Virus record (IMG/VR): IMGVR_UViG_3300015371_000024
Span: 1-64,000 of that record
Strand: one strand, 5' to 3'
From: a virus
Length of the DNA: 64,000 nt
Both the position numbers and the translations under genes were made by a program. This document shows, piece by piece, positions 1-64,000 of the stretch; the first letter of the stretch is position 1, and the number at the start of each line of letters is the position of its first letter. The notes beneath the pieces were generated by a model, which was not told the DNA's origin, did no database searches, and saw only the letters and a list, made by a program, of their open reading frames with translations.

Positions 1-693
1 CATTCCGTCCGACCAGAAGAGTCGGTCGTAGGCCCCGCCCGTGCCAGCGGATGCCTCGATCGTGAGCCCGATCGGATCGAGCCGCTGGATCGTGTTCGCC
101 GTAAAGCTGCCCGAGTAGAGCTTTCCATTAAGCGGACAGAAGACCACCATCGGCGACGTCCCGCCGAGCCCCGAGATTTGTCCCGTGACGAGCGCCGCGC
201 CCGCCGCCGTATCCGCCCACGGGTCCACTTGGTAAATGAGCGAGCTTCCAAATCCGACCGAGAAGATGCGATCGTTAATCGGGCAATAGCAGGAGTGGTA
301 TTGCCCTGACGCCAAACTGCCCACGAAGAGATTGTAGCCCGCGTCGAGCGCGTTCGGGTCGAGCGAATTCTGAAAGAAATAATTCGCCCCGTTGTTCCCG
401 TAGACCGGCACATGAATCTTGTTCGATGACGGGACATAGCACGGACCCAAGACACCGTTCGCAACGCTGAGCGGATACGTGAAACTGAACACCGGCTTGG
501 CACTCACCGGATCGCGGAAGTGGATCGCGCCTTGGTAATCGGGCGACATCATGAGCCCGACCGATGGGATGTACTGAATCCCCCCGAGCGACGGGCCGGG
601 AAGATTGTGATCCCACGGGAACCCCTGCTCGATCCCGTAGAGCGGTGCAGGACGTGGCCGCTGCGGGAGGCCGTAGAGCGCGTTGGCGGGCAT
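1..693 (-). CDS. Seven-bladed beta-propeller protein, first of three tandem paralogues (3' end cut by window)
   Basis: The minus strand is open from an ATG at 693 to the window edge, giving 231 codons with no stop. The start ATG overlaps the stop of the upstream gene in an ATGA junction. The product repeats units of about 40-50 residues, for example one with YCPINDRIFSV and one with FCPLNGKLYSG, each followed by an (I/V)DP-type strand. At least four blades are visible before the edge. The next two genes upstream have the same seven-unit plan. Repeats of this kind form beta-propellers. In a phage they are likely tail fibre or receptor-binding parts, which is an inference from position at the end of the structural operon. 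Confidence 0.8.
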   Translation of the reverse strand, partial: MPANALYGLPQRPRPAPLYGIEQGFPWDHNLPGPSLGGIQYIPSVGLMMSPDYQGAIHFRDPVSAKPVFSFTYPLSVANGVLGPCYVPSSNKIHVPVYGNNGANYFFQNSLDPNALDAGYNLFVGSLASGQYHSCYCPINDRIFSVGFGSSLIYQVDPWADTAAGAALVTGQISGLGGTSPMVVFCPLNGKLYSGSFTANTIQRLDPIGLTIEASAGTGGAYDRLFWSDGM

Positions 694-1715
694 CAGATGA
701 TCCGCTGCCGGAGGTAGGTGCCGTACCGGAACCGCGTCGATGACATCTCGATCGGATCGACCACCCAGAGTTGCAGGAACGGATCGGTCATCCAGAACTT
801 CTCAGTCACCGGATTCCAGCCGAAGTAGAGACCGGCCACGCTCGGCTCCGTCATGTGCGTGACCTGCGCGCCAGCTTGATCGATGAAATCGACCGTGTTG
901 CCGTTCTGGAGCAATGTGCGCCCTGTCGTGGGCGACGAGCACCCGCCCGAGCAGGTCGAGCCATACCCTAACGCCGCGATCGTATCCGAGTTGAGCGGGT
1001 CCAGCGTCTTGAACGCGAGCCCCTGCGTTCCGCACACAAGGACTTTCCGCATCGCGTCGGCGTAGAAGAGACCATCGTAAGCGCCGCCAGAAGCGATCGT
1101 GTTGTCGATCGCCTGTGTCGTGGGGTCGATCCGATAGATGTTGTTCGCGCTTCTCGACGCCGCGTACAGTTTCCCGTTGAGCGGGCAGAAGCAAAGCCCG
1201 AAGGTGACCGCGCCGAACGTACCGGACACCGTCGATGTCGTGTGCAGCGCCTCAGTCCACGGATCGATGATGTAGACGGTCGGCGTGTTATAAGCCGTGA
1301 CGTACACCTTGTCGTTGACCGGACAGTAGGCCGCGCTATAGACGGCGCTGTTGAGTCCCGTGATGATGGTGGTCTTGCCGGTCTTGAGATCGACGACCGC
1401 GATCATGGTGCCGGACCCGTTATCGTGGATCGGCACGACGATCTTATGGCAGGACGGCACGTAGGCGGCGTCCAGCACCCCGTTCGTGCTCGCCGCGAAG
1501 ACGAGCCGCTTGACGATCCGCATCGTCACCGGATCGTGAAAGTCCACGGACCCGACCGAATTCACGACCATCATGAGATCGAGCGCCGGGATGTAGCGAA
1601 TCCCGCCGTGCGAGTCGGTCGGGAGATTGTGATCCCACGGGAACGTGAGTTCGCGTCCCCAGAACGGCGTGTCGTTGGGGCGCGGCGGAAGCGTCAGGAT
1701 TCCAGAGCGCGGCAT
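693..1715 (-). CDS. Seven-bladed beta-propeller protein, second of three tandem paralogues
   Basis: This 340-residue protein shows seven repeat units. Their hallmark strings include RYIPALDLMM, YVPSCHKIVV, YCPVNDKVYV, FCPLNGKLYA, YADAMRKVLV, SSPTTGRTLL and WNPVTEKFWM, each followed by a strand ending in a DP or DL turn. Seven such units close a canonical propeller. Units 3 and 4 share a C-P-(V/L)-N-(D/G)-K signature. The protein has no signal peptide or membrane segment. It is translationally coupled to its neighbours and is closely related to the genes on both sides, so the cluster arose by tandem duplication. A virion-associated binding role is inferred, not shown. Confidence 0.85.
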   Translation of the reverse strand: MPRSGILTLPPRPNDTPFWGRELTFPWDHNLPTDSHGGIRYIPALDLMMVVNSVGSVDFHDPVTMRIVKRLVFAASTNGVLDAAYVPSCHKIVVPIHDNGSGTMIAVVDLKTGKTTIITGLNSAVYSAAYCPVNDKVYVTAYNTPTVYIIDPWTEALHTTSTVSGTFGAVTFGLCFCPLNGKLYAASRSANNIYRIDPTTQAIDNTIASGGAYDGLFYADAMRKVLVCGTQGLAFKTLDPLNSDTIAALGYGSTCSGGCSSPTTGRTLLQNGNTVDFIDQAGAQVTHMTEPSVAGLYFGWNPVTEKFWMTDPFLQLWVVDPIEMSSTRFRYGTYLRQRII

Positions 1716-1718
1716 CGC

Positions 1719-2771
1719 TTATCCCTGCCGGAGGATGTCGTATTCCGTATAGGTGCGCTCGATCGGATCAATGGCGTAGAGCGCCCGCGCCCCGTTCTGC
1801 GTCACCCACACTTGCTTCGTCACGGGATTCCAGCCGCAGTATTTGAGATCGGCGATCCGGGGATTCGTGATCGACGTGACCAGCGTGGCGGACGGATCGA
1901 GAAACCGGATCGCACTATTCGATGTGTCGATGATGACGGTCTCGTTCGTGGTCGGGACCGACACGCCGGAGAAGACGAGACCGGACCATCCGTTCATGGC
2001 CTGTGCGACCGTGTCCGAGTTGAGCGGGTCCGACGTCTTGAGTCCCGCGCCGCTCGCTGCCGAGATCACGATCTTCTGCATGTTGTCCGAGTAGAAGCAG
2101 AGATCGAAGCCGCCCGCCGTGCCGGTCGATGCTTCGACGGCAAAGGTGAGCGGGTTGATCCGAACGATCGTGTTCGCGCTCCGCGAGACCGTGTAGACCT
2201 TCCCGTTGAGCGGGCAGAAGCAGATCCCGAGTGGAATGCCGCCGATCGTGCCCGAGACCGTGCTGGTCGTATGCAGCGCCTCAGTCCACGGGTCGATCAC
2301 ATAGACGGTCGGTCCCTGCCACGCCGTCATGAAACAGAGATCGTTGATCGGGCAGTAGCAAACGTCGTAGGTGCCGGTCGTGAGTCCCGTGAGCGCGGAT
2401 GTCCGGCCAGTCTTCAAGTCCAAGAACGCGACGGCGCCGCCGGACCCGTTGAGGTAGATCGGGAACACCAGCTTGTCGCACGACGGGACGTGGCAGCAGT
2501 TGATTTGGTAGTCCGTGCCCTGACCCCAGGTGAGTTCGACTTCGTGATCGGTGGTCAGCGGATTCCGGATGTTCACTTTCCCAAACCCGTCGGCCTGGAA
2601 CATGAGATCGAGCGACGGGATGTAGCCGATCCCGCCGATCGCCTTCCCGAGCCCCGGTAGTGCATGGTCCCACGGGAACCGACGCTCCCTGCCCCACGTC
2701 TTCCGTGAGTCGCGCCCCGCGTGTTCTTGGGGACGCGTCGGGAGTCCGTAGAGATCCCCGTGAACGATCAT
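1719..2771 (-). CDS. Seven-bladed beta-propeller protein, third of three tandem paralogues
   Basis: This 350-residue paralogue again has seven units (GYIPSLDLMF, HVPSCDKLVF, YCPINDLCFM, FCPLNGKVYT, YSDNMQKIVI, SVPTTNETVI, WNPVTKQVWV). The segment PWTEALHTTSTVSGT is identical in this protein and in the gene ending at 693. The start ATG at 2771 lies next to the stop of the upstream gene. The N-terminus has short motifs shared by all three copies (GLPTRPQ or GLPQRP and FPWDH). That stretch may be an anchor that joins the propeller to the virion. Confidence 0.85.
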   Translation of the reverse strand: MIVHGDLYGLPTRPQEHAGRDSRKTWGRERRFPWDHALPGLGKAIGGIGYIPSLDLMFQADGFGKVNIRNPLTTDHEVELTWGQGTDYQINCCHVPSCDKLVFPIYLNGSGGAVAFLDLKTGRTSALTGLTTGTYDVCYCPINDLCFMTAWQGPTVYVIDPWTEALHTTSTVSGTIGGIPLGICFCPLNGKVYTVSRSANTIVRINPLTFAVEASTGTAGGFDLCFYSDNMQKIVISAASGAGLKTSDPLNSDTVAQAMNGWSGLVFSGVSVPTTNETVIIDTSNSAIRFLDPSATLVTSITNPRIADLKYCGWNPVTKQVWVTQNGARALYAIDPIERTYTEYDILRQG

Positions 2772-3172
2772 TACGCCGCCTTCCCGCCGAACACGAAGAC
2801 GTTGAACGTCTCAGCCTTCTCGGTCGAGCAGTAGATCGTCCAGGTCGAATCGGGGAGTCCGAGATCCGTCACGCGGAACTCGTCTTCGAACGCCTTGACG
2901 GTCGCCGCCGGCGTGATCGGCGTGACGCGGCGCTCCTTCCAGAGCCGCTTGGTCGAGCCGGACTCGATGAAGAACCGCACCATGCCCGCGGTCGTGGTAC
3001 CGGTCGCCTGGATCCGGATGAGCGACGGCAGGATGTGGATGATGCCGCTCGCCGCCGCCGGACCGGCGAGCAGCGTCCCGAGCGTCCCGGTGCCGTCGCG
3101 GTTCGTGTTCGCGGTCGCGATCTGGACCTGCGCGAGCAGGACGAGGTTCGCGTATGACGGTTTCGAGGCCAT
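2771..3172 (-). CDS. Small putative virion protein upstream of the beta-propellers
   Basis: This 133-residue protein contains alternating short beta-strand segments and a run reading FFIESGSTKRLWKERRV. It ends VFVFGGKAA. It has no signal peptide. Its compact beta-rich composition and its place between a fibre-like protein and the propeller genes suggest a tail tip or fibre accessory role. I do not recognise a family. The start is chosen because its ATG at 3172 sits directly at the stop of the upstream gene. Confidence 0.7.
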   Translation of the reverse strand: MASKPSYANLVLLAQVQIATANTNRDGTGTLGTLLAGPAAASGIIHILPSLIRIQATGTTTAGMVRFFIESGSTKRLWKERRVTPITPAATVKAFEDEFRVTDLGLPDSTWTIYCSTEKAETFNVFVFGGKAA

Positions 3173-4137
3173 TACCAGAATCTCCCAGACAAGAAGTTGG
3201 CGAGCTCCCCTTCGCTCGCAGCAGCGTCCGCGATCGCATCGACCTCGGCAGGGGAATACGAACCCACGACGGAAATCACACCGCTCGACTCCAGGACGAT
3301 GTCATCGAGCCGGAACCCGATCGATCCGCCCGCGCCCTTCACGCGGATCTCGAGCCGGTCCGCCGCCGTGCCACTCGGCATCTTGAAGTTGCCGATCGGG
3401 ATCACGATCTGCTGGTAGGTCGTGACCTGCGACGAGACGAAGCCGAAGAACTTGTCCGCGATCGAGACGACCTGACCGACCTTCGCGGTGCCCAACTGCC
3501 ACTGGAGTTGGAGCGCCTTCTGGCTCGCCCAGGAGGCTTTGCTCTTGATGTTCAGGACCAGCTGGTTCGCGCTCGCCACCAGGACCGCCGAAGCGAGCGT
3601 CATCATCACCCAATCGTCGGCCACGCACGCCGTGCCTTCGATGCACTTGGTACCGGCCAAGGGCTGCGACGTCGAGTTGGTGACGATCCGACCGCCGGCG
3701 CTCGTCGTGAGCGTAGCCTCGGTGGCTTCGTGGTAGAAGTCCGTCTTGACGATCGTCGGGATCGTGGTCGCTGCCGCGGCGACACTCACGAAGGTCACGA
3801 CCAACTGCGTCAGCGGATCGATGTCAGGCTGCGCGGGGTTCGCCGCCGCCGTGCCCGCGACCGCATGGAACGTCCCCGTGGCCGAGTCCGCGACGATGAG
3901 ATCGATCCTCGGGTTTGAACCGTCCGCCGCGCCCAACGTGATGTCGGCTTGCGGGAACGTGTAGAGAACGCCGCGGATGAACGCCTGGCCGGCGGAGACG
4001 CGGAACGTGAGGCCCGAGACGAGCGAGACGCCGCCACCCTGCTGCAGGTACGTGGCGTCCGAGGTGGGACGCTGCGCGGCCAGCAATTCCTCGGTGGCTT
4101 CGCGCGAGATGAACGTGCCGACGACGGTAGGAGGCAT
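3172..4137 (-). CDS. Putative baseplate or tail fibre protein
   Basis: The 321-residue product starts with a helical stretch, then the region GQAFIRGVLYTFPQ followed by PRIDLIVADSATG and an Ala-Pro-rich turn. That order resembles N-terminal domains of phage fibre and baseplate proteins that attach to the tail tip. The second half, about residues 150-290, is predicted mainly beta and looks like a carbohydrate-binding-type sandwich (FRLDDIVLESSG). The assignment rests on pattern and context only. It is coupled to the downstream gene and separated by 3 nt from the upstream one. Confidence 0.6.
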   Translation of the reverse strand: MPPTVVGTFISREATEELLAAQRPTSDATYLQQGGGVSLVSGLTFRVSAGQAFIRGVLYTFPQADITLGAADGSNPRIDLIVADSATGTFHAVAGTAAANPAQPDIDPLTQLVVTFVSVAAAATTIPTIVKTDFYHEATEATLTTSAGGRIVTNSTSQPLAGTKCIEGTACVADDWVMMTLASAVLVASANQLVLNIKSKASWASQKALQLQWQLGTAKVGQVVSIADKFFGFVSSQVTTYQQIVIPIGNFKMPSGTAADRLEIRVKGAGGSIGFRLDDIVLESSGVISVVGSYSPAEVDAIADAAASEGELANFLSGRFW

Positions 4138-4140
4138 CGC

Positions 4141-4440
4141 TTAGGGGGCTACGAGGACGTATTCGCCGGACTGGTTCTCGATCGAGAGACCGGTCGTCGC
4201 GCCAGCTTGGAGCTCGATCACGCCACCACCCACGTCCACGAACCACGCGTCCGGGACATCGGTGTTGCCTTCGATGATCTGGTAGGTGCCGGTCCCGCTG
4301 TCGAACTGCACGGCGATCGTGGGAATGACAGGACCACCACCGCCACCGGCGCCAGTACCGGTCTGGCCGATGAACTTCTGGTGGTAGGAGAGTTGGGCCG
4401 CGACGATCGCGGCCATCGTGAGGCTATCGAGCCCGGGCAT
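4141..4440 (-). CDS. Small Gly-rich hypothetical virion-associated protein
   Basis: This 99-residue protein has a short N-terminal helix, a GTGAGGGGG linker near residues 29-37 and a beta-rich C-terminal half. A hinge between two small domains is typical of minor virion components. No family was recognised. It lies inside the compact late operon with 3 nt to the next gene. Confidence 0.6.
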   Translation of the reverse strand: MPGLDSLTMAAIVAAQLSYHQKFIGQTGTGAGGGGGPVIPTIAVQFDSGTGTYQIIEGNTDVPDAWFVDVGGGVIELQAGATTGLSIENQSGEYVLVAP

Positions 4441-4449
4441 CCCCGGACC

Positions 4450-4746
4450 TCAGACGTTGTAGCAGTAGTAGCGGAGAGCTCCGCCGGTCGCCGTCAGGCG
4501 ACGGAAGCCCCACTCGACACCGGAGAACGTCTGCTTGGTCGCCGCCGCGACCGCCTCGTTCGCCGCCGTCTCGCTGGCATCGGCGCTCGCGCTCGCGTCA
4601 TTGACGCAGGAGACGTTCGCCGTGCCAGCGGCAGTGATGACGGTCAGGAACTGACCCCGCACATCCAGGGTGATCGAAGCACCCGAGTTGAGGGTCTGTA
4701 CGGTGCCCGAGAACATTCGGGCAATGGCCGCAAAAGGGTTCAGCAT
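4450..4746 (-). CDS. Small hypothetical protein of the late operon
   Basis: The 98-residue product has a hydrophobic N-terminus (LNPFAAIARMF), then beta-type segments and an Ala-Ser-rich stretch. It ends RYYCYNV. It may be a minor structural protein. No recognised motif supports a function. An 85-nt gap separates it from the upstream gene and holds nothing I could identify. Confidence 0.55.
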   Translation of the reverse strand: MLNPFAAIARMFSGTVQTLNSGASITLDVRGQFLTVITAAGTANVSCVNDASASADASETAANEAVAAATKQTFSGVEWGFRRLTATGGALRYYCYNV

Positions 4747-4831
4747 CGCTCGATCCTCGGGCTAAGGTCTGCGGTCGCCTCCAGGCGCCGCGGGCGAGCT
4801 CGGATGAGCGGGACGAACGAAGAGTGCGATA

Positions 4832-5083
4832 TCATCCGGTGTCTGTCAACCGGAGCGGACGCCGCCGATCGACGTCGCCCGTCCTGCGCTCATGTTCCCG
4901 GAATGCCGCCTGACGCTGGATCTCACGAATGCCGAGGAACGGGTCCGCGTGATCCAACACGCGCAGGACGGCGTCGATCGCCGCGTTCCATCCAGTGTCG
5001 TACTTGTCGTCGGGTCGCTCCGGATCCGGTAGCTCGATCCGGAGTCGCTGCACTTTCTCGAGGATGATCGGGAGGGCGGACAT
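4832..5083 (-). CDS. Small hypothetical protein next to the lysis genes
   Basis: This 83-residue charged protein begins with a helix (LPIILEKVQRLRIELPDPE) and has an Arg-rich C-terminus. It follows the spanin-like gene after 6 nt. No known motif is visible. The frame is supported mainly by operon packing, so its reality is less certain than that of its neighbours. Confidence 0.5.
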   Translation of the reverse strand: MSALPIILEKVQRLRIELPDPERPDDKYDTGWNAAIDAVLRVLDHADPFLGIREIQRQAAFREHERRTGDVDRRRPLRLTDTG

Positions 5084-5089
5084 GGGAGG

Positions 5090-5734
5090 TTATTTGATCA
5101 GTTTGGAGGCCGTGAAGATGATGGCAAGCGTGGTTCCAGCACCGAGGACGACACCGCACTTGGCGCCGCACCGCGGCGGCTTCCGCAAGTCCTGCAGCTG
5201 ACCGATCTCTTTCGCCGCCGTGTCGAGCGCGGCGCGTGCGTCACCGTAGAGCGATCGCCAGCGGACCGCCTCGGCCAACGCCGAGTCCTTGCTCGCCTCG
5301 GTGGCGACCATCTTCTCCGCCATGTGCTGCACGGAGACCTTGAGCGCGTCCGATGCCGCCGACATGGAATCCAGGACGACGCGTACCTCGGGTGGCGTGA
5401 TCGCTCGGATCGAGTCCGGCAGGTGCTCGAGCGCCGCCTCGGCGCGGTCAGCGCGCCCGATCGCGGTCGCAGCTTCGATGCGCGACTTCCGCGCTTCGGC
5501 CTTGAGCACGTCGTTCTGTTTGAGCAGATCGTTCAGGACTGGCGTCTGCGCCTTGCTCGCGGAGTCGAGCGCTCGCGTGAGGATCTTCCGGACCGAGTCC
5601 GTGTGCGCGTACTGCGCCTGGTCACGACCGGCGTTGTAGCGCGAGTGGCCGTAGAGTCCGAACACGATCGCGATCACGGCGATGAGTGCGACCGCGGCGA
5701 TCGCGTAGATGACGGGACGAGGGAGGGCGAGCAT
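5090..5734 (-). CDS. Spanin-like coiled-coil membrane protein
   Basis: Starting at the ATG at 5734, which overlaps the upstream stop as ATGA, the product has 214 residues. It has an N-terminal membrane helix at about residues 7-27, a long Ala-, Asp- and Ser-rich coiled coil from about 40 to 175, and a second hydrophobic segment at the C-terminus (GVVLGAGTTLAIIF). Inner-membrane spanins of the Rz type have the N-terminal anchor plus coiled coil. The second hydrophobic end is not typical and may give a topology anchored at both ends. Its position beside the holin-like and endolysin genes supports a role in lysis of a diderm host. A longer reading with an upstream start is possible but would cross the neighbouring gene. 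Confidence 0.6.
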   Translation of the reverse strand: MLALPRPVIYAIAAVALIAVIAIVFGLYGHSRYNAGRDQAQYAHTDSVRKILTRALDSASKAQTPVLNDLLKQNDVLKAEARKSRIEAATAIGRADRAEAALEHLPDSIRAITPPEVRVVLDSMSAASDALKVSVQHMAEKMVATEASKDSALAEAVRWRSLYGDARAALDTAAKEIGQLQDLRKPPRCGAKCGVVLGAGTTLAIIFTASKLIK

Positions 5735-6084
5735 CAGCGGACCGCCATGCGAACGACGTAGATGTAGGAGGCGAGCCCTGCGACCGCACCCAACGCCACC
5801 GCGGCGATATCCCGAGCGCCGAGGCCACGCGGCGGTCGCGTCCAGAGGAAGTGATAGAAGAGCCAGACGAGGAACGCGCCCAGGAGGATCCGGACCGGCG
5901 CGTTGTTGATCTTCGACCACGTCCACTCGGAGAGTGTGTCATCGAGTCCGGATCTCCGGATCGCGAGCCACTCGACCAAGCCAGCGGCCACGATCAACGT
6001 CGGCCAGATCTTATGCCAGGTCTTCGGCGGAATGTTGAGCAGCGCGTTGCGCGCGTCCTGCAGGAATTGCGGAAGGATACTCAT
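5734..6084 (-). CDS. Holin-like protein with three membrane segments
   Basis: The 116-residue protein has three hydrophobic segments at about residues 26-43, 64-81 and 92-111, and ends with basic residues. Small size, three membrane helices and a place between the endolysin and the spanin-like gene fit a class I holin. Holins are too diverse for a family call by eye. The start at 6084 is preferred over one 21 nt upstream because it overlaps the preceding stop (ATGA), the usual junction in this operon. Confidence 0.55.
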   Translation of the reverse strand: MSILPQFLQDARNALLNIPPKTWHKIWPTLIVAAGLVEWLAIRRSGLDDTLSEWTWSKINNAPVRILLGAFLVWLFYHFLWTRPPRGLGARDIAAVALGAVAGLASYIYVVRMAVR

Positions 6085-6323
6085 AGCCCTCGCTCCATCC
6101 ACCACGCGCGGCCTTCGTCTCCGGCGTGTGGGTCAGGTGGTGGTGCTGTGTGATTGAATACCTCGATCAGTCGTGGGTCGTACAGCCGTCCCATGAGCGT
6201 CGTGATCCCACGCAGACGGGCCTTGCTCAAGCCTTGCTCGGCGTCTCGAGCCTTGATCGTGAGCTTCGGGCCGGTCTTCCCCATTCGGACGACCCTGCCG
6301 TTGTAGCGCACGTACCAGATCAT
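6081..6323 (-). CDS. Small hypothetical protein of the lysis region
   Basis: This 80-residue basic protein begins MIWYVRYNGRVVRMGKTG, a short beta-hairpin-like start, and then has a helix containing SKARLRG. Its start abuts the endolysin stop and its own stop overlaps the holin-like start, so it is translated as part of the cassette. No family was recognised. Confidence 0.6.
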   Translation of the reverse strand: MIWYVRYNGRVVRMGKTGPKLTIKARDAEQGLSKARLRGITTLMGRLYDPRLIEVFNHTAPPPDPHAGDEGRAWWMERGL

Positions 6324-6857
6324 TCACGCGGTCCGTGGGTGGAAGTAGCCGAGGATGTCCTTCCGCGTCACCGGACCGATATCGACCGCGATCCCGTTGT
6401 TGGACGCCGTGCCCGCGAACGACCGGTTCCCCTCGATCGTGACGAGCATGGGATCCATGCGTACCACGATCCCGATGTGGTGTGCGTCCATGTCATCCCG
6501 GACCGGCCCCTTCTTGCGAAGGCCGTAGAGTATCGCCGCGCCGATCACCGGCTCGCTCACGACATACGGGAGCCAGTAGTCGGTGCCCGCGTAGTTCATC
6601 GGGATGAGCGCGCCGCAGTCTGCGTACACCGCACCGGCCCAGATCGCACACCAGTAGGATCCAGGCGGCACGCCGGCGCGCTTCGCGTACTCATCGATCC
6701 GCTTCCCTCGGTTGGACCCGAGCGGTTGCTCCAGGATCCCGACGTCCTTGAGCGCGCGAATGACGATCGAATACTGCAGCTGCGTGCAGTTGACCTCGGG
6801 GTCGATCCACCCCGCGTCCGTCGGCCACGCGCCCGCCGGAAAGAGTTTGAGCGACAT
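6324..6857 (-). CDS. CHAP/NlpC-like cysteine endolysin
   Basis: The 177-residue protein carries the elements of a papain-fold peptidoglycan hydrolase. A Cys lies at residue 70 in GSYWCAIWAG. A His follows at 126-127 in DAHHIGIVV. A polar residue is near 142-144 in TIEGNRS. CHAP amidases have this order of Cys, His and Asn/Glu with these flanking strands. It most likely cleaves cell wall peptide bonds at the end of infection. It has no separate cell wall binding domain and no signal peptide, so release by a holin is expected. It lies between two membrane proteins of the lysis cassette. Confidence 0.7.
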   Translation of the reverse strand: MSLKLFPAGAWPTDAGWIDPEVNCTQLQYSIVIRALKDVGILEQPLGSNRGKRIDEYAKRAGVPPGSYWCAIWAGAVYADCGALIPMNYAGTDYWLPYVVSEPVIGAAILYGLRKKGPVRDDMDAHHIGIVVRMDPMLVTIEGNRSFAGTASNNGIAVDIGPVTRKDILGYFHPRTA

Positions 6858-7390
6858 CAGTCGGAGAGCTTCTTGTCAGCCGTGTCCGGATGGCTCCGAT
6901 CGACAATGAGCGGAGGCTCGACCACCGGCACGACGACCGCCGGGACCGCGAGCGCCGGTGCGTCAGCGGTCGTCCCGGATCCCTGCATTCGCGCCTGGTT
7001 CGCCGCACGGACCGAGGCCGGATTCACGATCGGTCGCTCCTGCGTCATGCTGTTCGTGGCGTCCGGAGAACCGCGGTCTTCCTCGATATTCCCGTCCCAC
7101 GACGTGTTCCGCTTCGTGCGGTAGCCCGCATACGCGAACCCGTGCGCGCCCGCGAGGAACGCGAGCCAGGATCCGACGATGATCGATGGCTCGATCTGCG
7201 AGAAGGACTTGGCCGTTCGCATGGCCTCGACCGCAGCGTGCAGGTTGATCTCGGTCATGTGATAGAACCACAGGACCGTGAGCAGGTCGAGCAAGCACAG
7301 GAACAGCATCCGGAACTGGATGGTGGGCAGTCCCGAGAGGATCGGCCACTTCGGGTCCATGACCCACGTCTTCGGGTTGTACCAGACCAT
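6857..7390 (-). CDS. Membrane protein of the lysis cassette, possible second holin
   Basis: The 177-residue product has two hydrophobic segments, about residues 24-45 and 68-90, followed by a long polar Pro- and Ala-rich tail. Two membrane helices plus a cytoplasmic tail next to an endolysin fit a class II holin or antiholin, but this is inferred from topology and context. The ATG at 7390 is preferred because it lies after a terminator-like hairpin. A GTG at 7426 would place the start inside that hairpin. No clear Shine-Dalgarno sequence precedes the ATG. Confidence 0.55.
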   Translation of the reverse strand: MVWYNPKTWVMDPKWPILSGLPTIQFRMLFLCLLDLLTVLWFYHMTEINLHAAVEAMRTAKSFSQIEPSIIVGSWLAFLAGAHGFAYAGYRTKRNTSWDGNIEEDRGSPDATNSMTQERPIVNPASVRAANQARMQGSGTTADAPALAVPAVVVPVVEPPLIVDRSHPDTADKKLSD

Positions 7391-7400
7391 GACTCGAGAG

Positions 7401-7437
7401 GAAGAAGAAGCGCCCCGTCGGTCCACCGGCGGGGCGC
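7401..7437 (-). terminator. Intrinsic terminator-like hairpin between late genes
   Basis: On the minus strand an 8-bp stem GCGCCCCG/CGGGGCGC (7437 to 7410) continues after one mismatch into CGGT/ACCG and is followed by CTTCTTCTTCC. It lies between the stop at 7448 and the start at 7390. The stem is strong and the T tract is interrupted, so termination may be partial. Confidence 0.5.
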
Positions 7438-7447
7438 GTGGGGTCGG

Positions 7448-7738
7448 CTACTTCTTGCCCTTCTTCGGTGCGGCCACCGGCGTGCTCGGCGTCACGCCGA
7501 TCTGCGCGAAGGCGTCCTGCGCCTGGTTGGCCGAATTCACGATGCCGTCCACCATCGTGGTGAGCTCGGAGAAGGTGTCGTCGTCCACGACCTTGTCCTG
7601 GAGCGCGACCGCCTGGTTCTGGAGGCGCGCGATCGCGTCACTCGCGGCCTGTACCGTCTCCTGCTGCTCGGTGCCGAGCGTCTGGTACTGCGAGCGGACT
7701 TCCGCCTCGCGCGGGGTGTCGGGTGTGGGTCCAGTCAT
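7448..7738 (-). CDS. Small coiled-coil protein
   Basis: This 96-residue protein is mostly one Gln- and Ala-rich helix (residues 10-80) and ends in a basic PKKGKK tail. It may form a coiled coil or bind nucleic acid or a virion partner. No family was recognised. The neighbouring 71-residue protein has a similar helical, Ala-rich make-up ending in a DAxxxFxQ(I/V)G-like string, so the two may be distant relatives. Confidence 0.6.
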   Translation of the reverse strand: MTGPTPDTPREAEVRSQYQTLGTEQQETVQAASDAIARLQNQAVALQDKVVDDDTFSELTTMVDGIVNSANQAQDAFAQIGVTPSTPVAAPKKGKK

Positions 7739-7782
7739 GTGTGTTGTTCTCCTGCGTGAGAAAGTGAAAGCGCGTCACGAAC

Positions 7783-7998
7783 CTACGATGAACGTCCGAC
7801 TTGTTCAAACCCTTCCTGCGCCGCGTCAGCGGCCTTCTTCGTCTCACTGACGAAGGTCGTCATCTCCTGCATGAAGCCGTCCCGGACTTGCGAGACCTCG
7901 AGCTTCCGGAACGAGGCGAAGAGCGCCTTCACCTTTCCGTTCGGCGACAGGTCATCGAACGTCAGTCCGAGCCCGTCGATCGATGTGAGATCATCCAT
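7783..7998 (-). CDS. Small helical hypothetical protein
   Basis: The 71-residue product has an acidic N-terminus (DDLTSIDGLGLTFDDL) and an amphipathic helix ending AAQEGFEQVG. The ending resembles QDAFAQIG in the downstream 96-residue protein. Function unknown. Confidence 0.55.
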   Translation of the reverse strand: MDDLTSIDGLGLTFDDLSPNGKVKALFASFRKLEVSQVRDGFMQEMTTFVSETKKAADAAQEGFEQVGRSS

Positions 7999-8007
7999 GC
8001 GTCACTC

Positions 8008-10488
8008 CTACCGTGTCGGTGTCTTCGGTGGCTTGGTGTGCTTCGGCTCCTGGAGGCACGCATTGCGAGCGCAGAAGACCGAGTCGGCCCTTGTCGCTCG
8101 GAACGGTGGACGTCGCGCTGCTGCCGGTCTCCGAGCTCCGGCCACCGGCGCCGGGATGACCGCGGCCACGCCCGCCAGCTTCTGTGTGAGCGTGGGGATG
8201 TCAGCGCCGACGCCGGGGAAGCTCGGCGCCGAGTAGTCCGGCTGGAGCCCGATCTCCGCCTGGGTGAGCTTGTACGTGTTGCCAGGAGGATTCTTCGGTT
8301 GGTAGGTCGCGAGCACGCCCGAGACGACATTGCCCGAGTAGGTCCACTTCCCCGGACCGATGATGCAGTCGAGCGCCGCCATGTGCGTCGGCTGCGCGCA
8401 GTCCGCGGCCATCGTGTAATCGGTGTTCCCGGCGAAGATGTTCTTGTTCCAGTTGTTGTCGCCCCAATCGGTCTGCGCGCCACCGCTCAGGTAGAACGAG
8501 AACCCGCGGCCAGGCGTGTTGCTCACGAACGTGTTGTTCCGGATCCGGGTGTGCGTCGGACCGCTGTAGGTGGGGTTGAGCCACCCGGATCCCGTGATCC
8601 CGTTCGACGTGCCGACGTTCGTGAACAGGTTGTTGTACGCCAGCACGCGACTCACCGGATAGAGAATGCACGCCTGTGCCGTGCAGTCCCGCGCCTGGAT
8701 GTTGAGGCCGAGGTTGGAGTTGTTCACGCGGTTGTTCGTGAACGTGATGTCCGTCGAGCCCTGCCGAACCGTGTCCGACGTGCCGCCAGTCGAAGACTTG
8801 AAGACGACCGCGAACCCGATCTGGCTCGAGGCCCACGAATTTTCGAACACGTTGGCGTCGATCAAGAGCCGCTGTGCGTTCTTCAATTCGAAGATGTTCT
8901 TGATCGACCACCGTCCCTTCCACTCGGGACGCTTGTAGATGTGGTTCCGGCGGATCGTGATATCCGACGGTCGCATCTCGGAATTGGCCGGTCCGGCGCC
9001 ACCGAACATGATGTTCTCGCCCGCGCCCGCGGCGAAGTTGTTCTCGATATGGTACGGCCCGGGACCGTTCCAACTCTCGATCGCCTGGGAGTCGAAGCCG
9101 CTCGCGTGGCAGTCATCGATCCAATTATCGACCACCGCGATCTCGGACCCGTTGATCGCGAAGCATCGAATGAGCTCGCCGTCCACGGTCCCATGCACCC
9201 AATTGCGCCGGAAGATGATCTTCGATGGCGCGGTCGCGGGTGACGTGTTGCCATCGCTCGCACTCGCGCCGATCAGTAGCAGGTGGTAGACGAGCGTCGT
9301 CGCCTTCGCCGTGTCGCGGGCGATGTTCAGGTGCATGACCTGCCAGCAGTCCGCGCCAGGCGCGGTCGCGAACGCGTACTGGTTGTTCGCCTGGACGACC
9401 TGCGCGAACCCGAGCGCCTGAAGGGTGTCCATGCGCGTGCCGGGAACGTCGAGCACGCCCTTCGTCCGGACCGTGATCCACTCCGTGCTCGACGCACAGG
9501 AGTGCGCCGGAAGCGTGAAGTTGCCCTGCCACCGCGCTCCCGGCTGTAGCTCGAGACAGTCGCCCGACTGCGCGCCATTGAGCGCGGTCTGGAGATTCGC
9601 GCCCGCGAGCACGTCCACCGATCGCGTGCACGGCTTGGGCTGGAAGTCCGCGGTCTTGAGCGGGAGCGCCGGAAGGCTGTCGTCCGTGCCAGGCGATGGC
9701 TGCGGCGGACCGTTGACCGAGATCAGCTTGCTCGCCGACGACGTGCGTAAGAGTGAGTCCGTGACCAGGAGGCTCGTCGTCCGATCACCAGCTGACGGAT
9801 ACGTGTAGTCGAAGACGTTCGCCGTGATCGTGCTGCAGCTGGTCCCCGGACCGCAGTCCCACGCATACGTGAGGCGCGTCCCGGTCGAGGCCGAGCCATC
9901 GAAGTGACACTTGAGGCTCCCGGCAGGATCGCACGCGACCGTGAACGTAGCGACCGGCGCCGGCGGCGTCGGCGTCGGCGGGACCGGCGGCGCGTAGGAG
10001 ATCGACTTGGTCGCGGTCGAGGCTTTGCTGCCCGTGTCCGTGACTGTCAGACCCACCGTGTATGCGCCCGCCTTGCTGTAGGTGTGCTGCGCCGAGTTGC
10101 GCGCCGTCGAGGTAGCCCCGTCACCCCACGACCAGAAGAACGACAGGTTCGCCACGCCGCCATCGTCGGTCGAGGTAGATGTCGCCTTGGCGAGGCCGGT
10201 CGAGTCGTTGAGCGTGAGGTTGAATCCGGCGATCGGCGCCTTGTTCTCGGGCTGTGGCGGCGTCACCCCGTGCGGGACACGGAGCGCGGTCGCGATCGAG
10301 TCGATCTTGTTCCGGTCGCGGCCCGTGTTGCTTCGGTTGAGCCGCTGGCGGATCGCATTCAGCGAGTCGGCGCGAACAGAGTCCTGCTTCCCTGCCGTCA
10401 CGGTCTGTCCAGGGAGCGGCGTCGGCCATGTGTGCCAGAAGAAGAACGCGATCGCGATCCACCAGACACGGTGCATGAGCCAGATCAT
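8008..10488 (-). CDS. Secreted-looking PKD and right-handed beta-helix protein
   Basis: The 826-residue protein starts with a basic and hydrophobic stretch like a signal peptide (HRVWWIAIAFFFWHTW). Two PKD-type beta domains follow, at about 84-166 (FFWSWGDG, HTYSKAGAYTV) and 178-258. From about 288 to 750 there is a long right-handed beta-helix with repeated N-rich turns such as IENNFA, ITIRRNHIY and IRNNTFVSN. Beta-helices of this kind are common in pectate lyases and tailspike depolymerases. PKD domains are common in secreted bacterial enzymes. A polysaccharide-degrading or binding role is likely. The signal-like N-terminus is unusual for a virion spike and suggests either export or origin from a host secreted protein. 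Confidence 0.75.
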   Translation of the reverse strand: MIWLMHRVWWIAIAFFFWHTWPTPLPGQTVTAGKQDSVRADSLNAIRQRLNRSNTGRDRNKIDSIATALRVPHGVTPPQPENKAPIAGFNLTLNDSTGLAKATSTSTDDGGVANLSFFWSWGDGATSTARNSAQHTYSKAGAYTVGLTVTDTGSKASTATKSISYAPPVPPTPTPPAPVATFTVACDPAGSLKCHFDGSASTGTRLTYAWDCGPGTSCSTITANVFDYTYPSAGDRTTSLLVTDSLLRTSSASKLISVNGPPQPSPGTDDSLPALPLKTADFQPKPCTRSVDVLAGANLQTALNGAQSGDCLELQPGARWQGNFTLPAHSCASSTEWITVRTKGVLDVPGTRMDTLQALGFAQVVQANNQYAFATAPGADCWQVMHLNIARDTAKATTLVYHLLLIGASASDGNTSPATAPSKIIFRRNWVHGTVDGELIRCFAINGSEIAVVDNWIDDCHASGFDSQAIESWNGPGPYHIENNFAAGAGENIMFGGAGPANSEMRPSDITIRRNHIYKRPEWKGRWSIKNIFELKNAQRLLIDANVFENSWASSQIGFAVVFKSSTGGTSDTVRQGSTDITFTNNRVNNSNLGLNIQARDCTAQACILYPVSRVLAYNNLFTNVGTSNGITGSGWLNPTYSGPTHTRIRNNTFVSNTPGRGFSFYLSGGAQTDWGDNNWNKNIFAGNTDYTMAADCAQPTHMAALDCIIGPGKWTYSGNVVSGVLATYQPKNPPGNTYKLTQAEIGLQPDYSAPSFPGVGADIPTLTQKLAGVAAVIPAPVAGARRPAAARRPPFRATRADSVFCARNACLQEPKHTKPPKTPTR

Positions 10489-11171
10489 GGGTGCTTACCT
10501 CGGGCGTTGTTGTTCTGCTGTTGCTGAAAGACGACGAAGGCTTTCTGGAACATCTCCGGGAGCTCCTTGAGGATCTCCTTCGTCTGGACATGGAGCGCGT
10601 TATTGAGCCGGAGCTCCATCTCCGGGATGGCGTGGACGATCTGCGCCTGGCGAGTCGCGAACTCGGTCATCCGGGTATTGATCTGCCGACGGTCTTCCTC
10701 GGAGCGCGCCATGCGCTCTGAGAGACCCACCTGCTGCGTCGAGAGGAACGCGAGATCCTCTCGGAAGGACGCCTCCAACTCCTGGGTCCGCGCCTTGTTC
10801 TCATCGACACGACCGCCGAACCCATTGATCTTGTGATCAACGAGCGTCCGGAACTCTACGAGCGTGCGCTCGAGATCCCGCGTCGTGCGCTGGTCGGCGT
10901 CGATCCGCTGCTGTTCCGCGTTCTCCAGGAGGCCCTCGATCCGATTGACCTCGGTCGCGAGCTTGTTCTCGATGGTCTGCAATCGATCGAGCACCGGCTT
11001 GTTGTTCGCGCGCCAGAGCACCGTGACGAGTGCGACGGTACCGGAGACGAGTGCGACCCACCCGGAGATCGAGACCGGCCACACACCCTCGGGTCGCTCG
11101 GGCCGGAGTTGGACCTGTGCGGAGAGGATTGCTACGCGGACGAGTGTCTGGACCCACCAGAATTCGATCAC
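10485..11171 (-). CDS. Membrane-anchored coiled-coil protein
   Basis: The 228-residue protein has a hydrophobic segment at about residues 33-52 (ISGWVALVSGTVALVTVLW) and then a long heptad-rich coiled coil to the C-terminus. Its stop overlaps the start of the beta-helix gene (ATGA), so the two are co-translated and may act together. It could be an accessory exported or membrane factor. No family was recognised. Confidence 0.6.
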   Translation of the reverse strand: MIEFWWVQTLVRVAILSAQVQLRPERPEGVWPVSISGWVALVSGTVALVTVLWRANNKPVLDRLQTIENKLATEVNRIEGLLENAEQQRIDADQRTTRDLERTLVEFRTLVDHKINGFGGRVDENKARTQELEASFREDLAFLSTQQVGLSERMARSEEDRRQINTRMTEFATRQAQIVHAIPEMELRLNNALHVQTKEILKELPEMFQKAFVVFQQQQNNNARGKHP

Positions 11172-11265
11172 CAGAGCGGCTCCAATGCTGGTGACTCGCC
11201 AGACACCCCGGTCCGACGGGCAATCGGAACCTACATCAGCACCAACAATTGAGCCAACGTCGGAT

Positions 11266-12621
11266 TTAGGTCAGGCTCCCCGAGTAGAACGCCTGGGCGA
11301 CCCAGATCTTCTTCTCAGGCCACTGTGGCGAATCGGACGTGTAGTTGAACTTGTCCCAATTGTAGAACTTGAAGTTGGCGACGACGCCGCTGATGGGTGT
11401 CGGCACCACATCGGCGTCGTATGTCGCGAGCGGTGTTGCCGTGTTGATCTCTCCGGCACTCCCACCCGAGCACGCCGGATTGATGAACAATTCGGTCATG
11501 AGGTGCCATATCCCGCCGCCCGAATCACTGATGACACCGTGGATCGTGATTTCCACGAAATCCGCGGTGCCGACGATCAACGAGGCTGGACCGACGTCGT
11601 ATTCCGTGACACCAACGCTGCTGTCCGCTTCGCAACGGAAGATGACGCGTCCATCCCTGAGCAGAACGTTGCAATCCCCGGTGATCCCGTTCCCGCCGTG
11701 AATGAGATCGGACACCGTGAACCCGAAGCCGTCATCCGCCATCCACCCCGATTCGATCATGATCCGCATCGTCGTCCACACGGACCTGAACGCCACGCGC
11801 GATCCCGAGCCGCCCGTGTCACCGATCGGGTTGGAGAAGTACGTCCAAGATCCCCACCCAATGACATCCCAGATCGTGGACACGTCAGAGACCGCGACCC
11901 ACCGTCCGACCACGACCGGATTGCCGCAGAACGTGAGATCGGGATCGAAGGAGACGCCCTCGACGCTGCCGTCATCGCCGTACCACGACCAATAGAAGTT
12001 GGTCGATTCCGCTTCAACGAACGCGATGTACGTGGCTTCGTCGGCGTAGCGCGCGACTGAGAAGTCGTCTCCGTTGTAGATCCCCTCGGGCATCGGGCAT
12101 CCAATGCCATCGAGACAGAGCGGCGGCAGCGCATACCGGAATTGAGCGTGAACACCACCGAACACCGGATCAGCCGTCCCGTTCCCGCCTAACGCAACCG
12201 CATCCCACAGCACGTCGTTCGTGGCATCGGGATCAATGTTCACCCACCCCGATGACTTCTGCGGGCCGGTCGAGTCGATCGGAATGTCAACGGTTGCACC
12301 CGACACCCCCGGATCGATCGCCGATCCGCCAGCCGTCGTCCGGTACTTGAGGCGAGCCTTGGAACCAGCCGAACCTGCCGTCGTGACTTTCCCGATGACG
12401 CCGCGGACCTGCACAGCGCCGCGAGCGTTGAACCAGACTTGGCGCGACGTGAACGCCGTCTCGCCAGACGGCAGGTTCGTGACGGTGTGATCGCTGTCAT
12501 CGATCAGGAGATCGACATCCGGCACGGTGATCGTGCCGGTCACCACACCACCCGGAGTCGGGTTCTCCTCGGCGTTCGGGAAGTAGTCCGCCGGTGGACG
12601 GAATTCCTTGTTCCAACCCAT
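11266..12621 (-). CDS. Large hypothetical tail or fibre protein
   Basis: The 451-residue product is mostly beta-type with many Gly, Asp and aromatic residues (for example FYWSWYGDDGS and VVVGRWVAVSDVS) and ends KKIWVAQAFYSGSLT. It follows the hub-like tail gene after 11 nt. The composition fits a fibre or carbohydrate-binding virion protein. I do not recognise a family. The 94-nt gap downstream holds no feature I can name. Confidence 0.6.
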   Translation of the reverse strand: MGWNKEFRPPADYFPNAEENPTPGGVVTGTITVPDVDLLIDDSDHTVTNLPSGETAFTSRQVWFNARGAVQVRGVIGKVTTAGSAGSKARLKYRTTAGGSAIDPGVSGATVDIPIDSTGPQKSSGWVNIDPDATNDVLWDAVALGGNGTADPVFGGVHAQFRYALPPLCLDGIGCPMPEGIYNGDDFSVARYADEATYIAFVEAESTNFYWSWYGDDGSVEGVSFDPDLTFCGNPVVVGRWVAVSDVSTIWDVIGWGSWTYFSNPIGDTGGSGSRVAFRSVWTTMRIMIESGWMADDGFGFTVSDLIHGGNGITGDCNVLLRDGRVIFRCEADSSVGVTEYDVGPASLIVGTADFVEITIHGVISDSGGGIWHLMTELFINPACSGGSAGEINTATPLATYDADVVPTPISGVVANFKFYNWDKFNYTSDSPQWPEKKIWVAQAFYSGSLT

Positions 12622-12632
12622 TAGGATCTCAT

Positions 12633-14921
12633 TTAGGCGGGACCGGTGACGAGTGGGAGCGGCGAGCGCCAGAAGACCGGCAGCGTGGCGTCGAGCTCAA
12701 CGTTGCTCGCGTCATACGCGACCAGACGATAGTACTGACCGGCCTTCACGATCGCGTCATAGTACGGGAAGTCCGCCGGATCGAGGATCGCCGACACCGA
12801 CCACGGATCGTAGCGTCCCGAGTCCTTGGACTTCTGCACCTCGATGTGATCCGTGCCTCCAGGCACGCCGGTCTTGTCGATCTTGACCCGAGGACCGGGG
12901 AGCGTGAAGGACGTCTCGGCGGTCACCGTGAACGCCGTGCCCCACGGGTCGATCGTGACGAGCGTGCGCGGGCCGGACTGCGAGTTGGAGATCCGGAAGA
13001 CGCTATAGCGATAGGTCTTCTGCGCGTGGAGATCCGGATCCGTCCACGACCCGGATGTCGGACCGTCGAGCGTGATCGAGTCGATGTTCACGCCATCCCG
13101 GAGGATGTAGATCGCGCCGGTGCTGACCGAGACCGCCCAATCGACCTGCACGGTCGTCGCGTCGATGCGCGTGACCGAAAGGTCCGTGAAGTCGCCGGGA
13201 TCGCTCCCCGTGTCCACCGTCGTCCCGACCAGCCGGAGCTCGTCGCCGAAGGTACCGTCGAAGGTCTCAGGCTTGACGATCACCGTTCGAATGATCGCCT
13301 GACCGTTCCGGCCAGTGGGAATCGGCTGGAAGCAGCGCCAGAACTTGATGCCGTTGTACGGGTCGCCATCGACCGGCGTGGCGTCTCCCGGCCACACGTA
13401 GTTGCCCTCGGTCGAGAGCCGTCCCTCGGGTCGCTCGATCGTCCCGGCCTTGAAGGCATCGCTCCCGACCGGCGGCCACTCCGGCACCAGCGTCCCCGGT
13501 GCGTTCTCTCGCGCCCAGATATGGATCCGCCGGATGTTCTTGCCCGCGAAGAATGCGGGCCACACGCACCCGTTGGTCTCGCCGTCCCAGAGCTCCCCGC
13601 CGTACATCGTGGCCTCGACACCCATGCCGAGTGCCAGGAACAGCGAATCGACCTCCGGCGCCTTCGGGCCTTCGCCTTCCCGGATGATCCAGTTCTTCGT
13701 GAAGCCCGCGACCGTGCCGCGCGTTTCGAACGCCGTCCGCGTCTCTTTCGCCTTTCCCCACGTATGCGTGATCCGCTGCACGGCTTGCAGCTGGTTCGTG
13801 GTGTACTGGTCGCCGTTCGCGACGAGCTCGAAAAGATCGTAGACGTGGAAGGCCCACGCGAAGAGCGTCGTGAATCGCTTCTCGGCCTTCGGGAACGCGA
13901 GATCCGCGAGCGCCGTATCGAGGAAGGTCTTGGCCTCCGCCGGCGTATCGATCTGGCTTGTCGCGGCCTCCTTGAACTCGAAATACCGCTCCGTGTAGCG
14001 GGTGATCGAGTCCGGGACATCCGCCGCGACGTAGGAGACCACCTTCTTCTGCTGGTCCCTGAAGTAGCACCGGCCCTTGTTCCGGACGTCGTCGGTGTTG
14101 ATGTCGAAGTCCGGATCCGCGTCGTAGTTGTCGGCTGAGAAGGTGAAGTCCGGCGTCGTGTTCCCCCGCGGCGGCAGGAACAGCCGGAGCTCCATGTCGT
14201 CCGAGGAATTCCACATGTACCGGACGTTGGCGCCGATCGTGTTGATCGCGAGATCCCGGAGGCCCGTGAGAAGTCGCGGACGCTGGAAGTTGAACTTCTT
14301 GAGTTTGACCCCTGCGGTGACGATCGCCGCATCCACGACCAGCGTCACGGCGCCCGTGCCGAGGTTGTCATCGAGGATCTGCTGCATCACGGTCTCCATC
14401 GCGTCACCCGCGTCGGACCCGTAGACCCGCTCGTCCTCGACCTGCTTCGTGAGCAGCTTGTGCCCCAAGTCCGCGATCTGGAGCGTGATCGTCTTCTTCA
14501 TGCTCACGGCGACCACGTAGCCGTCGAACATCTTGTGCTGGCTCGAGTCCGTGCCGTCGAGCCGTGCCGTGGTGCCGTAGCACCGGATCCGCCGCATCCC
14601 GTCGATCAGCGGCGCATAGGCGCTAGAGTCGTCCACGTTCGCCGGACTCGACTCAACGAGCGGCGCGATCGAGATCGAGGCACCGCTGGCCGCAACCAAC
14701 GACTTGGCGAGCTCAATGCTCCCGGTCCACGTCGGCGCGTCGGAGTCGTCGGTGATCGAGCCGCGGATGACGAAGTCGAGGTTGGAGAACCCCGTGCCCG
14801 ACAGGTTCGTCAGTGCCTTCCACGTCCCGTCGATGTTCTGGATCTCGACCGTGTCGATCTTGATCGATCGAGACGCCAGTCCTAAGACCGTGAGCTCGGT
14901 ACTGGTGGCACTACGAGGCAC
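12633..14921 (-). CDS. Tail hub-like protein with fibronectin type III-like C-terminal region
   Basis: The 762-residue protein begins with beta-rich domains. A region at about 280-380 (YTERYFEFKEAATSQ, LYDLFELVANGDQY) resembles hub proteins of siphovirus tail tips. Residues about 590-690 contain fibronectin III-like strands (TVQVDWAVS, YRYSVFRISN). Hubs close the tail tube and carry fibres. Its place directly after the tape measure and a small tail protein is the classic one. The precise family is inferred from gene order. Confidence 0.6.
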   Translation of the reverse strand: MPRSATSTELTVLGLASRSIKIDTVEIQNIDGTWKALTNLSGTGFSNLDFVIRGSITDDSDAPTWTGSIELAKSLVAASGASISIAPLVESSPANVDDSSAYAPLIDGMRRIRCYGTTARLDGTDSSQHKMFDGYVVAVSMKKTITLQIADLGHKLLTKQVEDERVYGSDAGDAMETVMQQILDDNLGTGAVTLVVDAAIVTAGVKLKKFNFQRPRLLTGLRDLAINTIGANVRYMWNSSDDMELRLFLPPRGNTTPDFTFSADNYDADPDFDINTDDVRNKGRCYFRDQQKKVVSYVAADVPDSITRYTERYFEFKEAATSQIDTPAEAKTFLDTALADLAFPKAEKRFTTLFAWAFHVYDLFELVANGDQYTTNQLQAVQRITHTWGKAKETRTAFETRGTVAGFTKNWIIREGEGPKAPEVDSLFLALGMGVEATMYGGELWDGETNGCVWPAFFAGKNIRRIHIWARENAPGTLVPEWPPVGSDAFKAGTIERPEGRLSTEGNYVWPGDATPVDGDPYNGIKFWRCFQPIPTGRNGQAIIRTVIVKPETFDGTFGDELRLVGTTVDTGSDPGDFTDLSVTRIDATTVQVDWAVSVSTGAIYILRDGVNIDSITLDGPTSGSWTDPDLHAQKTYRYSVFRISNSQSGPRTLVTIDPWGTAFTVTAETSFTLPGPRVKIDKTGVPGGTDHIEVQKSKDSGRYDPWSVSAILDPADFPYYDAIVKAGQYYRLVAYDASNVELDATLPVFWRSPLPLVTGPA

Positions 14922-15310
14922 TAATTGACCTTGGAGATCGTGAGCGGTGCCGTGTAGTAGAACTTGTCGCCGGTGGGCGCATAATCCGCGTCACCGACCA
15001 AGACCGCAACCCCGGTCACCGTCGGTGCACTGCCCGACGTCGCGGTGCGCGCGAAGTCGCCGGAGACCGAGATCGGCTTGGGATACTGCGCCGCGGTCCT
15101 GAGTGCCGCGAGATCATCGAGCGTTGGCAGGTACGCCGTGAAGTTCCACTCATCGACGGGATCGTAGGTCTTCGTGATGAGACCCTTGCCCGAGTGCGCT
15201 CGAGACACGTCGATCCCGTCCATGATCTTCCGCCACGCCGATCTCCCGGAGTTGGAGATCGCGAGCACCTCCAGGTTCGCGCCGCCGACGTCGATCGTCA
15301 GGAATGGCAT
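14921..15310 (-). CDS. Small distal tail protein
   Basis: This 129-residue beta-rich protein lies between the tape measure and the hub-like protein. Siphoviruses often encode a small tail tip protein here. It begins MPFLTIDVGGANLEV and contains SDFAR-like strands and a YYTAPLTI ending. It overlaps the downstream start by one base. The assignment rests mainly on gene order. Confidence 0.55.
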   Translation of the reverse strand: MPFLTIDVGGANLEVLAISNSGRSAWRKIMDGIDVSRAHSGKGLITKTYDPVDEWNFTAYLPTLDDLAALRTAAQYPKPISVSGDFARTATSGSAPTVTGVAVLVGDADYAPTGDKFYYTAPLTISKVN

Positions 15311-15321
15311 CGTCGCTTCTC

Positions 15322-18300
15322 CTAGTTATCGATTCCCGGCAGCGCGGTCGATCCCGTGCGCTGGAACTTCCACGTCCGGAGCTCCTCGATGATCCGCTCC
15401 GCGAAGCTCTCGGAGTCCTCACCCGGAGCCTGTGTCACAATCATATCGCCGGTCCACGTATTCGACACCGAGCCACGCGGGCCGAGCGGTGGCGTCGGGT
15501 TGACATCGATCCCGATCGGTGGCTCCGGAATCGTCGGCGGAATGTCCGGCGGGAGCGTGTTCGGATTGAACGGATCCGCCGACAGGAACCGCACTTGGTT
15601 GGTCTTGAACCAGTCCGGGACGTTCGTGATCGCCGCGTTCGCGTCGTTCACCGTGTCCGTCAGTTGATCGAGGCCGGTCTCAAACCCTTCGATGATCCGA
15701 ATGAGATCGTCCTTCCCGAACAGTGCACCGAACGCCTTCGCGTCGAGCGCGCCCGAGAGCAGCGCCTTGGTCATCGCCTGAACGGCCTTCTTGACCGCCG
15801 CCGGATCCCCGAGATCCACGCCGGCGAAGAACTGCTTGAAGAGCTCGGGCGAGAGCTTCGCGAGGAGCGCCGCTTGGTCCTGGATGATCTGCGCCGGTGT
15901 CTGCTCGACGTCGAAGACGTTGTTGAACAGATCGATCTTCTTCTGCTGGTCATCGATCGTGTTCGCGAACTTGGTCGCCGCCTCCGCCGCGAGATCGATC
16001 GCCTGGGCGACCTGTTCGAATGCCGCGACGATGATCCGGCCACTGGAGTCGAGCAGCGTGATGCCGAACTGCTTGGCGATCTCGTTGATCTCGGCGAACG
16101 TCGTCCCGAACTGCGTGATGACCTTGTTGAACAGGTCGATGCCGATGGCACCGGACTTGGGAAGCGCCGCCGCGGAGAGTGTGCCGGACTGCTGGAGCGC
16201 GGCGCGGATCCGTGTCTGGTCGCCGAGCGCGCCGGTGAAGCCCCGCAGCTGCGAGGACAGGAGCGACAGCTGCTGGTTGTTCGCCTGAAGGATCTTGTCG
16301 TGCTCCGTCTGCTCGGCGCTCCGGCCCGTGAAGGCTTCCACGATCGAGCGCACGACGTTGAACGCGCTCGAGGCGATCCCGATGCCCGCCGAGATGAGCG
16401 CGAGCATCTCGGAGCCTGTCCGACCGACTTGCGAGACATCAACGCCCTTCCGGTCCGCTTCCTCCTTCCGTCGCTTATCGCTCTCCGCCTGAACGCGTTT
16501 GAATTCCTGCACGCTGGCGATCAGCACGCCGGTGGACTGGATCGCGTTCAGGATGTTCTTGTTCGTGATCCCGAACGCATCGGACAACTGACGAATGATC
16601 CCGACCAGGAGTCCGAGCCGGATCAGTCGCCGCGTCCCGCGATCGACCTTCTCGGCGAAGTCCTGTGCCTGACCGCCGGCACGCTTGTACGCCTGGCCGA
16701 ACTGCTCCATGATCTTGGCGATCGCCTCTTTGCTCACGCCCGCGGCCACCAGCGCATCGATGATCGCTTGCCGGAGCCGACCGAGATCCCCGAGCGCGCG
16801 GACCATGTTGCGGTGCCCTTCCTCGGCCTGGACCGGATCGCCGAAGAGTTGGGCGTTCTCCATCTGCGCCTGAGCCGCGTTGATCGCCGCCGCGATCTCC
16901 TGAATCTTCGGGACCGCGTCCGGGAACATCTGCTCAAAGATGTTCGGCGTGATTTGGTTGATCTCCTTCTGAGTCGCGGCCAGCTTCTGGAGCGACTTCG
17001 TCACATCCTCACCACGCAGCCGCTGACCGACGATCTTCTCGTTCAGCCGGAACTGGAGATCGTTGAGCTCTTTGAGCAGTCGCTTGCCTTCCTCCATTTT
17101 CTCGAGCGGGATGCCGGTCGAGAGGATCTGACCGCCACCCTGACCGGACTCCTGCAGCGCCTTAATGCGCGCGATGACGTTGTCGATCTTGGCGAACGTC
17201 TCGATCGGCACCATCGTCTTGAACTGCTCGCGCAGGAGGCCGACGTCCGACAGGAGCGCACGGAGACGCGACTGCAATTCGGCGTCACCCTGCGTGCCGA
17301 TCTTGGTCAGTGTCTGCTGCGCCTGTTTCTCTAACTCCGCGAGCGCCGTGAACGCCTCCTGCTGCGAGGCGAAGTCTTCGGTCTTTGACGCGAGTTGCAG
17401 CTGCTTCCGGATCTCCGAGAGCTTGGCCGAGAACTGGTCGAGCTTGTCTTTGCCCTCCGCGGTCTGGATGATCCCCTTCATCGCGCTCGCGAGCTTGTTC
17501 GCGCCCGCGATCTGGATATCGAGGTTCTTGATGATCTTCTGGTTGGCTGGATCGGAGCGCGCCAGGTTGAACTGCTTGAGCAGCACGTTGACGTTGGAGA
17601 GCGTCTCGCGGGCCTTCTCGAGCCCCTCGTTCATCAGATCGATATCGCCCACCTTCCGACCGACCGTGAACGCCTTCGCCGCCTCGGCGCCGGCGGCACG
17701 GAGCCGCGAGAGCTCAAAGACGTTCTGCCGGATCTGCTCGGTCAGGAGACCGGCCTTGGTGTCCGCCTCGATCGCCTTCATCGATGCCGCGAATTCCTTC
17801 GCGAACTTGGCCGCATCCTGCTCCTGCTTCGTGATCTTGACGAGCTCCTCATCGACGCGGGCGATCTCGTCCTGGTAGCGCTTGACCTCCTTCTGGAGCG
17901 CCACGAAGTCGTCGCGCTGCTTCTTGGTGCCGCCCTGCGGGCCGGAGGTGATCGCGGCCACGCCGAGTTGCGAGACCTGCACGGTCGTCTCGACATGCAC
18001 GCCTTCGGCGAGTTTCTTCGCGAGTTGGAGTTGCGTCTCGTTGAGCGCCGAGGTGAGCGCGATCTTCGCCGCCTCGAGCCCCTTCTTCGACATCCCGACG
18101 ATCGCGGCTTCGAACGTCTGCGTCTCCTTGCTCGCCTTCTGCGTGGCGACCGTGTACGCGATGATTGCAGCCGTGACGAGCCCGATCGCGATCGCCACCG
18201 GACCGCCGATGGCCGCGATCGCACCGAGGCCGAGCGCGCCGGCGCCCGCAGCGCCGCCAGCCGCCGTCGCGAGACTCGCCGCCAGTGCCGCCGCGCGATA

Positions 18301-21300
18301 GATGACGAGCGCGCGGGTGATGTTGGAGATGAGGAGCAGGAGCGGACCGATCGTCGCCGCAGCGATCGCGAGGCCGACGACCCAATTCCGGGTGTGCTCC
18401 GAGAGTCCGACGAAGGACTCTGCGGCCTTCGTGATCATGACAAGGAAGCGCGTGAGGTAGGGCAAGAGCACGCCGCCGAGCGCGATCCCCGCCTCTTTGA
18501 GCCGGGACTGGAAGAAGAGCAGTTTGACGTTGAAGGTGTCCTGCGACTGCGCGAGCGTCCCCTCGATGAGCCGTGTGCGCTCCATGATGACGAGGTAACC
18601 CGCCTGGACCTTCTGGAGCGTGTTGAGTTGTGCACCGGTCCGGGCGATCCCCTCCCGGTAGGCACGGTCCGCGATCGTGTTGTCATCGATCTCGATCCAG
18701 AGCTTCTTCAATTCGCGCGACTGTCCGACGAGGCCGTTGATCACGGCATTGAACGCACGGTCCGAGGACACGCCCGAGAAGAGCGAGATGTTCTTCGTGA
18801 CCTTGATGAGGTTCGTGCTCATCTCGGCCACCTTCTCGCTCGAGAGGCCGATCGGGATGATGAGCTCCCCGAGCCGAGACGCCATCTGCTGCAATTCGGA
18901 CGACGTCGCCGGGATCTCGTTCCGGAGCGCGTTCAGGTTCCGCTGCAGTTGCACCGAGGCGGGACCGAAGGAGATCTGGAGCCGCTTAGCCGACTGCTCG
19001 GCGTCACCCGCGAGCTTGGTCGCACCGACACCCGCCGCCGCGATCGGGAGCGTCACGAACTTGAGGAACGTCGAGCCAATGCTCTTCCCGATGGCCGCGA
19101 CCCGGGTGAGTGAAGCGTTGGATCCACTCGACATCGCGGCGTCGAAGTTCTTGAAGAACGTCGTTCCCGCGGTCGTCCCGCCCTCGCCCGTCGTCTTGTC
19201 GAGCGTGGTCATGAGACGCTTGACTTCGCGCTCGGCACCCGCGAGCGCCTTCGCCATCTCCGCCTCGATCGCCGCCGGCGCGGCCACGCCCAAGTTCGTC
19301 GCCTTGGGCGTCACCACCGACGTCTGTGGCGGGAGCACCGCACGACGGACACGGTCCGCCACGCCCCGCAGCTGACTGAAGAGCCCACCCACGAACGAGG
19401 TTCCGGCGTCAACGCCGCGCCGCGCGAAGTCCACGACCGGCACCAGGACGTTGTCCCGGATCTTGGCCGATACGCCGCGCACAGCAGTCAGCACGCCACC
19501 AGCCAGCGATCGCCCGATCTGCGCGCCGCGGGCCAAGACGTCGGCCACGTTCCGCGGAACGAGCGCGTCCCGGACCTTGAGGCCCGCGCCCACGACCGAG
19601 GCGACCACGCCACCAGCCAACGCCACACCGATCGCCGCGCCCGCCGTCGCGACATCTGCAGCCGCCGGCAGAATCGTCTGACTGACCACCCGTCCGGCGC
19701 CGACGACAGCCGAGGTGATCCCCTGCGCGATCCCGCGCCCGATCGCCGTGCCTCGAGCGACTGCGTCACCCACGACCGGCGTAATCGCGTCCCGCACGCG
19801 GATCGAGGTACCACGGACCGCCGAGAAGACGCCGTCCGCGAGCGCGCGACCAGCGGCGATCCCGCTTCGGGTCATCTCGCCGATCGGAACGACGATCGCG
19901 TCCCGGAAGAGACCCGCCTCTCTCCGGATGGCTGTGGCGATACCGCCAACGAGGCTTCGACCGATGAGCGTTCCGGTCTGCAGCACCCCTTGCACCGCTG
20001 GTACGACGGCATCCCGGACCCTGTTGCCAACCCCGCGGACAGTCGTAAGTAGTGAGGTTGCGAGAGCGTTCCCGGCCTCGATCCCACGACGCGCCATATC
20101 CGCCGCCGGGAGGAACACGGACTGCTTTAGTCGATCGGTCACGGCGCGCAGCGGCGCGATGATTCCGGCGCCAAGCTGACGTCCGGCCTCGATCCCTCGA
20201 CGTGCCATCTCGGTGGCCGGAACCACTACCGACGCCAGGATCCGGTCGCTCACCCCACGGAGGGAGCTCACGACACCCGAGGCGAAGCTCCGCCCGATGT
20301 CCACGCCCGTCCGCGCCGCGTCGGCCACCCGGACGAAGATCGCGTCCCGAACGAAGCTCGAGACGCCACGGACCGCCGTCAGCACGCCGCGGGAGAACCC
20401 GAGCCCCATCTGCGCGCCGCGCGCGGTGGCGTCGGCCACTCGCGGGACGACTGAATCGCGGACGCGCTCGGCAGTGCCACGGGTCGCCGTCGTCACACCG
20501 CTGCTGAAGGACCGTCCCATCTGTACGCCACGCTGTGCAGCGTCGGCCACACGCGGGATCACGGAGTCTCTGACACGGTCCGCGACACCACGCACCGCTG
20601 TCACGGCGCCACTCGCGATCGCAGACCCGATCTGGGCGCCGCGGACGGTCGCCGCCGTCGCCTGTGGGATGATCGCGTTCCTGACTCGCTCGGCAACGCC
20701 CCTGACCGCTGAGACAGCGCCGGATGCCAGTGAGCGACCGATCTCGATGCCCCGTTGCGCCGCCGTCGTGGCCGCAGGAATGACCGAACCACGGATCCGG
20801 TCACCGACCCCTCGGACCGCCGTGATCGCGCCCACAGCGAGCGAGCGGCCAATCTCTAGACCTCGTGCCGTGGCGTTGCTCACCGTCGGGATGACGGCAT
20901 CGCGCCCCCGCTGCGAGACGCCGCGCACGGTCTGCAGCACGCCGGTGACGAGTGACCGCCCGATCTCTAGACCGCGGGCGACCGCGGATGCGACCGGCGG
21001 AATGACCGAGCTCGCGATCCGAGTAGCGACTCCGGCCACCGACGACAGCGCACCGGCGGCGATCGCGCGCCCGATCTCGGCACCCCTCGACGCCGCAGCG
21101 GCCACCGGCGGCACGATCGCCGCGCGCACGCGATCCGAGACCCCACGGACTGCGGACATGAGGCTCGTCGTGAGCGATCGCCCGATCTCGAGCCCGCGCG
21201 CGGTCGCCGCGGCCACGCGCGGTACGACCGCTTCCCGGATCCGGTCCGCGACTCCGCGGATCGAAGACAGGACGCCGGAGACGAGGTTCCGGCCAATCTC

Positions 21301-22788
21301 GATCCCGCGAGCCGAGGCGTTCGTGATCACCGGCAGGATCGAGCTCCGGACGCGTTCCGCCACGCCGCGCATGGACTCGAGCACACCCGAGGCGACATCG
21401 CGCCCGTAGTTCTGGCCGCGGATGATGGCGTCATCGACCCGTGGCAGGAGCGCGTTCCGGACGCGCTCAGCGGTCCCGCGCACGGCGTTCAGGAAGCCAC
21501 TCGCGAGGTTCCGGCCCGCATCAAGCCCGCGCCGCGCCGCGTCGGTAACGCTAGGGATCACCGAGTCGCGGACACGGTCGCGGACGCCGCGCGTGGCGGA
21601 CACCAGTCCGCTGACGAGCGCGCGGCCCGCCTCGATGCCGCGGACTGCGGCAGAAGCGGCAAGCGAAGCCGGAATGAAGAGCGCCGCGCCGGCGCCGCCA
21701 GCAATCACGCGAGCGACGGAGGCGAGCCCCGAGATGAACGCACGACCGACGTCAGCACCACGCCGTGCGGCATTGGCGACCGTCGGAATGATCCGGTCGA
21801 GCAAGCGAGTGGCGTTGCCAGCCGCGGCGACCTGTCGCGCGACAGCCTGAGTCGCGGCGCCGACCACGTCCGTCACGCCTTCGCCGACCCGTGCCCGCTC
21901 TTCCTGGATCCCCTGCTTGAACTGCCGGAACGCCTCGGTCACGCGGTTGCGAGCAGCGCGCGGGTCGAGTCCACCGGCCAGGTCGAGCTTCGTCCGGTTG
22001 ATCTCCTGCTGGAGCTTGTTCCGGAGCGTGGCGATCCGGCCTACGGACTCCTGGAACGCCTTCTCCGCCTCGGTGCGCGAGAGACCGACGCCGAACCCAC
22101 GGGGATCCACCTGCGATTCCATCGCCTGACGGAGTGCGGGTCGCATCTGCCCGCGGCGTTCCATCTCATCGATCTTCGCCAGGAGCTCAGCGTTCCGGTT
22201 GGCGAATGCCTCGGCACGCCGGAGCGACCGCTCAGCGACCGAGATGCTGCCACGGGCGATCTTGGTGTCGATGTCCTGGAGAGCGCGCGTGGTGCGCGTG
22301 TTGAGATCGTTGAGGAAGTTGTCCGCCAGCTTGACGTTCCGCGCGCCGCGGTCGAGCGCCTGGAACCCTTTGAGACCACCCTTCTCGATGCCCTGCAGTA
22401 ATTCGTTCTCGATCTCTGTGCGGAGCCCGCCGAACGCCTTGATCTGGGACTTGGCGCCCGCGATCGTCGCTTGCATGAGCTCCTGGCCGCGACGACCGAA
22501 TTCCTCCTTGTCGATCGCGCCGGACTTGACCAGATCCTTGAGGGCTTTCTGCTGCTGACGGAACCCGGAGACGATCTGGTCCGACATCTCGCGGGCACGG
22601 GCGATCTGCGCTTCGAACCCGCGGTCGGGTCCGAAGAACCCTTCGGCTGGCTTCAAGGCAGCCATCGCCCTGTTGGCTTTCTCGATCTCCCGCGCAAAGG
22701 CATTCACGCCGCGCGTGGAGTCGGCCAAGGTGGACTTGAGGGATCGGTTCTGTGCTTCGATCTCGACAACCAGTTTGGCGATCGTCAT
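15322..22788 (-). CDS. Tail tape measure protein with a tandem 37-residue repeat array
   Basis: The 2488-residue protein sets tail length and is carried in the tail lumen. Residues 1-320 are helical and coiled coil. Residues about 328-1160 consist of tandem units, mostly of exactly 37 residues, with the pattern R-(V/I)-R-D-x-(V/I)-(V/I)-P ... R-G-x-x-(I/A)-G-R-x-(L/F)-x-x-G ... A-V-R-G-V-(A/S). After the array come a region like TP901-type tape measures (about 1200-1440), a hydrophobic segment near 1465-1545 that could enter the membrane, and further coiled coil. The stop codon is TAG. Its place after the chaperones and before the hub is diagnostic. Confidence 0.92.
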   Translation of the reverse strand: MTIAKLVVEIEAQNRSLKSTLADSTRGVNAFAREIEKANRAMAALKPAEGFFGPDRGFEAQIARAREMSDQIVSGFRQQQKALKDLVKSGAIDKEEFGRRGQELMQATIAGAKSQIKAFGGLRTEIENELLQGIEKGGLKGFQALDRGARNVKLADNFLNDLNTRTTRALQDIDTKIARGSISVAERSLRRAEAFANRNAELLAKIDEMERRGQMRPALRQAMESQVDPRGFGVGLSRTEAEKAFQESVGRIATLRNKLQQEINRTKLDLAGGLDPRAARNRVTEAFRQFKQGIQEERARVGEGVTDVVGAATQAVARQVAAAGNATRLLDRIIPTVANAARRGADVGRAFISGLASVARVIAGGAGAALFIPASLAASAAVRGIEAGRALVSGLVSATRGVRDRVRDSVIPSVTDAARRGLDAGRNLASGFLNAVRGTAERVRNALLPRVDDAIIRGQNYGRDVASGVLESMRGVAERVRSSILPVITNASARGIEIGRNLVSGVLSSIRGVADRIREAVVPRVAAATARGLEIGRSLTTSLMSAVRGVSDRVRAAIVPPVAAAASRGAEIGRAIAAGALSSVAGVATRIASSVIPPVASAVARGLEIGRSLVTGVLQTVRGVSQRGRDAVIPTVSNATARGLEIGRSLAVGAITAVRGVGDRIRGSVIPAATTAAQRGIEIGRSLASGAVSAVRGVAERVRNAIIPQATAATVRGAQIGSAIASGAVTAVRGVADRVRDSVIPRVADAAQRGVQMGRSFSSGVTTATRGTAERVRDSVVPRVADATARGAQMGLGFSRGVLTAVRGVSSFVRDAIFVRVADAARTGVDIGRSFASGVVSSLRGVSDRILASVVVPATEMARRGIEAGRQLGAGIIAPLRAVTDRLKQSVFLPAADMARRGIEAGNALATSLLTTVRGVGNRVRDAVVPAVQGVLQTGTLIGRSLVGGIATAIRREAGLFRDAIVVPIGEMTRSGIAAGRALADGVFSAVRGTSIRVRDAITPVVGDAVARGTAIGRGIAQGITSAVVGAGRVVSQTILPAAADVATAGAAIGVALAGGVVASVVGAGLKVRDALVPRNVADVLARGAQIGRSLAGGVLTAVRGVSAKIRDNVLVPVVDFARRGVDAGTSFVGGLFSQLRGVADRVRRAVLPPQTSVVTPKATNLGVAAPAAIEAEMAKALAGAEREVKRLMTTLDKTTGEGGTTAGTTFFKNFDAAMSSGSNASLTRVAAIGKSIGSTFLKFVTLPIAAAGVGATKLAGDAEQSAKRLQISFGPASVQLQRNLNALRNEIPATSSELQQMASRLGELIIPIGLSSEKVAEMSTNLIKVTKNISLFSGVSSDRAFNAVINGLVGQSRELKKLWIEIDDNTIADRAYREGIARTGAQLNTLQKVQAGYLVIMERTRLIEGTLAQSQDTFNVKLLFFQSRLKEAGIALGGVLLPYLTRFLVMITKAAESFVGLSEHTRNWVVGLAIAAATIGPLLLLISNITRALVIYRAAALAASLATAAGGAAGAGALGLGAIAAIGGPVAIAIGLVTAAIIAYTVATQKASKETQTFEAAIVGMSKKGLEAAKIALTSALNETQLQLAKKLAEGVHVETTVQVSQLGVAAITSGPQGGTKKQRDDFVALQKEVKRYQDEIARVDEELVKITKQEQDAAKFAKEFAASMKAIEADTKAGLLTEQIRQNVFELSRLRAAGAEAAKAFTVGRKVGDIDLMNEGLEKARETLSNVNVLLKQFNLARSDPANQKIIKNLDIQIAGANKLASAMKGIIQTAEGKDKLDQFSAKLSEIRKQLQLASKTEDFASQQEAFTALAELEKQAQQTLTKIGTQGDAELQSRLRALLSDVGLLREQFKTMVPIETFAKIDNVIARIKALQESGQGGGQILSTGIPLEKMEEGKRLLKELNDLQFRLNEKIVGQRLRGEDVTKSLQKLAATQKEINQITPNIFEQMFPDAVPKIQEIAAAINAAQAQMENAQLFGDPVQAEEGHRNMVRALGDLGRLRQAIIDALVAAGVSKEAIAKIMEQFGQAYKRAGGQAQDFAEKVDRGTRRLIRLGLLVGIIRQLSDAFGITNKNILNAIQSTGVLIASVQEFKRVQAESDKRRKEEADRKGVDVSQVGRTGSEMLALISAGIGIASSAFNVVRSIVEAFTGRSAEQTEHDKILQANNQQLSLLSSQLRGFTGALGDQTRIRAALQQSGTLSAAALPKSGAIGIDLFNKVITQFGTTFAEINEIAKQFGITLLDSSGRIIVAAFEQVAQAIDLAAEAATKFANTIDDQQKKIDLFNNVFDVEQTPAQIIQDQAALLAKLSPELFKQFFAGVDLGDPAAVKKAVQAMTKALLSGALDAKAFGALFGKDDLIRIIEGFETGLDQLTDTVNDANAAITNVPDWFKTNQVRFLSADPFNPNTLPPDIPPTIPEPPIGIDVNPTPPLGPRGSVSNTWTGDMIVTQAPGEDSESFAERIIEELRTWKFQRTGSTALPGIDN
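19310..21807 (-). repeat. About 22 diverged tandem repeats of 111 bp inside the tape measure gene
   Basis: Unit starts fall every 111 nt. Twenty-one consecutive units run from 21576 to a partial unit at 19353, one of them 38 residues long. Degenerate units of 37 and 40 residues precede them from about 21807. The units differ at many positions, so the array is old and under protein-level constraint rather than a recent expansion. Confidence 0.9.
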
Positions 22789-22823
22789 CGACTACCTCGA
22801 GTCCACCTTGTCAAAAAGCGGTG

Positions 22824-23707
22824 CTACTTGTGCTTGCCGAACCCCTTCTGGACGACCGGTTCGCGGGGCGCTGAGTCTTCCGCGCGTTGTAAGCCTTCCC
22901 CGGGCTTCCGCTTCATGGCGTCCTTGTACGACAACTCCTTGGCTGCAATGAGGACGTTCACTTCCTCGTCTTCAGGATCCTCACACCGTATGCCGTCGTC
23001 TCGCCGCAGTTTCTGTACGACACCGATGTAGAGATCCTGGTTCTTCTCATACTGCCAATTCTGCTCAACGGCCTCCCACCAGAGGTAGTTGCCCATGCGA
23101 TCCAGCTGCTGCATGGAATACTCGTCAACGACCTCCGGTGGCTGATGGACCCAATCCTTCGCTATCGAACAAATGAGCCGCTCGAGACCGTTGAACCAGA
23201 GTTTCCCTCCGATTCCTCTTCATCCTTCGGCTTCTGGTAGAGGTTCCGGATCTCTTCGACCAAGAACTCGGTGACCGAGGCCGGGAAGTTGAGCACGGTC
23301 GCCAGATCGTTCTTCGGGTGCCACATCTGCGCCCCGTCCTTCGTGATCGAGGCCGCGATGATGAGCTTCGCGTCCTGCTCGGACGTATCGACCCGCTGGT
23401 CCGCCGCCTTGCCCTTGATGAGCGACGACTGGATCCGCGAATGCTCGCCGCCGCGGAGCTCCTTGATGATCCACTTGGCGCCCGCCCATTCGGTGTAGGC
23501 CGGGAAGGTCAAGGTCTTCGTCCGCGACGGAATCTTGGTCGCCTTGATCGCGTGGTCGCGACCCATGAACCCGTCGGCGTCCGTCTCGATCTTCGCTTGG
23601 CCGTTCGTGGCCGGTGGCAGCACCGCGCTCCCGACGTTGCCGGCGGCAGTCGAGAACGGTGTGATCGGTGTGACCTTCTCGTCGTTCTTGTTCGATTCGT
23701 CTGGCAT
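22824..23707 (-). CDS. Tail assembly chaperone GT, made by programmed -1 frameshift
   Basis: After the in-frame sequence G GGA AAC at 23207-23201 the -1 frame stays open to 22824. It gives a fusion of 294 residues: 169 from gene G and 125 from the downstream frame. The new part begins LWFNGLERLICSIAKDW. The G/GT arrangement directly upstream of the tape measure gene is known from lambda and many siphoviruses. There the fusion binds the tape measure and recruits tail protein. An internal ATG at 23114 exists but would skip 30 plausible residues, so frameshifting is preferred. Confidence 0.85.
23162..23707 (-). CDS. Tail assembly chaperone G
   Basis: The 181-residue product ends in an acidic Ser-Gly-rich tail just after the slippery site. 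The central part (FPAYTEWAGAKWIIKELRGGEHSR) and the helical C-terminal half fit tail chaperones. ATG at 23707 is chosen because GGGGA precedes it. A GTG at 23749 lacks a ribosome site. It lies between the major tail protein and the tape measure, as expected for this family. It is present in assembly, not in the virion, by analogy with lambda gpG. Confidence 0.85.
   Translation of the reverse strand: MPDESNKNDEKVTPITPFSTAAGNVGSAVLPPATNGQAKIETDADGFMGRDHAIKATKIPSRTKTLTFPAYTEWAGAKWIIKELRGGEHSRIQSSLIKGKAADQRVDTSEQDAKLIIAASITKDGAQMWHPKNDLATVLNFPASVTEFLVEEIRNLYQKPKDEEESEGNSGSTVSSGSFVR
23201..23207 (-). promoter_or_regulatory. Slippery heptamer GGGAAAC for -1 ribosomal frameshifting
   Basis: The heptamer is in the exact phase X XXY YYZ relative to gene G (GAG GGA AAC). 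It differs from the lambda G/GT site only in its last base. The zero frame continues 13 codons to a TAG and the -1 frame is open for 126 codons. Confidence 0.85.
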
Positions 23708-23802
23708 CGTTCGATTCCCCGCTAGGGTGAGAAGTGGTGAGGTGAACACTGGCCGGTTCCGGCCCTAGCCCGTGGCCGACCAGTGCTCCCCGAGCCCATT
23801 CC

Positions 23803-24237
23803 TTACGGAATGTCCTCTCGCTCGGTGAGGGCGTTGAAGTCGTAGCTGATTTCCTGCAGCCCTTCAGGCGCTGCAGACTCTCGGATGGAACCAACCCGTC
23901 CGATCAGCTGCCAACCGTTGGTGCCATCGCGCAGCACCTGGATGGCGATCACATCGTCCGCGGCTTCCGCCGTGTCGAGGATCCCCTGACCCGTGTCGCC
24001 CACGGACTTGAAGCCCGAGATCGTCAGGGTCTGTTCCCGTACTCCCGGAATCGAATACTGCACGCTGCGACCGAACACGGCGACGTTCGTCGTCGGTCGG
24101 TTGGCGTTGTAATCGACCCGGTTCATGTCGGACACCGGTGAGAACGTACCAGGCGTGTAGACCCCGCCCACCGGTCCCGTGGTGGTCGCAGCTTTGATGA
24201 TGAGCTCCGACCCCATGATCACTGTGCCGAGTGCCAT
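23803..24237 (-). CDS. Major tail (tube) protein
   Basis: The 144-residue protein is beta-rich (LGTVIMGSELIIKAA, IQVLRDGTNGWQLIGRV) and lies directly upstream of the chaperone pair. Size and gene order fit a siphovirus tube protein. An AGGAG sequence lies about 10 nt before the ATG. The gene follows a palindromic non-coding gap, which fits separate high expression. The fold call is inferred from context. Confidence 0.7.
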   Translation of the reverse strand: MALGTVIMGSELIIKAATTTGPVGGVYTPGTFSPVSDMNRVDYNANRPTTNVAVFGRSVQYSIPGVREQTLTISGFKSVGDTGQGILDTAEAADDVIAIQVLRDGTNGWQLIGRVGSIRESAAPEGLQEISYDFNALTEREDIP

Positions 24238-24357
24238 TAGAGGCTCTCCTGAACCGTCGTCTGCTGACTCGGCAACCCTGTGCGGTCAGCATTTTCGCGC
24301 ATCGCGGTTCTGGCATAACTGCTATGGCTCGGTCACCCCGGACCGGTCGAGATGAGA

Positions 24358-24397
24358 ATAGCGCAGACTGTTGCATCGATGCAACACCCTGCGCTAT
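24358..24397. promoter_or_regulatory. 40-bp near-perfect palindrome with TGTTGCATCGATGCAACA core
   Basis: The 18-bp core at 24369-24386 is a perfect palindrome. It is flanked at equal distance by the 9-bp arms ATAGCGCAG and CTGCGCTAT, so the whole block is symmetric except for two mismatched pairs. It fills the gap between the Gly-Ala-rich gene and the major tail gene. It could be an operator or a terminator stem, but no T tract follows on either strand. Confidence 0.6.
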
Positions 24398-24424
24398 CCC
24401 AATGACCGTGATTTTTACTTCGTG

Positions 24425-24766
24425 CTACTTCTTGCCGCGCTTCGTCGCCGCCGGAGTCGCGCCCTCGCCATCCGTCGCGCCAGCCTTCGCCGCTGCGCGC
24501 TCTGCCTCGAGCCGCTCCCTTTTCTCGGCCTTGCGGCGCTCGATGTAGTCGTCCGCCTCGGCGTTGGCCGGATCGCCGGCGTCCGCACGACGACCGGACA
24601 CCTTCTGCGTGTGGATGGGATTCCCACCCGCGCCGGTCGTGCCGTTCGTGCCACCCGCGCCAGCCGGTACGGCAGCGCCGCCCGCTCCGACAGGGGTTGC
24701 CGCGCCGCCAGCACCCGCTGGTGTGGCCGGACCGGACGTTCCGCCTGAACCTGCTGACGTACCCAT
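24425..24766 (-). CDS. Gly- and Ala-rich low-complexity protein
   Basis: The first half of this 113-residue protein is built of PAGAGGAA-like repeats. The second half is a charged Lys-, Arg- and Ala-rich helix ending in TKRGKK. The repeat part is flexible and the helix may bind nucleic acid or another protein. It lies between the connectors and the major tail protein. I cannot assign a function. Confidence 0.55.
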   Translation of the reverse strand: MGTSAGSGGTSGPATPAGAGGAATPVGAGGAAVPAGAGGTNGTTGAGGNPIHTQKVSGRRADAGDPANAEADDYIERRKAEKRERLEAERAAAKAGATDGEGATPAATKRGKK

Positions 24767-24775
24767 GTGGCCTCC

Positions 24776-25144
24776 TTAGCCCTGTGGTTTGGTGACGAAC
24801 CCTTGCTCGTCAACCGGTGGTGGACTGGAGGAAAATGTGGGCCTCTGGCGCTGAAAGTCCACCTCCTCCGGCGTCGGGCCTTGACCGAACGCCGCCATCC
24901 GTGCCCGCTGCATGAGCGCCATCGCCCCGAGCACGGTCCGCAACTGCGCGCCGAGCGACACGCACGCCTGGCCGAAGAGCGCCTCGGCGTCTACGAGATC
25001 CTGTGCCGGTTGGAACTGGCTCGGTCGTGGCGCCGGTGTGCTGTACGTGTTCGCTTGATTCCGCCCGAACGCCAGCGGCTGACCGTGCTTCTTCGCCTCC
25101 GCGAGCGCGGCGAGCTCGCGGTCGATCTCCGGGTTGCTTGGCAT
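24776..25144 (-). CDS. Hypothetical helical protein of the connector region
   Basis: Starting at the ATG at 25144, which overlaps the upstream stop (TAATG), this 122-residue protein has a charged N-terminus, an Ala-rich helix (ALFGQACVSLGAQLRTVLGA) and a Pro-rich end. No family was recognised. A longer reading from 25225 would overlap most of the neighbour. Confidence 0.6.
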   Translation of the reverse strand: MPSNPEIDRELAALAEAKKHGQPLAFGRNQANTYSTPAPRPSQFQPAQDLVDAEALFGQACVSLGAQLRTVLGAMALMQRARMAAFGQGPTPEEVDFQRQRPTFSSSPPPVDEQGFVTKPQG

Positions 25145-25431
25145 TAGCCGTTCGGGAACCCGCATGTCGCGCCAGCCGGGTCGTAGCGGTGATACGGATT
25201 GGTGCCATCGGCCATCGCGAGGCATCCGCCCGCCAACGTGATCTCGCGGAACGTCCCCAAGCGCTCGATCGCCGGTTGCCGATACCTAGACTGCGGGTCG
25301 TACCTCCCGAGACGATCGAGTCCGGGTTTCTGATACCTTGATTGCGGGTCGTAAAAGAAACCCGGATCGCAATCCTCCGTGCCGATGACTCCGGTTTCGA
25401 CTACGCGCGCGGCGACTCTGGTCTTACGCAT
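25144..25431 (-). CDS. Small protein with an internal duplication
   Basis: The 95-residue product contains two copies of a 17-residue unit, YDPQSRYQKPGLDRLG and YDPQSRYRQPAIERLG, at about residues 27-60. The C-terminus has two Cys residues (GGCLAM, GATCGF). It sits between the tail terminator and a helical protein. Function unknown. Confidence 0.6.
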   Translation of the reverse strand: MRKTRVAARVVETGVIGTEDCDPGFFYDPQSRYQKPGLDRLGRYDPQSRYRQPAIERLGTFREITLAGGCLAMADGTNPYHRYDPAGATCGFPNG

Positions 25432-25455
25432 GGCTGACCTCCGAAACTAGGGGTT

Positions 25456-25914
25456 TTACGACGGGATGGTGCTGGTAGTGACGTCGATCGAGAGAATGGC
25501 TTGCTGACCGACGGCAGTCTGGAACACGCCGATCGTATTGACGATGCACGTTCTAGTCTCGAAACCCTCGAGCGTGTGCTTCTTGCCCGAGATGAGACGC
25601 TTCACCTTGTCTACGAGATCGAGCACGAACGACTTCGTGAAGGGGTGGGCGTCGAATATATGCAACGACAGCGTGGACGCACTCCCCGCCTTCCCGAACT
25701 CGCCTGAGAAGTCACCGTTCGGCGCGTCCGTGACGTTCGCCCAACAGCAGTACGGGAGCGGCCTCGTCGTCGCCGAGTCCACCGTCGGCGGCACCAGCTG
25801 GTCGAAGATCTTGTCGCCCGCGAGTGCGTTCGCGAGCGCCGGCGTCCCGAGGATGAGCGTCGTGAACGCCTTCTGCAGCGGATTGATCGGCAGTCCCTGT
25901 TCCGGTCCTGGCAT
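25456..25914 (-). CDS. Tail completion/terminator protein (DUF3168-like)
   Basis: The 152-residue protein has the pattern LQKAFTTLILGTPALANALAG, then IFDQLVPP and PLPYCCWANV. This matches small tail terminator proteins, which cap the tail and join it to the head. Its place after an HK97 gp10-like gene and a head-tail adaptor fits the canonical order. ATG at 25914 is used because it abuts the upstream stop. Confidence 0.65.
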   Translation of the reverse strand: MPGPEQGLPINPLQKAFTTLILGTPALANALAGDKIFDQLVPPTVDSATTRPLPYCCWANVTDAPNGDFSGEFGKAGSASTLSLHIFDAHPFTKSFVLDLVDKVKRLISGKKHTLEGFETRTCIVNTIGVFQTAVGQQAILSIDVTTSTIPS

Positions 25915-25916
25915 TC

Positions 25917-26396
25917 CTACCTCGCAGAATGTCGTCTGGTGGCGCCGCGGACCATGTTCGCGACCGCGGTCTGGTACTCGGGCCGGATGTGCTCGTAGGC
26001 TGGCTGCAGTGACGGGACCGGCGGGTGGAAGACGCCTTTCATGTCTGTCCAGCCGGTCAACTGCCAGAACTTGAAGTAGAAGTTCTCGCCGATCGCCTCG
26101 GTGTCCGCCTCGTCCCACCCGATCTCGAAACCCAAGCCAGACGGCGTGAACCGCACATGAATGTGGTCCCGCATGTACCCAGGGTGCCACGGGGGATCCA
26201 CTTCCTTCCCGACATAGGTCGTCTGATACGTCTCTTCCTCGATCTTGTCGGCGTAGATCCGCGCGAGCTCCCGGAGGCCCTCATCGATCTCCGCCGAGTA
26301 GACGAAGAAGTTCCGGATGAGCGCGTCCGTATTCCGGACGGTGACCTTGATCTCACCCGGAGTGACCGTGAAGCCAGAGCGCGCTCGGACCGGCAT
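25917..26396 (-). CDS. HK97 gp10-like minor tail/connector protein
   Basis: The 159-residue protein has the motif HPGYMRDHIHVRF followed by an acidic segment and GENFYFKFWQLTG, then Pro-rich LQPAYEHIRPEY. This order (LRDSI-type strand, YA.FvE.Gt-type strand, PaP.P.) is typical of HK97 gp10 proteins at the head-tail interface. It overlaps the upstream stop by one base. Confidence 0.7.
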   Translation of the reverse strand: MPVRARSGFTVTPGEIKVTVRNTDALIRNFFVYSAEIDEGLRELARIYADKIEEETYQTTYVGKEVDPPWHPGYMRDHIHVRFTPSGLGFEIGWDEADTEAIGENFYFKFWQLTGWTDMKGVFHPPVPSLQPAYEHIRPEYQTAVANMVRGATRRHSAR

Positions 26397-26953
26397 CAGA
26401 CTATGGGAGGCCCGAAGAACGGACCGGGGGATCTCGGTCCGGGTTGCGGTAGCCGATCGACGTTCCCGAGGCCCGATCCTCCAGACGGCTGTTCGGCGGA
26501 CGCCGCCATTCGACCGGCCATCGCGAGGCGCGGCGTGCCGCTCGAGGCCACACCGCTCCTGGCGAAGATCGTCGTCTGCACCGAGAACGTCTTAGGCACC
26601 GCGACGTAGATGATCCCATACGTCTCCACGAAATCGACCGTATCGATAGTGCCGCGCACCACGACGCGGTACTTGGCCCGAATGAGACCGCCGTAGCGCC
26701 ACGGAACGATCACGAACGCATTGGACGCCGGCGCGACCTGCTGCGCGGCCAAGCTCTCGGATCCGTTCATGGCGACCGTCGAGCACGGAAGATCCGAGAG
26801 TCCCGAGACCACCGCCCAATCCTCGATCTTCCCGCCCGTGCCCGCGGGATCCGGGATGAGCGTCATCGCTTCAAAGTCGCAGCGGAAGAGCATGTTCTCT
26901 TCCCGCATCTGCCGGAGCGACTGCAGCCGCTCGACGGTGACAATGGGAGGCAT
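26396..26953 (-). CDS. Head-tail joining protein
   Basis: This 185-residue protein starts at 26953 over the preceding stop (ATGA). Its RCDFEAMTLI strand, a TVDF-like strand and a central beta-barrel pattern fit the small head-tail adaptors (SPP1 gp16 type). Its C-terminus is Pro- and Gly-rich (LPQPGPRSPGPFFGPP). Gene order between the connector and gp10-like genes supports the call. Confidence 0.6.
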   Translation of the reverse strand: MPPIVTVERLQSLRQMREENMLFRCDFEAMTLIPDPAGTGGKIEDWAVVSGLSDLPCSTVAMNGSESLAAQQVAPASNAFVIVPWRYGGLIRAKYRVVVRGTIDTVDFVETYGIIYVAVPKTFSVQTTIFARSGVASSGTPRLAMAGRMAASAEQPSGGSGLGNVDRLPQPGPRSPGPFFGPPIV

Positions 26954-27387
26954 CAGAAGGTGAACTTGGAGGGGACGGACGCCGAGACACCCATCCCGCC
27001 GCCGACGCCGGTCGTGTCCGGCACGAAGGTATTCCAGACCAGCTTCCAGTCCGCCGCCGCATCGCAGAACGGCTTGGCGATGGAGCTCGGCGCCTGTTGC
27101 GTGACCTCGTTCACGATCGTGGTCGTCCCGATCCGGCGGCTGTATTCCTTGCAGAGCGAGCCATACGCTTGCCAGTACACGTAAGCCGTCTGCGCCGCGT
27201 CGGTCACGGCCACACCGGCGTTCCCGAGCAAGGTCGCCGAGGCCGCGATCCACGCATCGAGCTTCTCGGTCAGCGCCTCGACCTGCGTCTGGCCGGACCC
27301 GGGAAGCGGGAGCCAGTCGAACCACCGAGGCTCTAGCTCGCCGGTCCCGTCGGGCGGAGCCAGGAATGTTGCGGCTGTGACTGCCAT
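26953..27387 (-). CDS. Head-tail connector protein
   Basis: The 144-residue product has an N-terminal loop and a helical core (VEALTEKLDAWIAASATLL, AAQTAYVYWQAYGSL). This is like connector proteins that attach below the portal. It opens the connector block, downstream of a terminator hairpin. The assignment is by position and secondary structure pattern. Confidence 0.55.
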   Translation of the reverse strand: MAVTAATFLAPPDGTGELEPRWFDWLPLPGSGQTQVEALTEKLDAWIAASATLLGNAGVAVTDAAQTAYVYWQAYGSLCKEYSRRIGTTTIVNEVTQQAPSSIAKPFCDAAADWKLVWNTFVPDTTGVGGGMGVSASVPSKFTF

Positions 27388-27396
27388 AAATCCTCG

Positions 27397-27447
27397 GAAA
27401 AAGAGGAAGTGCCAGCGGACGCCCTATGATAGGCAATCCGCTGGCAC
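27397..27447 (-). terminator. Rho-independent terminator after the capsid block
   Basis: On the minus strand an 11-bp perfect stem GTGCCAGCGGA/TCCGCTGGCAC (27447-27437 and 27419-27409) is followed by TTCCTCTTTTTCC. The loop holds a small CCTAT-G-ATAGG inverted repeat. It separates the capsid genes from the connector genes. Confidence 0.75.
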
Positions 27448-27474
27448 TGTGCCAACGCTAGAGACCGGAGGGGA

Positions 27475-27942
27475 TTACTCCCCCGCGAGCTCCTCCTTCT
27501 TCTCCTGGAGCGTCTCCTGGTCCGTCCCCTTGGCCTCGGCAGCTTCCGCCTTGTCTTCCTCGGTCACTGCTTCGTTCACGGGATCCGACGCCGGGATCGC
27601 GACTCCAGACTCCTTGGACTTCTTCCCCGTCTGCGTGAGGCCGAAGGTCTCCGCGATCGCTCGCGGAACCGAGATCGGCTCGTTCGACGGGCCGTACCGC
27701 TTCCCGTCCACTACTCGCGTGAACGGCATGGACTCGACTTCGACCATGTTGCTCGCGTGGTTGCGGTCCGAGTGCGGACGGTCAGGATCCGCGGGAGACG
27801 ATCCCGCCTGGTCCCGACGAAGGACTCCCCCCTTCCGCACGGCATCGATCTCTTCCTGCGTCTGGGGCTTGTTCGTGACCGTTCCGGTCTCGTCCTGCTT
27901 TGCGGCGCCTTTCTTCCCCGCCGCCTTCTTTGCCTGTGCCAT
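27475..27942 (-). CDS. Charged head-region protein
   Basis: The 155-residue protein has a Lys- and Ala-rich N-terminus, a central segment with VVDGKRYGPSNEPISVP and an acidic Glu-rich C-terminus. The middle part resembles small head-associated proteins found behind capsid genes. A connector or neck role is possible. No confident family call. Confidence 0.5.
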   Translation of the reverse strand: MAQAKKAAGKKGAAKQDETGTVTNKPQTQEEIDAVRKGGVLRRDQAGSSPADPDRPHSDRNHASNMVEVESMPFTRVVDGKRYGPSNEPISVPRAIAETFGLTQTGKKSKESGVAIPASDPVNEAVTEEDKAEAAEAKGTDQETLQEKKEELAGE

Positions 27943-27976
27943 TGTCTGGCTCCTGCGTGAAGTTGGTGAGTGAAGG

Positions 27977-29107
27977 TTAGGACATCGCGGTCTGCATGAC
28001 GACCAGATTCTCCGGACCCTCGAGCACCGGGATCGCGTTCATGGCTGACTCGCCCATGAGCGCATACGGTCGGTTCTCGGGGGTGTAGATCCGCTCCCAC
28101 CGGCCAGTCGTGCCACCTTCGACCGTCGGAGCGATGTGCGTGTAGCCAAGCTCGATGCCGGACGAGTTGCGAACCTCGTCACCCGAGGCATCGACCCGGA
28201 ACGACGTCGGCGAGGTGCCGCCGCCGATGACGATGATGTAGCCATCGTCCAGGAACGGAACCGCGATCGTCTTCCCGAGGTTGCCCGTCGAGAGATCGAA
28301 CACGTTCCCCGTCGCGTCATACGCCACGATCGACGCCTGAGCGCGGATATCGCTCGAGGCGATGTCCATCTCGGGATTCGACAGGCGGATGAAGGACGCC
28401 GAGCCACGCTCGTCCTGCGCGGTCAGACGAATGTCGTTCGCCGCGTTGGACGTGATGAGCGTGATGGTCGCCGGCGAGGCGAAGACGACCCGGATCCGAC
28501 CGCTCAGGATCGAGCGGGCTTCATACCAGTCGTCCCAGAAGAGCGAGGCCGAACCACCGTAGCCGGAGGTACCGGTGCGCTGCGGGAACAGGTTCCCCGA
28601 CGGCACGCCGTAGGAGACCTGCAGCCGCTTGCTGTTGAACGTCCAGTCGATCGCGCCACGCGAGAGCACGCGACCGCGGAGGTACTCGAGCGTGTCGAGC
28701 AGCGGCTGGCGGAGGAACTTGGCGAAGTTGAGGATCGTGTTGGCGATCGCTCGGGTGTCATCGCCACCGCCCGCGCGCACGCGGAGCGACTGCTGCTGGA
28801 GGTGACGGAGCATCTGCTCCGGGAGGTTGAAGTAACCTCCGATCTTGGCCGTCTCCTGGATCCAGGTACGGTTCATCGCGGCCCCGACCGGGGGCAGCGG
28901 CGAGTCCATACCGACCAAGCCAGCCATCGTGGACATGATCGTGATCGCGGCGTTCGATGCCATGTAGTCATCGACGGTCCGCTCGGGCAGAACTCGTTCG
29001 AACAGATAGTTCGAATCCGGTCGCTCCGCATTCGCGATATCGACCTCGAAATTCGGCCCGCTTGTGCGGCGCAGATAGTCGAGCGCCGCCGTGAAATTGA
29101 GATTCAT
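27977..29107 (-). CDS. Major capsid protein (lambda gpE-like)
   Basis: The 376-residue protein follows the decoration protein and carries the helix-rich segment LLDTLEYLRGRVLSRGAIDW and a FWDDWYEARSIL stretch. These match the spine-helix region of gpE-type HK97-fold capsid proteins. GGAG lies ahead of the ATG. Scaffold, decoration and capsid occur in the expected order. No N-terminal delta domain is obvious; the separate upstream scaffold may replace it. Confidence 0.75.
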   Translation of the reverse strand: MNLNFTAALDYLRRTSGPNFEVDIANAERPDSNYLFERVLPERTVDDYMASNAAITIMSTMAGLVGMDSPLPPVGAAMNRTWIQETAKIGGYFNLPEQMLRHLQQQSLRVRAGGGDDTRAIANTILNFAKFLRQPLLDTLEYLRGRVLSRGAIDWTFNSKRLQVSYGVPSGNLFPQRTGTSGYGGSASLFWDDWYEARSILSGRIRVVFASPATITLITSNAANDIRLTAQDERGSASFIRLSNPEMDIASSDIRAQASIVAYDATGNVFDLSTGNLGKTIAVPFLDDGYIIVIGGGTSPTSFRVDASGDEVRNSSGIELGYTHIAPTVEGGTTGRWERIYTPENRPYALMGESAMNAIPVLEGPENLVVMQTAMS

Positions 29108-29182
29108 ACTCAGGCGCTCCGTTAGGAAGGGAAGGGAAGGTCCAAAATCCGAGAATCAGAGAGGATCGAAGACTTCCGCGTC

Positions 29183-29608
29183 CTAGCGGGTGTCCTGGTA
29201 CGTGTAGAACTTGAACCGGCACCCTGCAGCTGCGAGCTCGGTCTTGAGCGCGGACGCGAGCGCCCGCGGCGGACCGCCGGTCGAATCCGGCAGCAGGTTT
29301 TCGTACAGGTTCCCCCCGTCGATACAGCCGTAGCCCGTCGCCGCAGCCGACATGTCGTTCTCCTTCGCGTCGGTCTCCAGAATGAGCGTGGCGGGGTTGG
29401 TCGTGAGCACACGGGGCGAGATCTTCCCGCTTCCCAGGAGCTCACCGACGACGGTACCAGCTTTGAGGAGCTTGTATCCGTCGGCCTCCTTATAGCTCGC
29501 ATTCACGTTCGCCCAATCGATCTGTCGCCCGCCGTTCGATCGTGTGATCGAGTGCGGATCGACAAAATACGCGGGCGTACCGAATGTGCCTTCCGTGATC
29601 GTTGACAT
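29183..29608 (-). CDS. Capsid decoration protein
   Basis: The 141-residue beta-rich protein sits between scaffold and major capsid genes, where lambda gpD-like decoration proteins lie. It includes GTVVGELLGSGKISP, a strand pattern close to decoration proteins that start with KAGTVL. Binding to the capsid surface is inferred from order and size. Confidence 0.6.
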   Translation of the reverse strand: MSTITEGTFGTPAYFVDPHSITRSNGGRQIDWANVNASYKEADGYKLLKAGTVVGELLGSGKISPRVLTTNPATLILETDAKENDMSAAATGYGCIDGGNLYENLLPDSTGGPPRALASALKTELAAAGCRFKFYTYQDTR

Positions 29609-29641
29609 TCGTAAGCCTCGATTGTGAAGGCCGGTTAGGGA

Positions 29642-30517
29642 TTACTGGCGATTGTCGGTGACTCGAGCGGCACTGGCGCCACCGCGGCCACGACTGAACG
29701 AGAGCGCGTCGTAGGAATTCTTCGACCGCTCCTTGTCCTTCTCCAGCATCTCCTTCACCGGATCACTGCCCGACGTCGTCCCATCCCGGGGCGCGGGCGA
29801 GGAATCGATGACCGTCGTCGTCCCAGACGTCGATCCGTTCTGCTTGGTGCCCGCGGGCTTCAAGGCACCCCACATGTAGTTCTGGTTCGCAGTGACGTAG
29901 CCGTCGAACTGCGACCATGCCGCTTTGTCGTCGCCTTTGGCGCGAACCCACGGCAGCTTTTTCGTCACCTTCTTGCCCCGCTCGGCACCGGTGCCATCGA
30001 CTTCGGTATCCCGAAGCTCGGCCACCATGTTGCCGTTCCGAAGGACCGTGTCGATCGCCTCTCGAGTGTATCCCGTGGCCTCCGCGATGCGCGAAGAGAG
30101 AAGGTCAGCGGAATTCTTGAGATTCGTCGTGCGCTCGGTCGCAAGGTCGTTCTCCAGCTGGCCGATCAGACTGACCAGCTTCTTCGGGTCGAGCTTTCGC
30201 CCGTCCAGGAGTTGGCGGAGCGCATCCGCCTCTTCTCCGACGAAGGTGAGGTGCCCTTCCGGGAATTCCTCACGGAGCTCCTCATACGCCCGCTGCCACC
30301 GGTTCTTCACTCGTCGGATGCGGCGGATGTCGCGCAGGTAGGTGAGTCCGAGTTGCTGTGCGTTGTTTCCAACCCGCCCGAGAGCGGCGTTGACGTGCGT
30401 AATGAGCTCGGAATCGTCCATCTCTGGCGATTCATCCTCGTCGTCATCGTCGTCCACGACCGATTGACGACTGGCGGTCCGGCTCCCTGTCCGGCGTCCG
30501 CTATTCCGCTGTGCCAT
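29642..30517 (-). CDS. Putative scaffolding protein
   Basis: This 291-residue protein has a Ser-Arg-rich N-terminus, an acidic run of Asp residues near 22-32, long charged helices (residues 40-190) and a disordered C-terminal region. Such features and a place just before decoration and capsid genes are typical of scaffold proteins that guide procapsid assembly. There is no protease domain. Confidence 0.65.
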   Translation of the reverse strand: MAQRNSGRRTGSRTASRQSVVDDDDDEDESPEMDDSELITHVNAALGRVGNNAQQLGLTYLRDIRRIRRVKNRWQRAYEELREEFPEGHLTFVGEEADALRQLLDGRKLDPKKLVSLIGQLENDLATERTTNLKNSADLLSSRIAEATGYTREAIDTVLRNGNMVAELRDTEVDGTGAERGKKVTKKLPWVRAKGDDKAAWSQFDGYVTANQNYMWGALKPAGTKQNGSTSGTTTVIDSSPAPRDGTTSGSDPVKEMLEKDKERSKNSYDALSFSRGRGGASAARVTDNRQ

Positions 30518-30571
30518 GAGTCAAAACCTGTGGAAACAGTGTGGAAAAGTGGGAAGAAGTGTGGCGTAGAT

Positions 30572-30578
30572 GCAACAC
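30572..30578 (-). promoter_or_regulatory. GTGTTGC motif upstream of the scaffold-capsid block
   Basis: Read on the minus strand, AGTGTTGCATC lies about 60 nt before the scaffold ATG, just after the terminator. It is flanked by the imperfect arms GGCATAG and CTACGCC. The same GTGTTGC string occurs in the gaps at 24.38 kb and 39.83 kb. Confidence 0.4.
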
Positions 30579-30629
30579 TATGCCATGATGACTCTTCGCG
30601 CCAGACGGGCAGATGCGAAAACGGATGTG

Positions 30630-30662
30630 AAAAACCCTCCCAGAGGCCAGCCTGGGAGGGTT
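30630..30662 (-). terminator. Rho-independent terminator after the portal gene
   Basis: On the minus strand an 11-bp stem AACCCTCCCAG/CTGGGAGGGTT with an 8-nt loop runs directly into TTTTTC. It lies downstream of the portal stop and ahead of the scaffold gene. It is the best formed terminator in the window. Confidence 0.85.
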
Positions 30663-30713
30663 CTCTCGCCTTGTTAGGGCGCCGTTCACTACTCGCACAC
30701 CTAATCTATACGA

Positions 30714-32618
30714 TCACGCCGGTCCGCCGCCAGTCACGCCGCCTGGGCGCCGTTTCTTTCGGTCACGGGGCTTCGTCTGCTGCTTCCGTGCCAGCTTGTC
30801 CTGCTGCTGACCCGGGTTGCGCTCCGTGGTCCCGCTCGGACGTCCGGGACGCTGTCCGGTCCCGAGTTGCGCGCCGCTCGCGCGGGCCTCGGCCAACTTC
30901 GCTGCTGTCTCGAGCGCCTTCTTCTTGTCGGCGTTCGCTTGCCACCGTTTGGCCTTATCGACCGGGATCCCGACTTCCTGCGCGACGTCCTCGATCGCCA
31001 AGCCCGCCTCGACGCCGAGCTTGACGGCGTTCATCTGCCGAATCACGACATCGATCGCCGCCCCCGGCTGGCTCGCGATCCGGTCGTTCTCGGCATCGAC
31101 GTCCTCGACCTGGAACGCGGTCTCCTGCACGCTCTCTCGCGCGAGGACCGCCTTCTCAAAGGCCGCGATCATGGCCGTTTTCTCGTCCGCGCTCACCGGA
31201 CCGATGTTCACGAACGCGGACACGACGGGGCGGAGTACCTCGGTGTAGCGTCCGACTTCACCGCGGAGCGCCTCGGCGAACGCGAGACCGGCGGAGATGA
31301 TCCACGACGTGGCGTCGATGACCGGGATCGCGGAGTCGAGCAGCGCGAGCCCCGCCTCCTGCCGCGCGAGCTCCGGCGGCATCCCCGAGTCCTCGATCAT
31401 GTGCGGCTGATGCCCCTCAAAGTGCATCGATGTCCGCCAGTGCTTGGCAGAATCGATCACGCCGCTCGGGGTGATCGGCTCCTGAATGTGGACGCCTGGC
31501 GTAGCCTGTTTGACCGTGCCGTCCTCGTCCTCGATCACCTGACCCGAGATGTAGTTCGTGATGCCGGCGCCGTAGACGGGTTCCTGGCTCGGGTCCGGCG
31601 TGAAGGTGAGGGCGCCCGTATTGGGATCCTTGGCCCACGTCCCCTGCAGCTGTGCGTTGGTGATGATCCGCTGCAGGAAGCCCGCGGTCTCGTTCGTCCG
31701 CGGGATCACGGACTCGGCGAAGTTCATCGCCTTCTGCATCTGCAGGAACTGCGTCGTGACGAGCGGATCGCGTCGGCCTTGGAACATGAGCAACCGGCCA
31801 CCCATCTCGTAGCTCACTCCCGTCGAGCCTCCCTCGTTCCCCACCGTCCGGACGAAGGTCTTCTGTCCCTGCTGGTCGAGGAAGGTGAGCCACGCGCGGT
31901 CCGGTTTCGACATGAGGCGGATCCCGACCTGGCGTTGCGTGTCCGGGTCCGTGACCACCGCGCATTCATCGACCTTGGGCTTCTCGAGATAGATCCGCTG
32001 GAGCGCCTCACTGACGGAATCGCCGACGTTGAGTTGCCGGATGGTGGTCGAACCGGCGAGCTCGGTGGCGAGTCCAGGCGGGACGAAGAAGCGTAAGCAG
32101 CTGCGGCCCGTCGGCATGAGCAGATCCTGCAGGTAGAGCTTGAGTTGCTGGTGCGTGTTGCGCGCGGCCAGCCAGTCCCGGATGAACGCCGTCGCCTCGG
32201 CGATCAGCTTCTTCGTGGCCTCGGGCATCTCGTCTTCGCCCGTGGTGCCGTCGATCGGCATGAGCGTCCACTTCGGGAAGCGACCGAGGACGCCATTGAT
32301 GTGCCGGTTGACGATCTCGCGGATGACGTTCCGACTGACGAAGGTGCGCGAGATGAGCGCCCACATCGTCTGGTATCCCGCGTCGTCCGGCGACAGCATC
32401 GGACCGGCCCATCCCCACCCGCCTTGCCAGTGGTCGCCGTCGTACATCAACTGCGCGTTGTAGTACCACCAGGGAATCGTTTGGGCGACGTAGCTCCGAG
32501 CGGTCGTGAAGTTCATCCCGCGGATCGGGACCGGCGTCGGGAGCGGTGGGGCGTAGACCGAGCGGAAGGACGATCCGATCAACTGTGTCTGGATGATCCG
32601 GAGCGTTGCTTCGTTCAT
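30714..32618 (-). CDS. Portal protein
   Basis: The 634-residue protein lies directly downstream of the terminase large subunit. It contains YQTMWALISRTFVSRNVIRE and a helical C-terminal half, as in portals that form the dodecameric DNA gate of the head. The last 90 residues are basic and disordered. The size is on the upper side for siphovirus portals. Confidence 0.75.
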   Translation of the reverse strand: MNEATLRIIQTQLIGSSFRSVYAPPLPTPVPIRGMNFTTARSYVAQTIPWWYYNAQLMYDGDHWQGGWGWAGPMLSPDDAGYQTMWALISRTFVSRNVIREIVNRHINGVLGRFPKWTLMPIDGTTGEDEMPEATKKLIAEATAFIRDWLAARNTHQQLKLYLQDLLMPTGRSCLRFFVPPGLATELAGSTTIRQLNVGDSVSEALQRIYLEKPKVDECAVVTDPDTQRQVGIRLMSKPDRAWLTFLDQQGQKTFVRTVGNEGGSTGVSYEMGGRLLMFQGRRDPLVTTQFLQMQKAMNFAESVIPRTNETAGFLQRIITNAQLQGTWAKDPNTGALTFTPDPSQEPVYGAGITNYISGQVIEDEDGTVKQATPGVHIQEPITPSGVIDSAKHWRTSMHFEGHQPHMIEDSGMPPELARQEAGLALLDSAIPVIDATSWIISAGLAFAEALRGEVGRYTEVLRPVVSAFVNIGPVSADEKTAMIAAFEKAVLARESVQETAFQVEDVDAENDRIASQPGAAIDVVIRQMNAVKLGVEAGLAIEDVAQEVGIPVDKAKRWQANADKKKALETAAKLAEARASGAQLGTGQRPGRPSGTTERNPGQQQDKLARKQQTKPRDRKKRRPGGVTGGGPA

Positions 32619-32651
32619 GGGTGCGTATCCAAAGAGGGTACGCGCCGCGGG

Positions 32652-34199
32652 CTACCTGCCCAACCGGCGCCGTGACATGACGCGAGGTACGAACTTGGTC
32701 TCGTCGCGCATCGGGAAGTCGAAGAAGGATAAGACGACCGCCACGCCCACGTCAGGACTCCGGCCAATGCGGTCTCTGATGTCATCGCTCGATTCGACCT
32801 TGATCGTCTTGTTCGTGATCGTGTAGCGCGGTGCGGTGAGATCTTTGACGAGACTCGGGTGCTTGGCGCGGATCGCGATCTCTTTCTTCTCGAGCTTTTC
32901 CTTGAATTCCCACCACGCCTGACTCCAGAGATCAGCGAACTTATAGAAACTGCGCTGTTTGAGCAAAATCCCGCCCGCCTGACGGAAGCCGACGATCCGG
33001 CGCACGGGCCGAGCTCCGGCCACGAACTCGTTCACCGTCACGTCATTGGACCGCATGGTGTCGGCCACGCCGGCGCCCAAGCCCACGACATCGACCGTGA
33101 CGTCCGAGCCCGATATCTCGCGCTCCACGACGCGCTCGAGGAGGTGCGTGGCGGAGATGTCGAGCCCCTGCTGGTAGAATTCCTCGATATCGACCAGGCA
33201 ATTCCCATCGACCCCCGCGTGCACCGTCGCGTCTTTCCCGTACCGTGCGACGTCCATGCCTTCTCGCCGGCGCCCCGGGATCGCGGGGATGTTCCGCGCC
33301 TGTGCGATGAGATCGGAGGTGATCAGCTGGTTCGGCGCGCGAATCACGCCCCACTTCCCCTTCACGAACCGCATGTACTGGTCGTAGTCCTTGATGCGGA
33401 GCTCTTCCAGGGACTGCTTGTATTCCTCGGAGATGTAGGGGTTGTCTTCCAGCGTCGTCGGCAGGTAGTACCAAGGTGGCTCCAGCGTGCCCGCCTCGTA
33501 GGGCTCGTAGATCTCTTCCCGGACCCAATTGTCGGCAGGGTTGAAGGTCAGGAAGATGAACGGTAGCGGTTGCTTGGGACCGTACTCGCGGATGGCCTCG
33601 ACGCGTGACATGCCGTCGCGCTCGGCCTTGGCGATCGCGATCTGCTGTTCCTCGTCCGGCGGGATCACCCACGCGCCCGCGCGCTGGATGCACTTGTTCT
33701 TGGTCCGGACCGAGAGCTCGTTGGCTTCCTCCAGGATGAACCCGTTGACCTCGAGCCCATTGAACCGCTCCAATTCCGAGTCTTCCTCGATCGATTCCGG
33801 GAAGATGATCAGCTTGGATCCGTTGACCGCCGTGTACTCCCAGGCGGTCATGTTGAGCGGACCGAGGAAGTCGCCGACGTAGTCCCGCATCTTGTTGATC
33901 GAGGGGACCGTATTGCGGCGGAGCGTCGGGAGATCCATGCGGACGATCGCCCACCGCGAGCGTGGGAAGACGCGCATGAGGATCAAGACCGTGGCGAGCA
34001 CCGTGAAGGTCTTCCCGCCGCGAATCGCGCCGCCGGTCGCCATGAAGCGGTACTTCCCGCTCCGGACGGCTTTGAGCCATTCGTGCTGCTTCTCGGTAAA
34101 GACAAAGGAGACGCCCGGGGGAGTCTCCTTTTGCTGGATGGCGACTACCCCTTCGGGTAGCGCCTCATCTTCGTCGTCGTGGTGCCGCTTGTGACTCAT
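32652..34199 (-). CDS. Terminase large subunit
   Basis: The 515-residue motor has a Walker A motif at about 56-64 (GGAIRGGKT). A Walker B-like strand with acidic residues follows at about 154-159 (FILEEAN). A C-terminal nuclease region carries GMDVARYGKDA and later VDVVGLGAGVADTM. It cuts and packages DNA into the prohead. Start ATG at 34199 is 4 nt after the stop of the LexA-like gene. A longer upstream reading is not supported. Confidence 0.92.
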   Translation of the reverse strand: MSHKRHHDDEDEALPEGVVAIQQKETPPGVSFVFTEKQHEWLKAVRSGKYRFMATGGAIRGGKTFTVLATVLILMRVFPRSRWAIVRMDLPTLRRNTVPSINKMRDYVGDFLGPLNMTAWEYTAVNGSKLIIFPESIEEDSELERFNGLEVNGFILEEANELSVRTKNKCIQRAGAWVIPPDEEQQIAIAKAERDGMSRVEAIREYGPKQPLPFIFLTFNPADNWVREEIYEPYEAGTLEPPWYYLPTTLEDNPYISEEYKQSLEELRIKDYDQYMRFVKGKWGVIRAPNQLITSDLIAQARNIPAIPGRRREGMDVARYGKDATVHAGVDGNCLVDIEEFYQQGLDISATHLLERVVEREISGSDVTVDVVGLGAGVADTMRSNDVTVNEFVAGARPVRRIVGFRQAGGILLKQRSFYKFADLWSQAWWEFKEKLEKKEIAIRAKHPSLVKDLTAPRYTITNKTIKVESSDDIRDRIGRSPDVGVAVVLSFFDFPMRDETKFVPRVMSRRRLGR

Positions 34200-34203
34200 A
34201 ACC

Positions 34204-34593
34204 TCATGGACTGACAGTCTCGGACAGGTTCGCTCGAGGCGGGCGCGCGAGCACCGTAATGCCCCGGGCTTCGTTGAACAGGATCCGAACGTAGCCCTTC
34301 CGCTGCAGGTTCTGCAAATGTTCGTGCACCGTGGCGCCCGATCGGTAGCCGAGTCCGTGCGCGATTTCCTCGTAATTCGGCGCGTACCCGTGGAGATCGA
34401 GATAGTCGGCGACGTAATCGAGCAGTTTCGCTTGATGCAGCGTGAGCGGCTCCAATGCACGCTTCCGGCGGAACATCGCGGCCAATCTGCGATAGATCGC
34501 CTCGCGATCTCGGTTCGGATCGCCGTCGGCGACCTCAGTGAGCGTGGCTGCGATGAATTCGCACTCCGAATCGGATAGCAGGATGGACGGCAT
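34204..34593 (-). CDS. LexA-type winged helix DNA-binding protein without protease domain
   Basis: The 129-residue protein has at residues 49-118 the layout of the LexA N-terminal domain: LTLHQAKLLDYVADYL, GYAPNYEEIAHGLGY, a recognition helix ATVHEHLQNLQRKG and a wing ending ARGITVL. LexA proteins bind SOS operators. The C-terminal autoprotease is absent here. The gene is wedged between the two terminase genes and may regulate phage transcription. The ATG at 34593 lies just after the terminase small subunit stop. Confidence 0.75.
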   Translation of the reverse strand: MPSILLSDSECEFIAATLTEVADGDPNRDREAIYRRLAAMFRRKRALEPLTLHQAKLLDYVADYLDLHGYAPNYEEIAHGLGYRSGATVHEHLQNLQRKGYVRILFNEARGITVLARPPRANLSETVSP

Positions 34594-34595
34594 GG

Positions 34596-35348
34596 CTATT
34601 TTTTCCCCGGGAAGTCGAAAAACTCGTCTCCGGCCTGGAAATACCGAACGTTGGTGATGTGCACGTCGCCACCGGCGTTGATGGACGGTGCTGGTGCCGG
34701 ATTCTCGCCCGCTTCCACCTTTTTCGTGACTTCGCGCCACCGTGCCGGCGCCCGATTGATCGAAAAGAACTTCCGGAGCGTGGCCGAGTCGAGTTTCCCT
34801 TCGTGGATGATCTTGAACAGGTCATCCTCGGCCAGCTGCGATCGCGTGGCGTCGATGATGATCTGGAGCGTGTCCCAGGTGCGCGCGAAGGCCCGATCGG
34901 TGAGGCGCCAGAGGTGCGGCTGCGCGGTCCGGATCTCGAGCGCCGTACAGACGTCCTCCAGGTACGCCGGTTGGTGCATCATCCGGTCGAGGAATTCGGC
35001 CTTGAGGTTCGCGATCTTGTCGAGTTTCTCGTCCGAATGCTGGAAGCACTTGATGGCCGAGATCCCGTAGGTCGCGTTCAGGACGCCGAACCCGGACGGG
35101 CGCTGGCAGGGCCGGTTGTTGCTCGCGTCCCACCCGCCGTACTTGCCGCAGGTGTCGAGCGCGGCCATGTCCTCGTCGGACTTGTTGCCGAAGGGACCGC
35201 CGAGGGAGTGCGGATGCTTGGCGTCGGCCTCCGAGACGGGTCCGGAGACCGGGACGAGACTCTTGGCTTCGCTCGGGCCAAGAGTCTCTTCCACGATCGC
35301 TTGGAGCCGCTCGCGTCCGCTGGTTTCCGCTTCGCTCTCGTCGCTCAT
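34596..35348 (-). CDS. Putative terminase small subunit with Cys/His zinc motif
   Basis: The 250-residue protein has a Cys67-Cys81-Cys101-His104 set (DTCGKYGG, PCQRPSGFG, KCFQH) like the zinc knuckles seen in some phage terminase small subunits. Helical HTH-like segments follow (AYLEDVCTALEIRTAQPHLW). It would recognise packaging sites on DNA. The order relative to the large subunit supports this, although the LexA-like gene intervenes. The stop codon is TAG. Confidence 0.6.
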   Translation of the reverse strand: MSDESEAETSGRERLQAIVEETLGPSEAKSLVPVSGPVSEADAKHPHSLGGPFGNKSDEDMAALDTCGKYGGWDASNNRPCQRPSGFGVLNATYGISAIKCFQHSDEKLDKIANLKAEFLDRMMHQPAYLEDVCTALEIRTAQPHLWRLTDRAFARTWDTLQIIIDATRSQLAEDDLFKIIHEGKLDSATLRKFFSINRAPARWREVTKKVEAGENPAPAPSINAGGDVHITNVRYFQAGDEFFDFPGKK

Positions 35349-35353
35349 CGATG

Positions 35354-36106
35354 CTACCTGACCTCTGCGAACGATACGACGTCGCCGCCGGTCTGGAAGC
35401 AGACGTAGTTGAAGATGTCTTCCGGCATTCGGCAGATGCCGCCTTTCGCCCACGACGCGCCCCACGAATTCTGGATCTCCCACAGTCCGGTCTTCTTGTT
35501 GAACCAGAGCACGCAAAGCGCGTGACCGCCGAGGATCTGTCCTGTGACCTCCTCGATGACGCCGGTCTTGGGATTCGGTCGGTCGAACGAGCTCCACCAG
35601 TCGATCCCGATCTGGAGTGGCGCGGATCCCTGCCGGGAGATGTAGTCCTTCGCCACGTCAGCGTTCCGTGCCCAAAAGTACGCGCTCGAGAGATCGACAC
35701 GGACGGCGTACTCCTGGGTGGCGCGGACCGACGTCCCGAGATCTTCCCCGTGGTTGTTGTCGGAGAATTCGTCGTGGTTGCACGACCACCGGTACATGTC
35801 GGGATCGCCGTCCACCGGGATCGAGACGCGCGCGATCGCCGCAGCTGCGTCCTTGGCACCTTTCGGGTATGCCCCGAGGCACGCCGCCATCGAGAACATG
35901 GTGCAGCGGTTGGTGTTCCCCTGGTCGAGGATCGGCCCGTGCCGCGGTGCTCGGACTCGCCGCTTGAGCTCTGCGCCGCGCATGGCGCGGAGGCGGTCCT
36001 CGAGCGGGAAGTCCATGTCCGCGGGATCCGGGGCGCGGAGTCGCCCGAAGCGGCGTTCCGTCGGCAGGTCGATCCGATCGGCGACCGTGTAGACGTTAGT
36101 CAGCAT
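35354..36106 (-). CDS. Papain-like (C1 family) cysteine protease
   Basis: The 250-residue protein has all parts of a papain active site: Gln62 and Cys68 in DQGNTNRCTMFS, His195 in GGHALCVLWF and Asn213 in IQNSWGASW. Papains cleave proteins, and the Q-C-H-N order is intact, so an active enzyme is predicted. There is no signal peptide, and the first 55 residues may be a short prosegment. It sits directly upstream of the terminase genes. It could process head proteins or a host protein; which one is not visible. Confidence 0.85.
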   Translation of the reverse strand: MLTNVYTVADRIDLPTERRFGRLRAPDPADMDFPLEDRLRAMRGAELKRRVRAPRHGPILDQGNTNRCTMFSMAACLGAYPKGAKDAAAAIARVSIPVDGDPDMYRWSCNHDEFSDNNHGEDLGTSVRATQEYAVRVDLSSAYFWARNADVAKDYISRQGSAPLQIGIDWWSSFDRPNPKTGVIEEVTGQILGGHALCVLWFNKKTGLWEIQNSWGASWAKGGICRMPEDIFNYVCFQTGGDVVSFAEVR

Positions 36107-36431
36107 GGACGACTCCTTTCGAGTACAGGGGAACCCGCTTGTTCTGCGGGAGCTCTTTGTCGCCGCGGGTGACGAAGGGGCCGATGACTTCGGACTCGCG
36201 GTCCTCGGCGTCGAGCTTCCGGGAGACCTCGAGCGCCATCGCGTGCGCGCTCCACCATTCCGTCTTGCAGTGTTCGCACGTCACGCCGGCGTGGAGATGG
36301 GCTTTCTGGCCTTCGTCGCGACGGAAGGTGCGGCGGAGCATGTTCTGGCGCCGGGAGATGCGGATCGTGGTCGATCCGCAGTTCCGGCACCGGAGCGGGA
36401 CGCGGGGAGGCTGTCTGGTGGCGGTGGTCAT
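36096..36431 (-). CDS. Zinc ribbon protein
   Basis: The 111-residue protein has two Cys pairs (CRNCG at about 15-19 and CEHC at about 52-55) spaced as in a zinc ribbon. Basic residues lie between them. It probably binds nucleic acid or a protein. It overlaps the protease start by 11 nt, so the two are translationally linked. Confidence 0.65.
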   Translation of the reverse strand: MTTATRQPPRVPLRCRNCGSTTIRISRRQNMLRRTFRRDEGQKAHLHAGVTCEHCKTEWWSAHAMALEVSRKLDAEDRESEVIGPFVTRGDKELPQNKRVPLYSKGVVHAD

Positions 36432-37048
36432 TCCTCTGGTCCGTAATCGGGGGATCCTGGCTCGGCGCTCTGGTCGTCGCCGCGCTCGCGGTGCATGGCG
36501 TCGAGGCCGTTCATGATGTTGGACGCGAATTTATTGTCCGCCTCCGCCTCGGCCTTCTTCGCCGCCTCCGCCGCAGCGGCGCGTGCCTCGTATCGTTCCT
36601 GGTGCACCTTCACGACCTCGGCGAAGTAGTTCGCGATCTCGTTGGCTCGGGTGAAGCGGCGCCGGTTCTCTTCCTCGATCGCGTCCTCGTCATACGTGAT
36701 GTCGATCGCCTTGAAGTGCTTGGTCTCGATCGGGAGGGCGCCGTGCTCGTCGGCGGACTTGGCCGTGAGACCCGTCAGCCGGACGATCGTGCCCGTGACG
36801 CCGTCTACGACGATGACGCCGCTCGGGGTGACGAATTCCTTCGCCTCGCCGGTGAAGCACTGGACGTGGACGAACCGCGCGAGCGGGTGCGTGGCCTGAA
36901 GGACGCCGGGGCGCTCGTCCGGGATCGGGAGCAGATCTTCAGGGATCTCGAGCGGCTTACCGAACCGTTCGGAGATGGAACCATCGGGCTCGATCGAGTG
37001 GCGTTCCGAGTACGAGATGCCGGAGCTTGGGGCGGGATGACCGATCAT
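36428..37048 (-). CDS. Hypothetical protein with coiled-coil tail
   Basis: The 206-residue product has a beta-rich middle (VIVVDGVTGTIVRLTG) and an Ala- and Glu-rich helix at about 130-180. It overlaps both neighbours by 4 nt. No family was recognised. Confidence 0.65.
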   Translation of the reverse strand: MIGHPAPSSGISYSERHSIEPDGSISERFGKPLEIPEDLLPIPDERPGVLQATHPLARFVHVQCFTGEAKEFVTPSGVIVVDGVTGTIVRLTGLTAKSADEHGALPIETKHFKAIDITYDEDAIEEENRRRFTRANEIANYFAEVVKVHQERYEARAAAAEAAKKAEAEADNKFASNIMNGLDAMHRERGDDQSAEPGSPDYGPEE

Positions 37049-37728
37049 GGGAGGTGCTCCGCTAGGGGAAGCGTGGTGTTGTGGATGAACGTGTAATTCG
37101 GATGGCCGTACTGGTGGAAGTCCATGTGGCCCTTCAGGTAGTCGAGAATCGTCTCGAGCGCCGTCTCGGCCAGCTGCGTCTCACTCTCGTTCCGGATGGT
37201 GACGATCGCGTTCCCGCACGCGGCGAGCAATGGAAACCGCGCCTTCTGCGCGTCATTCGGGTAGCTCTTGGCTTTTAGCTCGAGATAGAGCGATCCGTAG
37301 ACGCGACCGGCGATGTACTTCGGGACCGGGACATGGTTGTCCGGTGAACCGGCCTTCATGCCTTCGGCCTTGAGGCGGGCGCCGGTGATCTGTGCCTTCC
37401 GCTGCAGCGCCTCGTCGCCGTAGTTGGCGTTGAACACCGGGATCGCGTAGACGGCGCCGAGGAATGTGGATAAGTCGGGGAAGCGTGTGATGGCGGTCGG
37501 GATCAAGTCCTGGTAGAGCTTCTTCTGCGCGCGGTGCTCGACGTTCGCCATCTCGCGGCGCGATTTCGGGCCTTTGCCGGAGACGATGTTCTGCATCTCG
37601 GCGCGCTGCTTGGCGAGATGCGCCTCCAACTGCTCGGCGGAGAGCGGCGACATGAGCGGACCCGATCGAGTGGCCTGTGCGATTTCTCGACGGGACATGG
37701 TGATGGTGTGAACGGACTTACGAGGCAC
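37045..37728 (-). CDS. VRR-NUC-like nuclease domain protein
   Basis: The C-terminal half of this 227-residue protein has SLYLELKAKSYPNDAQKARF followed by LLAACGNAIVTI and a helix to the end. The E-x-K, Q-K and G-x-A-I-V order is that of VRR-NUC domains, a branch of PD-(D/E)XK nucleases. The usual Asp before the strand is not obvious, so activity is uncertain. Helical N-terminal part unknown. Confidence 0.55.
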   Translation of the reverse strand: MPRKSVHTITMSRREIAQATRSGPLMSPLSAEQLEAHLAKQRAEMQNIVSGKGPKSRREMANVEHRAQKKLYQDLIPTAITRFPDLSTFLGAVYAIPVFNANYGDEALQRKAQITGARLKAEGMKAGSPDNHVPVPKYIAGRVYGSLYLELKAKSYPNDAQKARFPLLAACGNAIVTIRNESETQLAETALETILDYLKGHMDFHQYGHPNYTFIHNTTLPLAEHLP

Positions 37729-38114
37729 TAGACCTCCGGCATGTTGCCGTGCTGTGCACCGAGGCGCAGGAGTGCCTCGAGCGTCCTGGCAGCGGCGTCG
37801 AACTTCGTGGGTTGGCGGTATTCGAATGCTTCAGCGAGCTTGGTCAGGAGATGTGTTCTCTGGCTCGAGTCGGCCTGACGGATATAGCTGGCACCCAAGC
37901 GGATGATGCTATCAGAGTCCGGGTAATAGGCGAGGCCGGACTGGTGGTAGGGCTTCTCCGTCGGGCCGAGGTAGTTGGCGGGCGGCGTGCCCTGCTCGGC
38001 CAACCGCAGGAGGAGCTCCAAGGTCGATTGGTCGATCGATTCCTGCTCGACCTCGATCCGTCGCTCGGTGACGCGGTCGCCCTCTTCTGACCGGAATGTG
38101 ATGTCGATCCGCAC
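37728..38114 (-). CDS. Hypothetical protein, GTG start
   Basis: The 128-residue product is read from a GTG at 38114 that overlaps the upstream TAG. The N-terminus is beta-type (RIDITFRSEEGDRVTERRIE) and the rest helical. Function unknown. A longer upstream reading would cover the whole neighbour gene. Confidence 0.6.
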   Translation of the reverse strand: MRIDITFRSEEGDRVTERRIEVEQESIDQSTLELLLRLAEQGTPPANYLGPTEKPYHQSGLAYYPDSDSIIRLGASYIRQADSSQRTHLLTKLAEAFEYRQPTKFDAAARTLEALLRLGAQHGNMPEV

Positions 38115-38371
38115 TAGTCGTCCTCTGCCTGTGGCATGGTGGTGCGCGTTTTCATCCAGTAGGTCGGTCCGATCGGTGTCGGGCGCTGGAATTCCACGAA
38201 TTCGCGTTCCCGAGGCCTGTTCCGCCACGCGCGCCGGGACGTGGCCCATTTGATCTTCCACTTGTACCGGACGTCGGCGCGGCGCGCGAGCTTCCGGAGA
38301 TCTCGGATCATGGCCCGCGCACCCGCGGCGTTCGCGTCGATCAGCCCCCGCAGCCCGACGTGCTCGCTCAC
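38114..38371 (-). CDS. Small basic hypothetical protein, GTG start
   Basis: This 85-residue Arg- and Lys-rich protein is read from a GTG at 38371 that overlaps the upstream TGA (GTGA). A helix (ARAMIRDLRKLARR) and a Trp-rich basic stretch suggest nucleic acid contact. No family was recognised. Confidence 0.6.
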   Translation of the reverse strand: MSEHVGLRGLIDANAAGARAMIRDLRKLARRADVRYKWKIKWATSRRAWRNRPREREFVEFQRPTPIGPTYWMKTRTTMPQAEDD

Positions 38372-38547
38372 GACGTGGTCACCAGGAGCGCGATCGCGGT
38401 GATGAGCCCCAAGACGTAGCCACAGACGACCAACCACGCCCCTTTCGAGAGACGCAACCGGTGTGGCCGGTGGATGTCAGCGCGCCGGCGGAGCTCGGCG
38501 GTCACGTTGCGGCTGGTGACCGGTTCAACGAGATAGGGATTTGACAT
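38368..38547 (-). CDS. Small single-pass membrane protein
   Basis: A 59-residue frame runs from an ATG at 38547 to a TGA at 38368. It fills an otherwise empty gap and couples to the next gene. It has a basic middle and one hydrophobic helix (WLVVCGYVLGLITAIALLV) near the C-terminus. Confidence 0.65.
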   Translation of the reverse strand: MSNPYLVEPVTSRNVTAELRRRADIHRPHRLRLSKGAWLVVCGYVLGLITAIALLVTTS

Positions 38548-38926
38548 CGCTTCTGAACCTCGGTGGCGGGTGATTGGTGGTGCGCGGCGGCTCTGGTGCC
38601 GTCAGCACGGAGAAAGCGGCTTCGTGCGCGTTGTAGTACGCGCTCGAGAGGACGATCGAGAGGCCGCGGCTCGGGATGTAGAGCTCAATGGCGAGCCCGG
38701 ACTCCAGCAGCTGCAGCATGGTCAGGCGGTGGACGTGGGCATTGAGCGGTTCGTGGGCGCCGGGGCTTCGGAGCAGGTACCAGGCGCCTTTCTTCTGCCG
38801 ACCGAAGGCGCGCTGCTCTTCGGCCACCCATCCGGCATTGAGCTTCCCGAGCACGCGCTCGGCTCGACGCGAGATGTGGTGACCTGACGCCTTGTGGTCC
38901 TCCGGAATCCAGTTGATACCGCTCAT
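38525..38926 (-). CDS. Hypothetical protein
   Basis: From the ATG at 38926 (overlapping the upstream stop) this 133-residue protein has a mixed N-terminus (ISRRAERVLGKLNAGW), a middle beta region and a Pro- and Arg-rich tail. No family was recognised. Confidence 0.6.
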   Translation of the reverse strand: MSGINWIPEDHKASGHHISRRAERVLGKLNAGWVAEEQRAFGRQKKGAWYLLRSPGAHEPLNAHVHRLTMLQLLESGLAIELYIPSRGLSIVLSSAYYNAHEAAFSVLTAPEPPRTTNHPPPRFRSDVKSLSR

Positions 38927-39519
38927 ATGTCCAAGACGACGTCCAGGGGGAGTGACGGCACCCAACTGCCGCCGGTGTTCAAGTACGGTTTGGCACGCAG
39001 GTGGTCGGCCACCGCGGCTCGGCGGATCTGTTCCTTGTCGCGCCCGAAGAACGCTCGCTTACAGATCCCGCACTCGTTCGGGATGCCGGTGACGTCGAAC
39101 GCGCCCGCAGCGTTCCCGGCTCGCCGCTCGGAGACGACCACGTCCACCGGCAGCGAGCACTCGTAGACCGGTTGCACCTTCCGGTCGTGCGCCGCTAGCC
39201 CCAGGAGCGCGAGATCATACGTCTTCCGGTGCTGCTCTTGGATCGCCTGTGGCGTGAAGTGGTGGACCACGACGCGGTGCGTGGTGACATAGGCGCCCGC
39301 TCGCTGCCAGTCCTGCTCCTCCGGATCCTCCGGCCCGTCCGACATGCCACCATACCCCGCGCTCCAGGATGCCCACAGTCGGTGAATCTCGTCCAGGATC
39401 CGGTCCGCTTCCCCCGGCTTGCCGGTCGGACCCCCCCAGATCCCGCCACCCTGCCAGGTGTCGTCGTCCGGACCCCCGCCGTACCAGATCCCGCCGTCGC
39501 CCCGCCAGATATCGCTCAT
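38923..39519 (-). CDS. First gene of the leftward operon, Cys-containing hypothetical protein
   Basis: The 198-residue product opens with a Gly- and Trp-rich segment (WRGDGGIWYGGG) and ends with a Cys pair, NECGICKRAFFGRDKEQ, followed by a His-containing helix. That end resembles a small zinc finger. It is the most upstream leftward gene, facing the control region, so its promoter should lie at 39520-40000. Confidence 0.65.
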   Translation of the reverse strand: MSDIWRGDGGIWYGGGPDDDTWQGGGIWGGPTGKPGEADRILDEIHRLWASWSAGYGGMSDGPEDPEEQDWQRAGAYVTTHRVVVHHFTPQAIQEQHRKTYDLALLGLAAHDRKVQPVYECSLPVDVVVSERRAGNAAGAFDVTGIPNECGICKRAFFGRDKEQIRRAAVADHLRAKPYLNTGGSWVPSLPLDVVLDI

Positions 39520-39619
39520 ACGATGCAGACTACACCGACGTTGCAGCCACGTCAAGCCACGATGCAGACGCCCCGCAACGATCCCGGCTCCAGATGACTT
39601 CCACCCCCTTTCCCACCCT

Positions 39620-39632
39620 GTCACCCATTACA
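39620..39632 (-). promoter_or_regulatory. Exact copy of the origin iteron core TGTAATGGGTGAC
   Basis: The minus strand reads TGTAATGGGTGAC, identical over 13 bases to the direct repeats at 55441, 55537 and 55552. It lies about 100 bp upstream of the first leftward gene. Confidence 0.6.
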
Positions 39633-39814
39633 AACGCCCTTTAGCCGGTTATTCCCCACAATTCCCCCTCTCGAGCCGGGAATATCCGCATCTAACCCCG
39701 CCTCAGTAACGGTTACAGACACCAGTCACCCCCTCCCGAGCCATTCTTGATCCATTTCTTTACAGCACCAGGGTCTTACCATCCCCTCCCCCTGCTGTCG
39801 CGCGAGCGCAGCAC

Positions 39815-39832
39815 TGTTGCATTCGCGCAACA
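39815..39832. promoter_or_regulatory. TGTTGC...GCAACA inverted repeat
   Basis: TGTTGCATTCGCGCAACA has 6-bp inverted arms and shares its left half with the palindrome core at 24369. On the minus strand it reads GTGTTGC, as in the gap before the scaffold gene. Confidence 0.45.
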
Positions 39833-40063
39833 CTCGACTGTGGCGCGAGTTACACAAGCGAGTACTTACATGTCGCGTGAGCTCGACACTTGTGTCGCGA
39901 GCTCGCCACAGCTGTGGGACTCGAGCAACAGGTCATCCGAGTGCACATGGTCTCGCGCTCCCCGCATCCGAGCACAGAGCCGAGTGTAGCATGAGCGCAA
40001 CAGAGCTGTGTACGTTAGGCCACATGGCTAAGGTGTTGGTATTATTGGCGATAGGCGAAAAGT

Positions 40064-40096
40064 GTCAGGAAAGGCCGGGGAGTATGGTGCGATAAA
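40064..40096 (+). promoter_or_regulatory. Promoter-like element, copy 1 (GTCAGGAA-N17-GCGATAAA)
   Basis: The two boxes are identical in copies 1-3 and the spacer is exactly 17 nt in all four. This copy lies 82 bp upstream of the first rightward gene and lacks the downstream leader shared by the other three. Confidence 0.65.
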
Positions 40097-40177
40097 GTGC
40101 GTCTCGCGATACTTGTCACCCGTGAATGGCGCGCAATGACGCGCGAGTAGTCGGACCTTAGCTAGATAGGTGGGACA

Positions 40178-40372
40178 ATGGCTCGTACGGTAACGGTGAC
40201 GTTGGACCTAGGGAATGAAGCGATGGCGACGTCTAGTGACGTTGCTCAGATGCTGACCTATGTCGCGGGCATGGTCACGGAAGGAAGGCTGGACGTGACG
40301 GCAGATGACTCGCTGCGGTTACGGGACCGCAACGGGAATGCGGTCGGGTTTGCGCGAGTCGGAGGGCGCTAA
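40178..40372 (+). CDS. Small hypothetical early protein
   Basis: The first rightward gene encodes 64 residues with a beta-type N-terminus (ARTVTVTLDLGNE) and a helix. ATAGGTGGG precedes the ATG. Function unknown. Confidence 0.65.
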   Translation: MARTVTVTLDLGNEAMATSSDVAQMLTYVAGMVTEGRLDVTADDSLRLRDRNGNAVGFARVGGR

Positions 40373-40374
40373 CG

Positions 40375-40602
40375 ATGATCCGCTATCGTGTAGTCGTGAC
40401 ATGGTCCGACGGATGTCAGGATGTTGAGGTTGGCACAGCATCGGACCTGCAGGTTGCTAGGCGTGACGTTGCGCTGGCAATGGCGGAAGTGCACGCCATA
40501 GCTCGGGTGTCGGGCGGTACGATCCGGACCGTCAAGACCTTCTACTACGAAAACTTCGTGTCAGGTACGACTTGCCTTGAAACTGCTAACTCGGGGAATT
40601 GA
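40375..40602 (+). CDS. Small hypothetical early protein
   Basis: This 75-residue protein follows after 2 nt. It begins with a strand (IRYRVVVTWSDGC) and has an Ala-rich helix. It contains two Cys residues. No family was recognised. Confidence 0.65.
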   Translation: MIRYRVVVTWSDGCQDVEVGTASDLQVARRDVALAMAEVHAIARVSGGTIRTVKTFYYENFVSGTTCLETANSGN

Positions 40603-40605
40603 TCC

Positions 40606-41121
40606 ATGATTACGCAAGCAATGCGGGACCAATGGATGGCGACAGTATGTGCACCCGTAGTCGCACCCGTGGCGACGGATCCGAGTCCGGACTCTGCAGA
40701 GTGGACGGCTCTAGAGTCCGAGTGCGAACGTCGGACAAATGGACTCTACTACGCCAAGGGCAATCAAGGTGCGCCATCGTACCGCAAGCGTGCACACCCG
40801 CAAAGCTACGGCTCTGACTTGCCGCTATGGTCCGAGTCCGAGTCCGACGGTTGGACGGTCAAGCTTTCGAAGGCCGAAAAGTCCGAGTTAGCCAAGCGTC
40901 AAATCTGTCTCATCATGCCGCGCGATGAGTCCGACGCCATCACGCGGTCCGTCAATTCGTGCGGCGAATACGCAATCATCACCGCACATGAAAAGCCTAA
41001 CCTTTCGGTCACGAAAGAAACCAAGCGTCGGCTCGCGAGTCTCATCGCCAAAGTCGGCAAGCGTCGGGAATCGGTCCGGACTCGAGCGTCCGAGTTGTCC
41101 CTACTGCTGACGGAAGTCTAA
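40606..41121 (+). CDS. Hypothetical early protein
   Basis: The 171-residue product has a Ser- and Glu-rich middle (LPLWSESESDGW) coded by repeated GTCCGAGTCCG strings, and a basic helical C-terminus. It is followed by a 26-bp palindrome. Function unknown. Confidence 0.65.
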   Translation: MITQAMRDQWMATVCAPVVAPVATDPSPDSAEWTALESECERRTNGLYYAKGNQGAPSYRKRAHPQSYGSDLPLWSESESDGWTVKLSKAEKSELAKRQICLIMPRDESDAITRSVNSCGEYAIITAHEKPNLSVTKETKRRLASLIAKVGKRRESVRTRASELSLLLTEV

Positions 41122-41135
41122 GACACTCGCACAAT

Positions 41136-41161
41136 GGCCGGACTCGGATCCGAGTCCGGCC
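41136..41161. repeat. 26-bp perfect palindrome centred on GGATCC
   Basis: The arms are GGCCGGACTCGGA and its complement. It lies between the stop at 41121 and the next leader. As RNA it would form a very stable hairpin; no T tract follows. Confidence 0.8.
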
Positions 41162-41187
41162 TAACCTACTCGCCAAAGGTGCACGCC

Positions 41188-41661
41188 ATGAAAAAGATTG
41201 ATGCGAAGGTCCGACGGTCACGGTACGGGTATCGGTTGGTCCGGGAATCGGACTCGGGTTGCGTATCGTGGGAATCGAAGCGCCCGACGCGTTGTCCGTC
41301 GGATGTCCGTGACATCATGGCGCCGTTAGCGGCAATCGAGCCGACGGAAGTATTCTGGGTACTGTGCCTTGACGCACAGCACAGAGTCGCGAGCGATGGC
41401 GTGCAAGTCATCACGCGTGGGATACTCAACTCGTCACTAGTGCACCCGCGTGAAGTCTTTCGCGAAGCTATCCTGCGGAATGCCGCCGCGATTGTGCTGT
41501 GCCACAATCATCCGTCAGGGGATCCGACGCCATCAGCCGATGATAGAGTGGTCACGGAACAATTAGCAGCGGCGGGCCGATTGCTGGACATTCCCGTCCA
41601 TGACCATGTGATCATTGCGGGCCATCGCTATACGTCCTTCGCAGAGTCCGGACTACTCTAG
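41188..41661 (+). CDS. RadC-like JAB/MPN domain protein
   Basis: The 157-residue protein has the JAMM zinc motif H106-x-H108-x7-S116-x2-D119 (CHNHPSGDPTPSADD), and Glu54 in the expected upstream strand. The flanks (GILNSSLVHPREVFREAIL, HDHVIIAG) are those of RadC-family proteins. Family members occur on many phages and mobile elements, and their activity is not settled. The ATG at 41188 follows the repeated CGCCAAAGGTG leader. A reading from 41134 would place the start in the palindrome. Confidence 0.85.
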   Translation: MKKIDAKVRRSRYGYRLVRESDSGCVSWESKRPTRCPSDVRDIMAPLAAIEPTEVFWVLCLDAQHRVASDGVQVITRGILNSSLVHPREVFREAILRNAAAIVLCHNHPSGDPTPSADDRVVTEQLAAAGRLLDIPVHDHVIIAGHRYTSFAESGLL

Positions 41662-41669
41662 TCCGGACT
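41645..41669. repeat. Paired AGTCCGGACT repeats at the gene end
   Basis: Two copies of the self-complementary decamer, 5 nt apart, span the TAG stop of the RadC-like gene. They can pair as a hairpin. Confidence 0.65.
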
Positions 41670-41701
41670 ACCTAACTAACCTCTCGCCAAAGGTGCACGC
41701 C

Positions 41702-42025
41702 ATGTCGCAACTCACGCACGCAAGCCTGAATGTCTTTCTCCGCTCGGAAGGTTGGCACGTTGTCGGTACCGGTGGCGGCAATGAAGCCTGGGAAAAGTCC
41801 GTCGGATCCGACGGCCACTATCTATGGCTCACAGATGACGATGGACTCTCGCTTCCCGATACGGTCAATTCTCGCGCATTGCTCGGACTCTATAACCGCG
41901 ATGGCGAGTGCCTTGGAGATGTCCGAGACTTCGATACGGTCACGGGTGCGTGCATTGCCGCCGATGAGATTGTCCGGCAATTCGCGCGCATAGGTCCGAG
42001 CTCGGATCCTGGCTCGAGATTCTAA
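41702..42025 (+). CDS. Hypothetical early protein, paralogue of the gene at 43047
   Basis: The 107-residue product shares long identical stretches with the protein at 43047 (GWHVVGTGGGNEAWEKSVGS, DDDGLSLPD, LLGLYNRDGE). The start follows the CGCCAAAGGTG leader. The fold looks alpha/beta. Function unknown. Confidence 0.75.
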   Translation: MSQLTHASLNVFLRSEGWHVVGTGGGNEAWEKSVGSDGHYLWLTDDDGLSLPDTVNSRALLGLYNRDGECLGDVRDFDTVTGACIAADEIVRQFARIGPSSDPGSRF

Positions 42026-42029
42026 TCTT

Positions 42030-42062
42030 GTCAGGAAGTGTCACTAGCTATTGCGCGATAAA
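42030..42062 (+). promoter_or_regulatory. Promoter-like element, copy 2
   Basis: GTCAGGAA and GCGATAAA are separated by 17 nt. Downstream, CACGCAACG(T/C)AGTTA and the CTCGCCAAGGTG leader are shared with copies 3 and 4. It precedes the GP88-like gene. Confidence 0.7.
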
Positions 42063-42121
42063 GTCACCGAACGTAAATAGAGTCACGCAACGTAGTTAAC
42101 CTCTCGCCAAGGTGTCACGCC

Positions 42122-42733
42122 ATGAAACGCCAGGTTTCCGAGTTAGATACGGCCATTACTCGCACGATAGCCAACGCGATGGGATTGTCCATCGTTGAAG
42201 TCCGGGACGATGGCACTAGCATCGCCGTTCCGTCCACTCGGAAGCGTCGGAAGCGTCACGCACAGCGATTCCCGAAAGTCGCCTGTCGCAAGCGCATTGC
42301 GGGCCGCCAGGATATCACGCTAAGCCAACCGGCCAAAATGCCATGCTACGGTTGGTCGCTAACAGCTGGCGCGGCATGTCCGGCAAGCAAGCTGACGGTC
42401 AAAATGTACGGTGACGCTGCCGTTTGCTCGCACTGCTATGCCGACGGCGTCGGTAACTATGGGTTCCCGAACGTCCGAAAGGCACTCGCAACGCGTATGG
42501 CGTTCGTTCGTGAGTCCCTCACGAAAGACAACGGGGACACGTTCGTGGCGACGATGGTCGATATGATCATTCGCGCCGTCAAGGTCACCGGACCCTATTT
42601 CCGGATCCATGATAGCGGTGACTTTTTCCACCCGCTCTATGTCGATTGCTGGCGCCGTATCGCACTCGCACTTCCCACCGTCCAATTTTGGGCACCGACG
42701 CGCGAGTATCTACGGCCCATGATGCTGCCATAG
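42122..42733 (+). CDS. GP88-like protein, cut by an in-frame TAG
   Basis: The 203-residue product has the Cys-rich signatures of phage GP88-type proteins: PCYGWSLTAGAACPAS, VCSHCYADGVGNYG, FRIHDSGDFF and VQFWAPTREY. It stops at a TAG at 42731, yet the same frame then continues with matching family features. Either the gene is a fresh nonsense mutant, or the TAG is read through, or the base is an error. Function of the family is not firmly known. Confidence 0.7.
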   Translation: MKRQVSELDTAITRTIANAMGLSIVEVRDDGTSIAVPSTRKRRKRHAQRFPKVACRKRIAGRQDITLSQPAKMPCYGWSLTAGAACPASKLTVKMYGDAAVCSHCYADGVGNYGFPNVRKALATRMAFVRESLTKDNGDTFVATMVDMIIRAVKVTGPYFRIHDSGDFFHPLYVDCWRRIALALPTVQFWAPTREYLRPMMLP

Positions 42734-42970
42734 CTCCGAGCACTAGCAGCATTGCCCAACGTCAGCATTCGTCCGAGTGGCGCACAGATCGATGGACTCG
42801 CGCCCGTTGTGGAAGGTCTTGCCGCCGGATCCGCGGTCCAACGCAAAGGCTTGCCAGTCATGACGGACAACGTATGTCCGGCCACGGAAGGGGCGCCATC
42901 GTGCGAGTCGCACGGGTGCCGCAAATGTTGGGATGCTAAGTCCGAGTCCGTGACCTATCGGTTGCACTAA
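42734..42970 (+). other. In-frame continuation of the GP88-like gene after the TAG
   Basis: The same frame stays open for 78 more codons, with NVSIRPSGAQIDG, VCPAT and a final Cys pair HGCRKCWDAKSESV, ending in TAA. The Cys-rich end is what the family would be expected to have. Confidence 0.65.
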
Positions 42971-42978
42971 CTCTCTCG

Positions 42979-43006
42979 GGTCCGGACTCGGATCCGAGTC
43001 CGGACC
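42979..43006. repeat. 28-bp perfect palindrome centred on GGATCC
   Basis: The arms are GGTCCGGACTCGGA and its complement. It follows the TAA that ends the GP88-like frame and precedes the next leader. Confidence 0.8.
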
Positions 43007-43046
43007 ACCTATCACAGTTTCCTAACCTCTAGCCAAGGTGATGACC

Positions 43047-43340
43047 ATGCCACGGCACATTGACGCAACGCTGAATGATTTTCTCCGGACCGACGGATGG
43101 CACGTTGTCGGGACTGGCGGAGGTAATGAAGCGTGGGAAAAGTCCGTCGGGTCCGACGGTTGGTATGCTTGGATAACGGATGACGATGGCCTATCGCTTC
43201 CCGACGCGATGGATGCCCGTGTCTTGCTCGGACTCTATAACCGTGATGGCGAGTCCGTCCGAGACGTCGATTCGTTCGCCAGTGTCACGGACGCGTGCAT
43301 CGCCATTCGTGAGGTATGGCCGGACTCGGATCCGGCCTAA
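43047..43340 (+). CDS. Hypothetical early protein, paralogue of the gene at 41702
   Basis: The 97-residue protein is a clear duplicate of the 107-residue one upstream. The pair flank the GP88-like gene. The third possible start, ATG at 43047, is chosen because in all sister leaders the start lies 6-9 nt after AAGGTG. Function unknown. Confidence 0.75.
   Translation: MPRHIDATLNDFLRTDGWHVVGTGGGNEAWEKSVGSDGWYAWITDDDGLSLPDAMDARVLLGLYNRDGESVRDVDSFASVTDACIAIREVWPDSDPA
43318..43337. repeat. Hairpin of the GGACTCGGATCC type at a gene end
   Basis: Arms GGCCGGA and TCCGGCC with loop CTCGGA cover the last codons of the 43047 gene. Confidence 0.6.
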
Positions 43341-43403
43341 CTCGGATCCGCTCGCACTCGCACCCGTTCGCACTTCCTAACCTACTCGCCAAAGGTGATG
43401 ACC

Positions 43404-43883
43404 ATGACACGCTTTATCGCTAACGCACAACGGGACATTTACACCTGGCACAATGATGTCCGAACGTTCGCGCCGTTCTCAGGTCTCGGAGATGCCACCT
43501 TCGACGCGGTCGTATCGCGCGCACTTTCGGCGGAAATTGTCCGGTCCGAGCTCGCGTCCGAGACAGACTTTCCGATCCCGCCAGCGCCAGGCGCACGCGT
43601 GCGGTTGCGCTCGGACGTCGAACGTGGCAACGGTTGGATCATTCCGAAAGGATCCGCCGGGACGGTGGTCATCTCGGAAGCGGATGAGACGTCGCAATTG
43701 ATCAGTGTCAGGATGGACGAACACTTCCCCGCACTCGATTCGTGGGATAACGAATTGTACTGGATTGGAGAGGATCATTTCGAAGGTGGCGAGAACGTCG
43801 GACTGTATGCTGCCGTGCCTTTTTGGAACGACTGTGCGCTCATGGTCTCGGACGTCAACGCATTCGAACATCGGAGCGCCTAA
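43404..43883 (+). CDS. Hypothetical early protein
   Basis: The 159-residue product has a helical N-terminus, then a beta-rich part (ARVRLRSDVERGNGWIIPKG, GTVVISEADE) that resembles a small SH3-like barrel. The leader and ATG choice follow the gene at 43047. No family was recognised. Confidence 0.65.
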   Translation: MTRFIANAQRDIYTWHNDVRTFAPFSGLGDATFDAVVSRALSAEIVRSELASETDFPIPPAPGARVRLRSDVERGNGWIIPKGSAGTVVISEADETSQLISVRMDEHFPALDSWDNELYWIGEDHFEGGENVGLYAAVPFWNDCALMVSDVNAFEHRSA

Positions 43884-43884
43884 C

Positions 43885-44109
43885 ATGGCACGTCCAACCG
43901 CAACCGGTCAGCGCGTCCGCCTGACCGGCCAGCATCTCCGGAATACCGGCCAGCTGACCGGCCACGATTCGCGCGCAACGTGGCGCGTAGTCGCGCTCGA
44001 GAATTGGACGGGCGCCGTGATGGGTCGTAGTGGACGAACCATCGCCAACGGATCCGACACGCAATCGGCGCATCAATGCGGCGAACCTGTACGTTGTCGG
44101 GACTCTTGA
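43885..44109 (+). CDS. Small conserved-looking phage protein, apparently frameshifted
   Basis: The 74-residue frame begins GQRVRLTGQHLRNTGQLTGH, a beta-barrel-like start seen in small phage proteins. After about residue 46 the +1 frame (from 44027) reads VVDEPSPTDPTRNRRINAAN and ends in TAA at 44125, two bases before the next ATG, like its neighbours. The zero frame C-terminus looks random. A single-base change near 44020-44027 would explain this. Confidence 0.55.
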   Translation: MARPTATGQRVRLTGQHLRNTGQLTGHDSRATWRVVALENWTGAVMGRSGRTIANGSDTQSAHQCGEPVRCRDS

Positions 44110-44127
44110 CCATAGGAACGCCTAACC

Positions 44128-44367
44128 ATGCCCGCGAACATGCCGAAAGCCACAGAGTCACGCCGTCGCTTCGAAATGTGGGCGCTCGGCCTCGTCCGAT
44201 CGATGGGCGCAACGGGTGCGGTCGCATACGCTCGCACGATGGCGGAGTTGGATCCTGAGCCGCAATTGTGGAATCGCGCCGCCACCTACATCGCCTGTCT
44301 GTACCTCGGAAAAGTGTCGAGCTCACGCAACAGATGTCAGGAAACATCGCGCGCACTTGCGCGATAA
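44128..44367 (+). CDS. Small hypothetical early protein
   Basis: The 79-residue protein is helical (FEMWALGLVRSMGATGAVAY, LWNRAATYIACLYLG). Its last 10 codons lie inside promoter-like copy 3. Function unknown. Confidence 0.6.
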   Translation: MPANMPKATESRRRFEMWALGLVRSMGATGAVAYARTMAELDPEPQLWNRAATYIACLYLGKVSSSRNRCQETSRALAR

Positions 44368-44368
44368 A
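44336..44368 (+). promoter_or_regulatory. Promoter-like element, copy 3
   Basis: GTCAGGAA-N17-GCGATAAA, overlapping the 3' end of the upstream gene. The shared leader follows and leads into the gene at 44439. Confidence 0.7.
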
Positions 44369-44438
44369 TCACCGGTCGATAAATAGCAGTACGCAACGCA
44401 GTTAGCAGTTAACAAACCTCTCGCCAAGGTTACCAGCC

Positions 44439-44744
44439 ATGACTAGCCAGACCCGCCTAATAGCCGCTCGCATCGCCGTTCGCGCCGCCGCGCGTGGGTT
44501 TGTTGCCGGCAACGTCAACGCGTCCGAGCTCCGGACCGCGACCGCTCGCGCACTGCGCGCTGCCGAGACGATCGTACTGGATCGTCAGGCGCTCCGGGAC
44601 GCGCGGCGCATGGTCGATAAGTCTCGCATTGATCGGATCCTGAACGGGCGCGGCGACCTGTGGAACGGATCGGACCGCGCGTTCCAATTCGACATGTTGA
44701 ACATGGCCGCGCGCCTCCGCCGTGCCGTCACTTTCTGCGGGTAA
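44439..44744 (+). CDS. Hypothetical Ala- and Arg-rich early protein
   Basis: The 101-residue product is almost wholly helical (AARIAVRAAARGFVAG, LRAAETIVLDRQALRDARR) and basic. It may bind DNA or form bundles. The start follows CGCCAAGG. Confidence 0.65.
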   Translation: MTSQTRLIAARIAVRAAARGFVAGNVNASELRTATARALRAAETIVLDRQALRDARRMVDKSRIDRILNGRGDLWNGSDRAFQFDMLNMAARLRRAVTFCG

Positions 44745-44750
44745 GCCGCC

Positions 44751-44846
44751 ATGTCTCGCGAGCGTCTCATTCTGTGGATGCTGCGGGTGCTGACACTCGC
44801 GATCTCGCTTCCGCTGATTTACCTGAACGAATTGCACCGTCACTAA
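44751..44846 (+). CDS. 31-residue membrane microprotein
   Basis: A short frame from ATG at 44751 to TAA codes a basic start and one hydrophobic helix (WMLRVLTLAISLPLIYL). It fits neatly between two genes and has its own upstream GTAAGCCGCC. No Shine-Dalgarno is obvious, so confidence is moderate. Confidence 0.45.
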   Translation: MSRERLILWMLRVLTLAISLPLIYLNELHRH

Positions 44847-44859
44847 GAGGATCCAAGCC

Positions 44860-45054
44860 ATGACACACGCATTGCTCGCGGGCGCCACTCGCCAGACCAT
44901 CGGTTCCCTGCTCGTCATCACCGCACCGTCCGGCCTTGTCGCAATGGACACGAAAGGCCGCGAGCCCGAGCTCACAACGCCCTCGGGGAAGGCGCTCGAG
45001 GCAATGGATCTGTACCCGTCGCGGTCTCGAATCGATGGGGCGGATATGTCCTGA
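44860..45054 (+). CDS. Small hypothetical protein, apparently frameshifted at a G run
   Basis: The 64-residue frame starts MTHALLAGATRQTIGSLLVI and stops soon after GGGG at 45037-45040. From 45039 the -1 frame reads GGYVLTPEGIANKTARPDTS and continues 67 codons to TAA at 45242. The two parts together look like one protein of about 126 residues. A one-base loss in the G run or frameshifting would link them. Confidence 0.5.
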   Translation: MTHALLAGATRQTIGSLLVITAPSGLVAMDTKGREPELTTPSGKALEAMDLYPSRSRIDGADMS

Positions 45055-45242
45055 CGCCGGAAGGGATCGCGAACAAGACCGCGCGACCTGACACCAGCTG
45101 GAGCTATCACTGGTGTTGGGACGCGATGGTCGTTCGCTGCGCCGAGAATCCGAGCGAGTTTACGCGCGAAGATGAGACACTCGAGACCTGTGGCGCCGAG
45201 GCCACAACTTGTCAGGAAACGCCCCTGACGCTTGTGCGGTAA
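45039..45242 (+). other. -1 frame continuation of the gene at 44860
   Basis: This stretch has no start of its own after the join. It has Trp- and Cys-containing segments (SWSYHWCWDAMVVRCAEN) and its last codons lie in promoter-like copy 4. Confidence 0.5.
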
Positions 45243-45243
45243 A
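45211..45243 (+). promoter_or_regulatory. Promoter-like element, copy 4
   Basis: GTCAGGAA-N17-GCGGTAAA, one base different from the others in the second box. The shared leader follows before the gene at 45307. Confidence 0.65.
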
Positions 45244-45306
45244 GTCCTGAGTGTTAAGTAGTATCACGCAACGCAGTTAAGTAAACCTCTCGCCAAGGTG
45301 CCAGCC

Positions 45307-45645
45307 ATGAAACGCCCTCGTCTCGCAATCGACCAACCGGTGATCGTCCGCCCGTTCGGGAATCTCTCGGACCGCCGCGGCGTGGTCGTGGGATACAAGC
45401 CTGGTCGTCGCGCGGCGGCGAGTGGCCGGATGATTCTCCTGTATGTCGTGAAGCTGGAGAATGGCACCGTCGGCCAGTACCGCCGTCCCGAGCTCAAGGC
45501 CGTGACACCCGAGACGCCCGAGCCGACGCCGTCGCACTACTGCGCGAACCCGTTCTGCACGTACAAGCGTCCCGTGCACCGTGCCGGCGAATTCTGCACG
45601 CCCGCGTGCGCTCGCGAGCGCTACGGCGAAGACTTCCGCGACTGA
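45307..45645 (+). CDS. Zinc-binding hypothetical protein
   Basis: The 112-residue protein has a beta-rich first half and a C-terminal set of four Cys (HYCANPFCTYKR and FCTPACARE) that would bind one zinc, like FCS-type fingers. It starts after the CGCCAAGGTG leader of promoter copy 4. Confidence 0.65.
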   Translation: MKRPRLAIDQPVIVRPFGNLSDRRGVVVGYKPGRRAAASGRMILLYVVKLENGTVGQYRRPELKAVTPETPEPTPSHYCANPFCTYKRPVHRAGEFCTPACARERYGEDFRD

Positions 45646-45657
45646 GGATCCCGAATC

Positions 45658-45909
45658 ATGGCAACTTTCCCCGTGTTCGCGTCTCACGCCGAGGCTCGGT
45701 GCTGCGTGTGTGACGGACCGCTCACGCAGCACCATGACGCAGGGTATGCCCCGGGCCGCGGGCAATTCCGCGGACTCTGCGACCGTGGAGCAATGGAGCA
45801 TCACTCCTGGACGTATTACGACCTTGACAGGGGCTACGCGAGCAATCGCGCGCGGACCGATTCGGAAGGCGCCTATCGCGCGTGCCGATACTTCTCGGAG
45901 AGAGACTAA
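45658..45909 (+). CDS. Small Cys/His-containing protein
   Basis: The 83-residue product has CCVCDG, HHD and a later Cys, which may bind a metal. Aromatic-rich C-terminus. Function unknown. Confidence 0.6.
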   Translation: MATFPVFASHAEARCCVCDGPLTQHHDAGYAPGRGQFRGLCDRGAMEHHSWTYYDLDRGYASNRARTDSEGAYRACRYFSERD

Positions 45910-45912
45910 CCG

Positions 45913-46137
45913 ATGCCGTTCACGCCAATCGTTCACAAGGCCGAAGGGCTCGCCCGCAACTGCACGGCGTGGGATCTGTTCACCGTCACCGGTGGACTGC
46001 AGTGCGGTAACTGTCTCGCGCACAACGTCCCGACGATTACGACGTGCCGCGAGCGGGCGAGCGATGGACCGTGTCCGCTGCCGCCCGATGGCGACGATGG
46101 TCTGTGCTGGATCCATCGTCTGCAAGCCAACCGCTAA
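45913..46137 (+). CDS. Small Cys-rich protein
   Basis: The 74-residue product contains six Cys residues, including CGNC and two near the end (GPCPLP, LCWIH). A zinc-bound fold is likely. Function unknown. Confidence 0.6.
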   Translation: MPFTPIVHKAEGLARNCTAWDLFTVTGGLQCGNCLAHNVPTITTCRERASDGPCPLPPDGDDGLCWIHRLQANR

Positions 46138-46153
46138 CCGGAGTTACACAGCC

Positions 46154-46510
46154 ATGCCACGCATTGAGACCGAAGACGGGCGCACCGTCGAGGCGCCTGT
46201 CATTCACCTGAACGGATCGCATCCGGACAGGCTCGAGGAAGACTTCACCGAGATCCGCCACGCGCTGATCGCAGCATTCGACAAGCTCGCAACCTCCGGC
46301 CCGAATCAACGCGACTACTACGTGCTGGCACCGGAGGCCGAGGCGCGGCGGGCGTGGGAGGCCGCGGTCGCCGAGCACCGCGCGCGGCTGGACACGCTCA
46401 ACAAGCTGATCGCGGACTTTGAAGCGCTGCAGCGTCACGCCTCGGACGCAGCCGAGCGCCGCCGCCAGTCCATCATACCGTCACGCGCCATGCTGGAGAT
46501 CGTGAAATGA
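46154..46510 (+). CDS. Helical hypothetical protein
   Basis: The 118-residue protein, read from ATG at 46154, has a long charged helix with Ala-rich heptads (RRAWEAAVAEHRARLDTLNK). A much longer frame upstream lacks coding support because two other genes occupy that stretch. Confidence 0.6.
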   Translation: MPRIETEDGRTVEAPVIHLNGSHPDRLEEDFTEIRHALIAAFDKLATSGPNQRDYYVLAPEAEARRAWEAAVAEHRARLDTLNKLIADFEALQRHASDAAERRRQSIIPSRAMLEIVK

Positions 46511-46704
46511 GATGCCACAGCCATGACCACGCCATCAGCCAGGCGCGAGCGAACGCGAAGACGTTCGGGGAAGCGTACATCGTCTTCACGGACACCAATG
46601 GTGTGTGGAATTGCGAGCGCGATAGGCCGCAGTCACCGACACCGCACGAACGCTATGCACCTGACGGAACGATGACACGCTACTCGCCGAAGGTGACACC
46701 GTGA
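46507..46704 (+). CDS. Small hypothetical protein
   Basis: The 65-residue product overlaps both neighbours by 4 nt. Its last codons contain CTCGCCGAAGGTG, a copy of the repeated leader, which serves the next gene. Function unknown. Confidence 0.55.
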   Translation: MRCHSHDHAISQARANAKTFGEAYIVFTDTNGVWNCERDRPQSPTPHERYAPDGTMTRYSPKVTP

Positions 46705-47330
46705 CCGCTCCGCTCAGTAATCTCCCGCCTCGGCGCACGGGGCCGCGCGCACCGTACCGAATGGATCCGCAGCGGCAACGAGTCTACGACGCCGAGCGCG
46801 CGGCGTTCCTGCCAATGCCAGGCGCTCGAGACGGCCACCGATTCGTGGTCGAGCTCCCCGAGCTCGCGGATCTACAGCGGTTCTTGGACTTCGTCCGGAC
46901 GTCTCGCTGGTTCCGTCGCACGTTCGGGAATCAGTATTACGACATGCGGGCGCAGGACGGGCGCGGGCAGATCCATTCCGCAGCCAATGCGGGCCACCGG
47001 ACGGTCTCGGTGAAGCGTGCGTACCGGTGTCGGTGGATCGTGTTGCACGAGGTCGCGCATGTGCTGACGCCGGCGGGATGCCAGAAGCACGGACCCGAGT
47101 ACGTGAAGATCTACCTGCAGCTGGTGCGGCACTACTTGGGGCGCGCGGCATGGCGCGCACTCTACGACCAGTGCAAACTGCATCGCGTGAAGATGCAGAC
47201 GCGGAAACGGGCGCGGCGACCGCTTACACCCGAGCAGCGCGCGGTATTGATCGATCGGCTACGTGAGGCTCGAGAACGGAAGCAGGAGCGCGACCAACAC
47301 ATCGCCTACTTGGAGGGACAAGCGCCATGA
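46701..47330 (+). CDS. HExxH zinc metallopeptidase-like protein
   Basis: The 209-residue protein has HEVAH at residues 116-120 and a third His at 130 (CQKHGPEYV). This pattern is seen in small phage and actinobacterial metallopeptidase-like families. The C-terminus is a basic helix. GTG at 46701 overlaps the upstream stop (GTGA). A target protein is not apparent. Confidence 0.65.
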   Translation: MTAPLSNLPPRRTGPRAPYRMDPQRQRVYDAERAAFLPMPGARDGHRFVVELPELADLQRFLDFVRTSRWFRRTFGNQYYDMRAQDGRGQIHSAANAGHRTVSVKRAYRCRWIVLHEVAHVLTPAGCQKHGPEYVKIYLQLVRHYLGRAAWRALYDQCKLHRVKMQTRKRARRPLTPEQRAVLIDRLREARERKQERDQHIAYLEGQAP

Positions 47331-47875
47331 CGGACGAGAAGGATCCAGAGACGACGGTCACGATTCCGACGAAGAGCGAGAGCGTGACGAAGAGCACGAT
47401 TCGCATTGACGGGAAAGAGTACGTGCTCCCGCCGCATGTGCTCCGCCTCGACGTGGGCGCCATGATCGATATTCCATCCTGTGGTCTATCGGTCCGCGCG
47501 GTCAAGCCGCTCACGGTCGAGCAGCGCGCCGGCGAAGCGCTCGCATTCTTGGCTCGGACGCTTCGCATGGAGACCGAGGCCGGGATCGACGCCACGACCG
47601 AAGACGAGATCAAACGGTTCGGCGGGGGGAAGGCGGGCGCTCGGGAATGTTACGCGAACCTCTTGGCGCTCCGGGACTGGATGACGCTCTTTTACGGTGA
47701 CGTCGCCGAGCACTTCCTGTGCGGCAAGCACCAAGATATCGCGCGCGTGCAGTCGGAGCTCGGCTACCAGTACATGGTCGATAACAACGCCGACGAGCGC
47801 GAATCGCTGGCTCAGGCGTTCTTGAGCGTGTTCGGCCAGTCGGGCTCACCCGCGACCGCGAACCTTGAGTCCTAG
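47327..47875 (+). CDS. Hypothetical protein closing the accessory block
   Basis: The 182-residue acidic product has a beta-type segment (STIRIDGKEYVLPPHVLRL) and helices. It overlaps the metallopeptidase-like gene by 4 nt and is followed by a hairpin. Function unknown. Confidence 0.65.
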   Translation: MTDEKDPETTVTIPTKSESVTKSTIRIDGKEYVLPPHVLRLDVGAMIDIPSCGLSVRAVKPLTVEQRAGEALAFLARTLRMETEAGIDATTEDEIKRFGGGKAGARECYANLLALRDWMTLFYGDVAEHFLCGKHQDIARVQSELGYQYMVDNNADERESLAQAFLSVFGQSGSPATANLES

Positions 47876-48189
47876 AGATGCAGCAACCCCGTAGGGGTGT
47901 CGGTCCCTACGGGGTCTGCAGTCTGGTGCTTTGGCGTCTTACGTCACTGCTGCAGCAGCAACTGCGCGTTCGGATGAGTGGTAGAAGCCTGGTCAGGATA
48001 TCCTGACCGCCTCCGGCGACCTTGATTGTCGAGAGCCGAGCCTATGCTCGGGATCGACCGATGACGGAGTAGGCCGCATCTCCGCCGACTTGCGCGATGG
48101 AAAAAGTCTCGGAATTGAATGTACCAGGCGGGCGCAGTATGGTCTGAGCACTTTGGTCTTGTCAACACGCACCATTACAGGGAGCCACC
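47876..48189. other. Non-coding gap of 314 bp
   Basis: It holds the hairpin at 47887 and the 18-bp palindrome GGTCAGGATATCCTGACC at 47991-48008, whose GTCAGGA half equals the first box of the promoter-like repeats. Near the end GTCTTGTCAACACGC may carry a promoter for the next gene. No gene was seen. Confidence 0.5.
47887..47914 (+). terminator. Terminator-like hairpin
   Basis: A perfect 10-bp stem CCCCGTAGGG/CCCTACGGGG with an 8-nt loop lies 12 nt after the stop at 47875. The T tract is poor, so it may be a Rho-dependent or processing hairpin. Confidence 0.55.
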
Positions 48190-48498
48190 GTGAAAAAGAC
48201 GAAGACGACAGTACGCGAAGACGAGTGGACACGGCGCATCCGCGAATGCAGCGAAGCGCAGCCGCCTCTCATGGAGCCAAACATGAAAGCACCAGTGTAC
48301 CGCGAGTATGTGCACCACGTCCGGACCGAGCGCGGCGTGTCCACGTATCAGATCAAGACCGGCGGCAGTAAGCACGCCGAGGTCTTAGCGACGGTCGTGG
48401 TCGAGAGCCACCGTCCCTACTGCGTGACGTGCAGTTCGCGCGACTGCAAGCACGCGAACAAGATCCTGGATCGCATCACCGGAGTGAACCGTGTCTGA
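48190..48498 (+). CDS. Cys-rich hypothetical protein
   Basis: The 102-residue protein ends with YCVTCSSRDCKHANK, a C-x2-C-x4-C-x-H set like a SWIM-type or related zinc knuckle. AGGGAGCC precedes the ATG. A nucleic acid role is possible. Confidence 0.6.
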   Translation: MKKTKTTVREDEWTRRIRECSEAQPPLMEPNMKAPVYREYVHHVRTERGVSTYQIKTGGSKHAEVLATVVVESHRPYCVTCSSRDCKHANKILDRITGVNRV

Positions 48499-48919
48499 TA
48501 ACTCTCCGCGCATGGTCACGCGCGACTCCGCCAAGCCAGCATCATTTCCGGAAGGCTCAAGGTTCGCCCCGAGCTATCGCGTCGGATCCAAGACGGGCGC
48601 CGATCGCTGCCTCATCCACGACAACGACTTCGTCACGGACACGGATCCGGACGATGCCGCCAAGCTGGCATTCGATGAGCTCAAGCGGACCGAGATGTAC
48701 GGACTCTTTTGGGATGGGAAGGTGGTCATCATCCCGAGGACGGGTGTCCGCTGCGTGCACGGCGCCGTCGGCCCGATCGCGGTCCTGTTCATCTCGGGTC
48801 CAGGCTTCGACCGCGTGCAGGAGTCCGAGCGCGAGGTGTACGCCGCGATCGAGTCCGTGATCAATGAGTCGCGAACGCTTCCGCCGCGGCTGACCGAGAA
48901 CGACGTGGACGAAGCATAA
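48491..48919 (+). CDS. Hypothetical protein, GTG start
   Basis: The 142-residue product overlaps the upstream gene by 8 nt. It has a mixed alpha/beta pattern (GLFWDGKVVIIPRTG, VGPIAVLFISGPG). Function unknown. Confidence 0.6.
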   Translation: MSDNSPRMVTRDSAKPASFPEGSRFAPSYRVGSKTGADRCLIHDNDFVTDTDPDDAAKLAFDELKRTEMYGLFWDGKVVIIPRTGVRCVHGAVGPIAVLFISGPGFDRVQESEREVYAAIESVINESRTLPPRLTENDVDEA

Positions 48920-48987
48920 AGTCGCTACTTGATCGCGCAACTGTCACGCAGTACATTCTGCATCGTCACCTTTTAGCCACTCAGCCA

Positions 48988-49389
48988 ATGACACGCACGA
49001 AGTCGAACATGGGGAGAAAGAAAGGCACGCGGGCCGCGGCGCCGCGCGCCAAGCGCACGCTGACCGATGTCCAGCGATTGCGCGAGCACATCCTGCTGGA
49101 GCTCGGACTCGAGAAGGGCGAGATCGCCGAGGCGCTCGGGACCACGCGTCAGACCGTGTGCAACATCTTCCTCGATGAGCACCGGTCCGAGTTGGAAGAC
49201 GCGGTCATTGAGTACCTGCGCGACAAGTACGATGCGGCGCCGATCGTCGTCCGTGATCGTATCCTGGTCCTGGTCGAGAGCTACATGCCGCGCGATTGGG
49301 ACTTGCGACTCACAACCACAATCAGCGCCGAGACGCTCGGGTGGTCGAAGCGGTCGAGTCCCGAGCACCAGCCACAGCCACAGATGTGA
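48988..49389 (+). CDS. Helix-turn-helix DNA-binding protein
   Basis: The 133-residue protein has a basic N-terminus and an HTH at about 36-60 (LEKGEIAEALGTTRQTVCNI), in the style of small phage or transposase-type regulators. It may regulate early genes. It has no enzyme domain. Confidence 0.6.
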   Translation: MTRTKSNMGRKKGTRAAAPRAKRTLTDVQRLREHILLELGLEKGEIAEALGTTRQTVCNIFLDEHRSELEDAVIEYLRDKYDAAPIVVRDRILVLVESYMPRDWDLRLTTTISAETLGWSKRSSPEHQPQPQM

Positions 49390-49534
49390 GAGCGGCGCGT
49401 ACAGGGGGAGCCACCCGCCTGTCGCGCCGTCTCGGAAAGTCACCGTCTACTGAAGTGTCAGCCATGACACGAAGAATGGGGCGGACGCCTCCGCAGCCAT
49501 TCCGATAGCCAAACCTACTGAGGGAGCCACGCCA

Positions 49535-49858
49535 ATGTCAACACGTATGCCGCAGTTGCCGCCGAACGCCGACATGGGGAAAGCCGTCAAGATCAAGCAG
49601 CTGCTGAAAGACCGCGAGCAGTTGATCGAGGAAGAGAACACGCACACTTGGCTCGACGCACCCAAGGCCATGACGGCACTCCCGGACGGGACCGTGGTCG
49701 TGATCATGGAGTCGGGCCGGTCGTGGCGGTCGAACGGCGATCGCTGGCATCGCCACACCTGGGCGCCGCTCCCGGACTCGCCCGCGGACGAGACGTTCCA
49801 GCAGAGACAGGCGCTCACGCGCGATCTCAAGGCCCTCGGACACCAGGAGGAAGACTAA
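49535..49858 (+). CDS. Hypothetical protein
   Basis: The 107-residue product has a charged helix (KIKQLLKDREQLIEEEN) followed by short strands with Trp (GRSWRSNGDRWHRHTW). A GAGGGAGCC site precedes the ATG. Function unknown. Confidence 0.6.
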   Translation: MSTRMPQLPPNADMGKAVKIKQLLKDREQLIEEENTHTWLDAPKAMTALPDGTVVVIMESGRSWRSNGDRWHRHTWAPLPDSPADETFQQRQALTRDLKALGHQEED

Positions 49859-49902
49859 GGACGGATCCGAACGAGGAAGTCTCCCACAACCAGAGAGGAC
49901 AG

Positions 49903-50823
49903 ATGCGGTTCAAGCTACTCGCAGGACTGGCGGCGCTCGCTGTGATGGCGTGCTCGAGTGATCCGGTGGCGCCGACGGTCACGCCGGTCGAACAGCCACA
50001 GCCGAGCCAAGGGATGGTGGTCGTCGCTTCGCAGAAGATCAATCAGATCCAGCGACCGAACATGGAGATCTACACCGACGTGATGGTCCCGAACACGTCG
50101 GTCGTGCCAGACAACACGTCGCCGGCGACGGCGTGCGACATCATGCGGAAGTCCGTGCTCGCGAACACGGTCTCGGACCAGAAGCAGAAGATGGTGTACG
50201 ACGACTACAACGTGCTGCAGACCAATCCGGTCCGCTATTACAACGGGTTGGTCGTGACCGGTCGCCTCCGGATCGAGTTTCGGGGCTATGTCGGCTACTA
50301 CAGCGGCCAGCCGATCCAATGCGTGCGGGTGGAGAAGGTCTCCTTCGAACGCGCGCGGTACTATCCGATCAAGCCATTCCAGCCAGCGGATCCGCCGACG
50401 CGGACGTGGATCGGGCCACAGGCCAACAATTGGGGATTCTGTCTCGGAGTCGCCTGTAATGGCGCTGGTGCCAACTTGCACGTCCAGGTCGAAGCGCGGT
50501 GGAATCGCTACTGCGAGATGGACATCTCCGTGTCCAACTGCTCGCAGACGATCTACCTCGGGAATCTTGTCTGGGAGCTACCGGCGGGCGGCTACATGGA
50601 CACCGGCCAGTGGGACGTGGAGGTGCGCGCGAACGGGTACTGGACGGCGTGGAATTACGGGGGCAATCCGCTCAACGGGATCGGTCCCGACGCACAGATG
50701 TTCGGATACTGGCAATGGGGTCCGAGTCGGTATTACCTCATCGGTGCGTGGGGGATCAGCACGCACGCGGACTTCAAGGCGTATGACGACGGTATCGCGA
50801 GTTGGAGATGTTGCGGTCTCTAG
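49903..50823 (+). CDS. Predicted lipoprotein
   Basis: From ATG at 49903 the 306-residue protein starts with KLLAGLAALAVMACSS, a lipoprotein signal with the modified Cys at residue 17. The mature part is Cys- and Trp-rich and beta-like. It should be exported and anchored in a membrane. Phage lipoproteins made from early regions often block superinfection, which is an inference here. Longer readings upstream overlap another gene. Confidence 0.7.
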   Translation: MRFKLLAGLAALAVMACSSDPVAPTVTPVEQPQPSQGMVVVASQKINQIQRPNMEIYTDVMVPNTSVVPDNTSPATACDIMRKSVLANTVSDQKQKMVYDDYNVLQTNPVRYYNGLVVTGRLRIEFRGYVGYYSGQPIQCVRVEKVSFERARYYPIKPFQPADPPTRTWIGPQANNWGFCLGVACNGAGANLHVQVEARWNRYCEMDISVSNCSQTIYLGNLVWELPAGGYMDTGQWDVEVRANGYWTAWNYGGNPLNGIGPDAQMFGYWQWGPSRYYLIGAWGISTHADFKAYDDGIASWRCCGL

Positions 50824-50835
50824 AGGATCCGATCA

Positions 50836-51192
50836 ATGACGCATCCGCCGATTGATTTCGACCAGCTGGAGATCGATCCCGATCGGCTCACGCGGTCGCT
50901 CGTTCTCCAGGTCACGCCGATGGAACACGTAGACCTGGAGACGGGCGAGCTCATCGCCATGAAGGGGTGTTACTACGTGACGCCCGTGAGCGACGAGGCA
51001 CGGAAGCACGGGATCGAGAACTACGCGGTCGATCTCTACTCGCCGGACGTGCCGCGATGTACGTGCGGGGATCACACCTTCCGGCAGGTGATTTGTAAGC
51101 ACATGCTCGCGTGTCTCCTGTACGAGAGCCAGTCCAAGGTCGTGGCGGCGCTCGCCGCCGAGATCCGGTCGCTTGCTCCCAAGCCCGACTAG
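50836..51192 (+). CDS. SWIM-type zinc finger protein
   Basis: The 118-residue protein has Cys75-x-Cys77 ... Cys87-x-His89 (CTCGDHTFRQVICKH), the SWIM signature CxCx(n)CxH. SWIM domains bind DNA or proteins and occur with recombination factors. Its neighbours include recombination-like genes. Confidence 0.7.
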   Translation: MTHPPIDFDQLEIDPDRLTRSLVLQVTPMEHVDLETGELIAMKGCYYVTPVSDEARKHGIENYAVDLYSPDVPRCTCGDHTFRQVICKHMLACLLYESQSKVVAALAAEIRSLAPKPD

Positions 51193-51262
51193 CGACTGTC
51201 ACCATTACACGCTATTCTGTCCGTCCCAACCGAACGTACCTTCACTCGCCACGGAGGAAGCC

Positions 51263-51727
51263 ATGACCACAGCAGCACCAGCAGCAGAACCCACCACGAC
51301 CGGGCCCGTCGCGCTCGCGACGTTCGTTCCGCCTGAGCGTCCGATACGACGCCCGTTCCTTCTCCCGACGACGGATCTCATCTTCGCGCGTTGCGCGCTC
51401 GAGAACACGCAGAACGATTACGAGAAGGCCAAGGCCAACGCTACGCTGCTGGAGACGCGGAAGGTTGCGCTGGCCGAGGATCGGGAGGCACTCAAGGCCG
51501 AGCTCCTGTGCGAGATCGCGAAGACGTCCTATGCGTCACAGGCGGCACAGAAGCGCGCCGAGGATTACGCGCTCGCGAACGACACCGCGCTCAAGATCAT
51601 CGAGCGCCATGAGGCCGCGATCCGCCTGGTGATGCCCGAGTACAACGAAGACGTCTCGGTCTTCCGGCACCGGATGCTCTCGCTGCGCGCGAACCTCCGG
51701 ACGTGGGGCGGGGAGGAAGAAGACTGA
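51263..51727 (+). CDS. Coiled-coil hypothetical protein
   Basis: The 154-residue product is mostly a long helix (residues 50-130) after a Pro- and Thr-rich start. GGAGGAAGCC precedes the ATG. Its stop overlaps the next start (TGATG). A partner role for the next gene is likely. Confidence 0.65.
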   Translation: MTTAAPAAEPTTTGPVALATFVPPERPIRRPFLLPTTDLIFARCALENTQNDYEKAKANATLLETRKVALAEDREALKAELLCEIAKTSYASQAAQKRAEDYALANDTALKIIERHEAAIRLVMPEYNEDVSVFRHRMLSLRANLRTWGGEEED

Positions 51728-52401
51728 TGCCGCTCCCGACGCGCGAAGAATGGGACATGGTCAACTTCGTGGCGAAGACGGTCGTCGCCGCGCACCTGTT
51801 CCCCAACCTCCTTCCGGATCCCGTTCCGGAGGGAGGGTTCCCCGGTGAGGGGATCCACGCTCGCGCCGTGCTCGCGATCGTCGCCTCGCAGGAATTGGGA
51901 CTCTCGGTCATCGATGCCATGAACCGTGTCCGGTTCACGAAGGACGGCACGATCGAATTCGTGCCCGCGGTCACGGCGTCGTTCACCGAAGCGCTCGCGG
52001 CCACGATCGCGTCCGAGCAGAAGGACGCACAGAAGCAGAAGGACGCGCAGAAGGTGGTGAGGGAGGCCGCGGATCCGAACCGCACGGCACTCGCCAATCG
52101 GTTCGGCGGTCTCATCATCCCCAAGGGGTTCGTTCCCGAGGGCAAGGTGCTTCTCGATTGCTCGGTTGGGGAGCTTGCCTACTTCGTCAATGAGTCGCGG
52201 AAGAAGGGCGCACACAGCAAGCACCGGGAAGCGGCTTGGGAGCTATTGTCTATCCGACTCCCGAACGCCTCGGCGCTCGATCTCGGGAAGCTGGCGCGGT
52301 GGATCGTCGCCAATCCCGACGTCCGCGAGAATTTCCAGGACGTCTTAGTGATCGCAGAGAAGCGACTCCAGGATCTCGGAGAGCAACATGCTGAACGATA
52401 A
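51727..52401 (+). CDS. Possible RecT-like annealing/recombination protein
   Basis: The 224-residue protein contains HARAVLAIVASQELGLSVID followed by AMNRVRF, DGTIEFVPA. This is close to the A..I...ELGL.p..Al..i...G......p segment of RecT-type phage recombination proteins. The rest does not show further diagnostic motifs, so the call is tentative. Context among DNA metabolism genes fits. Confidence 0.4.
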   Translation: MPLPTREEWDMVNFVAKTVVAAHLFPNLLPDPVPEGGFPGEGIHARAVLAIVASQELGLSVIDAMNRVRFTKDGTIEFVPAVTASFTEALAATIASEQKDAQKQKDAQKVVREAADPNRTALANRFGGLIIPKGFVPEGKVLLDCSVGELAYFVNESRKKGAHSKHREAAWELLSIRLPNASALDLGKLARWIVANPDVRENFQDVLVIAEKRLQDLGEQHAER

Positions 52402-52570
52402 GGACGTGGTCGCGCTCATCGCCGGACAGGTCTACAACGCGCAGGTGATCCTGAACGACAATCCGCTCGGCGAGCCGACGGTCGAGTGGTGCGTCGAGAA
52501 GGCGTATGAGATCCACACCGCAGCCGCTGCGCGCGTGGTGCGGGGGGAGACGCCGGAGGCAGAGAAGTGA
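52388..52570 (+). CDS. Small hypothetical protein
   Basis: The 60-residue helical protein overlaps both neighbours. It is acidic and may be a small partner of the recombination genes. Function unknown. Confidence 0.55.
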   Translation: MLNDKDVVALIAGQVYNAQVILNDNPLGEPTVEWCVEKAYEIHTAAAARVVRGETPEAEK

Positions 52571-52839
52571 GCGCGTGGAGAGATGTCAGCGCGTGGAGAA
52601 AGGTATCGTTCGCCGAGATGGTGACGCGGGTTGCCACTAACCGCGCTCCGGACACGGCGCCCGAGACCGTTGATTACCGACGTGTCGAGGGAGCCGACGA
52701 TCCGATGTTCATCGTTGAGGTCGTCCGCTTCCCGCACATGGGTGGTGGCGAGATCTATGCGGCGTTCGGATACGAGTACGATCCAGCGTACACGCCAGGA
52801 GTCGAGGCGGTCTTCTACGTCCGGGAGGATCCATTTTGA
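52567..52839 (+). CDS. Hypothetical protein, GTG start
   Basis: The 90-residue product begins at a GTG over the upstream TGA. It has two similar short units at its start (SAWRDV and SAWRKV). Function unknown. Confidence 0.55.
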   Translation: MSAWRDVSAWRKVSFAEMVTRVATNRAPDTAPETVDYRRVEGADDPMFIVEVVRFPHMGGGEIYAAFGYEYDPAYTPGVEAVFYVREDPF

Positions 52840-53618
52840 CGAGAGACCGCGGACCGCAGCCTTTCATTCCCCGGACGAACCACGTCGTCACCGTGACGCT
52901 CACGCCCGAGATCCTTGACCGGACTCGGGCGTTTGCCGAGCGGATCGAGCTTGCCAACCGCAAGCGGAAACGCAAGAACGTGCAGGGGCTCACGGCCAAG
53001 GGGAAGGAATCGCTCGCGCTCCGGGTCCGCGGACTCTCGGGTGAGGCGGCGCTCGCGAGCTACCTCGGGATCCCGCCGGTCCGGTTCGCGGACGAATGGC
53101 GATGGCGACCAGACGTCCTGTGCTTCGACTGCATCACGACGGACAAGGCGCACGGATCGCTCATCATCACGCCGCGCGATCGCCTCGACATGATGAAGGT
53201 CTTGGTGATCGATCGCTCGCCGGTGTTCCACCTGTGCGGGTGGTATCGAGCCGGAGATGCCAGGCTCGAGGCCGAGCGGTCGCACAGCGAATGGTGGCGG
53301 ACCGAGCGCGAGAAGGGTGGGGCGTGGTACGTGCCGCAAGCCTTCCTGCGTCCGCTCTCGGACGATGAAGCGCAGCACGCGCTCGCGCCCTATTCACGGC
53401 AGTGGACCGGGACCGAGTACAAGGATCTCACGCACGTCCGACAGGTAGAGCCGACCGAGGCATCGCCGTTCTGGCATGACTTCCTCGCCTCACGACCGAA
53501 GACACTGACGCCCGTGGACGCCGAGACGGGCGAGGTGATCACCGACTGGCGCGAAGTGCTCCGCCGCGCCGGCGCCGCACCACCGGAGCACTCACCACCG
53601 ACCGAGGACGACGCATGA
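52836..53618 (+). CDS. Putative PD-(D/E)XK-like nuclease, TTG start
   Basis: The 260-residue protein shows GLSGEAALASYLGI, then RPDVLCFDCITTDK, GSLIIT and VFHLCGWYRAGDARL, ending with WYVPQAFLRPL. The order matches a phage family of restriction-fold nucleases (E, D and K in successive strands). The E-x-K pair is weak here. TTG at 52836 overlaps the upstream stop (TTGA), the same type of junction as elsewhere. Confidence 0.45.
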   Translation: MTRDRGPQPFIPRTNHVVTVTLTPEILDRTRAFAERIELANRKRKRKNVQGLTAKGKESLALRVRGLSGEAALASYLGIPPVRFADEWRWRPDVLCFDCITTDKAHGSLIITPRDRLDMMKVLVIDRSPVFHLCGWYRAGDARLEAERSHSEWWRTEREKGGAWYVPQAFLRPLSDDEAQHALAPYSRQWTGTEYKDLTHVRQVEPTEASPFWHDFLASRPKTLTPVDAETGEVITDWREVLRRAGAAPPEHSPPTEDDA

Positions 53619-54799
53619 CTAAGAACGGGAAGCGTTCAGGGAAACGCGCACCGACACCAGCGAAGTCAGGTGACACGCTGGACAACCTCCCGACCTTCAA
53701 CCTCTCGCGCGATCTCTACGAGAGCGAACGGAAGGAGATCTATACCGGGATCTTGCTCCGACTGACGGAGCTCAAGTCGGTTCGGAAGAAGGTCACCGAC
53801 GCGCTCGGGATCCCCGCCGAGCAGGAGAAGGACGTCTCGCGGGTGATCGCGCTCTACGAGGGCGACACGGGGATCCTGGCTCTCTTCCAGAATTCCGGCG
53901 AGGAAGAGGAATACACCGCAGCCGAAGTGAAGAAGGGTGGGAAGGATCATCGGCAGCGCGACATCCCGTTCAGCGCCGTGCCGTCGGAGTCCACGCCCGA
54001 GACGCGCGCCTCGACCGAGCCGGTTGGCGTGAACGCGATCGATAGCTTGGTCTCGGCGATCGCGCCGCACGCGCCGTCGGACATGGATTGGGATGCCTTC
54101 CGTCGCCATGTGGTCGAGATGTCGAGCGACGAGCGGACGCAGGTCCACGAATACGCCGAGCGCCGCCATCAATTCGACAACTTCCCACGGGCCGCAGTCG
54201 ATAGCCTCCCGTTCGTTCCGGCCTTCCTGCACTCGCTGTTCGTGGATCTCTCGCCCGCCTATGCTCAGGCCTTGGGCGGTCGTGAGGATGTGCTCTACAA
54301 GACGGACATGGAGCGCGCGATGGCGCGAGCAGCGGCCAAGAAGAAGGCCGACTCGGACGCTGCGCCGGACGTCGAGACGCTGACGGGGAAGCAGCTGGCC
54401 GCGCTCGAGGCGATCGCCGCCGGCCACGCGGGCACGGTCGCGGCCTCGATGTACCGGAAGGTCACCGGCATGGGCTTGGTCGTCGTGAACATGAACCAGG
54501 AAGTCGTGCTCACGGGCCGCGGGAAACAGGCGCTGGCGACGGGTGTAGTGCCAGCGCTCCCGAAGACGGCGGTCGTCCCGCCGCCGGTCGTGACTGCGGA
54601 GCCACCGCCCGAAGGCCAGACGCCGCCACAGGGTGACGCGCAGGAGGCCGCAATCGCGGTCGAGGGTAACGCGGGCACTGTCGCGCCGGTCGATCTCTCT
54701 ACGCCAGCATTGGACGCGTGGGAGAAGGATCACGTCCGGACCGAGGGCGAGGAACCCGTCGCGTCTCTGACGGCGATCGCACAGCAGGAAAGCAAGTAG
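53615..54799 (+). CDS. Large hypothetical early protein
   Basis: The 394-residue product has a basic N-terminus, helical domains (residues 25-80 and 150-230), a small winged-helix-like stretch near 260-310 (LTGKQLAALEAIAAGHAGTV) and a Pro-rich tail. It lies between nuclease-like and initiator genes. No family was recognised. Confidence 0.6.
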   Translation: MTKNGKRSGKRAPTPAKSGDTLDNLPTFNLSRDLYESERKEIYTGILLRLTELKSVRKKVTDALGIPAEQEKDVSRVIALYEGDTGILALFQNSGEEEEYTAAEVKKGGKDHRQRDIPFSAVPSESTPETRASTEPVGVNAIDSLVSAIAPHAPSDMDWDAFRRHVVEMSSDERTQVHEYAERRHQFDNFPRAAVDSLPFVPAFLHSLFVDLSPAYAQALGGREDVLYKTDMERAMARAAAKKKADSDAAPDVETLTGKQLAALEAIAAGHAGTVAASMYRKVTGMGLVVVNMNQEVVLTGRGKQALATGVVPALPKTAVVPPPVVTAEPPPEGQTPPQGDAQEAAIAVEGNAGTVAPVDLSTPALDAWEKDHVRTEGEEPVASLTAIAQQESK

Positions 54800-54877
54800 C
54801 TACGCTCTGGAAGACGGCGGGGGGCGATGGGCGCTCCCCGCTTCTTGTCTCGCTTGCCCCACAAGGATACCACGCAC

Positions 54878-56437
54878 ATGGCCTCCCATGTTCGCGCACT
54901 CACCACCTGGAGGAAGGACGCCGCGCTGCTGCGTCTCGCTGATCTCCTGAACGTCGCACCCGTCCACGCTTACGGCATGATCACCGCGCTCACGGCGCAT
55001 CTCATGGAGCAACGGAAGTGCGGGGATCTCCGCTCCGTCCCGAGCTCGGAGATCGAGCACGCCGCCGGATGGGTGGGAATGCCGGGACACTTCGCCTCGA
55101 CCGTCGTCAATTCCTACGTCGATGGCCGCGGGCAGATCCTGCACTGGATGGAGACGGCGTTCCCGATCCTGAAAGACCGCGAAGCGAATACCGCCCGGGT
55201 CAACGCGTACCGGAAGAAGATGCGCGAGCAGCAGAACCAGGCTGCAGACGACTTCGTGTCCGGGACTGGCGGCAACGGTGCAGCATCGTTATCCTCTGCA
55301 TCGTCTACTGCGAATCAATCAGCCGCCTCGCCAGCACCACGCCGAAACGCCGAAGGACCGGACGCCACTCGCGTTCGACAATCCTCGCCTAAGTCGGCAC
55401 CCGAGACACCAGCGTCACCCCGTACAAGCTCGCCCCGGACTGTAATGGGTGACACGTCACCCGAGCATCCGGCAAACGGTTCCCGCATCGAGACTTCCGA
55501 GTCGCGTGTGGAAAACTCGTTGAGCGATGTGGAAAGTGTAATGGGTGACTCTGTAATGGGTGACTCGCGTAATGGTTACACGCATTGCGCCTCGCGCGCG
55601 GTAGTTCAAGATCTAGAACCTAAGACAGAAGCTGTTCTAGGATCGAGATCTCTAACTGCAAGTGCTGTTAACCACAGATCATCTCTCACTGCAGAGATCT
55701 CTGAAGCGGAGAGCAATCAGTTAGCTAGTAAAGCAACTGCATTAACAGCGCTCTTAATTGGCATCCCGAAAGAGATGGTTGCAGAGATAGATGGGAAGGA
55801 CATGCTGATCGAGTCGTATGGCGATGACGCGCGTGACGCGTGGGTGAGTGTCGGTCGATTCCTGGAGCGGTTCTATGGCGACAGCCAGACCGACGCGCTC
55901 GACATCGCGAACAAGCTGATCCTGACCATGACGCCGAAAGGTGTGGCCGCTCGACCGGGCGTCCGGATCTCCGACGCGCGTCCCAGGTCCGTCCTGCTCG
56001 CGATCGAGGAAACGCTCCGGAAGCCGCCGACAGTACCCAAGGCTGCGTACACGTTCGTGCTCCGGAAGCTCGAGAACAGCAAGGCCAACCTCGAGCTAGG
56101 TGGCGACGGGATGACCGAGACCGAGCGCGCAAGCGTGCGACACGCCCGGGAAGACGCCAAGATCGCTCCGGCCATCAAACAGGCGATCGACGGCATGACG
56201 GGACCGTGGCGCCGGCGACCGACGACGGGACGGGCCGACGAGCAGCGCACGGCGCTCCGGTGGCTCCACGGGTCCACAGCTGTCCGTCAGGAATTGGCGG
56301 AGGCGTGCGAGAAGAATTTCGCGTCGTGGAACCAGCGTCTTCCGGGTCTCGACACGGTCAAGGAAAACTGGATCCGAGCCGAAGCCGTGAAGCGGTGGAA
56401 AGCCGCCGGATGTCCGCTCCCCATGCCTCCGAGGTAG
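54878..56437 (+). CDS. Replication initiator-like protein with internal origin
   Basis: Read from ATG at 54878, the 519-residue protein has an N-terminal winged-helix-like domain (about 1-120). A low-complexity linker (about 125-290) coincides with repeated iterons. The C-terminal half is helical and may load helicase. In lambda, gene O has this same plan with the origin inside the linker. An ATG at 54827 is less likely. The protein should bind the iterons and start replication, by analogy. Confidence 0.65.
   Translation: MASHVRALTTWRKDAALLRLADLLNVAPVHAYGMITALTAHLMEQRKCGDLRSVPSSEIEHAAGWVGMPGHFASTVVNSYVDGRGQILHWMETAFPILKDREANTARVNAYRKKMREQQNQAADDFVSGTGGNGAASLSSASSTANQSAASPAPRRNAEGPDATRVRQSSPKSAPETPASPRTSSPRTVMGDTSPEHPANGSRIETSESRVENSLSDVESVMGDSVMGDSRNGYTHCASRAVVQDLEPKTEAVLGSRSLTASAVNHRSSLTAEISEAESNQLASKATALTALLIGIPKEMVAEIDGKDMLIESYGDDARDAWVSVGRFLERFYGDSQTDALDIANKLILTMTPKGVAARPGVRISDARPRSVLLAIEETLRKPPTVPKAAYTFVLRKLENSKANLELGGDGMTETERASVRHAREDAKIAPAIKQAIDGMTGPWRRRPTTGRADEQRTALRWLHGSTAVRQELAEACEKNFASWNQRLPGLDTVKENWIRAEAVKRWKAAGCPLPMPPR
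55441..55760 (+). other. Putative replication origin with iterons and an A+T-rich tract
   Basis: TGTAATGGGTGAC occurs at 55441, 55537 and 55552, and a variant CGTAATGGTTACA at 55568. The last three are spaced 15-16 bp. The first has an inverted GTCACCC 2 nt after it. Downstream (55600-55760) the sequence is clearly richer in A+T than the rest and has inverted repeats CTAGAAC/GTTCTAG and CAGAGATCTCTG. Confidence 0.7.
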
Positions 56438-56439
56438 CC

Positions 56440-56505
56440 GTGAAATACTTCCTGCTCGGACTCATCAGCGCGTACATCGGCGCAATCCTCGGACGCAAGA
56501 GGTAG
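56440..56505 (+). CDS. 21-residue membrane microprotein
   Basis: From a GTG at 56440 to TAG the frame codes KYFLLGLISAYIGAILGRKR after the start, a single hydrophobic helix with basic end. GAGGTAGCC precedes it. It fills the gap between two genes exactly. Confidence 0.45.
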   Translation: MKYFLLGLISAYIGAILGRKR

Positions 56506-56507
56506 CC

Positions 56508-56915
56508 ATGAGCGACGAGAAGATCGACCCGACCGCATTCGGGCGGAGCACCAACTACGCGATCCCTGGCGTCAAAGACCAGTCGTTCACGGTCGTCGGA
56601 TTCCACGACGGGTCGCGCATGATCGACGGTCCGATCTACACCGACCGTTCCGAGCCGTTTGAGTTGAAGACTCTCCGTCCGGCGCATCTCCGACGATCGC
56701 CCGCGTGGTGGCTCACGGGTTGGTGGCCGCTCCCGTGGCGGACGAAGCTCTGCGATCGCTTCGGGCATCCGGAGTCGTGCGTCGGGAGCGAGGTACGAAC
56801 GACCGTCCGCACCACCTCGAGCCATGACGCTGGCGAGGAATGGACGCTGGATTTCCAAGCCGTCAGCCCGAGTGTAGCGCGGCGCTGGTGTGAGCGGTGT
56901 GGGAGGGACGTGTGA
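56508..56915 (+). CDS. Hypothetical protein with a Cys-containing tail
   Basis: The 135-residue product has a Trp-rich middle (SPAWWLTGWWPLPWR) and ends in CERCGRDV, a likely zinc-binding half. A GAGGTAGCC lies before ATG 56508. Function unknown. Confidence 0.6.
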   Translation: MSDEKIDPTAFGRSTNYAIPGVKDQSFTVVGFHDGSRMIDGPIYTDRSEPFELKTLRPAHLRRSPAWWLTGWWPLPWRTKLCDRFGHPESCVGSEVRTTVRTTSSHDAGEEWTLDFQAVSPSVARRWCERCGRDV

Positions 56916-57226
56916 AGCACCGCATCGTGGACGAGAACGGGAACGGCGTGGAGCTCGATGACCGGGATCCGCGGCACCTGCTGTGGGCGATCGCCGCCGA
57001 GAAGCGGATGCGGGCGAATCGCGCGTCCGGCGATCTGCTCCGAGGCATTCAGGACTTCCTCGATCTCGCCCGACAGATCACGCGCGCCGACTTGGATCTG
57101 GTGCGTTCGCGGATCAAGACGATGGAGCCCGTCGAGGTGCACCCAGGGTGGCGACAGGAAGCCGCTCGGTGGCGCGCACTGGCCGCGAAACTGGAGGTCA
57201 TGGCACATGACGACGTGCACGGCTGA
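56912..57226 (+). CDS. Helical hypothetical protein
   Basis: The 104-residue product starts at a GTG at 56912 overlapping the upstream TGA (GTGA). It has charged helices (IAAEKRMRANRASGDLLRGI). Function unknown. Confidence 0.55.
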   Translation: MKHRIVDENGNGVELDDRDPRHLLWAIAAEKRMRANRASGDLLRGIQDFLDLARQITRADLDLVRSRIKTMEPVEVHPGWRQEAARWRALAAKLEVMAHDDVHG

Positions 57227-57434
57227 CGTCACGCCGCCCGAAGGCGAGCGCGAGACATGGCTCCATCCGGACGCGCGGGAGCTCGACTGCGGCGAAGGCC
57301 ACAGGAATTGGCGGCAATGCCCCAACTGCGGGTACCTGTGGCGTGTTGCACCCACACCTGAAAACCGTGTGTCCTCAGAGGTGCAAGCCAGCAGGACCGA
57401 CGAACGCGAGAAGTCTCACACCCCTATAGCCTGA
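57207..57434 (+). CDS. Small Cys-rich protein
   Basis: The 75-residue product has a CPNCGYLW pair and an earlier Cys-Gly-Glu-Gly-His motif, consistent with one zinc site. It overlaps the upstream gene by 20 nt. Confidence 0.55.
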   Translation: MTTCTADVTPPEGERETWLHPDARELDCGEGHRNWRQCPNCGYLWRVAPTPENRVSSEVQASRTDEREKSHTPIA

Positions 57435-57453
57435 AACGGGAGAATCGATTCTT

Positions 57454-57759
57454 ATGGCTGAGACCGTGACGTGCCAGTACCCGAAGGGATCCGTCAACGA
57501 GTGGCCGAACGACTTCCGCCACATCCCGCCGTGCGGCGCTCCGGCGATCGAGCGCGCTCGGACGTCGGACTTGCCCGAAGGGACGGAGATGCCGATCTGC
57601 GAGCGGCACGCGAAGCGCCTCAAGACGCTGACCGAGCGCACGGGCCGATCGTACATCAGTGTTCCTATTCAGGAAACAAGTGTAGTATCGGACCATGATC
57701 CGTCTACTGATAGCGGTCCGCCGCCTAGCGACCGCGCTCCTGAATCATCTCTCGGGTGA
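57454..57759 (+). CDS. Hypothetical protein with Cys/His pair
   Basis: The 101-residue product has VTCQYP, PPCGAPA and PICERHAKR, three Cys and a His that could form a zinc finger. The tail is Ser- and Pro-rich. Function unknown. Confidence 0.55.
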   Translation: MAETVTCQYPKGSVNEWPNDFRHIPPCGAPAIERARTSDLPEGTEMPICERHAKRLKTLTERTGRSYISVPIQETSVVSDHDPSTDSGPPPSDRAPESSLG

Positions 57760-57880
57760 AGCTGAACGCCGACAGCTGCTCCTCGAGATCGAGCGATTCG
57801 AACATCGGAGCAACGACCTGCTCGCCCGACTCCGCGCCCGTGCCGAACGATCCGCCGACGACCACGACAAGGAGGCATGA
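57695..57880 (+). CDS. Small amphipathic coiled-coil protein
   Basis: The 61-residue frame starts with a hydrophobic basic helix (MIRLLIAVRRLATALLNHL) and continues as charged coiled coil. It overlaps the upstream gene by 65 nt in another frame, so it is less certain. Confidence 0.45.
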   Translation: MIRLLIAVRRLATALLNHLSGEAERRQLLLEIERFEHRSNDLLARLRARAERSADDHDKEA

Positions 57881-58023
57881 TGACCCGCTACGAGAAGCTC
57901 GCGATCCTGTTCATCGCCGCCGGACTGGCGATCATGTCCGCACCGATCGGCCACGGTGCCGCGTTGGTCGCCACGCTGTGCTTCGTCCTGGCCGTGATCT
58001 TCATCGGGTGGAGTGGTCTCTGA
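57880..58023 (+). CDS. Small two-helix membrane protein
   Basis: The 47-residue frame has two hydrophobic helices (LAILFIAAGLAIMSA and ALVATLCFVLAVIFIGW). GGAGG precedes the start ATG, and its stop abuts the next ATG. A frame with one more Met is possible. Confidence 0.6.
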   Translation: MTRYEKLAILFIAAGLAIMSAPIGHGAALVATLCFVLAVIFIGWSGL

Positions 58024-58359
58024 ATGCCGGTGCGTCAGATGACCATAGTTGATGGTCGTGCGGTGTTCGTGGACGAAGTCATCGATCGTGAGCACTTCGG
58101 CCCCGGATCCACGACCATCATCGGCACGCCGCGCCCCGGGTGGTATCGCCGCGGCGATGGCAAGATGGCGTACATGCCGGAGACGCTTCCGGCCAGCGGT
58201 CAGCCGCTCGCCGGGATCCACTGCGAAGTGTCGCGGGACGGACCCGACGGACTCTATTTCGTTTACGTGCCCGAGCCGCAGGACCAACCTGGCGTCCCGC
58301 AAGGCAACGACTGGATGACGGCACACGACCGCGAAGTCTTCCTGTCGTGGCACAAGTGA
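58024..58359 (+). CDS. Hypothetical protein
   Basis: The 111-residue product is beta-rich (IVDGRAVFVDEVIDREHFG, GPDGLYFVYVPEPQ). It directly follows the small membrane protein. Function unknown. Confidence 0.6.
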   Translation: MPVRQMTIVDGRAVFVDEVIDREHFGPGSTTIIGTPRPGWYRRGDGKMAYMPETLPASGQPLAGIHCEVSRDGPDGLYFVYVPEPQDQPGVPQGNDWMTAHDREVFLSWHK

Positions 58360-58628
58360 TCGATCTCCAGCCGGACCACGACTGCTGCAACCACAAGCGA
58401 CGGGCGCTCTACTGCGAGGGCGACGACGTCTTCGTCCACGTCTGCAACATCTGCGGCAAGGTACGCTACGAGCCTGACGGCGTGCGTCCTATGGCGTGGT
58501 ACCTCGACAAGACCCGGGCGACCGGCGTCCGCTATGCGTGGGAGCCGATCGCCTTCCCGGACGCGCCGGAGGTGTGGAAGTATCCGGACTTGGGCGTGTG
58601 GGGATGCCTGGAGCTTCTGGAGCAGTGA
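58356..58628 (+). CDS. Small zinc ribbon-like protein, GTG start
   Basis: The 90-residue product has HDCCNHK and later a CNICGK pair, as in zinc ribbons. GTG at 58356 overlaps the upstream TGA. It overlaps the methyltransferase start by 4 nt. Confidence 0.55.
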   Translation: MIDLQPDHDCCNHKRRALYCEGDDVFVHVCNICGKVRYEPDGVRPMAWYLDKTRATGVRYAWEPIAFPDAPEVWKYPDLGVWGCLELLEQ

Positions 58629-59977
58629 CCGTCACGCTCGAGGATCTCGCGGCACTCCGCTGCGCCGAAGCGTGCGCCGGTGCCGGTGGCATGGTCTCGG
58701 GTATCGAGTCCCAAGGCTTCGACACGGTCTGGCTGTCGGAGATCAACGGCTACTGCAAGCGACTCCTGCGGCACCACTTCCCGGACGCCAAGGTCTACGG
58801 CGATCTCAATGAGCTAGTCGGACGTGGCCGGTCGCTCGTCCGGCGGCATGGTCGCCCGCTGCTCTACGCCGGCGGCACGCCGTGTCAGGATCTCTCGGTC
58901 GCCGGTCAGCGTCGGGGCCTCAAAGGCGAGCGGTCTGGACTCTTCCACGCCTTCATGCGACTCTGGGAGGAGCTCGGGTCGCCACTCTGTCTCTGGGAGA
59001 ACGTGCCTGGTGCGCTATCGTCTCACGGTGGGAAAGACTTTGCGCGCGTCCTTGGAGCTTTCATCGGGCAACGATTCGCTGTTCCCCGAGTCGGACGCCG
59101 CGGTGATCGCCTCCGGTGGCCTAGTGCTGGAGTGCTACGAGGACCATCCGGAGTCGCCGCATGGCGCGTATTGGACGCACAGTATTTCGGGATTCCGCAG
59201 CGCCGCCGCCGTCTATTTGTCCTCGGTTCTCGAGCCAACGCATTCGATCCCAGAGCGATACTACTTGACCCCGAAGGCGTGTCAGGGGATCCTCCGCCGC
59301 GCGAGACGTCGTGGGAAGTCCTTACCGCCCGTCTTGGAGACGGCCCTGAGACTGCGCGCCTTCGGAACGCTCGCGCCACAGGAGCCGGAAGTGCTCCCGA
59401 TCGCGCCGCCCAAGGTCGTCCAGCCGAGCGAACCACGGTGGGAAACGATCGACATGTTTTCGTAAAGGGACCGCGAACTCACTCGGCGGACGACTTCGAA
59501 ACGTGGAAGGAAGCTACGGTCGCCAACACGCTCGCGCCATCGGACATGAAGGTCTCGACCGTGCGCGCGACCACGATCGTCTTCGGTCCTGAGAACCACG
59601 TCGCCGACCCGATCTCCGCCAACGAAGGCCGGACGTGGACGCACGAAGGCAACATGTTCCGGACGCACAACGTCGTGATCGAAGACGACGCGAGCCTGGG
59701 GATCCCGCGGCGCCTCATGCCGATCGAATGCGAGCGGTTGCAAGGTTGGCGTGACGGATGGACAAACGTCCCGAAGACGACTATTCTCCAGCCAGACGAT
59801 GCAGGACTGTTCGGCCAAGCGATGACCGAGATCGAGTACGAGTACCCGTCGGACGCCAAGCGGTACCGCGCGATCGGGAACGGGGTCGCCGAGCCGGTCG
59901 CCGCCTGGATCGCCTGGCGGATCCGTCTCGCCGCCGCGGAAGCCTACGTAAAACTGCAGTCATCCATTCACCAGTAG
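58625..59977 (+). CDS. DNA (cytosine-5) methyltransferase, orphan
   Basis: The 450-residue enzyme has motif I (ACAGAGGMVSG), motif IV with the catalytic Cys87 (GGTPCQDLSVAG), motif VI (WENVPGAL), motif VIII (QYFGIPQRRRRLF), motif IX (RRLMPIECERLQGW) and motif X (YRAIGNGVAEPVAAW). It would methylate cytosine C5 in a specific site, probably to evade host restriction. No restriction enzyme is adjacent. GTG at 58625 overlaps the upstream stop. A stretch at 59000-59465 also has a second coding-like frame. Confidence 0.92.
   Translation: MTVTLEDLAALRCAEACAGAGGMVSGIESQGFDTVWLSEINGYCKRLLRHHFPDAKVYGDLNELVGRGRSLVRRHGRPLLYAGGTPCQDLSVAGQRRGLKGERSGLFHAFMRLWEELGSPLCLWENVPGALSSHGGKDFARVLGAFIGQRFAVPRVGRRGDRLRWPSAGVLRGPSGVAAWRVLDAQYFGIPQRRRRLFVLGSRANAFDPRAILLDPEGVSGDPPPRETSWEVLTARLGDGPETARLRNARATGAGSAPDRAAQGRPAERTTVGNDRHVFVKGPRTHSADDFETWKEATVANTLAPSDMKVSTVRATTIVFGPENHVADPISANEGRTWTHEGNMFRTHNVVIEDDASLGIPRRLMPIECERLQGWRDGWTNVPKTTILQPDDAGLFGQAMTEIEYEYPSDAKRYRAIGNGVAEPVAAWIAWRIRLAAAEAYVKLQSSIHQ
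58990..59465 (+). other. Overprinted reading frame inside the methyltransferase gene
   Basis: In a different frame this stretch codes SSVLEPTHSIPERYYLTPKA followed by CQGILRRARRRGKSLPPVLE, which resembles phage proteins with an RYYLSPKAC-GILRRA motif. The frame is open from 58824 to 59465. The true start is unclear; the family-like part starts near 59000. Both frames look constrained. Confidence 0.45.
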
Positions 59978-60008
59978 CGTTCTCTATTTCCTAGATCCCC
60001 ATTCAGCC

Positions 60009-60674
60009 ATGCCCGCCACCACACGCCCGCGTCTCCGCGTGACATCCATCAGCCAATGGAACAAGGAAGACTCCGCCGGACGACGCGAGAATGCCAAGTT
60101 CAAAATCGATCTCGATACCGCGCTCAAGGAGCTTGAGTACGAGCTCGGTCGCATCTCGGTCACCGACGCCCAAGTCGGGATCGCGGTAGACTCCCGCGCC
60201 TTCCGGCGCGACGGCTGGCCGCACACCAAGGCCCAAGGCCATCCCGGCGTCGTCCTCACCTTCTCGCGCCCCAACCGCGGTGTCATGCGGATCGCGACCG
60301 ATCGCTACTACGAGTGGGTGGACAACCTCATTGCGATAGCCCGCACGCTCGAGGGGCTCCGCATGATGGACCGCTACGGCACGACGGGGAACGGGAAACA
60401 GTACGAAGGCTTCCGTGCGCTCCCCGCCTCGACGTCGGCGACGATGGACGTGGCCGAGGCCGCGGTCATCATCCGCGATGCCGCGCAACTCAAGTACCCG
60501 CCCGAGCGACTGTTGGAAGTGCGGGAGCTCGCGGAGATCGGCGTGCGCGCCGCGATCTTCAAGTCGCACCCGGACCAGAACATCAACAAGCCGAAGGACG
60601 AGGTGGAGGCGCGGTTCCATCTGGTCGAGCGCGCTCGTCAGGCACTCTCGGCCCATCACGGCGGAGGACTCTGA
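60009..60674 (+). CDS. J-domain-like phage protein
   Basis: The 221-residue protein ends with FKSHPDQNINK followed by FHLVERARQAL, where HPD at 187-189 and the helix after it match DnaJ domains. The N-terminal part has YEWVDNLIAIARTLEGLR and MDRYGTTGNGKQYEGF, as in a phage family with this layout. It may recruit a host Hsp70 chaperone. The assignment of the N-terminal part is from memory of the family pattern. Confidence 0.6.
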   Translation: MPATTRPRLRVTSISQWNKEDSAGRRENAKFKIDLDTALKELEYELGRISVTDAQVGIAVDSRAFRRDGWPHTKAQGHPGVVLTFSRPNRGVMRIATDRYYEWVDNLIAIARTLEGLRMMDRYGTTGNGKQYEGFRALPASTSATMDVAEAAVIIRDAAQLKYPPERLLEVRELAEIGVRAAIFKSHPDQNINKPKDEVEARFHLVERARQALSAHHGGGL

Positions 60675-61030
60675 TGTCACTCAAGCCAGGCGAAGTCGTG
60701 AACGGCGAGATCACCGAGGTCATCCTCCGGAAGGGATACATCCGCTTCGTCATCCAGCCCGAAGGCTACGAAGAGGTGCCCGCCGAGCTTGTCGAAGACA
60801 CCATGATTGGCGACAACAGCCGACGCACGATCACGCGCGTCTACGCCGCGAAACCCAAGACGGAAGTGAACGTGGACTTCGCCATGCGTTCCGCGACCTA
60901 TGTCTTCGCCACACTTCGCGCCAACAAGCTGCCGATCGAGGATCTCTGCGGCTTGAGGACACGACTGGAAGGTGGCGACCAGGAGTTTCAGGTTGGCCGG
61001 TTGTTCATCAACGGCTACCGGATCGTCTGA
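60674..61030 (+). CDS. Hypothetical protein
   Basis: The 118-residue beta-rich product (EITEVILRKGYIRFVIQPEG) overlaps the upstream stop by one base. Function unknown. Confidence 0.6.
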   Translation: MSLKPGEVVNGEITEVILRKGYIRFVIQPEGYEEVPAELVEDTMIGDNSRRTITRVYAAKPKTEVNVDFAMRSATYVFATLRANKLPIEDLCGLRTRLEGGDQEFQVGRLFINGYRIV

Positions 61031-61317
61031 TGTCAGCCGACACGCCGCTCACACAAGCGCAGTGCTATGAGGTATCGGGATACGAGCGCATCGGGTCATG
61101 CGACTGCTGCGAGTTCGATGGACTCCGTGTCACGGCAACTCGGATAGATGCCTACGGTAGTCCAATGACGACGCCGCAAGACATCCTGTGGTACTGTGAT
61201 CTCCGCCGCGGGACGCTCGCGAGCAACTTCCATCGTCAGGGCCGACCAGAAGGTCACGTCCTGGCCGGGATGGCGTTCATGGTCAACACGCTCCTCAAAG
61301 CCATGAGGGACAAGTGA
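61030..61317 (+). CDS. Small Cys-rich protein
   Basis: The 95-residue product has SCDCCEFDG and a later WYCDLR, likely metal-binding. It overlaps the upstream gene by one base. Function unknown. Confidence 0.55.
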   Translation: MSADTPLTQAQCYEVSGYERIGSCDCCEFDGLRVTATRIDAYGSPMTTPQDILWYCDLRRGTLASNFHRQGRPEGHVLAGMAFMVNTLLKAMRDK

Positions 61318-61368
61318 CCACACTTCACCCATCACACCCGAGGGATCCGAATCGTCTGAGGACTCCAG

Positions 61369-61965
61369 ATGTCTGATCGACTGTGCGCGTGCGGCTGCGG
61401 CCTGCCGCTGTATGACGGAAAGACACAACTCCATCCGTCTGAGGTACAGCGTAGAGAGTCGCGCCAATTCCGGTGGGGACATAAAACCAATCACTACAAC
61501 GAACGACCGCAGCAGTATACCAGAGCATTCGCGGGGAGAGATCCCGAGACGTTCGTATGGACGGAGGCCAGCGGTCGCCGCCGCCGCAGAGTGCGAAAGT
61601 CCCGTGTGCTTGGCGAAGCGGCCCTCGGTCGCGCCTTTCGAGCGGGAGAGTGCGTGTTCCACGCCGACCTCCGCACCGACAACGACACGCCAGGGACATT
61701 GGTCGTCTGTGACTTCGCACTCCGACAGGTGCTCCTGTGGCGTGCCAAAGCCTACCAGGCTACCGGGAACGCCAACGCGCGAAAATGCGTGTACTGCAAG
61801 CGATGGGACACTCAGCCGAGCCTTACGATCCTCCGGCTGTCAGGCGGATCCATTCAGGCATACCACCAAGAATGCAAGCGTGCCTACCAGAGCTCCCGTC
61901 ACAGAGGCGACAATCGCGCGTACAACCGGAAGCGCGTCGATAACATGTACCACGAAGGTCGGTAA
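61369..61965 (+). CDS. HNH-like endonuclease
   Basis: The 198-residue protein has an N-terminal Cys cluster (LCACGCGLP). An HNH-like core GECVFHADLRTDNDTPGTL is followed by a Cys pair (KCVYCKRWD). The N-D-x-P segment and following helix are like phage HNH enzymes. Free-standing HNH genes often act as homing or packaging nucleases. It is the last recognisable DNA enzyme before the tail spike. Confidence 0.5.
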   Translation: MSDRLCACGCGLPLYDGKTQLHPSEVQRRESRQFRWGHKTNHYNERPQQYTRAFAGRDPETFVWTEASGRRRRRVRKSRVLGEAALGRAFRAGECVFHADLRTDNDTPGTLVVCDFALRQVLLWRAKAYQATGNANARKCVYCKRWDTQPSLTILRLSGGSIQAYHQECKRAYQSSRHRGDNRAYNRKRVDNMYHEGR

Positions 61966-62363
61966 TGCCGAGCAGGAACCCTAACCGTCGCGCGCCGGCG
62001 AGGCGGGATCCGAACGAGATCCATCCCGACAAGATCGAGCCGAAGCAGGGGATGGAATTCGTGCTGGAGCGGTACCGGAAAGACGGGCGAGACGTGGTCG
62101 AACGGAAGAAGATTTCGCGTGTCATCCGGCAGGGGAATCCAGACCACGGACAGGATCTCGTCTGGACGATCGAGTATCAGATCGAGGCGATCGACTCCGC
62201 CGACCAGAAGGTCGTGCTCAAGATCATGTGGTGGATCATGTACGATAGGCACCGGCAGGAGTGGGCCGACGCCCGCCTGGTGCAGGACGAAGCGGCCAAA
62301 CGAGGAACACCGATCTATGCCACACCAGGAAAAATCCCGCCTCTCGGACGACTCGCCGACTGA
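61965..62363 (+). CDS. Hypothetical protein
   Basis: The 132-residue product has a Pro- and Arg-rich start and a beta/helical core (GMEFVLERYRKDGRDVVER, KVVLKIMWWIMYDRHRQE). Its start shares one base with the upstream stop. Function unknown. Confidence 0.6.
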   Translation: MPSRNPNRRAPARRDPNEIHPDKIEPKQGMEFVLERYRKDGRDVVERKKISRVIRQGNPDHGQDLVWTIEYQIEAIDSADQKVVLKIMWWIMYDRHRQEWADARLVQDEAAKRGTPIYATPGKIPPLGRLAD

Positions 62364-62805
62364 GGCCGTGACCGAGCCGCACCCGCTCCGCGACGGGCAG
62401 ATCGCGCTCGCGCACGGGCGCACGGTCCGCGTGTTCAAGGATGGCCTCATCGTCATCCTCTCGCCCGCGCTCCGGATCGAGACGAGTTTCCGCGTCACGC
62501 GCACAGAGCGCGGCCAGATCGCCTCGCTCCTCAAGTCGCCGCGCGAGTCCGGCGCTCCGGCGTTCAAGGATTCGTATTCGCAGGACGACGCGCTCTCGTC
62601 GCAGGACTACCTCCGCCAGTACGCGGACATCGTCTCGATCGCGGACGAAGAGAACCTCGTCACCGGCGAAGAGTCCGAGGGCGACGAGGACGACACCGCT
62701 CGGACCATGCTCCGGATCGCGAGCTATATCGACTGGCTCGAGGCCGAGGTCGCACGCCTCGGCACAGGGAAGATAGAAGGCTTCGAAGGGGAGAACCAAA
62801 CATGA
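62317..62805 (+). CDS. Hypothetical acidic protein
   Basis: Read from ATG at 62317, the 162-residue product has a beta-type front (RTVRVFKDGLIVILSP) and an acidic helical tail. It overlaps the upstream gene by 47 nt. Function unknown. Confidence 0.55.
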   Translation: MPHQEKSRLSDDSPTEAVTEPHPLRDGQIALAHGRTVRVFKDGLIVILSPALRIETSFRVTRTERGQIASLLKSPRESGAPAFKDSYSQDDALSSQDYLRQYADIVSIADEENLVTGEESEGDEDDTARTMLRIASYIDWLEAEVARLGTGKIEGFEGENQT

Positions 62806-63209
62806 TCTACTTCCTGTGGTGGCTCGGGATCAACATCGCGTGCTTTGGGATCGCGCTCTGGTGGGGGCAGGACGGCGGGAAGAATCCGGTCCCGTGGCAT
62901 GAGCTCGAGACGTTTCAAGCACACCCGATCATGGGCGCGATCGTGGTGACGGTCATGCTCGCCGCCGGCGGTGGCGTGCTGCTGCTCGGGTACATGGTCT
63001 ACCTGTCGATCGAGATCTTGGCGCTCGACATCGGGACGCTCTGGATCCGCGCCGGGACCGCATGGCGCAACTTCCTCTTCTGGCTCTCGCAGAAGTGCAT
63101 CGATCTCGGGCATTGGCTTGTGATCAAGTCCCTGGCGCCGGCGCGGCGCGCGGAAGGCCGCGCCGTGCTGGAGCAGTACCGCGACGAGGTACGGCCCAAT
63201 GGCGACTAG
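62802..63209 (+). CDS. Membrane protein with two helices
   Basis: The 135-residue product has hydrophobic segments at about 3-20 (YFLWWLGINIACFGIALWW) and 44-70 (MGAIVVTVMLAAGGGVLLLG). It overlaps both neighbours. It may be a small accessory membrane protein. Confidence 0.6.
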   Translation: MIYFLWWLGINIACFGIALWWGQDGGKNPVPWHELETFQAHPIMGAIVVTVMLAAGGGVLLLGYMVYLSIEILALDIGTLWIRAGTAWRNFLFWLSQKCIDLGHWLVIKSLAPARRAEGRAVLEQYRDEVRPNGD

Positions 63210-64000
63210 GTTCATGGATCTCGTCCTGGCCGCGACGGCGAAGAGCGGCACCGGAGAGGTCGTGATCGATCGCGACTACGAGATCACCGAGCCGGTCCGA
63301 CTCTTCGACCAAGTCGGCTACTGCATCCGCGGCACCGAAGGCCGACGCCCGATCCTGCACTGGACCGGCAGCGCCGAGGAATCGGCGCTCTTCGACTTCG
63401 CCAACTGCCGCGACACGATGATCCGGAACGTGATCATCCACGTCCACGGAAGTCTCCGGCAGATCTGCCACTACTGGCGGAAGGTGAAAGGCCGGACGAC
63501 GCCGACCAACAACGGTCACCGCTCGGTCGCCACGCTGGTGCAGCCAAGCGGGAGTCTCTCGCTCTTCTCGAGCCACGACCGATTCAACGAGCGGTGGGAG
63601 GCCGCAGGACTCCCGAAGGAAGAGAACAATGAGTTCGGATATTTCGAGGACATCGATGTGGACGGCGCTCTGGCAGGGATCCAGTTCGACGGGCAGCAGT
63701 CCCACGGACATGTCCTTCGCCGATGCCGACTCAACGTGCACTCCACTGCCGTCATGTCCACCGGCTGGTTCTCCGCCACGGACGTCTCCGGTTCCGGGTG
63801 CGCCTGTGCGTTCTGGCTCCAGGCGGTCTCGGCACCCGTGCATATCGTCCGGCCCAACTTCGAAGCCACGCAGCGACTGCTGGTCGCGCAAGGATCGGAG
63901 GGCTTCACCGGAGATAGCCAAGCGATCACGATCGAGGGAGGCTCGACGCGGTGCGACCAACTCAACCTCGACGGTCGCCTCATCATCCTCCAGAATGCGG
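63199..64000 (+). CDS. Beta-helix tail spike-like protein (3' end cut by window)
   Basis: From ATG at 63199 the frame is open to the window edge (over 267 codons). The start (GTGEVVIDRDYEI, VGYCIRGTEGRRPILHWTG) and repeated strands such as MIRNVIIHVHG and ITIEGGSTRCDQL are those of right-handed beta-helix spikes, with an N-rich ladder. Phage spikes bind or cleave host polysaccharide. The C-terminal catalytic or trimer part lies outside. Confidence 0.6.
   Translation, partial: MATRFMDLVLAATAKSGTGEVVIDRDYEITEPVRLFDQVGYCIRGTEGRRPILHWTGSAEESALFDFANCRDTMIRNVIIHVHGSLRQICHYWRKVKGRTTPTNNGHRSVATLVQPSGSLSLFSSHDRFNERWEAAGLPKEENNEFGYFEDIDVDGALAGIQFDGQQSHGHVLRRCRLNVHSTAVMSTGWFSATDVSGSGCACAFWLQAVSAPVHIVRPNFEATQRLLVAQGSEGFTGDSQAITIEGGSTRCDQLNLDGRLIILQNA

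Follow-up and report, generated by a model that had tools for sequence, protein, structure and literature searches.

The tape measure gene and its surroundings

The window discussed here (the whole 64,000-nt stretch of DNA that was analyzed) comes from an IMG/VR virus record of 68.6 kb. Putative genes on its minus strand follow the usual order: terminase large subunit, major head protein, a protein with a weak match to tail tube proteins, and tape measure protein (TMP). The last is an open reading frame of 2,488 aa (22788..15322, minus strand, with its ATG at 22788) containing a long tandem array of 37-residue repeats. The features of this region, in window coordinates, are:

15322..22788, minus strand: tape measure protein, 2488 aa (PHROG TMP families, core homology)
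22669..22788, minus strand: putative N-terminal cap, aa 1-40, beta-like strand then helix (weak N-cap HMM match)
21820..22668, minus strand: linker from cap to array, aa 41-323, no repeats (self-similarity)
19312..21819, minus strand: 37-residue repeat array, aa 324-1159, 22 units and a partial one (HMM, self-similarity)
19594..21591, minus strand: eighteen exact 37-residue units, aa 400-1065, with a phase-locked hydrophobic stripe (spacing, harmonic analysis)
18124..19179, minus strand: conserved TMP core, aa 1204-1555 (blastp to TMPs; TIGR01760 near cut-off)
23162..23749, minus strand: tail assembly chaperone-like gene, gpG-like (position, frameshift; no family match)
23201..23207, minus strand: GGGAAAC slippery heptamer in the chaperone frame (sequence)
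22824..23219, minus strand: -1 frame extension, gpT-like, 131 aa (reading frame)
23803..24237, minus strand: candidate major tail (tube) protein, 144 aa, pI 4.4, net charge -7 (PHROG 1407, weak, E 0.005)

From its sequence, the array-bearing protein can be firmly assigned as a TMP, as an initial annotation of this DNA had proposed. It is matched by PHROG TMP families, and its core (aa ~1204-1555) has ~25-30% identity by blastp to TMPs of Methanoculleus, Flavonifractor, Gordonia, and other phages; against the core alone TIGR01760 scores 27.9 bits, slightly short of its cut-off of 28.8, while searches of solved structures with the core gave weak, unspecific matches only. The gene between those for the tube protein and the TMP has no family match, but it contains a GGGAAAC heptamer, correctly framed for a -1 shift into the 131-aa extension. 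A frameshifted chaperone gene directly upstream is the classic arrangement for TMP genes. The full order (tube protein, frameshifted chaperone, TMP) is thus found here, the tube protein by weak match only. Core homology, PHROG matches, and the upstream frameshift site all agree on the assignment. An HMM for the N-terminal cap has its best match at aa 1-40, with a weak score; the alternating motif of this cap is found in 44 of 46 relatives.

Several other genes in the window may be mentioned. Two neighboring proteins (693-1715 and 1719-2771, minus strand) have DUF6923 or beta-propeller-like matches; an 826-aa protein in the tail module (8008-10488, minus strand) has two PKD domain stretches, and is perhaps an adhesion protein; and a PHROG 16701 peptidase is encoded near the terminase gene (35354-36106, minus strand).

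Extent, age, and distribution of the repeat array

A profile HMM built from twelve units finds 23 domains over aa 324-1159, corresponding to 22 units plus the 14-residue start of another; the second unit is matched in its later part only. The array thus occupies window positions 21819-19312 (minus strand), close to the 21807-19310 of the initial annotation, and its 836 residues are 33.6% of the TMP, in agreement with the earlier estimates of about 22 units and one third of the protein. The consensus unit, RGVADRVRDAVIPRVADAAARGIEIGRSLASGVLSAV, likewise bears out the RVRD..(I/V)P and GRSL.SG..(S/T)AVRGV motifs first noticed. G22 and G26 are invariant (20 of 20 units), and P13 or P14 is present in almost all. 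The distance from one G22 to the next is exactly 37 residues in 19 of 21 cases, the exceptions being 40 (units 1 to 2) and 38 (unit 21, with one inserted residue), so that eighteen consecutive units (aa 400-1065) have no indel. Self-alignment, which had been suggested as a check on the periodicity, gives a strong peak at lag 37 (z = 28 in the array region) with further peaks at 74, 111, and 148; periods of 11 and 40 are absent from the top lags. The repeat is therefore confirmed. It is confined to this region: the flanking parts of the TMP have no lag-37 self-similarity (z 1.7, 2.4, and -0.7), and the unit is not repeated anywhere else in the window. Tandem Repeats Finder detected no 111-bp array in the DNA, so the array is visible only in the protein. 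It is rich in Arg, Gly, Ala, and Val (107 Arg, net charge +56, GRAVY 0.38), with no Trp, and with 1.7% Phe but no Phe-dominated column. It matched no enzyme or known domain, and no solved structure was found for it.

The array is old. Regular units share ~40% protein identity, falling from 0.44 to 0.40 over separations of 1 to 10 units and slightly lower beyond; where two units have the same residue, the codon is also the same 38.9% of the time, whereas the codon usage of the gene predicts 40.0%. Silent sites between units are saturated, and with neighboring units hardly more alike than distant ones there is no trace of recent gain or loss, duplication, or conversion; recent tandem duplication in particular is ruled out by the codon saturation. 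Over this time adjacent units have accumulated 340 replacements but no gaps, where 4.5 would be expected at the gap rate of the core (P about 0.01; this is a rough control, as the core among relatives is a different domain and the comparisons are non-independent). The absence of gaps despite this age suggests that the 37-residue period is probably under selection.

A search with a three-sequence alignment of the core (a seven-sequence alignment being too diverged) found 80 IMG/VR loci that share it. None of the 80 has 37-mers or any counterpart of the array. Their complete TMPs (39, counted as distinct by length and core position) have 591-1042 aa, and the core begins at aa 12-229 (median 33), as against ~1204 here, with about 1200 aa before it. 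Those core relatives inspected that do have repeats have 11-mers after the core. Four core-sharing TMPs (L047, L061, L064, and L065) have a 54-residue periodicity at about aa 371-530, possibly another long TMP repeat.

Unit alignments made from non-overlapping unit blocks (MAFFT on overlapping blocks collapsed the register) found no relatives of the array in IMG/VR, GTDB contigs, or plasmids, the contig scans using short degenerate patterns that diverged arrays may escape. The C-terminal part of the TMP likewise found none in IMG/VR or GTDB contigs, and no relatives were found by a 762-aa tail gene. The terminase search returned a single contig, 11.3 kb long, whose terminase is 100% identical (L001, IMGVR_UViG_3300000440_000471, 5212-7017), perhaps a second, partial record of the same phage. 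Capsid proteins at ~40% identity were found in two further contigs, L007 and L008 (39% in the latter); the TMP of L008 has no match to the array-bearing one. By eye, L008 also encodes a 766-aa tail-module protein with Kelch-like repeats (GKIYVFGG...YDP; 10729-13029) and, at the contig end, an IS30-type transposase-like protein (1-888).

Helical phase and a possible tail ruler

AlphaFold predicts two units (9 in-register alignment rows) to form one helix over residues 3-73, with moderate confidence (pLDDT 70.6); a five-unit model is also helical, but with very low confidence (pLDDT 33). The hydrophobicity of the array has a corresponding period. The 10th harmonic of 37 carries 40% of its power (permutation P 0.0002; 0.005 if any harmonic is allowed), and the peak at free frequency over aa 400-1065 is at 97.3 degrees, or 3.70 residues per turn; treated in the same way, the 11-mer array of a relative yields 3.67. 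The phase of this stripe agrees across all 18 regular units (resultant 0.98), a coherence that homologous units would share partly by descent. G22 and G26 lie no more than 22 degrees off the stripe axis. Charge has no clear 10-turn periodicity. The equation of 37 residues with 10 turns is weak by itself, since 89% of repeat lengths from 25 to 59 are commensurate with a helix and the number is not diagnostic; phase coherence is stronger evidence for a helix. The repeats most likely join into one long helical rod, which the prolines at P13/P14 of nearly every unit could kink or break. In coiled coils, hendecads have 3.67 and pentadecads 3.75 residues per turn, and values above 3.63 give a slightly right-handed coil (PMC4786415); the stripe of the array, at 3.70, lies between the two and above this limit.

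Taken together, we consider it probable that the array forms a long stretch of helix in the tail ruler, built of 37-residue units of 10 turns and housed in the lumen of the tube. In phage 80alpha, the neck structure is reported to place the TMP N-terminus next to the head, where it binds the tail completion protein, with a positive TMP inside a negative lumen (PMC11661146). By analogy, the array would lie within the tube between a head-proximal N-terminal cap and the conserved core. Each unit would contribute 10 turns of continuous alpha-helix at 3.70 residues per turn, with a stripe centered on V7, V11, V15, A18, G22, G26, L29/A30, V33, and V37 that continues through successive units. Several TMP chains (three in 80alpha) might pack along this stripe, most closely at the invariant G22xxxG26, forming a slightly right-handed coiled coil. 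With a net charge of +56 the array is basic, and its arginines may face an acidic lumen, the candidate tube protein of the same genome being acidic (net -7). The tube would then polymerize along the rod until it is covered. Deletion of 347 aa from the TP901-1 TMP shortens its tail by 53 nm (PMC5099701), and phiCbK has a TMP of 1964 aa and a tail of 300 nm (PMC3556154), both giving ~0.15 nm per residue. At this rate, each repeat, if extended, would probably add about 5.5 nm of tail, the array ~125 nm (~836 x 0.15), and the whole TMP would predict a tail no longer than ~370 nm. Both the TMP identity and the earlier suggestion of a ruler-like array are supported.

The initial annotation also took the strict period to mean that each unit has a fixed length along the tail. 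Such a length is plausible for a continuous helix (~5.5 nm per unit), but the period itself fits helix phase at least as well: other lengths would put the stripe out of phase, and the need to keep a 10-turn stripe in phase makes a unit-by-unit measure of the tail unnecessary. Since helix phase alone can maintain regular spacing, a strict period is no proof of a ruler tick. The most literal form of the tick, in which each unit docks on one tube ring so that 37 residues span the distance from ring to ring, would account for the strict period and for a basic array near an acidic candidate tube protein. Siphophage rings rise by ~3.85-4.06 nm (PMC8718954, PMC5717097), so that units of ~5.5 nm and rings would be mismatched unless the helix were compressed, and on these dimensions we judge this reading very improbable.

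It was also suggested that the ruler may be extensible, tail length scaling with repeat number; in the strong sense, units would be readily gained or lost and their number would tune tail length. Blocks of 44-aa repeats do vary in the TMPs of Bacillus prophages (PMC3271669), and tail length in TP901-1 is set by TMP length (PMC5099701). The array itself argues otherwise: codons randomized between units (0.389 vs. 0.400) and neighboring units hardly closer than distant ones leave no recent duplication visible, and no relatives with other unit counts were found. The claim is unsupported here, and extension in this strong sense seems quite unlikely. A further possibility is that the array has no part in measuring, the rest of the TMP setting tail length, and is a functional N-terminal extension, basic and amphipathic, that binds DNA or membranes at ejection or forms a channel. 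Its many arginines and hydrophobic average would suit such a role; relatives manage without the segment; and the P23-45 TMP has an RNA polymerase in its N-terminal part (PMC10770324). The lack of any matched enzyme or domain speaks against it, however, as does position, since a strictly periodic helix between a typical N-cap and core must sit in the tube, provided that the cap faces the head as described for the neck of 80alpha. We think it unlikely.

If the array is instead part of the ruler rod, as preferred here, a more speculative elaboration is that, besides acting as a spacer, its 37-residue lattice sets the register, parallel TMP chains being locked together by an identical GxxxG notch that recurs every 10 turns. 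This appears decidedly improbable, but if true, notched chains could join either in register or with an offset of whole units, so that their alignment would be stepwise, and pieces of the rod would be interchangeable; the 80alpha chains are reported to be out of register at the head end.

Comparison with other tape measure proteins

By sequence, most TMPs show no physical units. The repeats that are known are mainly 11-mers marked by Trp or Phe, with 44-aa repeats also described (Belcaid et al. 2011, PMC3271669); TP901-1 has repeats of 11 and 18 residues and p2 an 11-11-18 pattern (PMC5099701). Like the present array, these are tandem, fixed-length helical units, and the 11-mer stripe, near 3.67 residues per turn (11/3), is close to the 3.70 found here. 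The array differs in its 37-residue unit, rich in Arg, Gly, Ala, and Val, without Trp and with Pro in nearly every unit; it shares with TMPs of the type described by Belcaid et al. neither the period (11 or 11-11-18) nor the Trp/Phe markers. It also differs in position: in L088, L018, and Gardnerella phage AB1 the 11-mers are downstream of the core, while here the array is upstream. The 40-residue repeat of lactococcal phage p2, known to us by description (PMC5099701), also comprises whole helix turns (11, by our arithmetic); the 37 residues of the array make 10, and can be read as 11-11-15, but with no aromatic marker.

The only INPHARED match to the array, at E 0.5, is the TMP of Streptomyces phage Galactica, which has a repeat region of similar helical composition. 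Its units are Trp-marked and have eleven residues, and the resemblance could be one of composition. A homologous core and a similar N-terminal cap are shared by the TMPs of Methanoculleus virus L4768, Flavonifractor phage Cormatin, Gordonia phages Kita and Powerball, and the 80 IMG/VR loci; the complete IMG/VR ones are much shorter (591-1042 aa) than the 2488 aa found here. In the neck structure of 80alpha (PMC11661146), the TMP is also basic and helical in an acidic lumen, with its N-terminus head-proximal; no 37-residue array is seen in the passages that describe it.

A long and strictly periodic array offers a simple repetitive peptide for structural studies of TMP helix packing inside the lumen. 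Repeats in TMPs were already known; what is new here is a 37-residue Arg/Gly unit without Trp, and its position upstream of the core.
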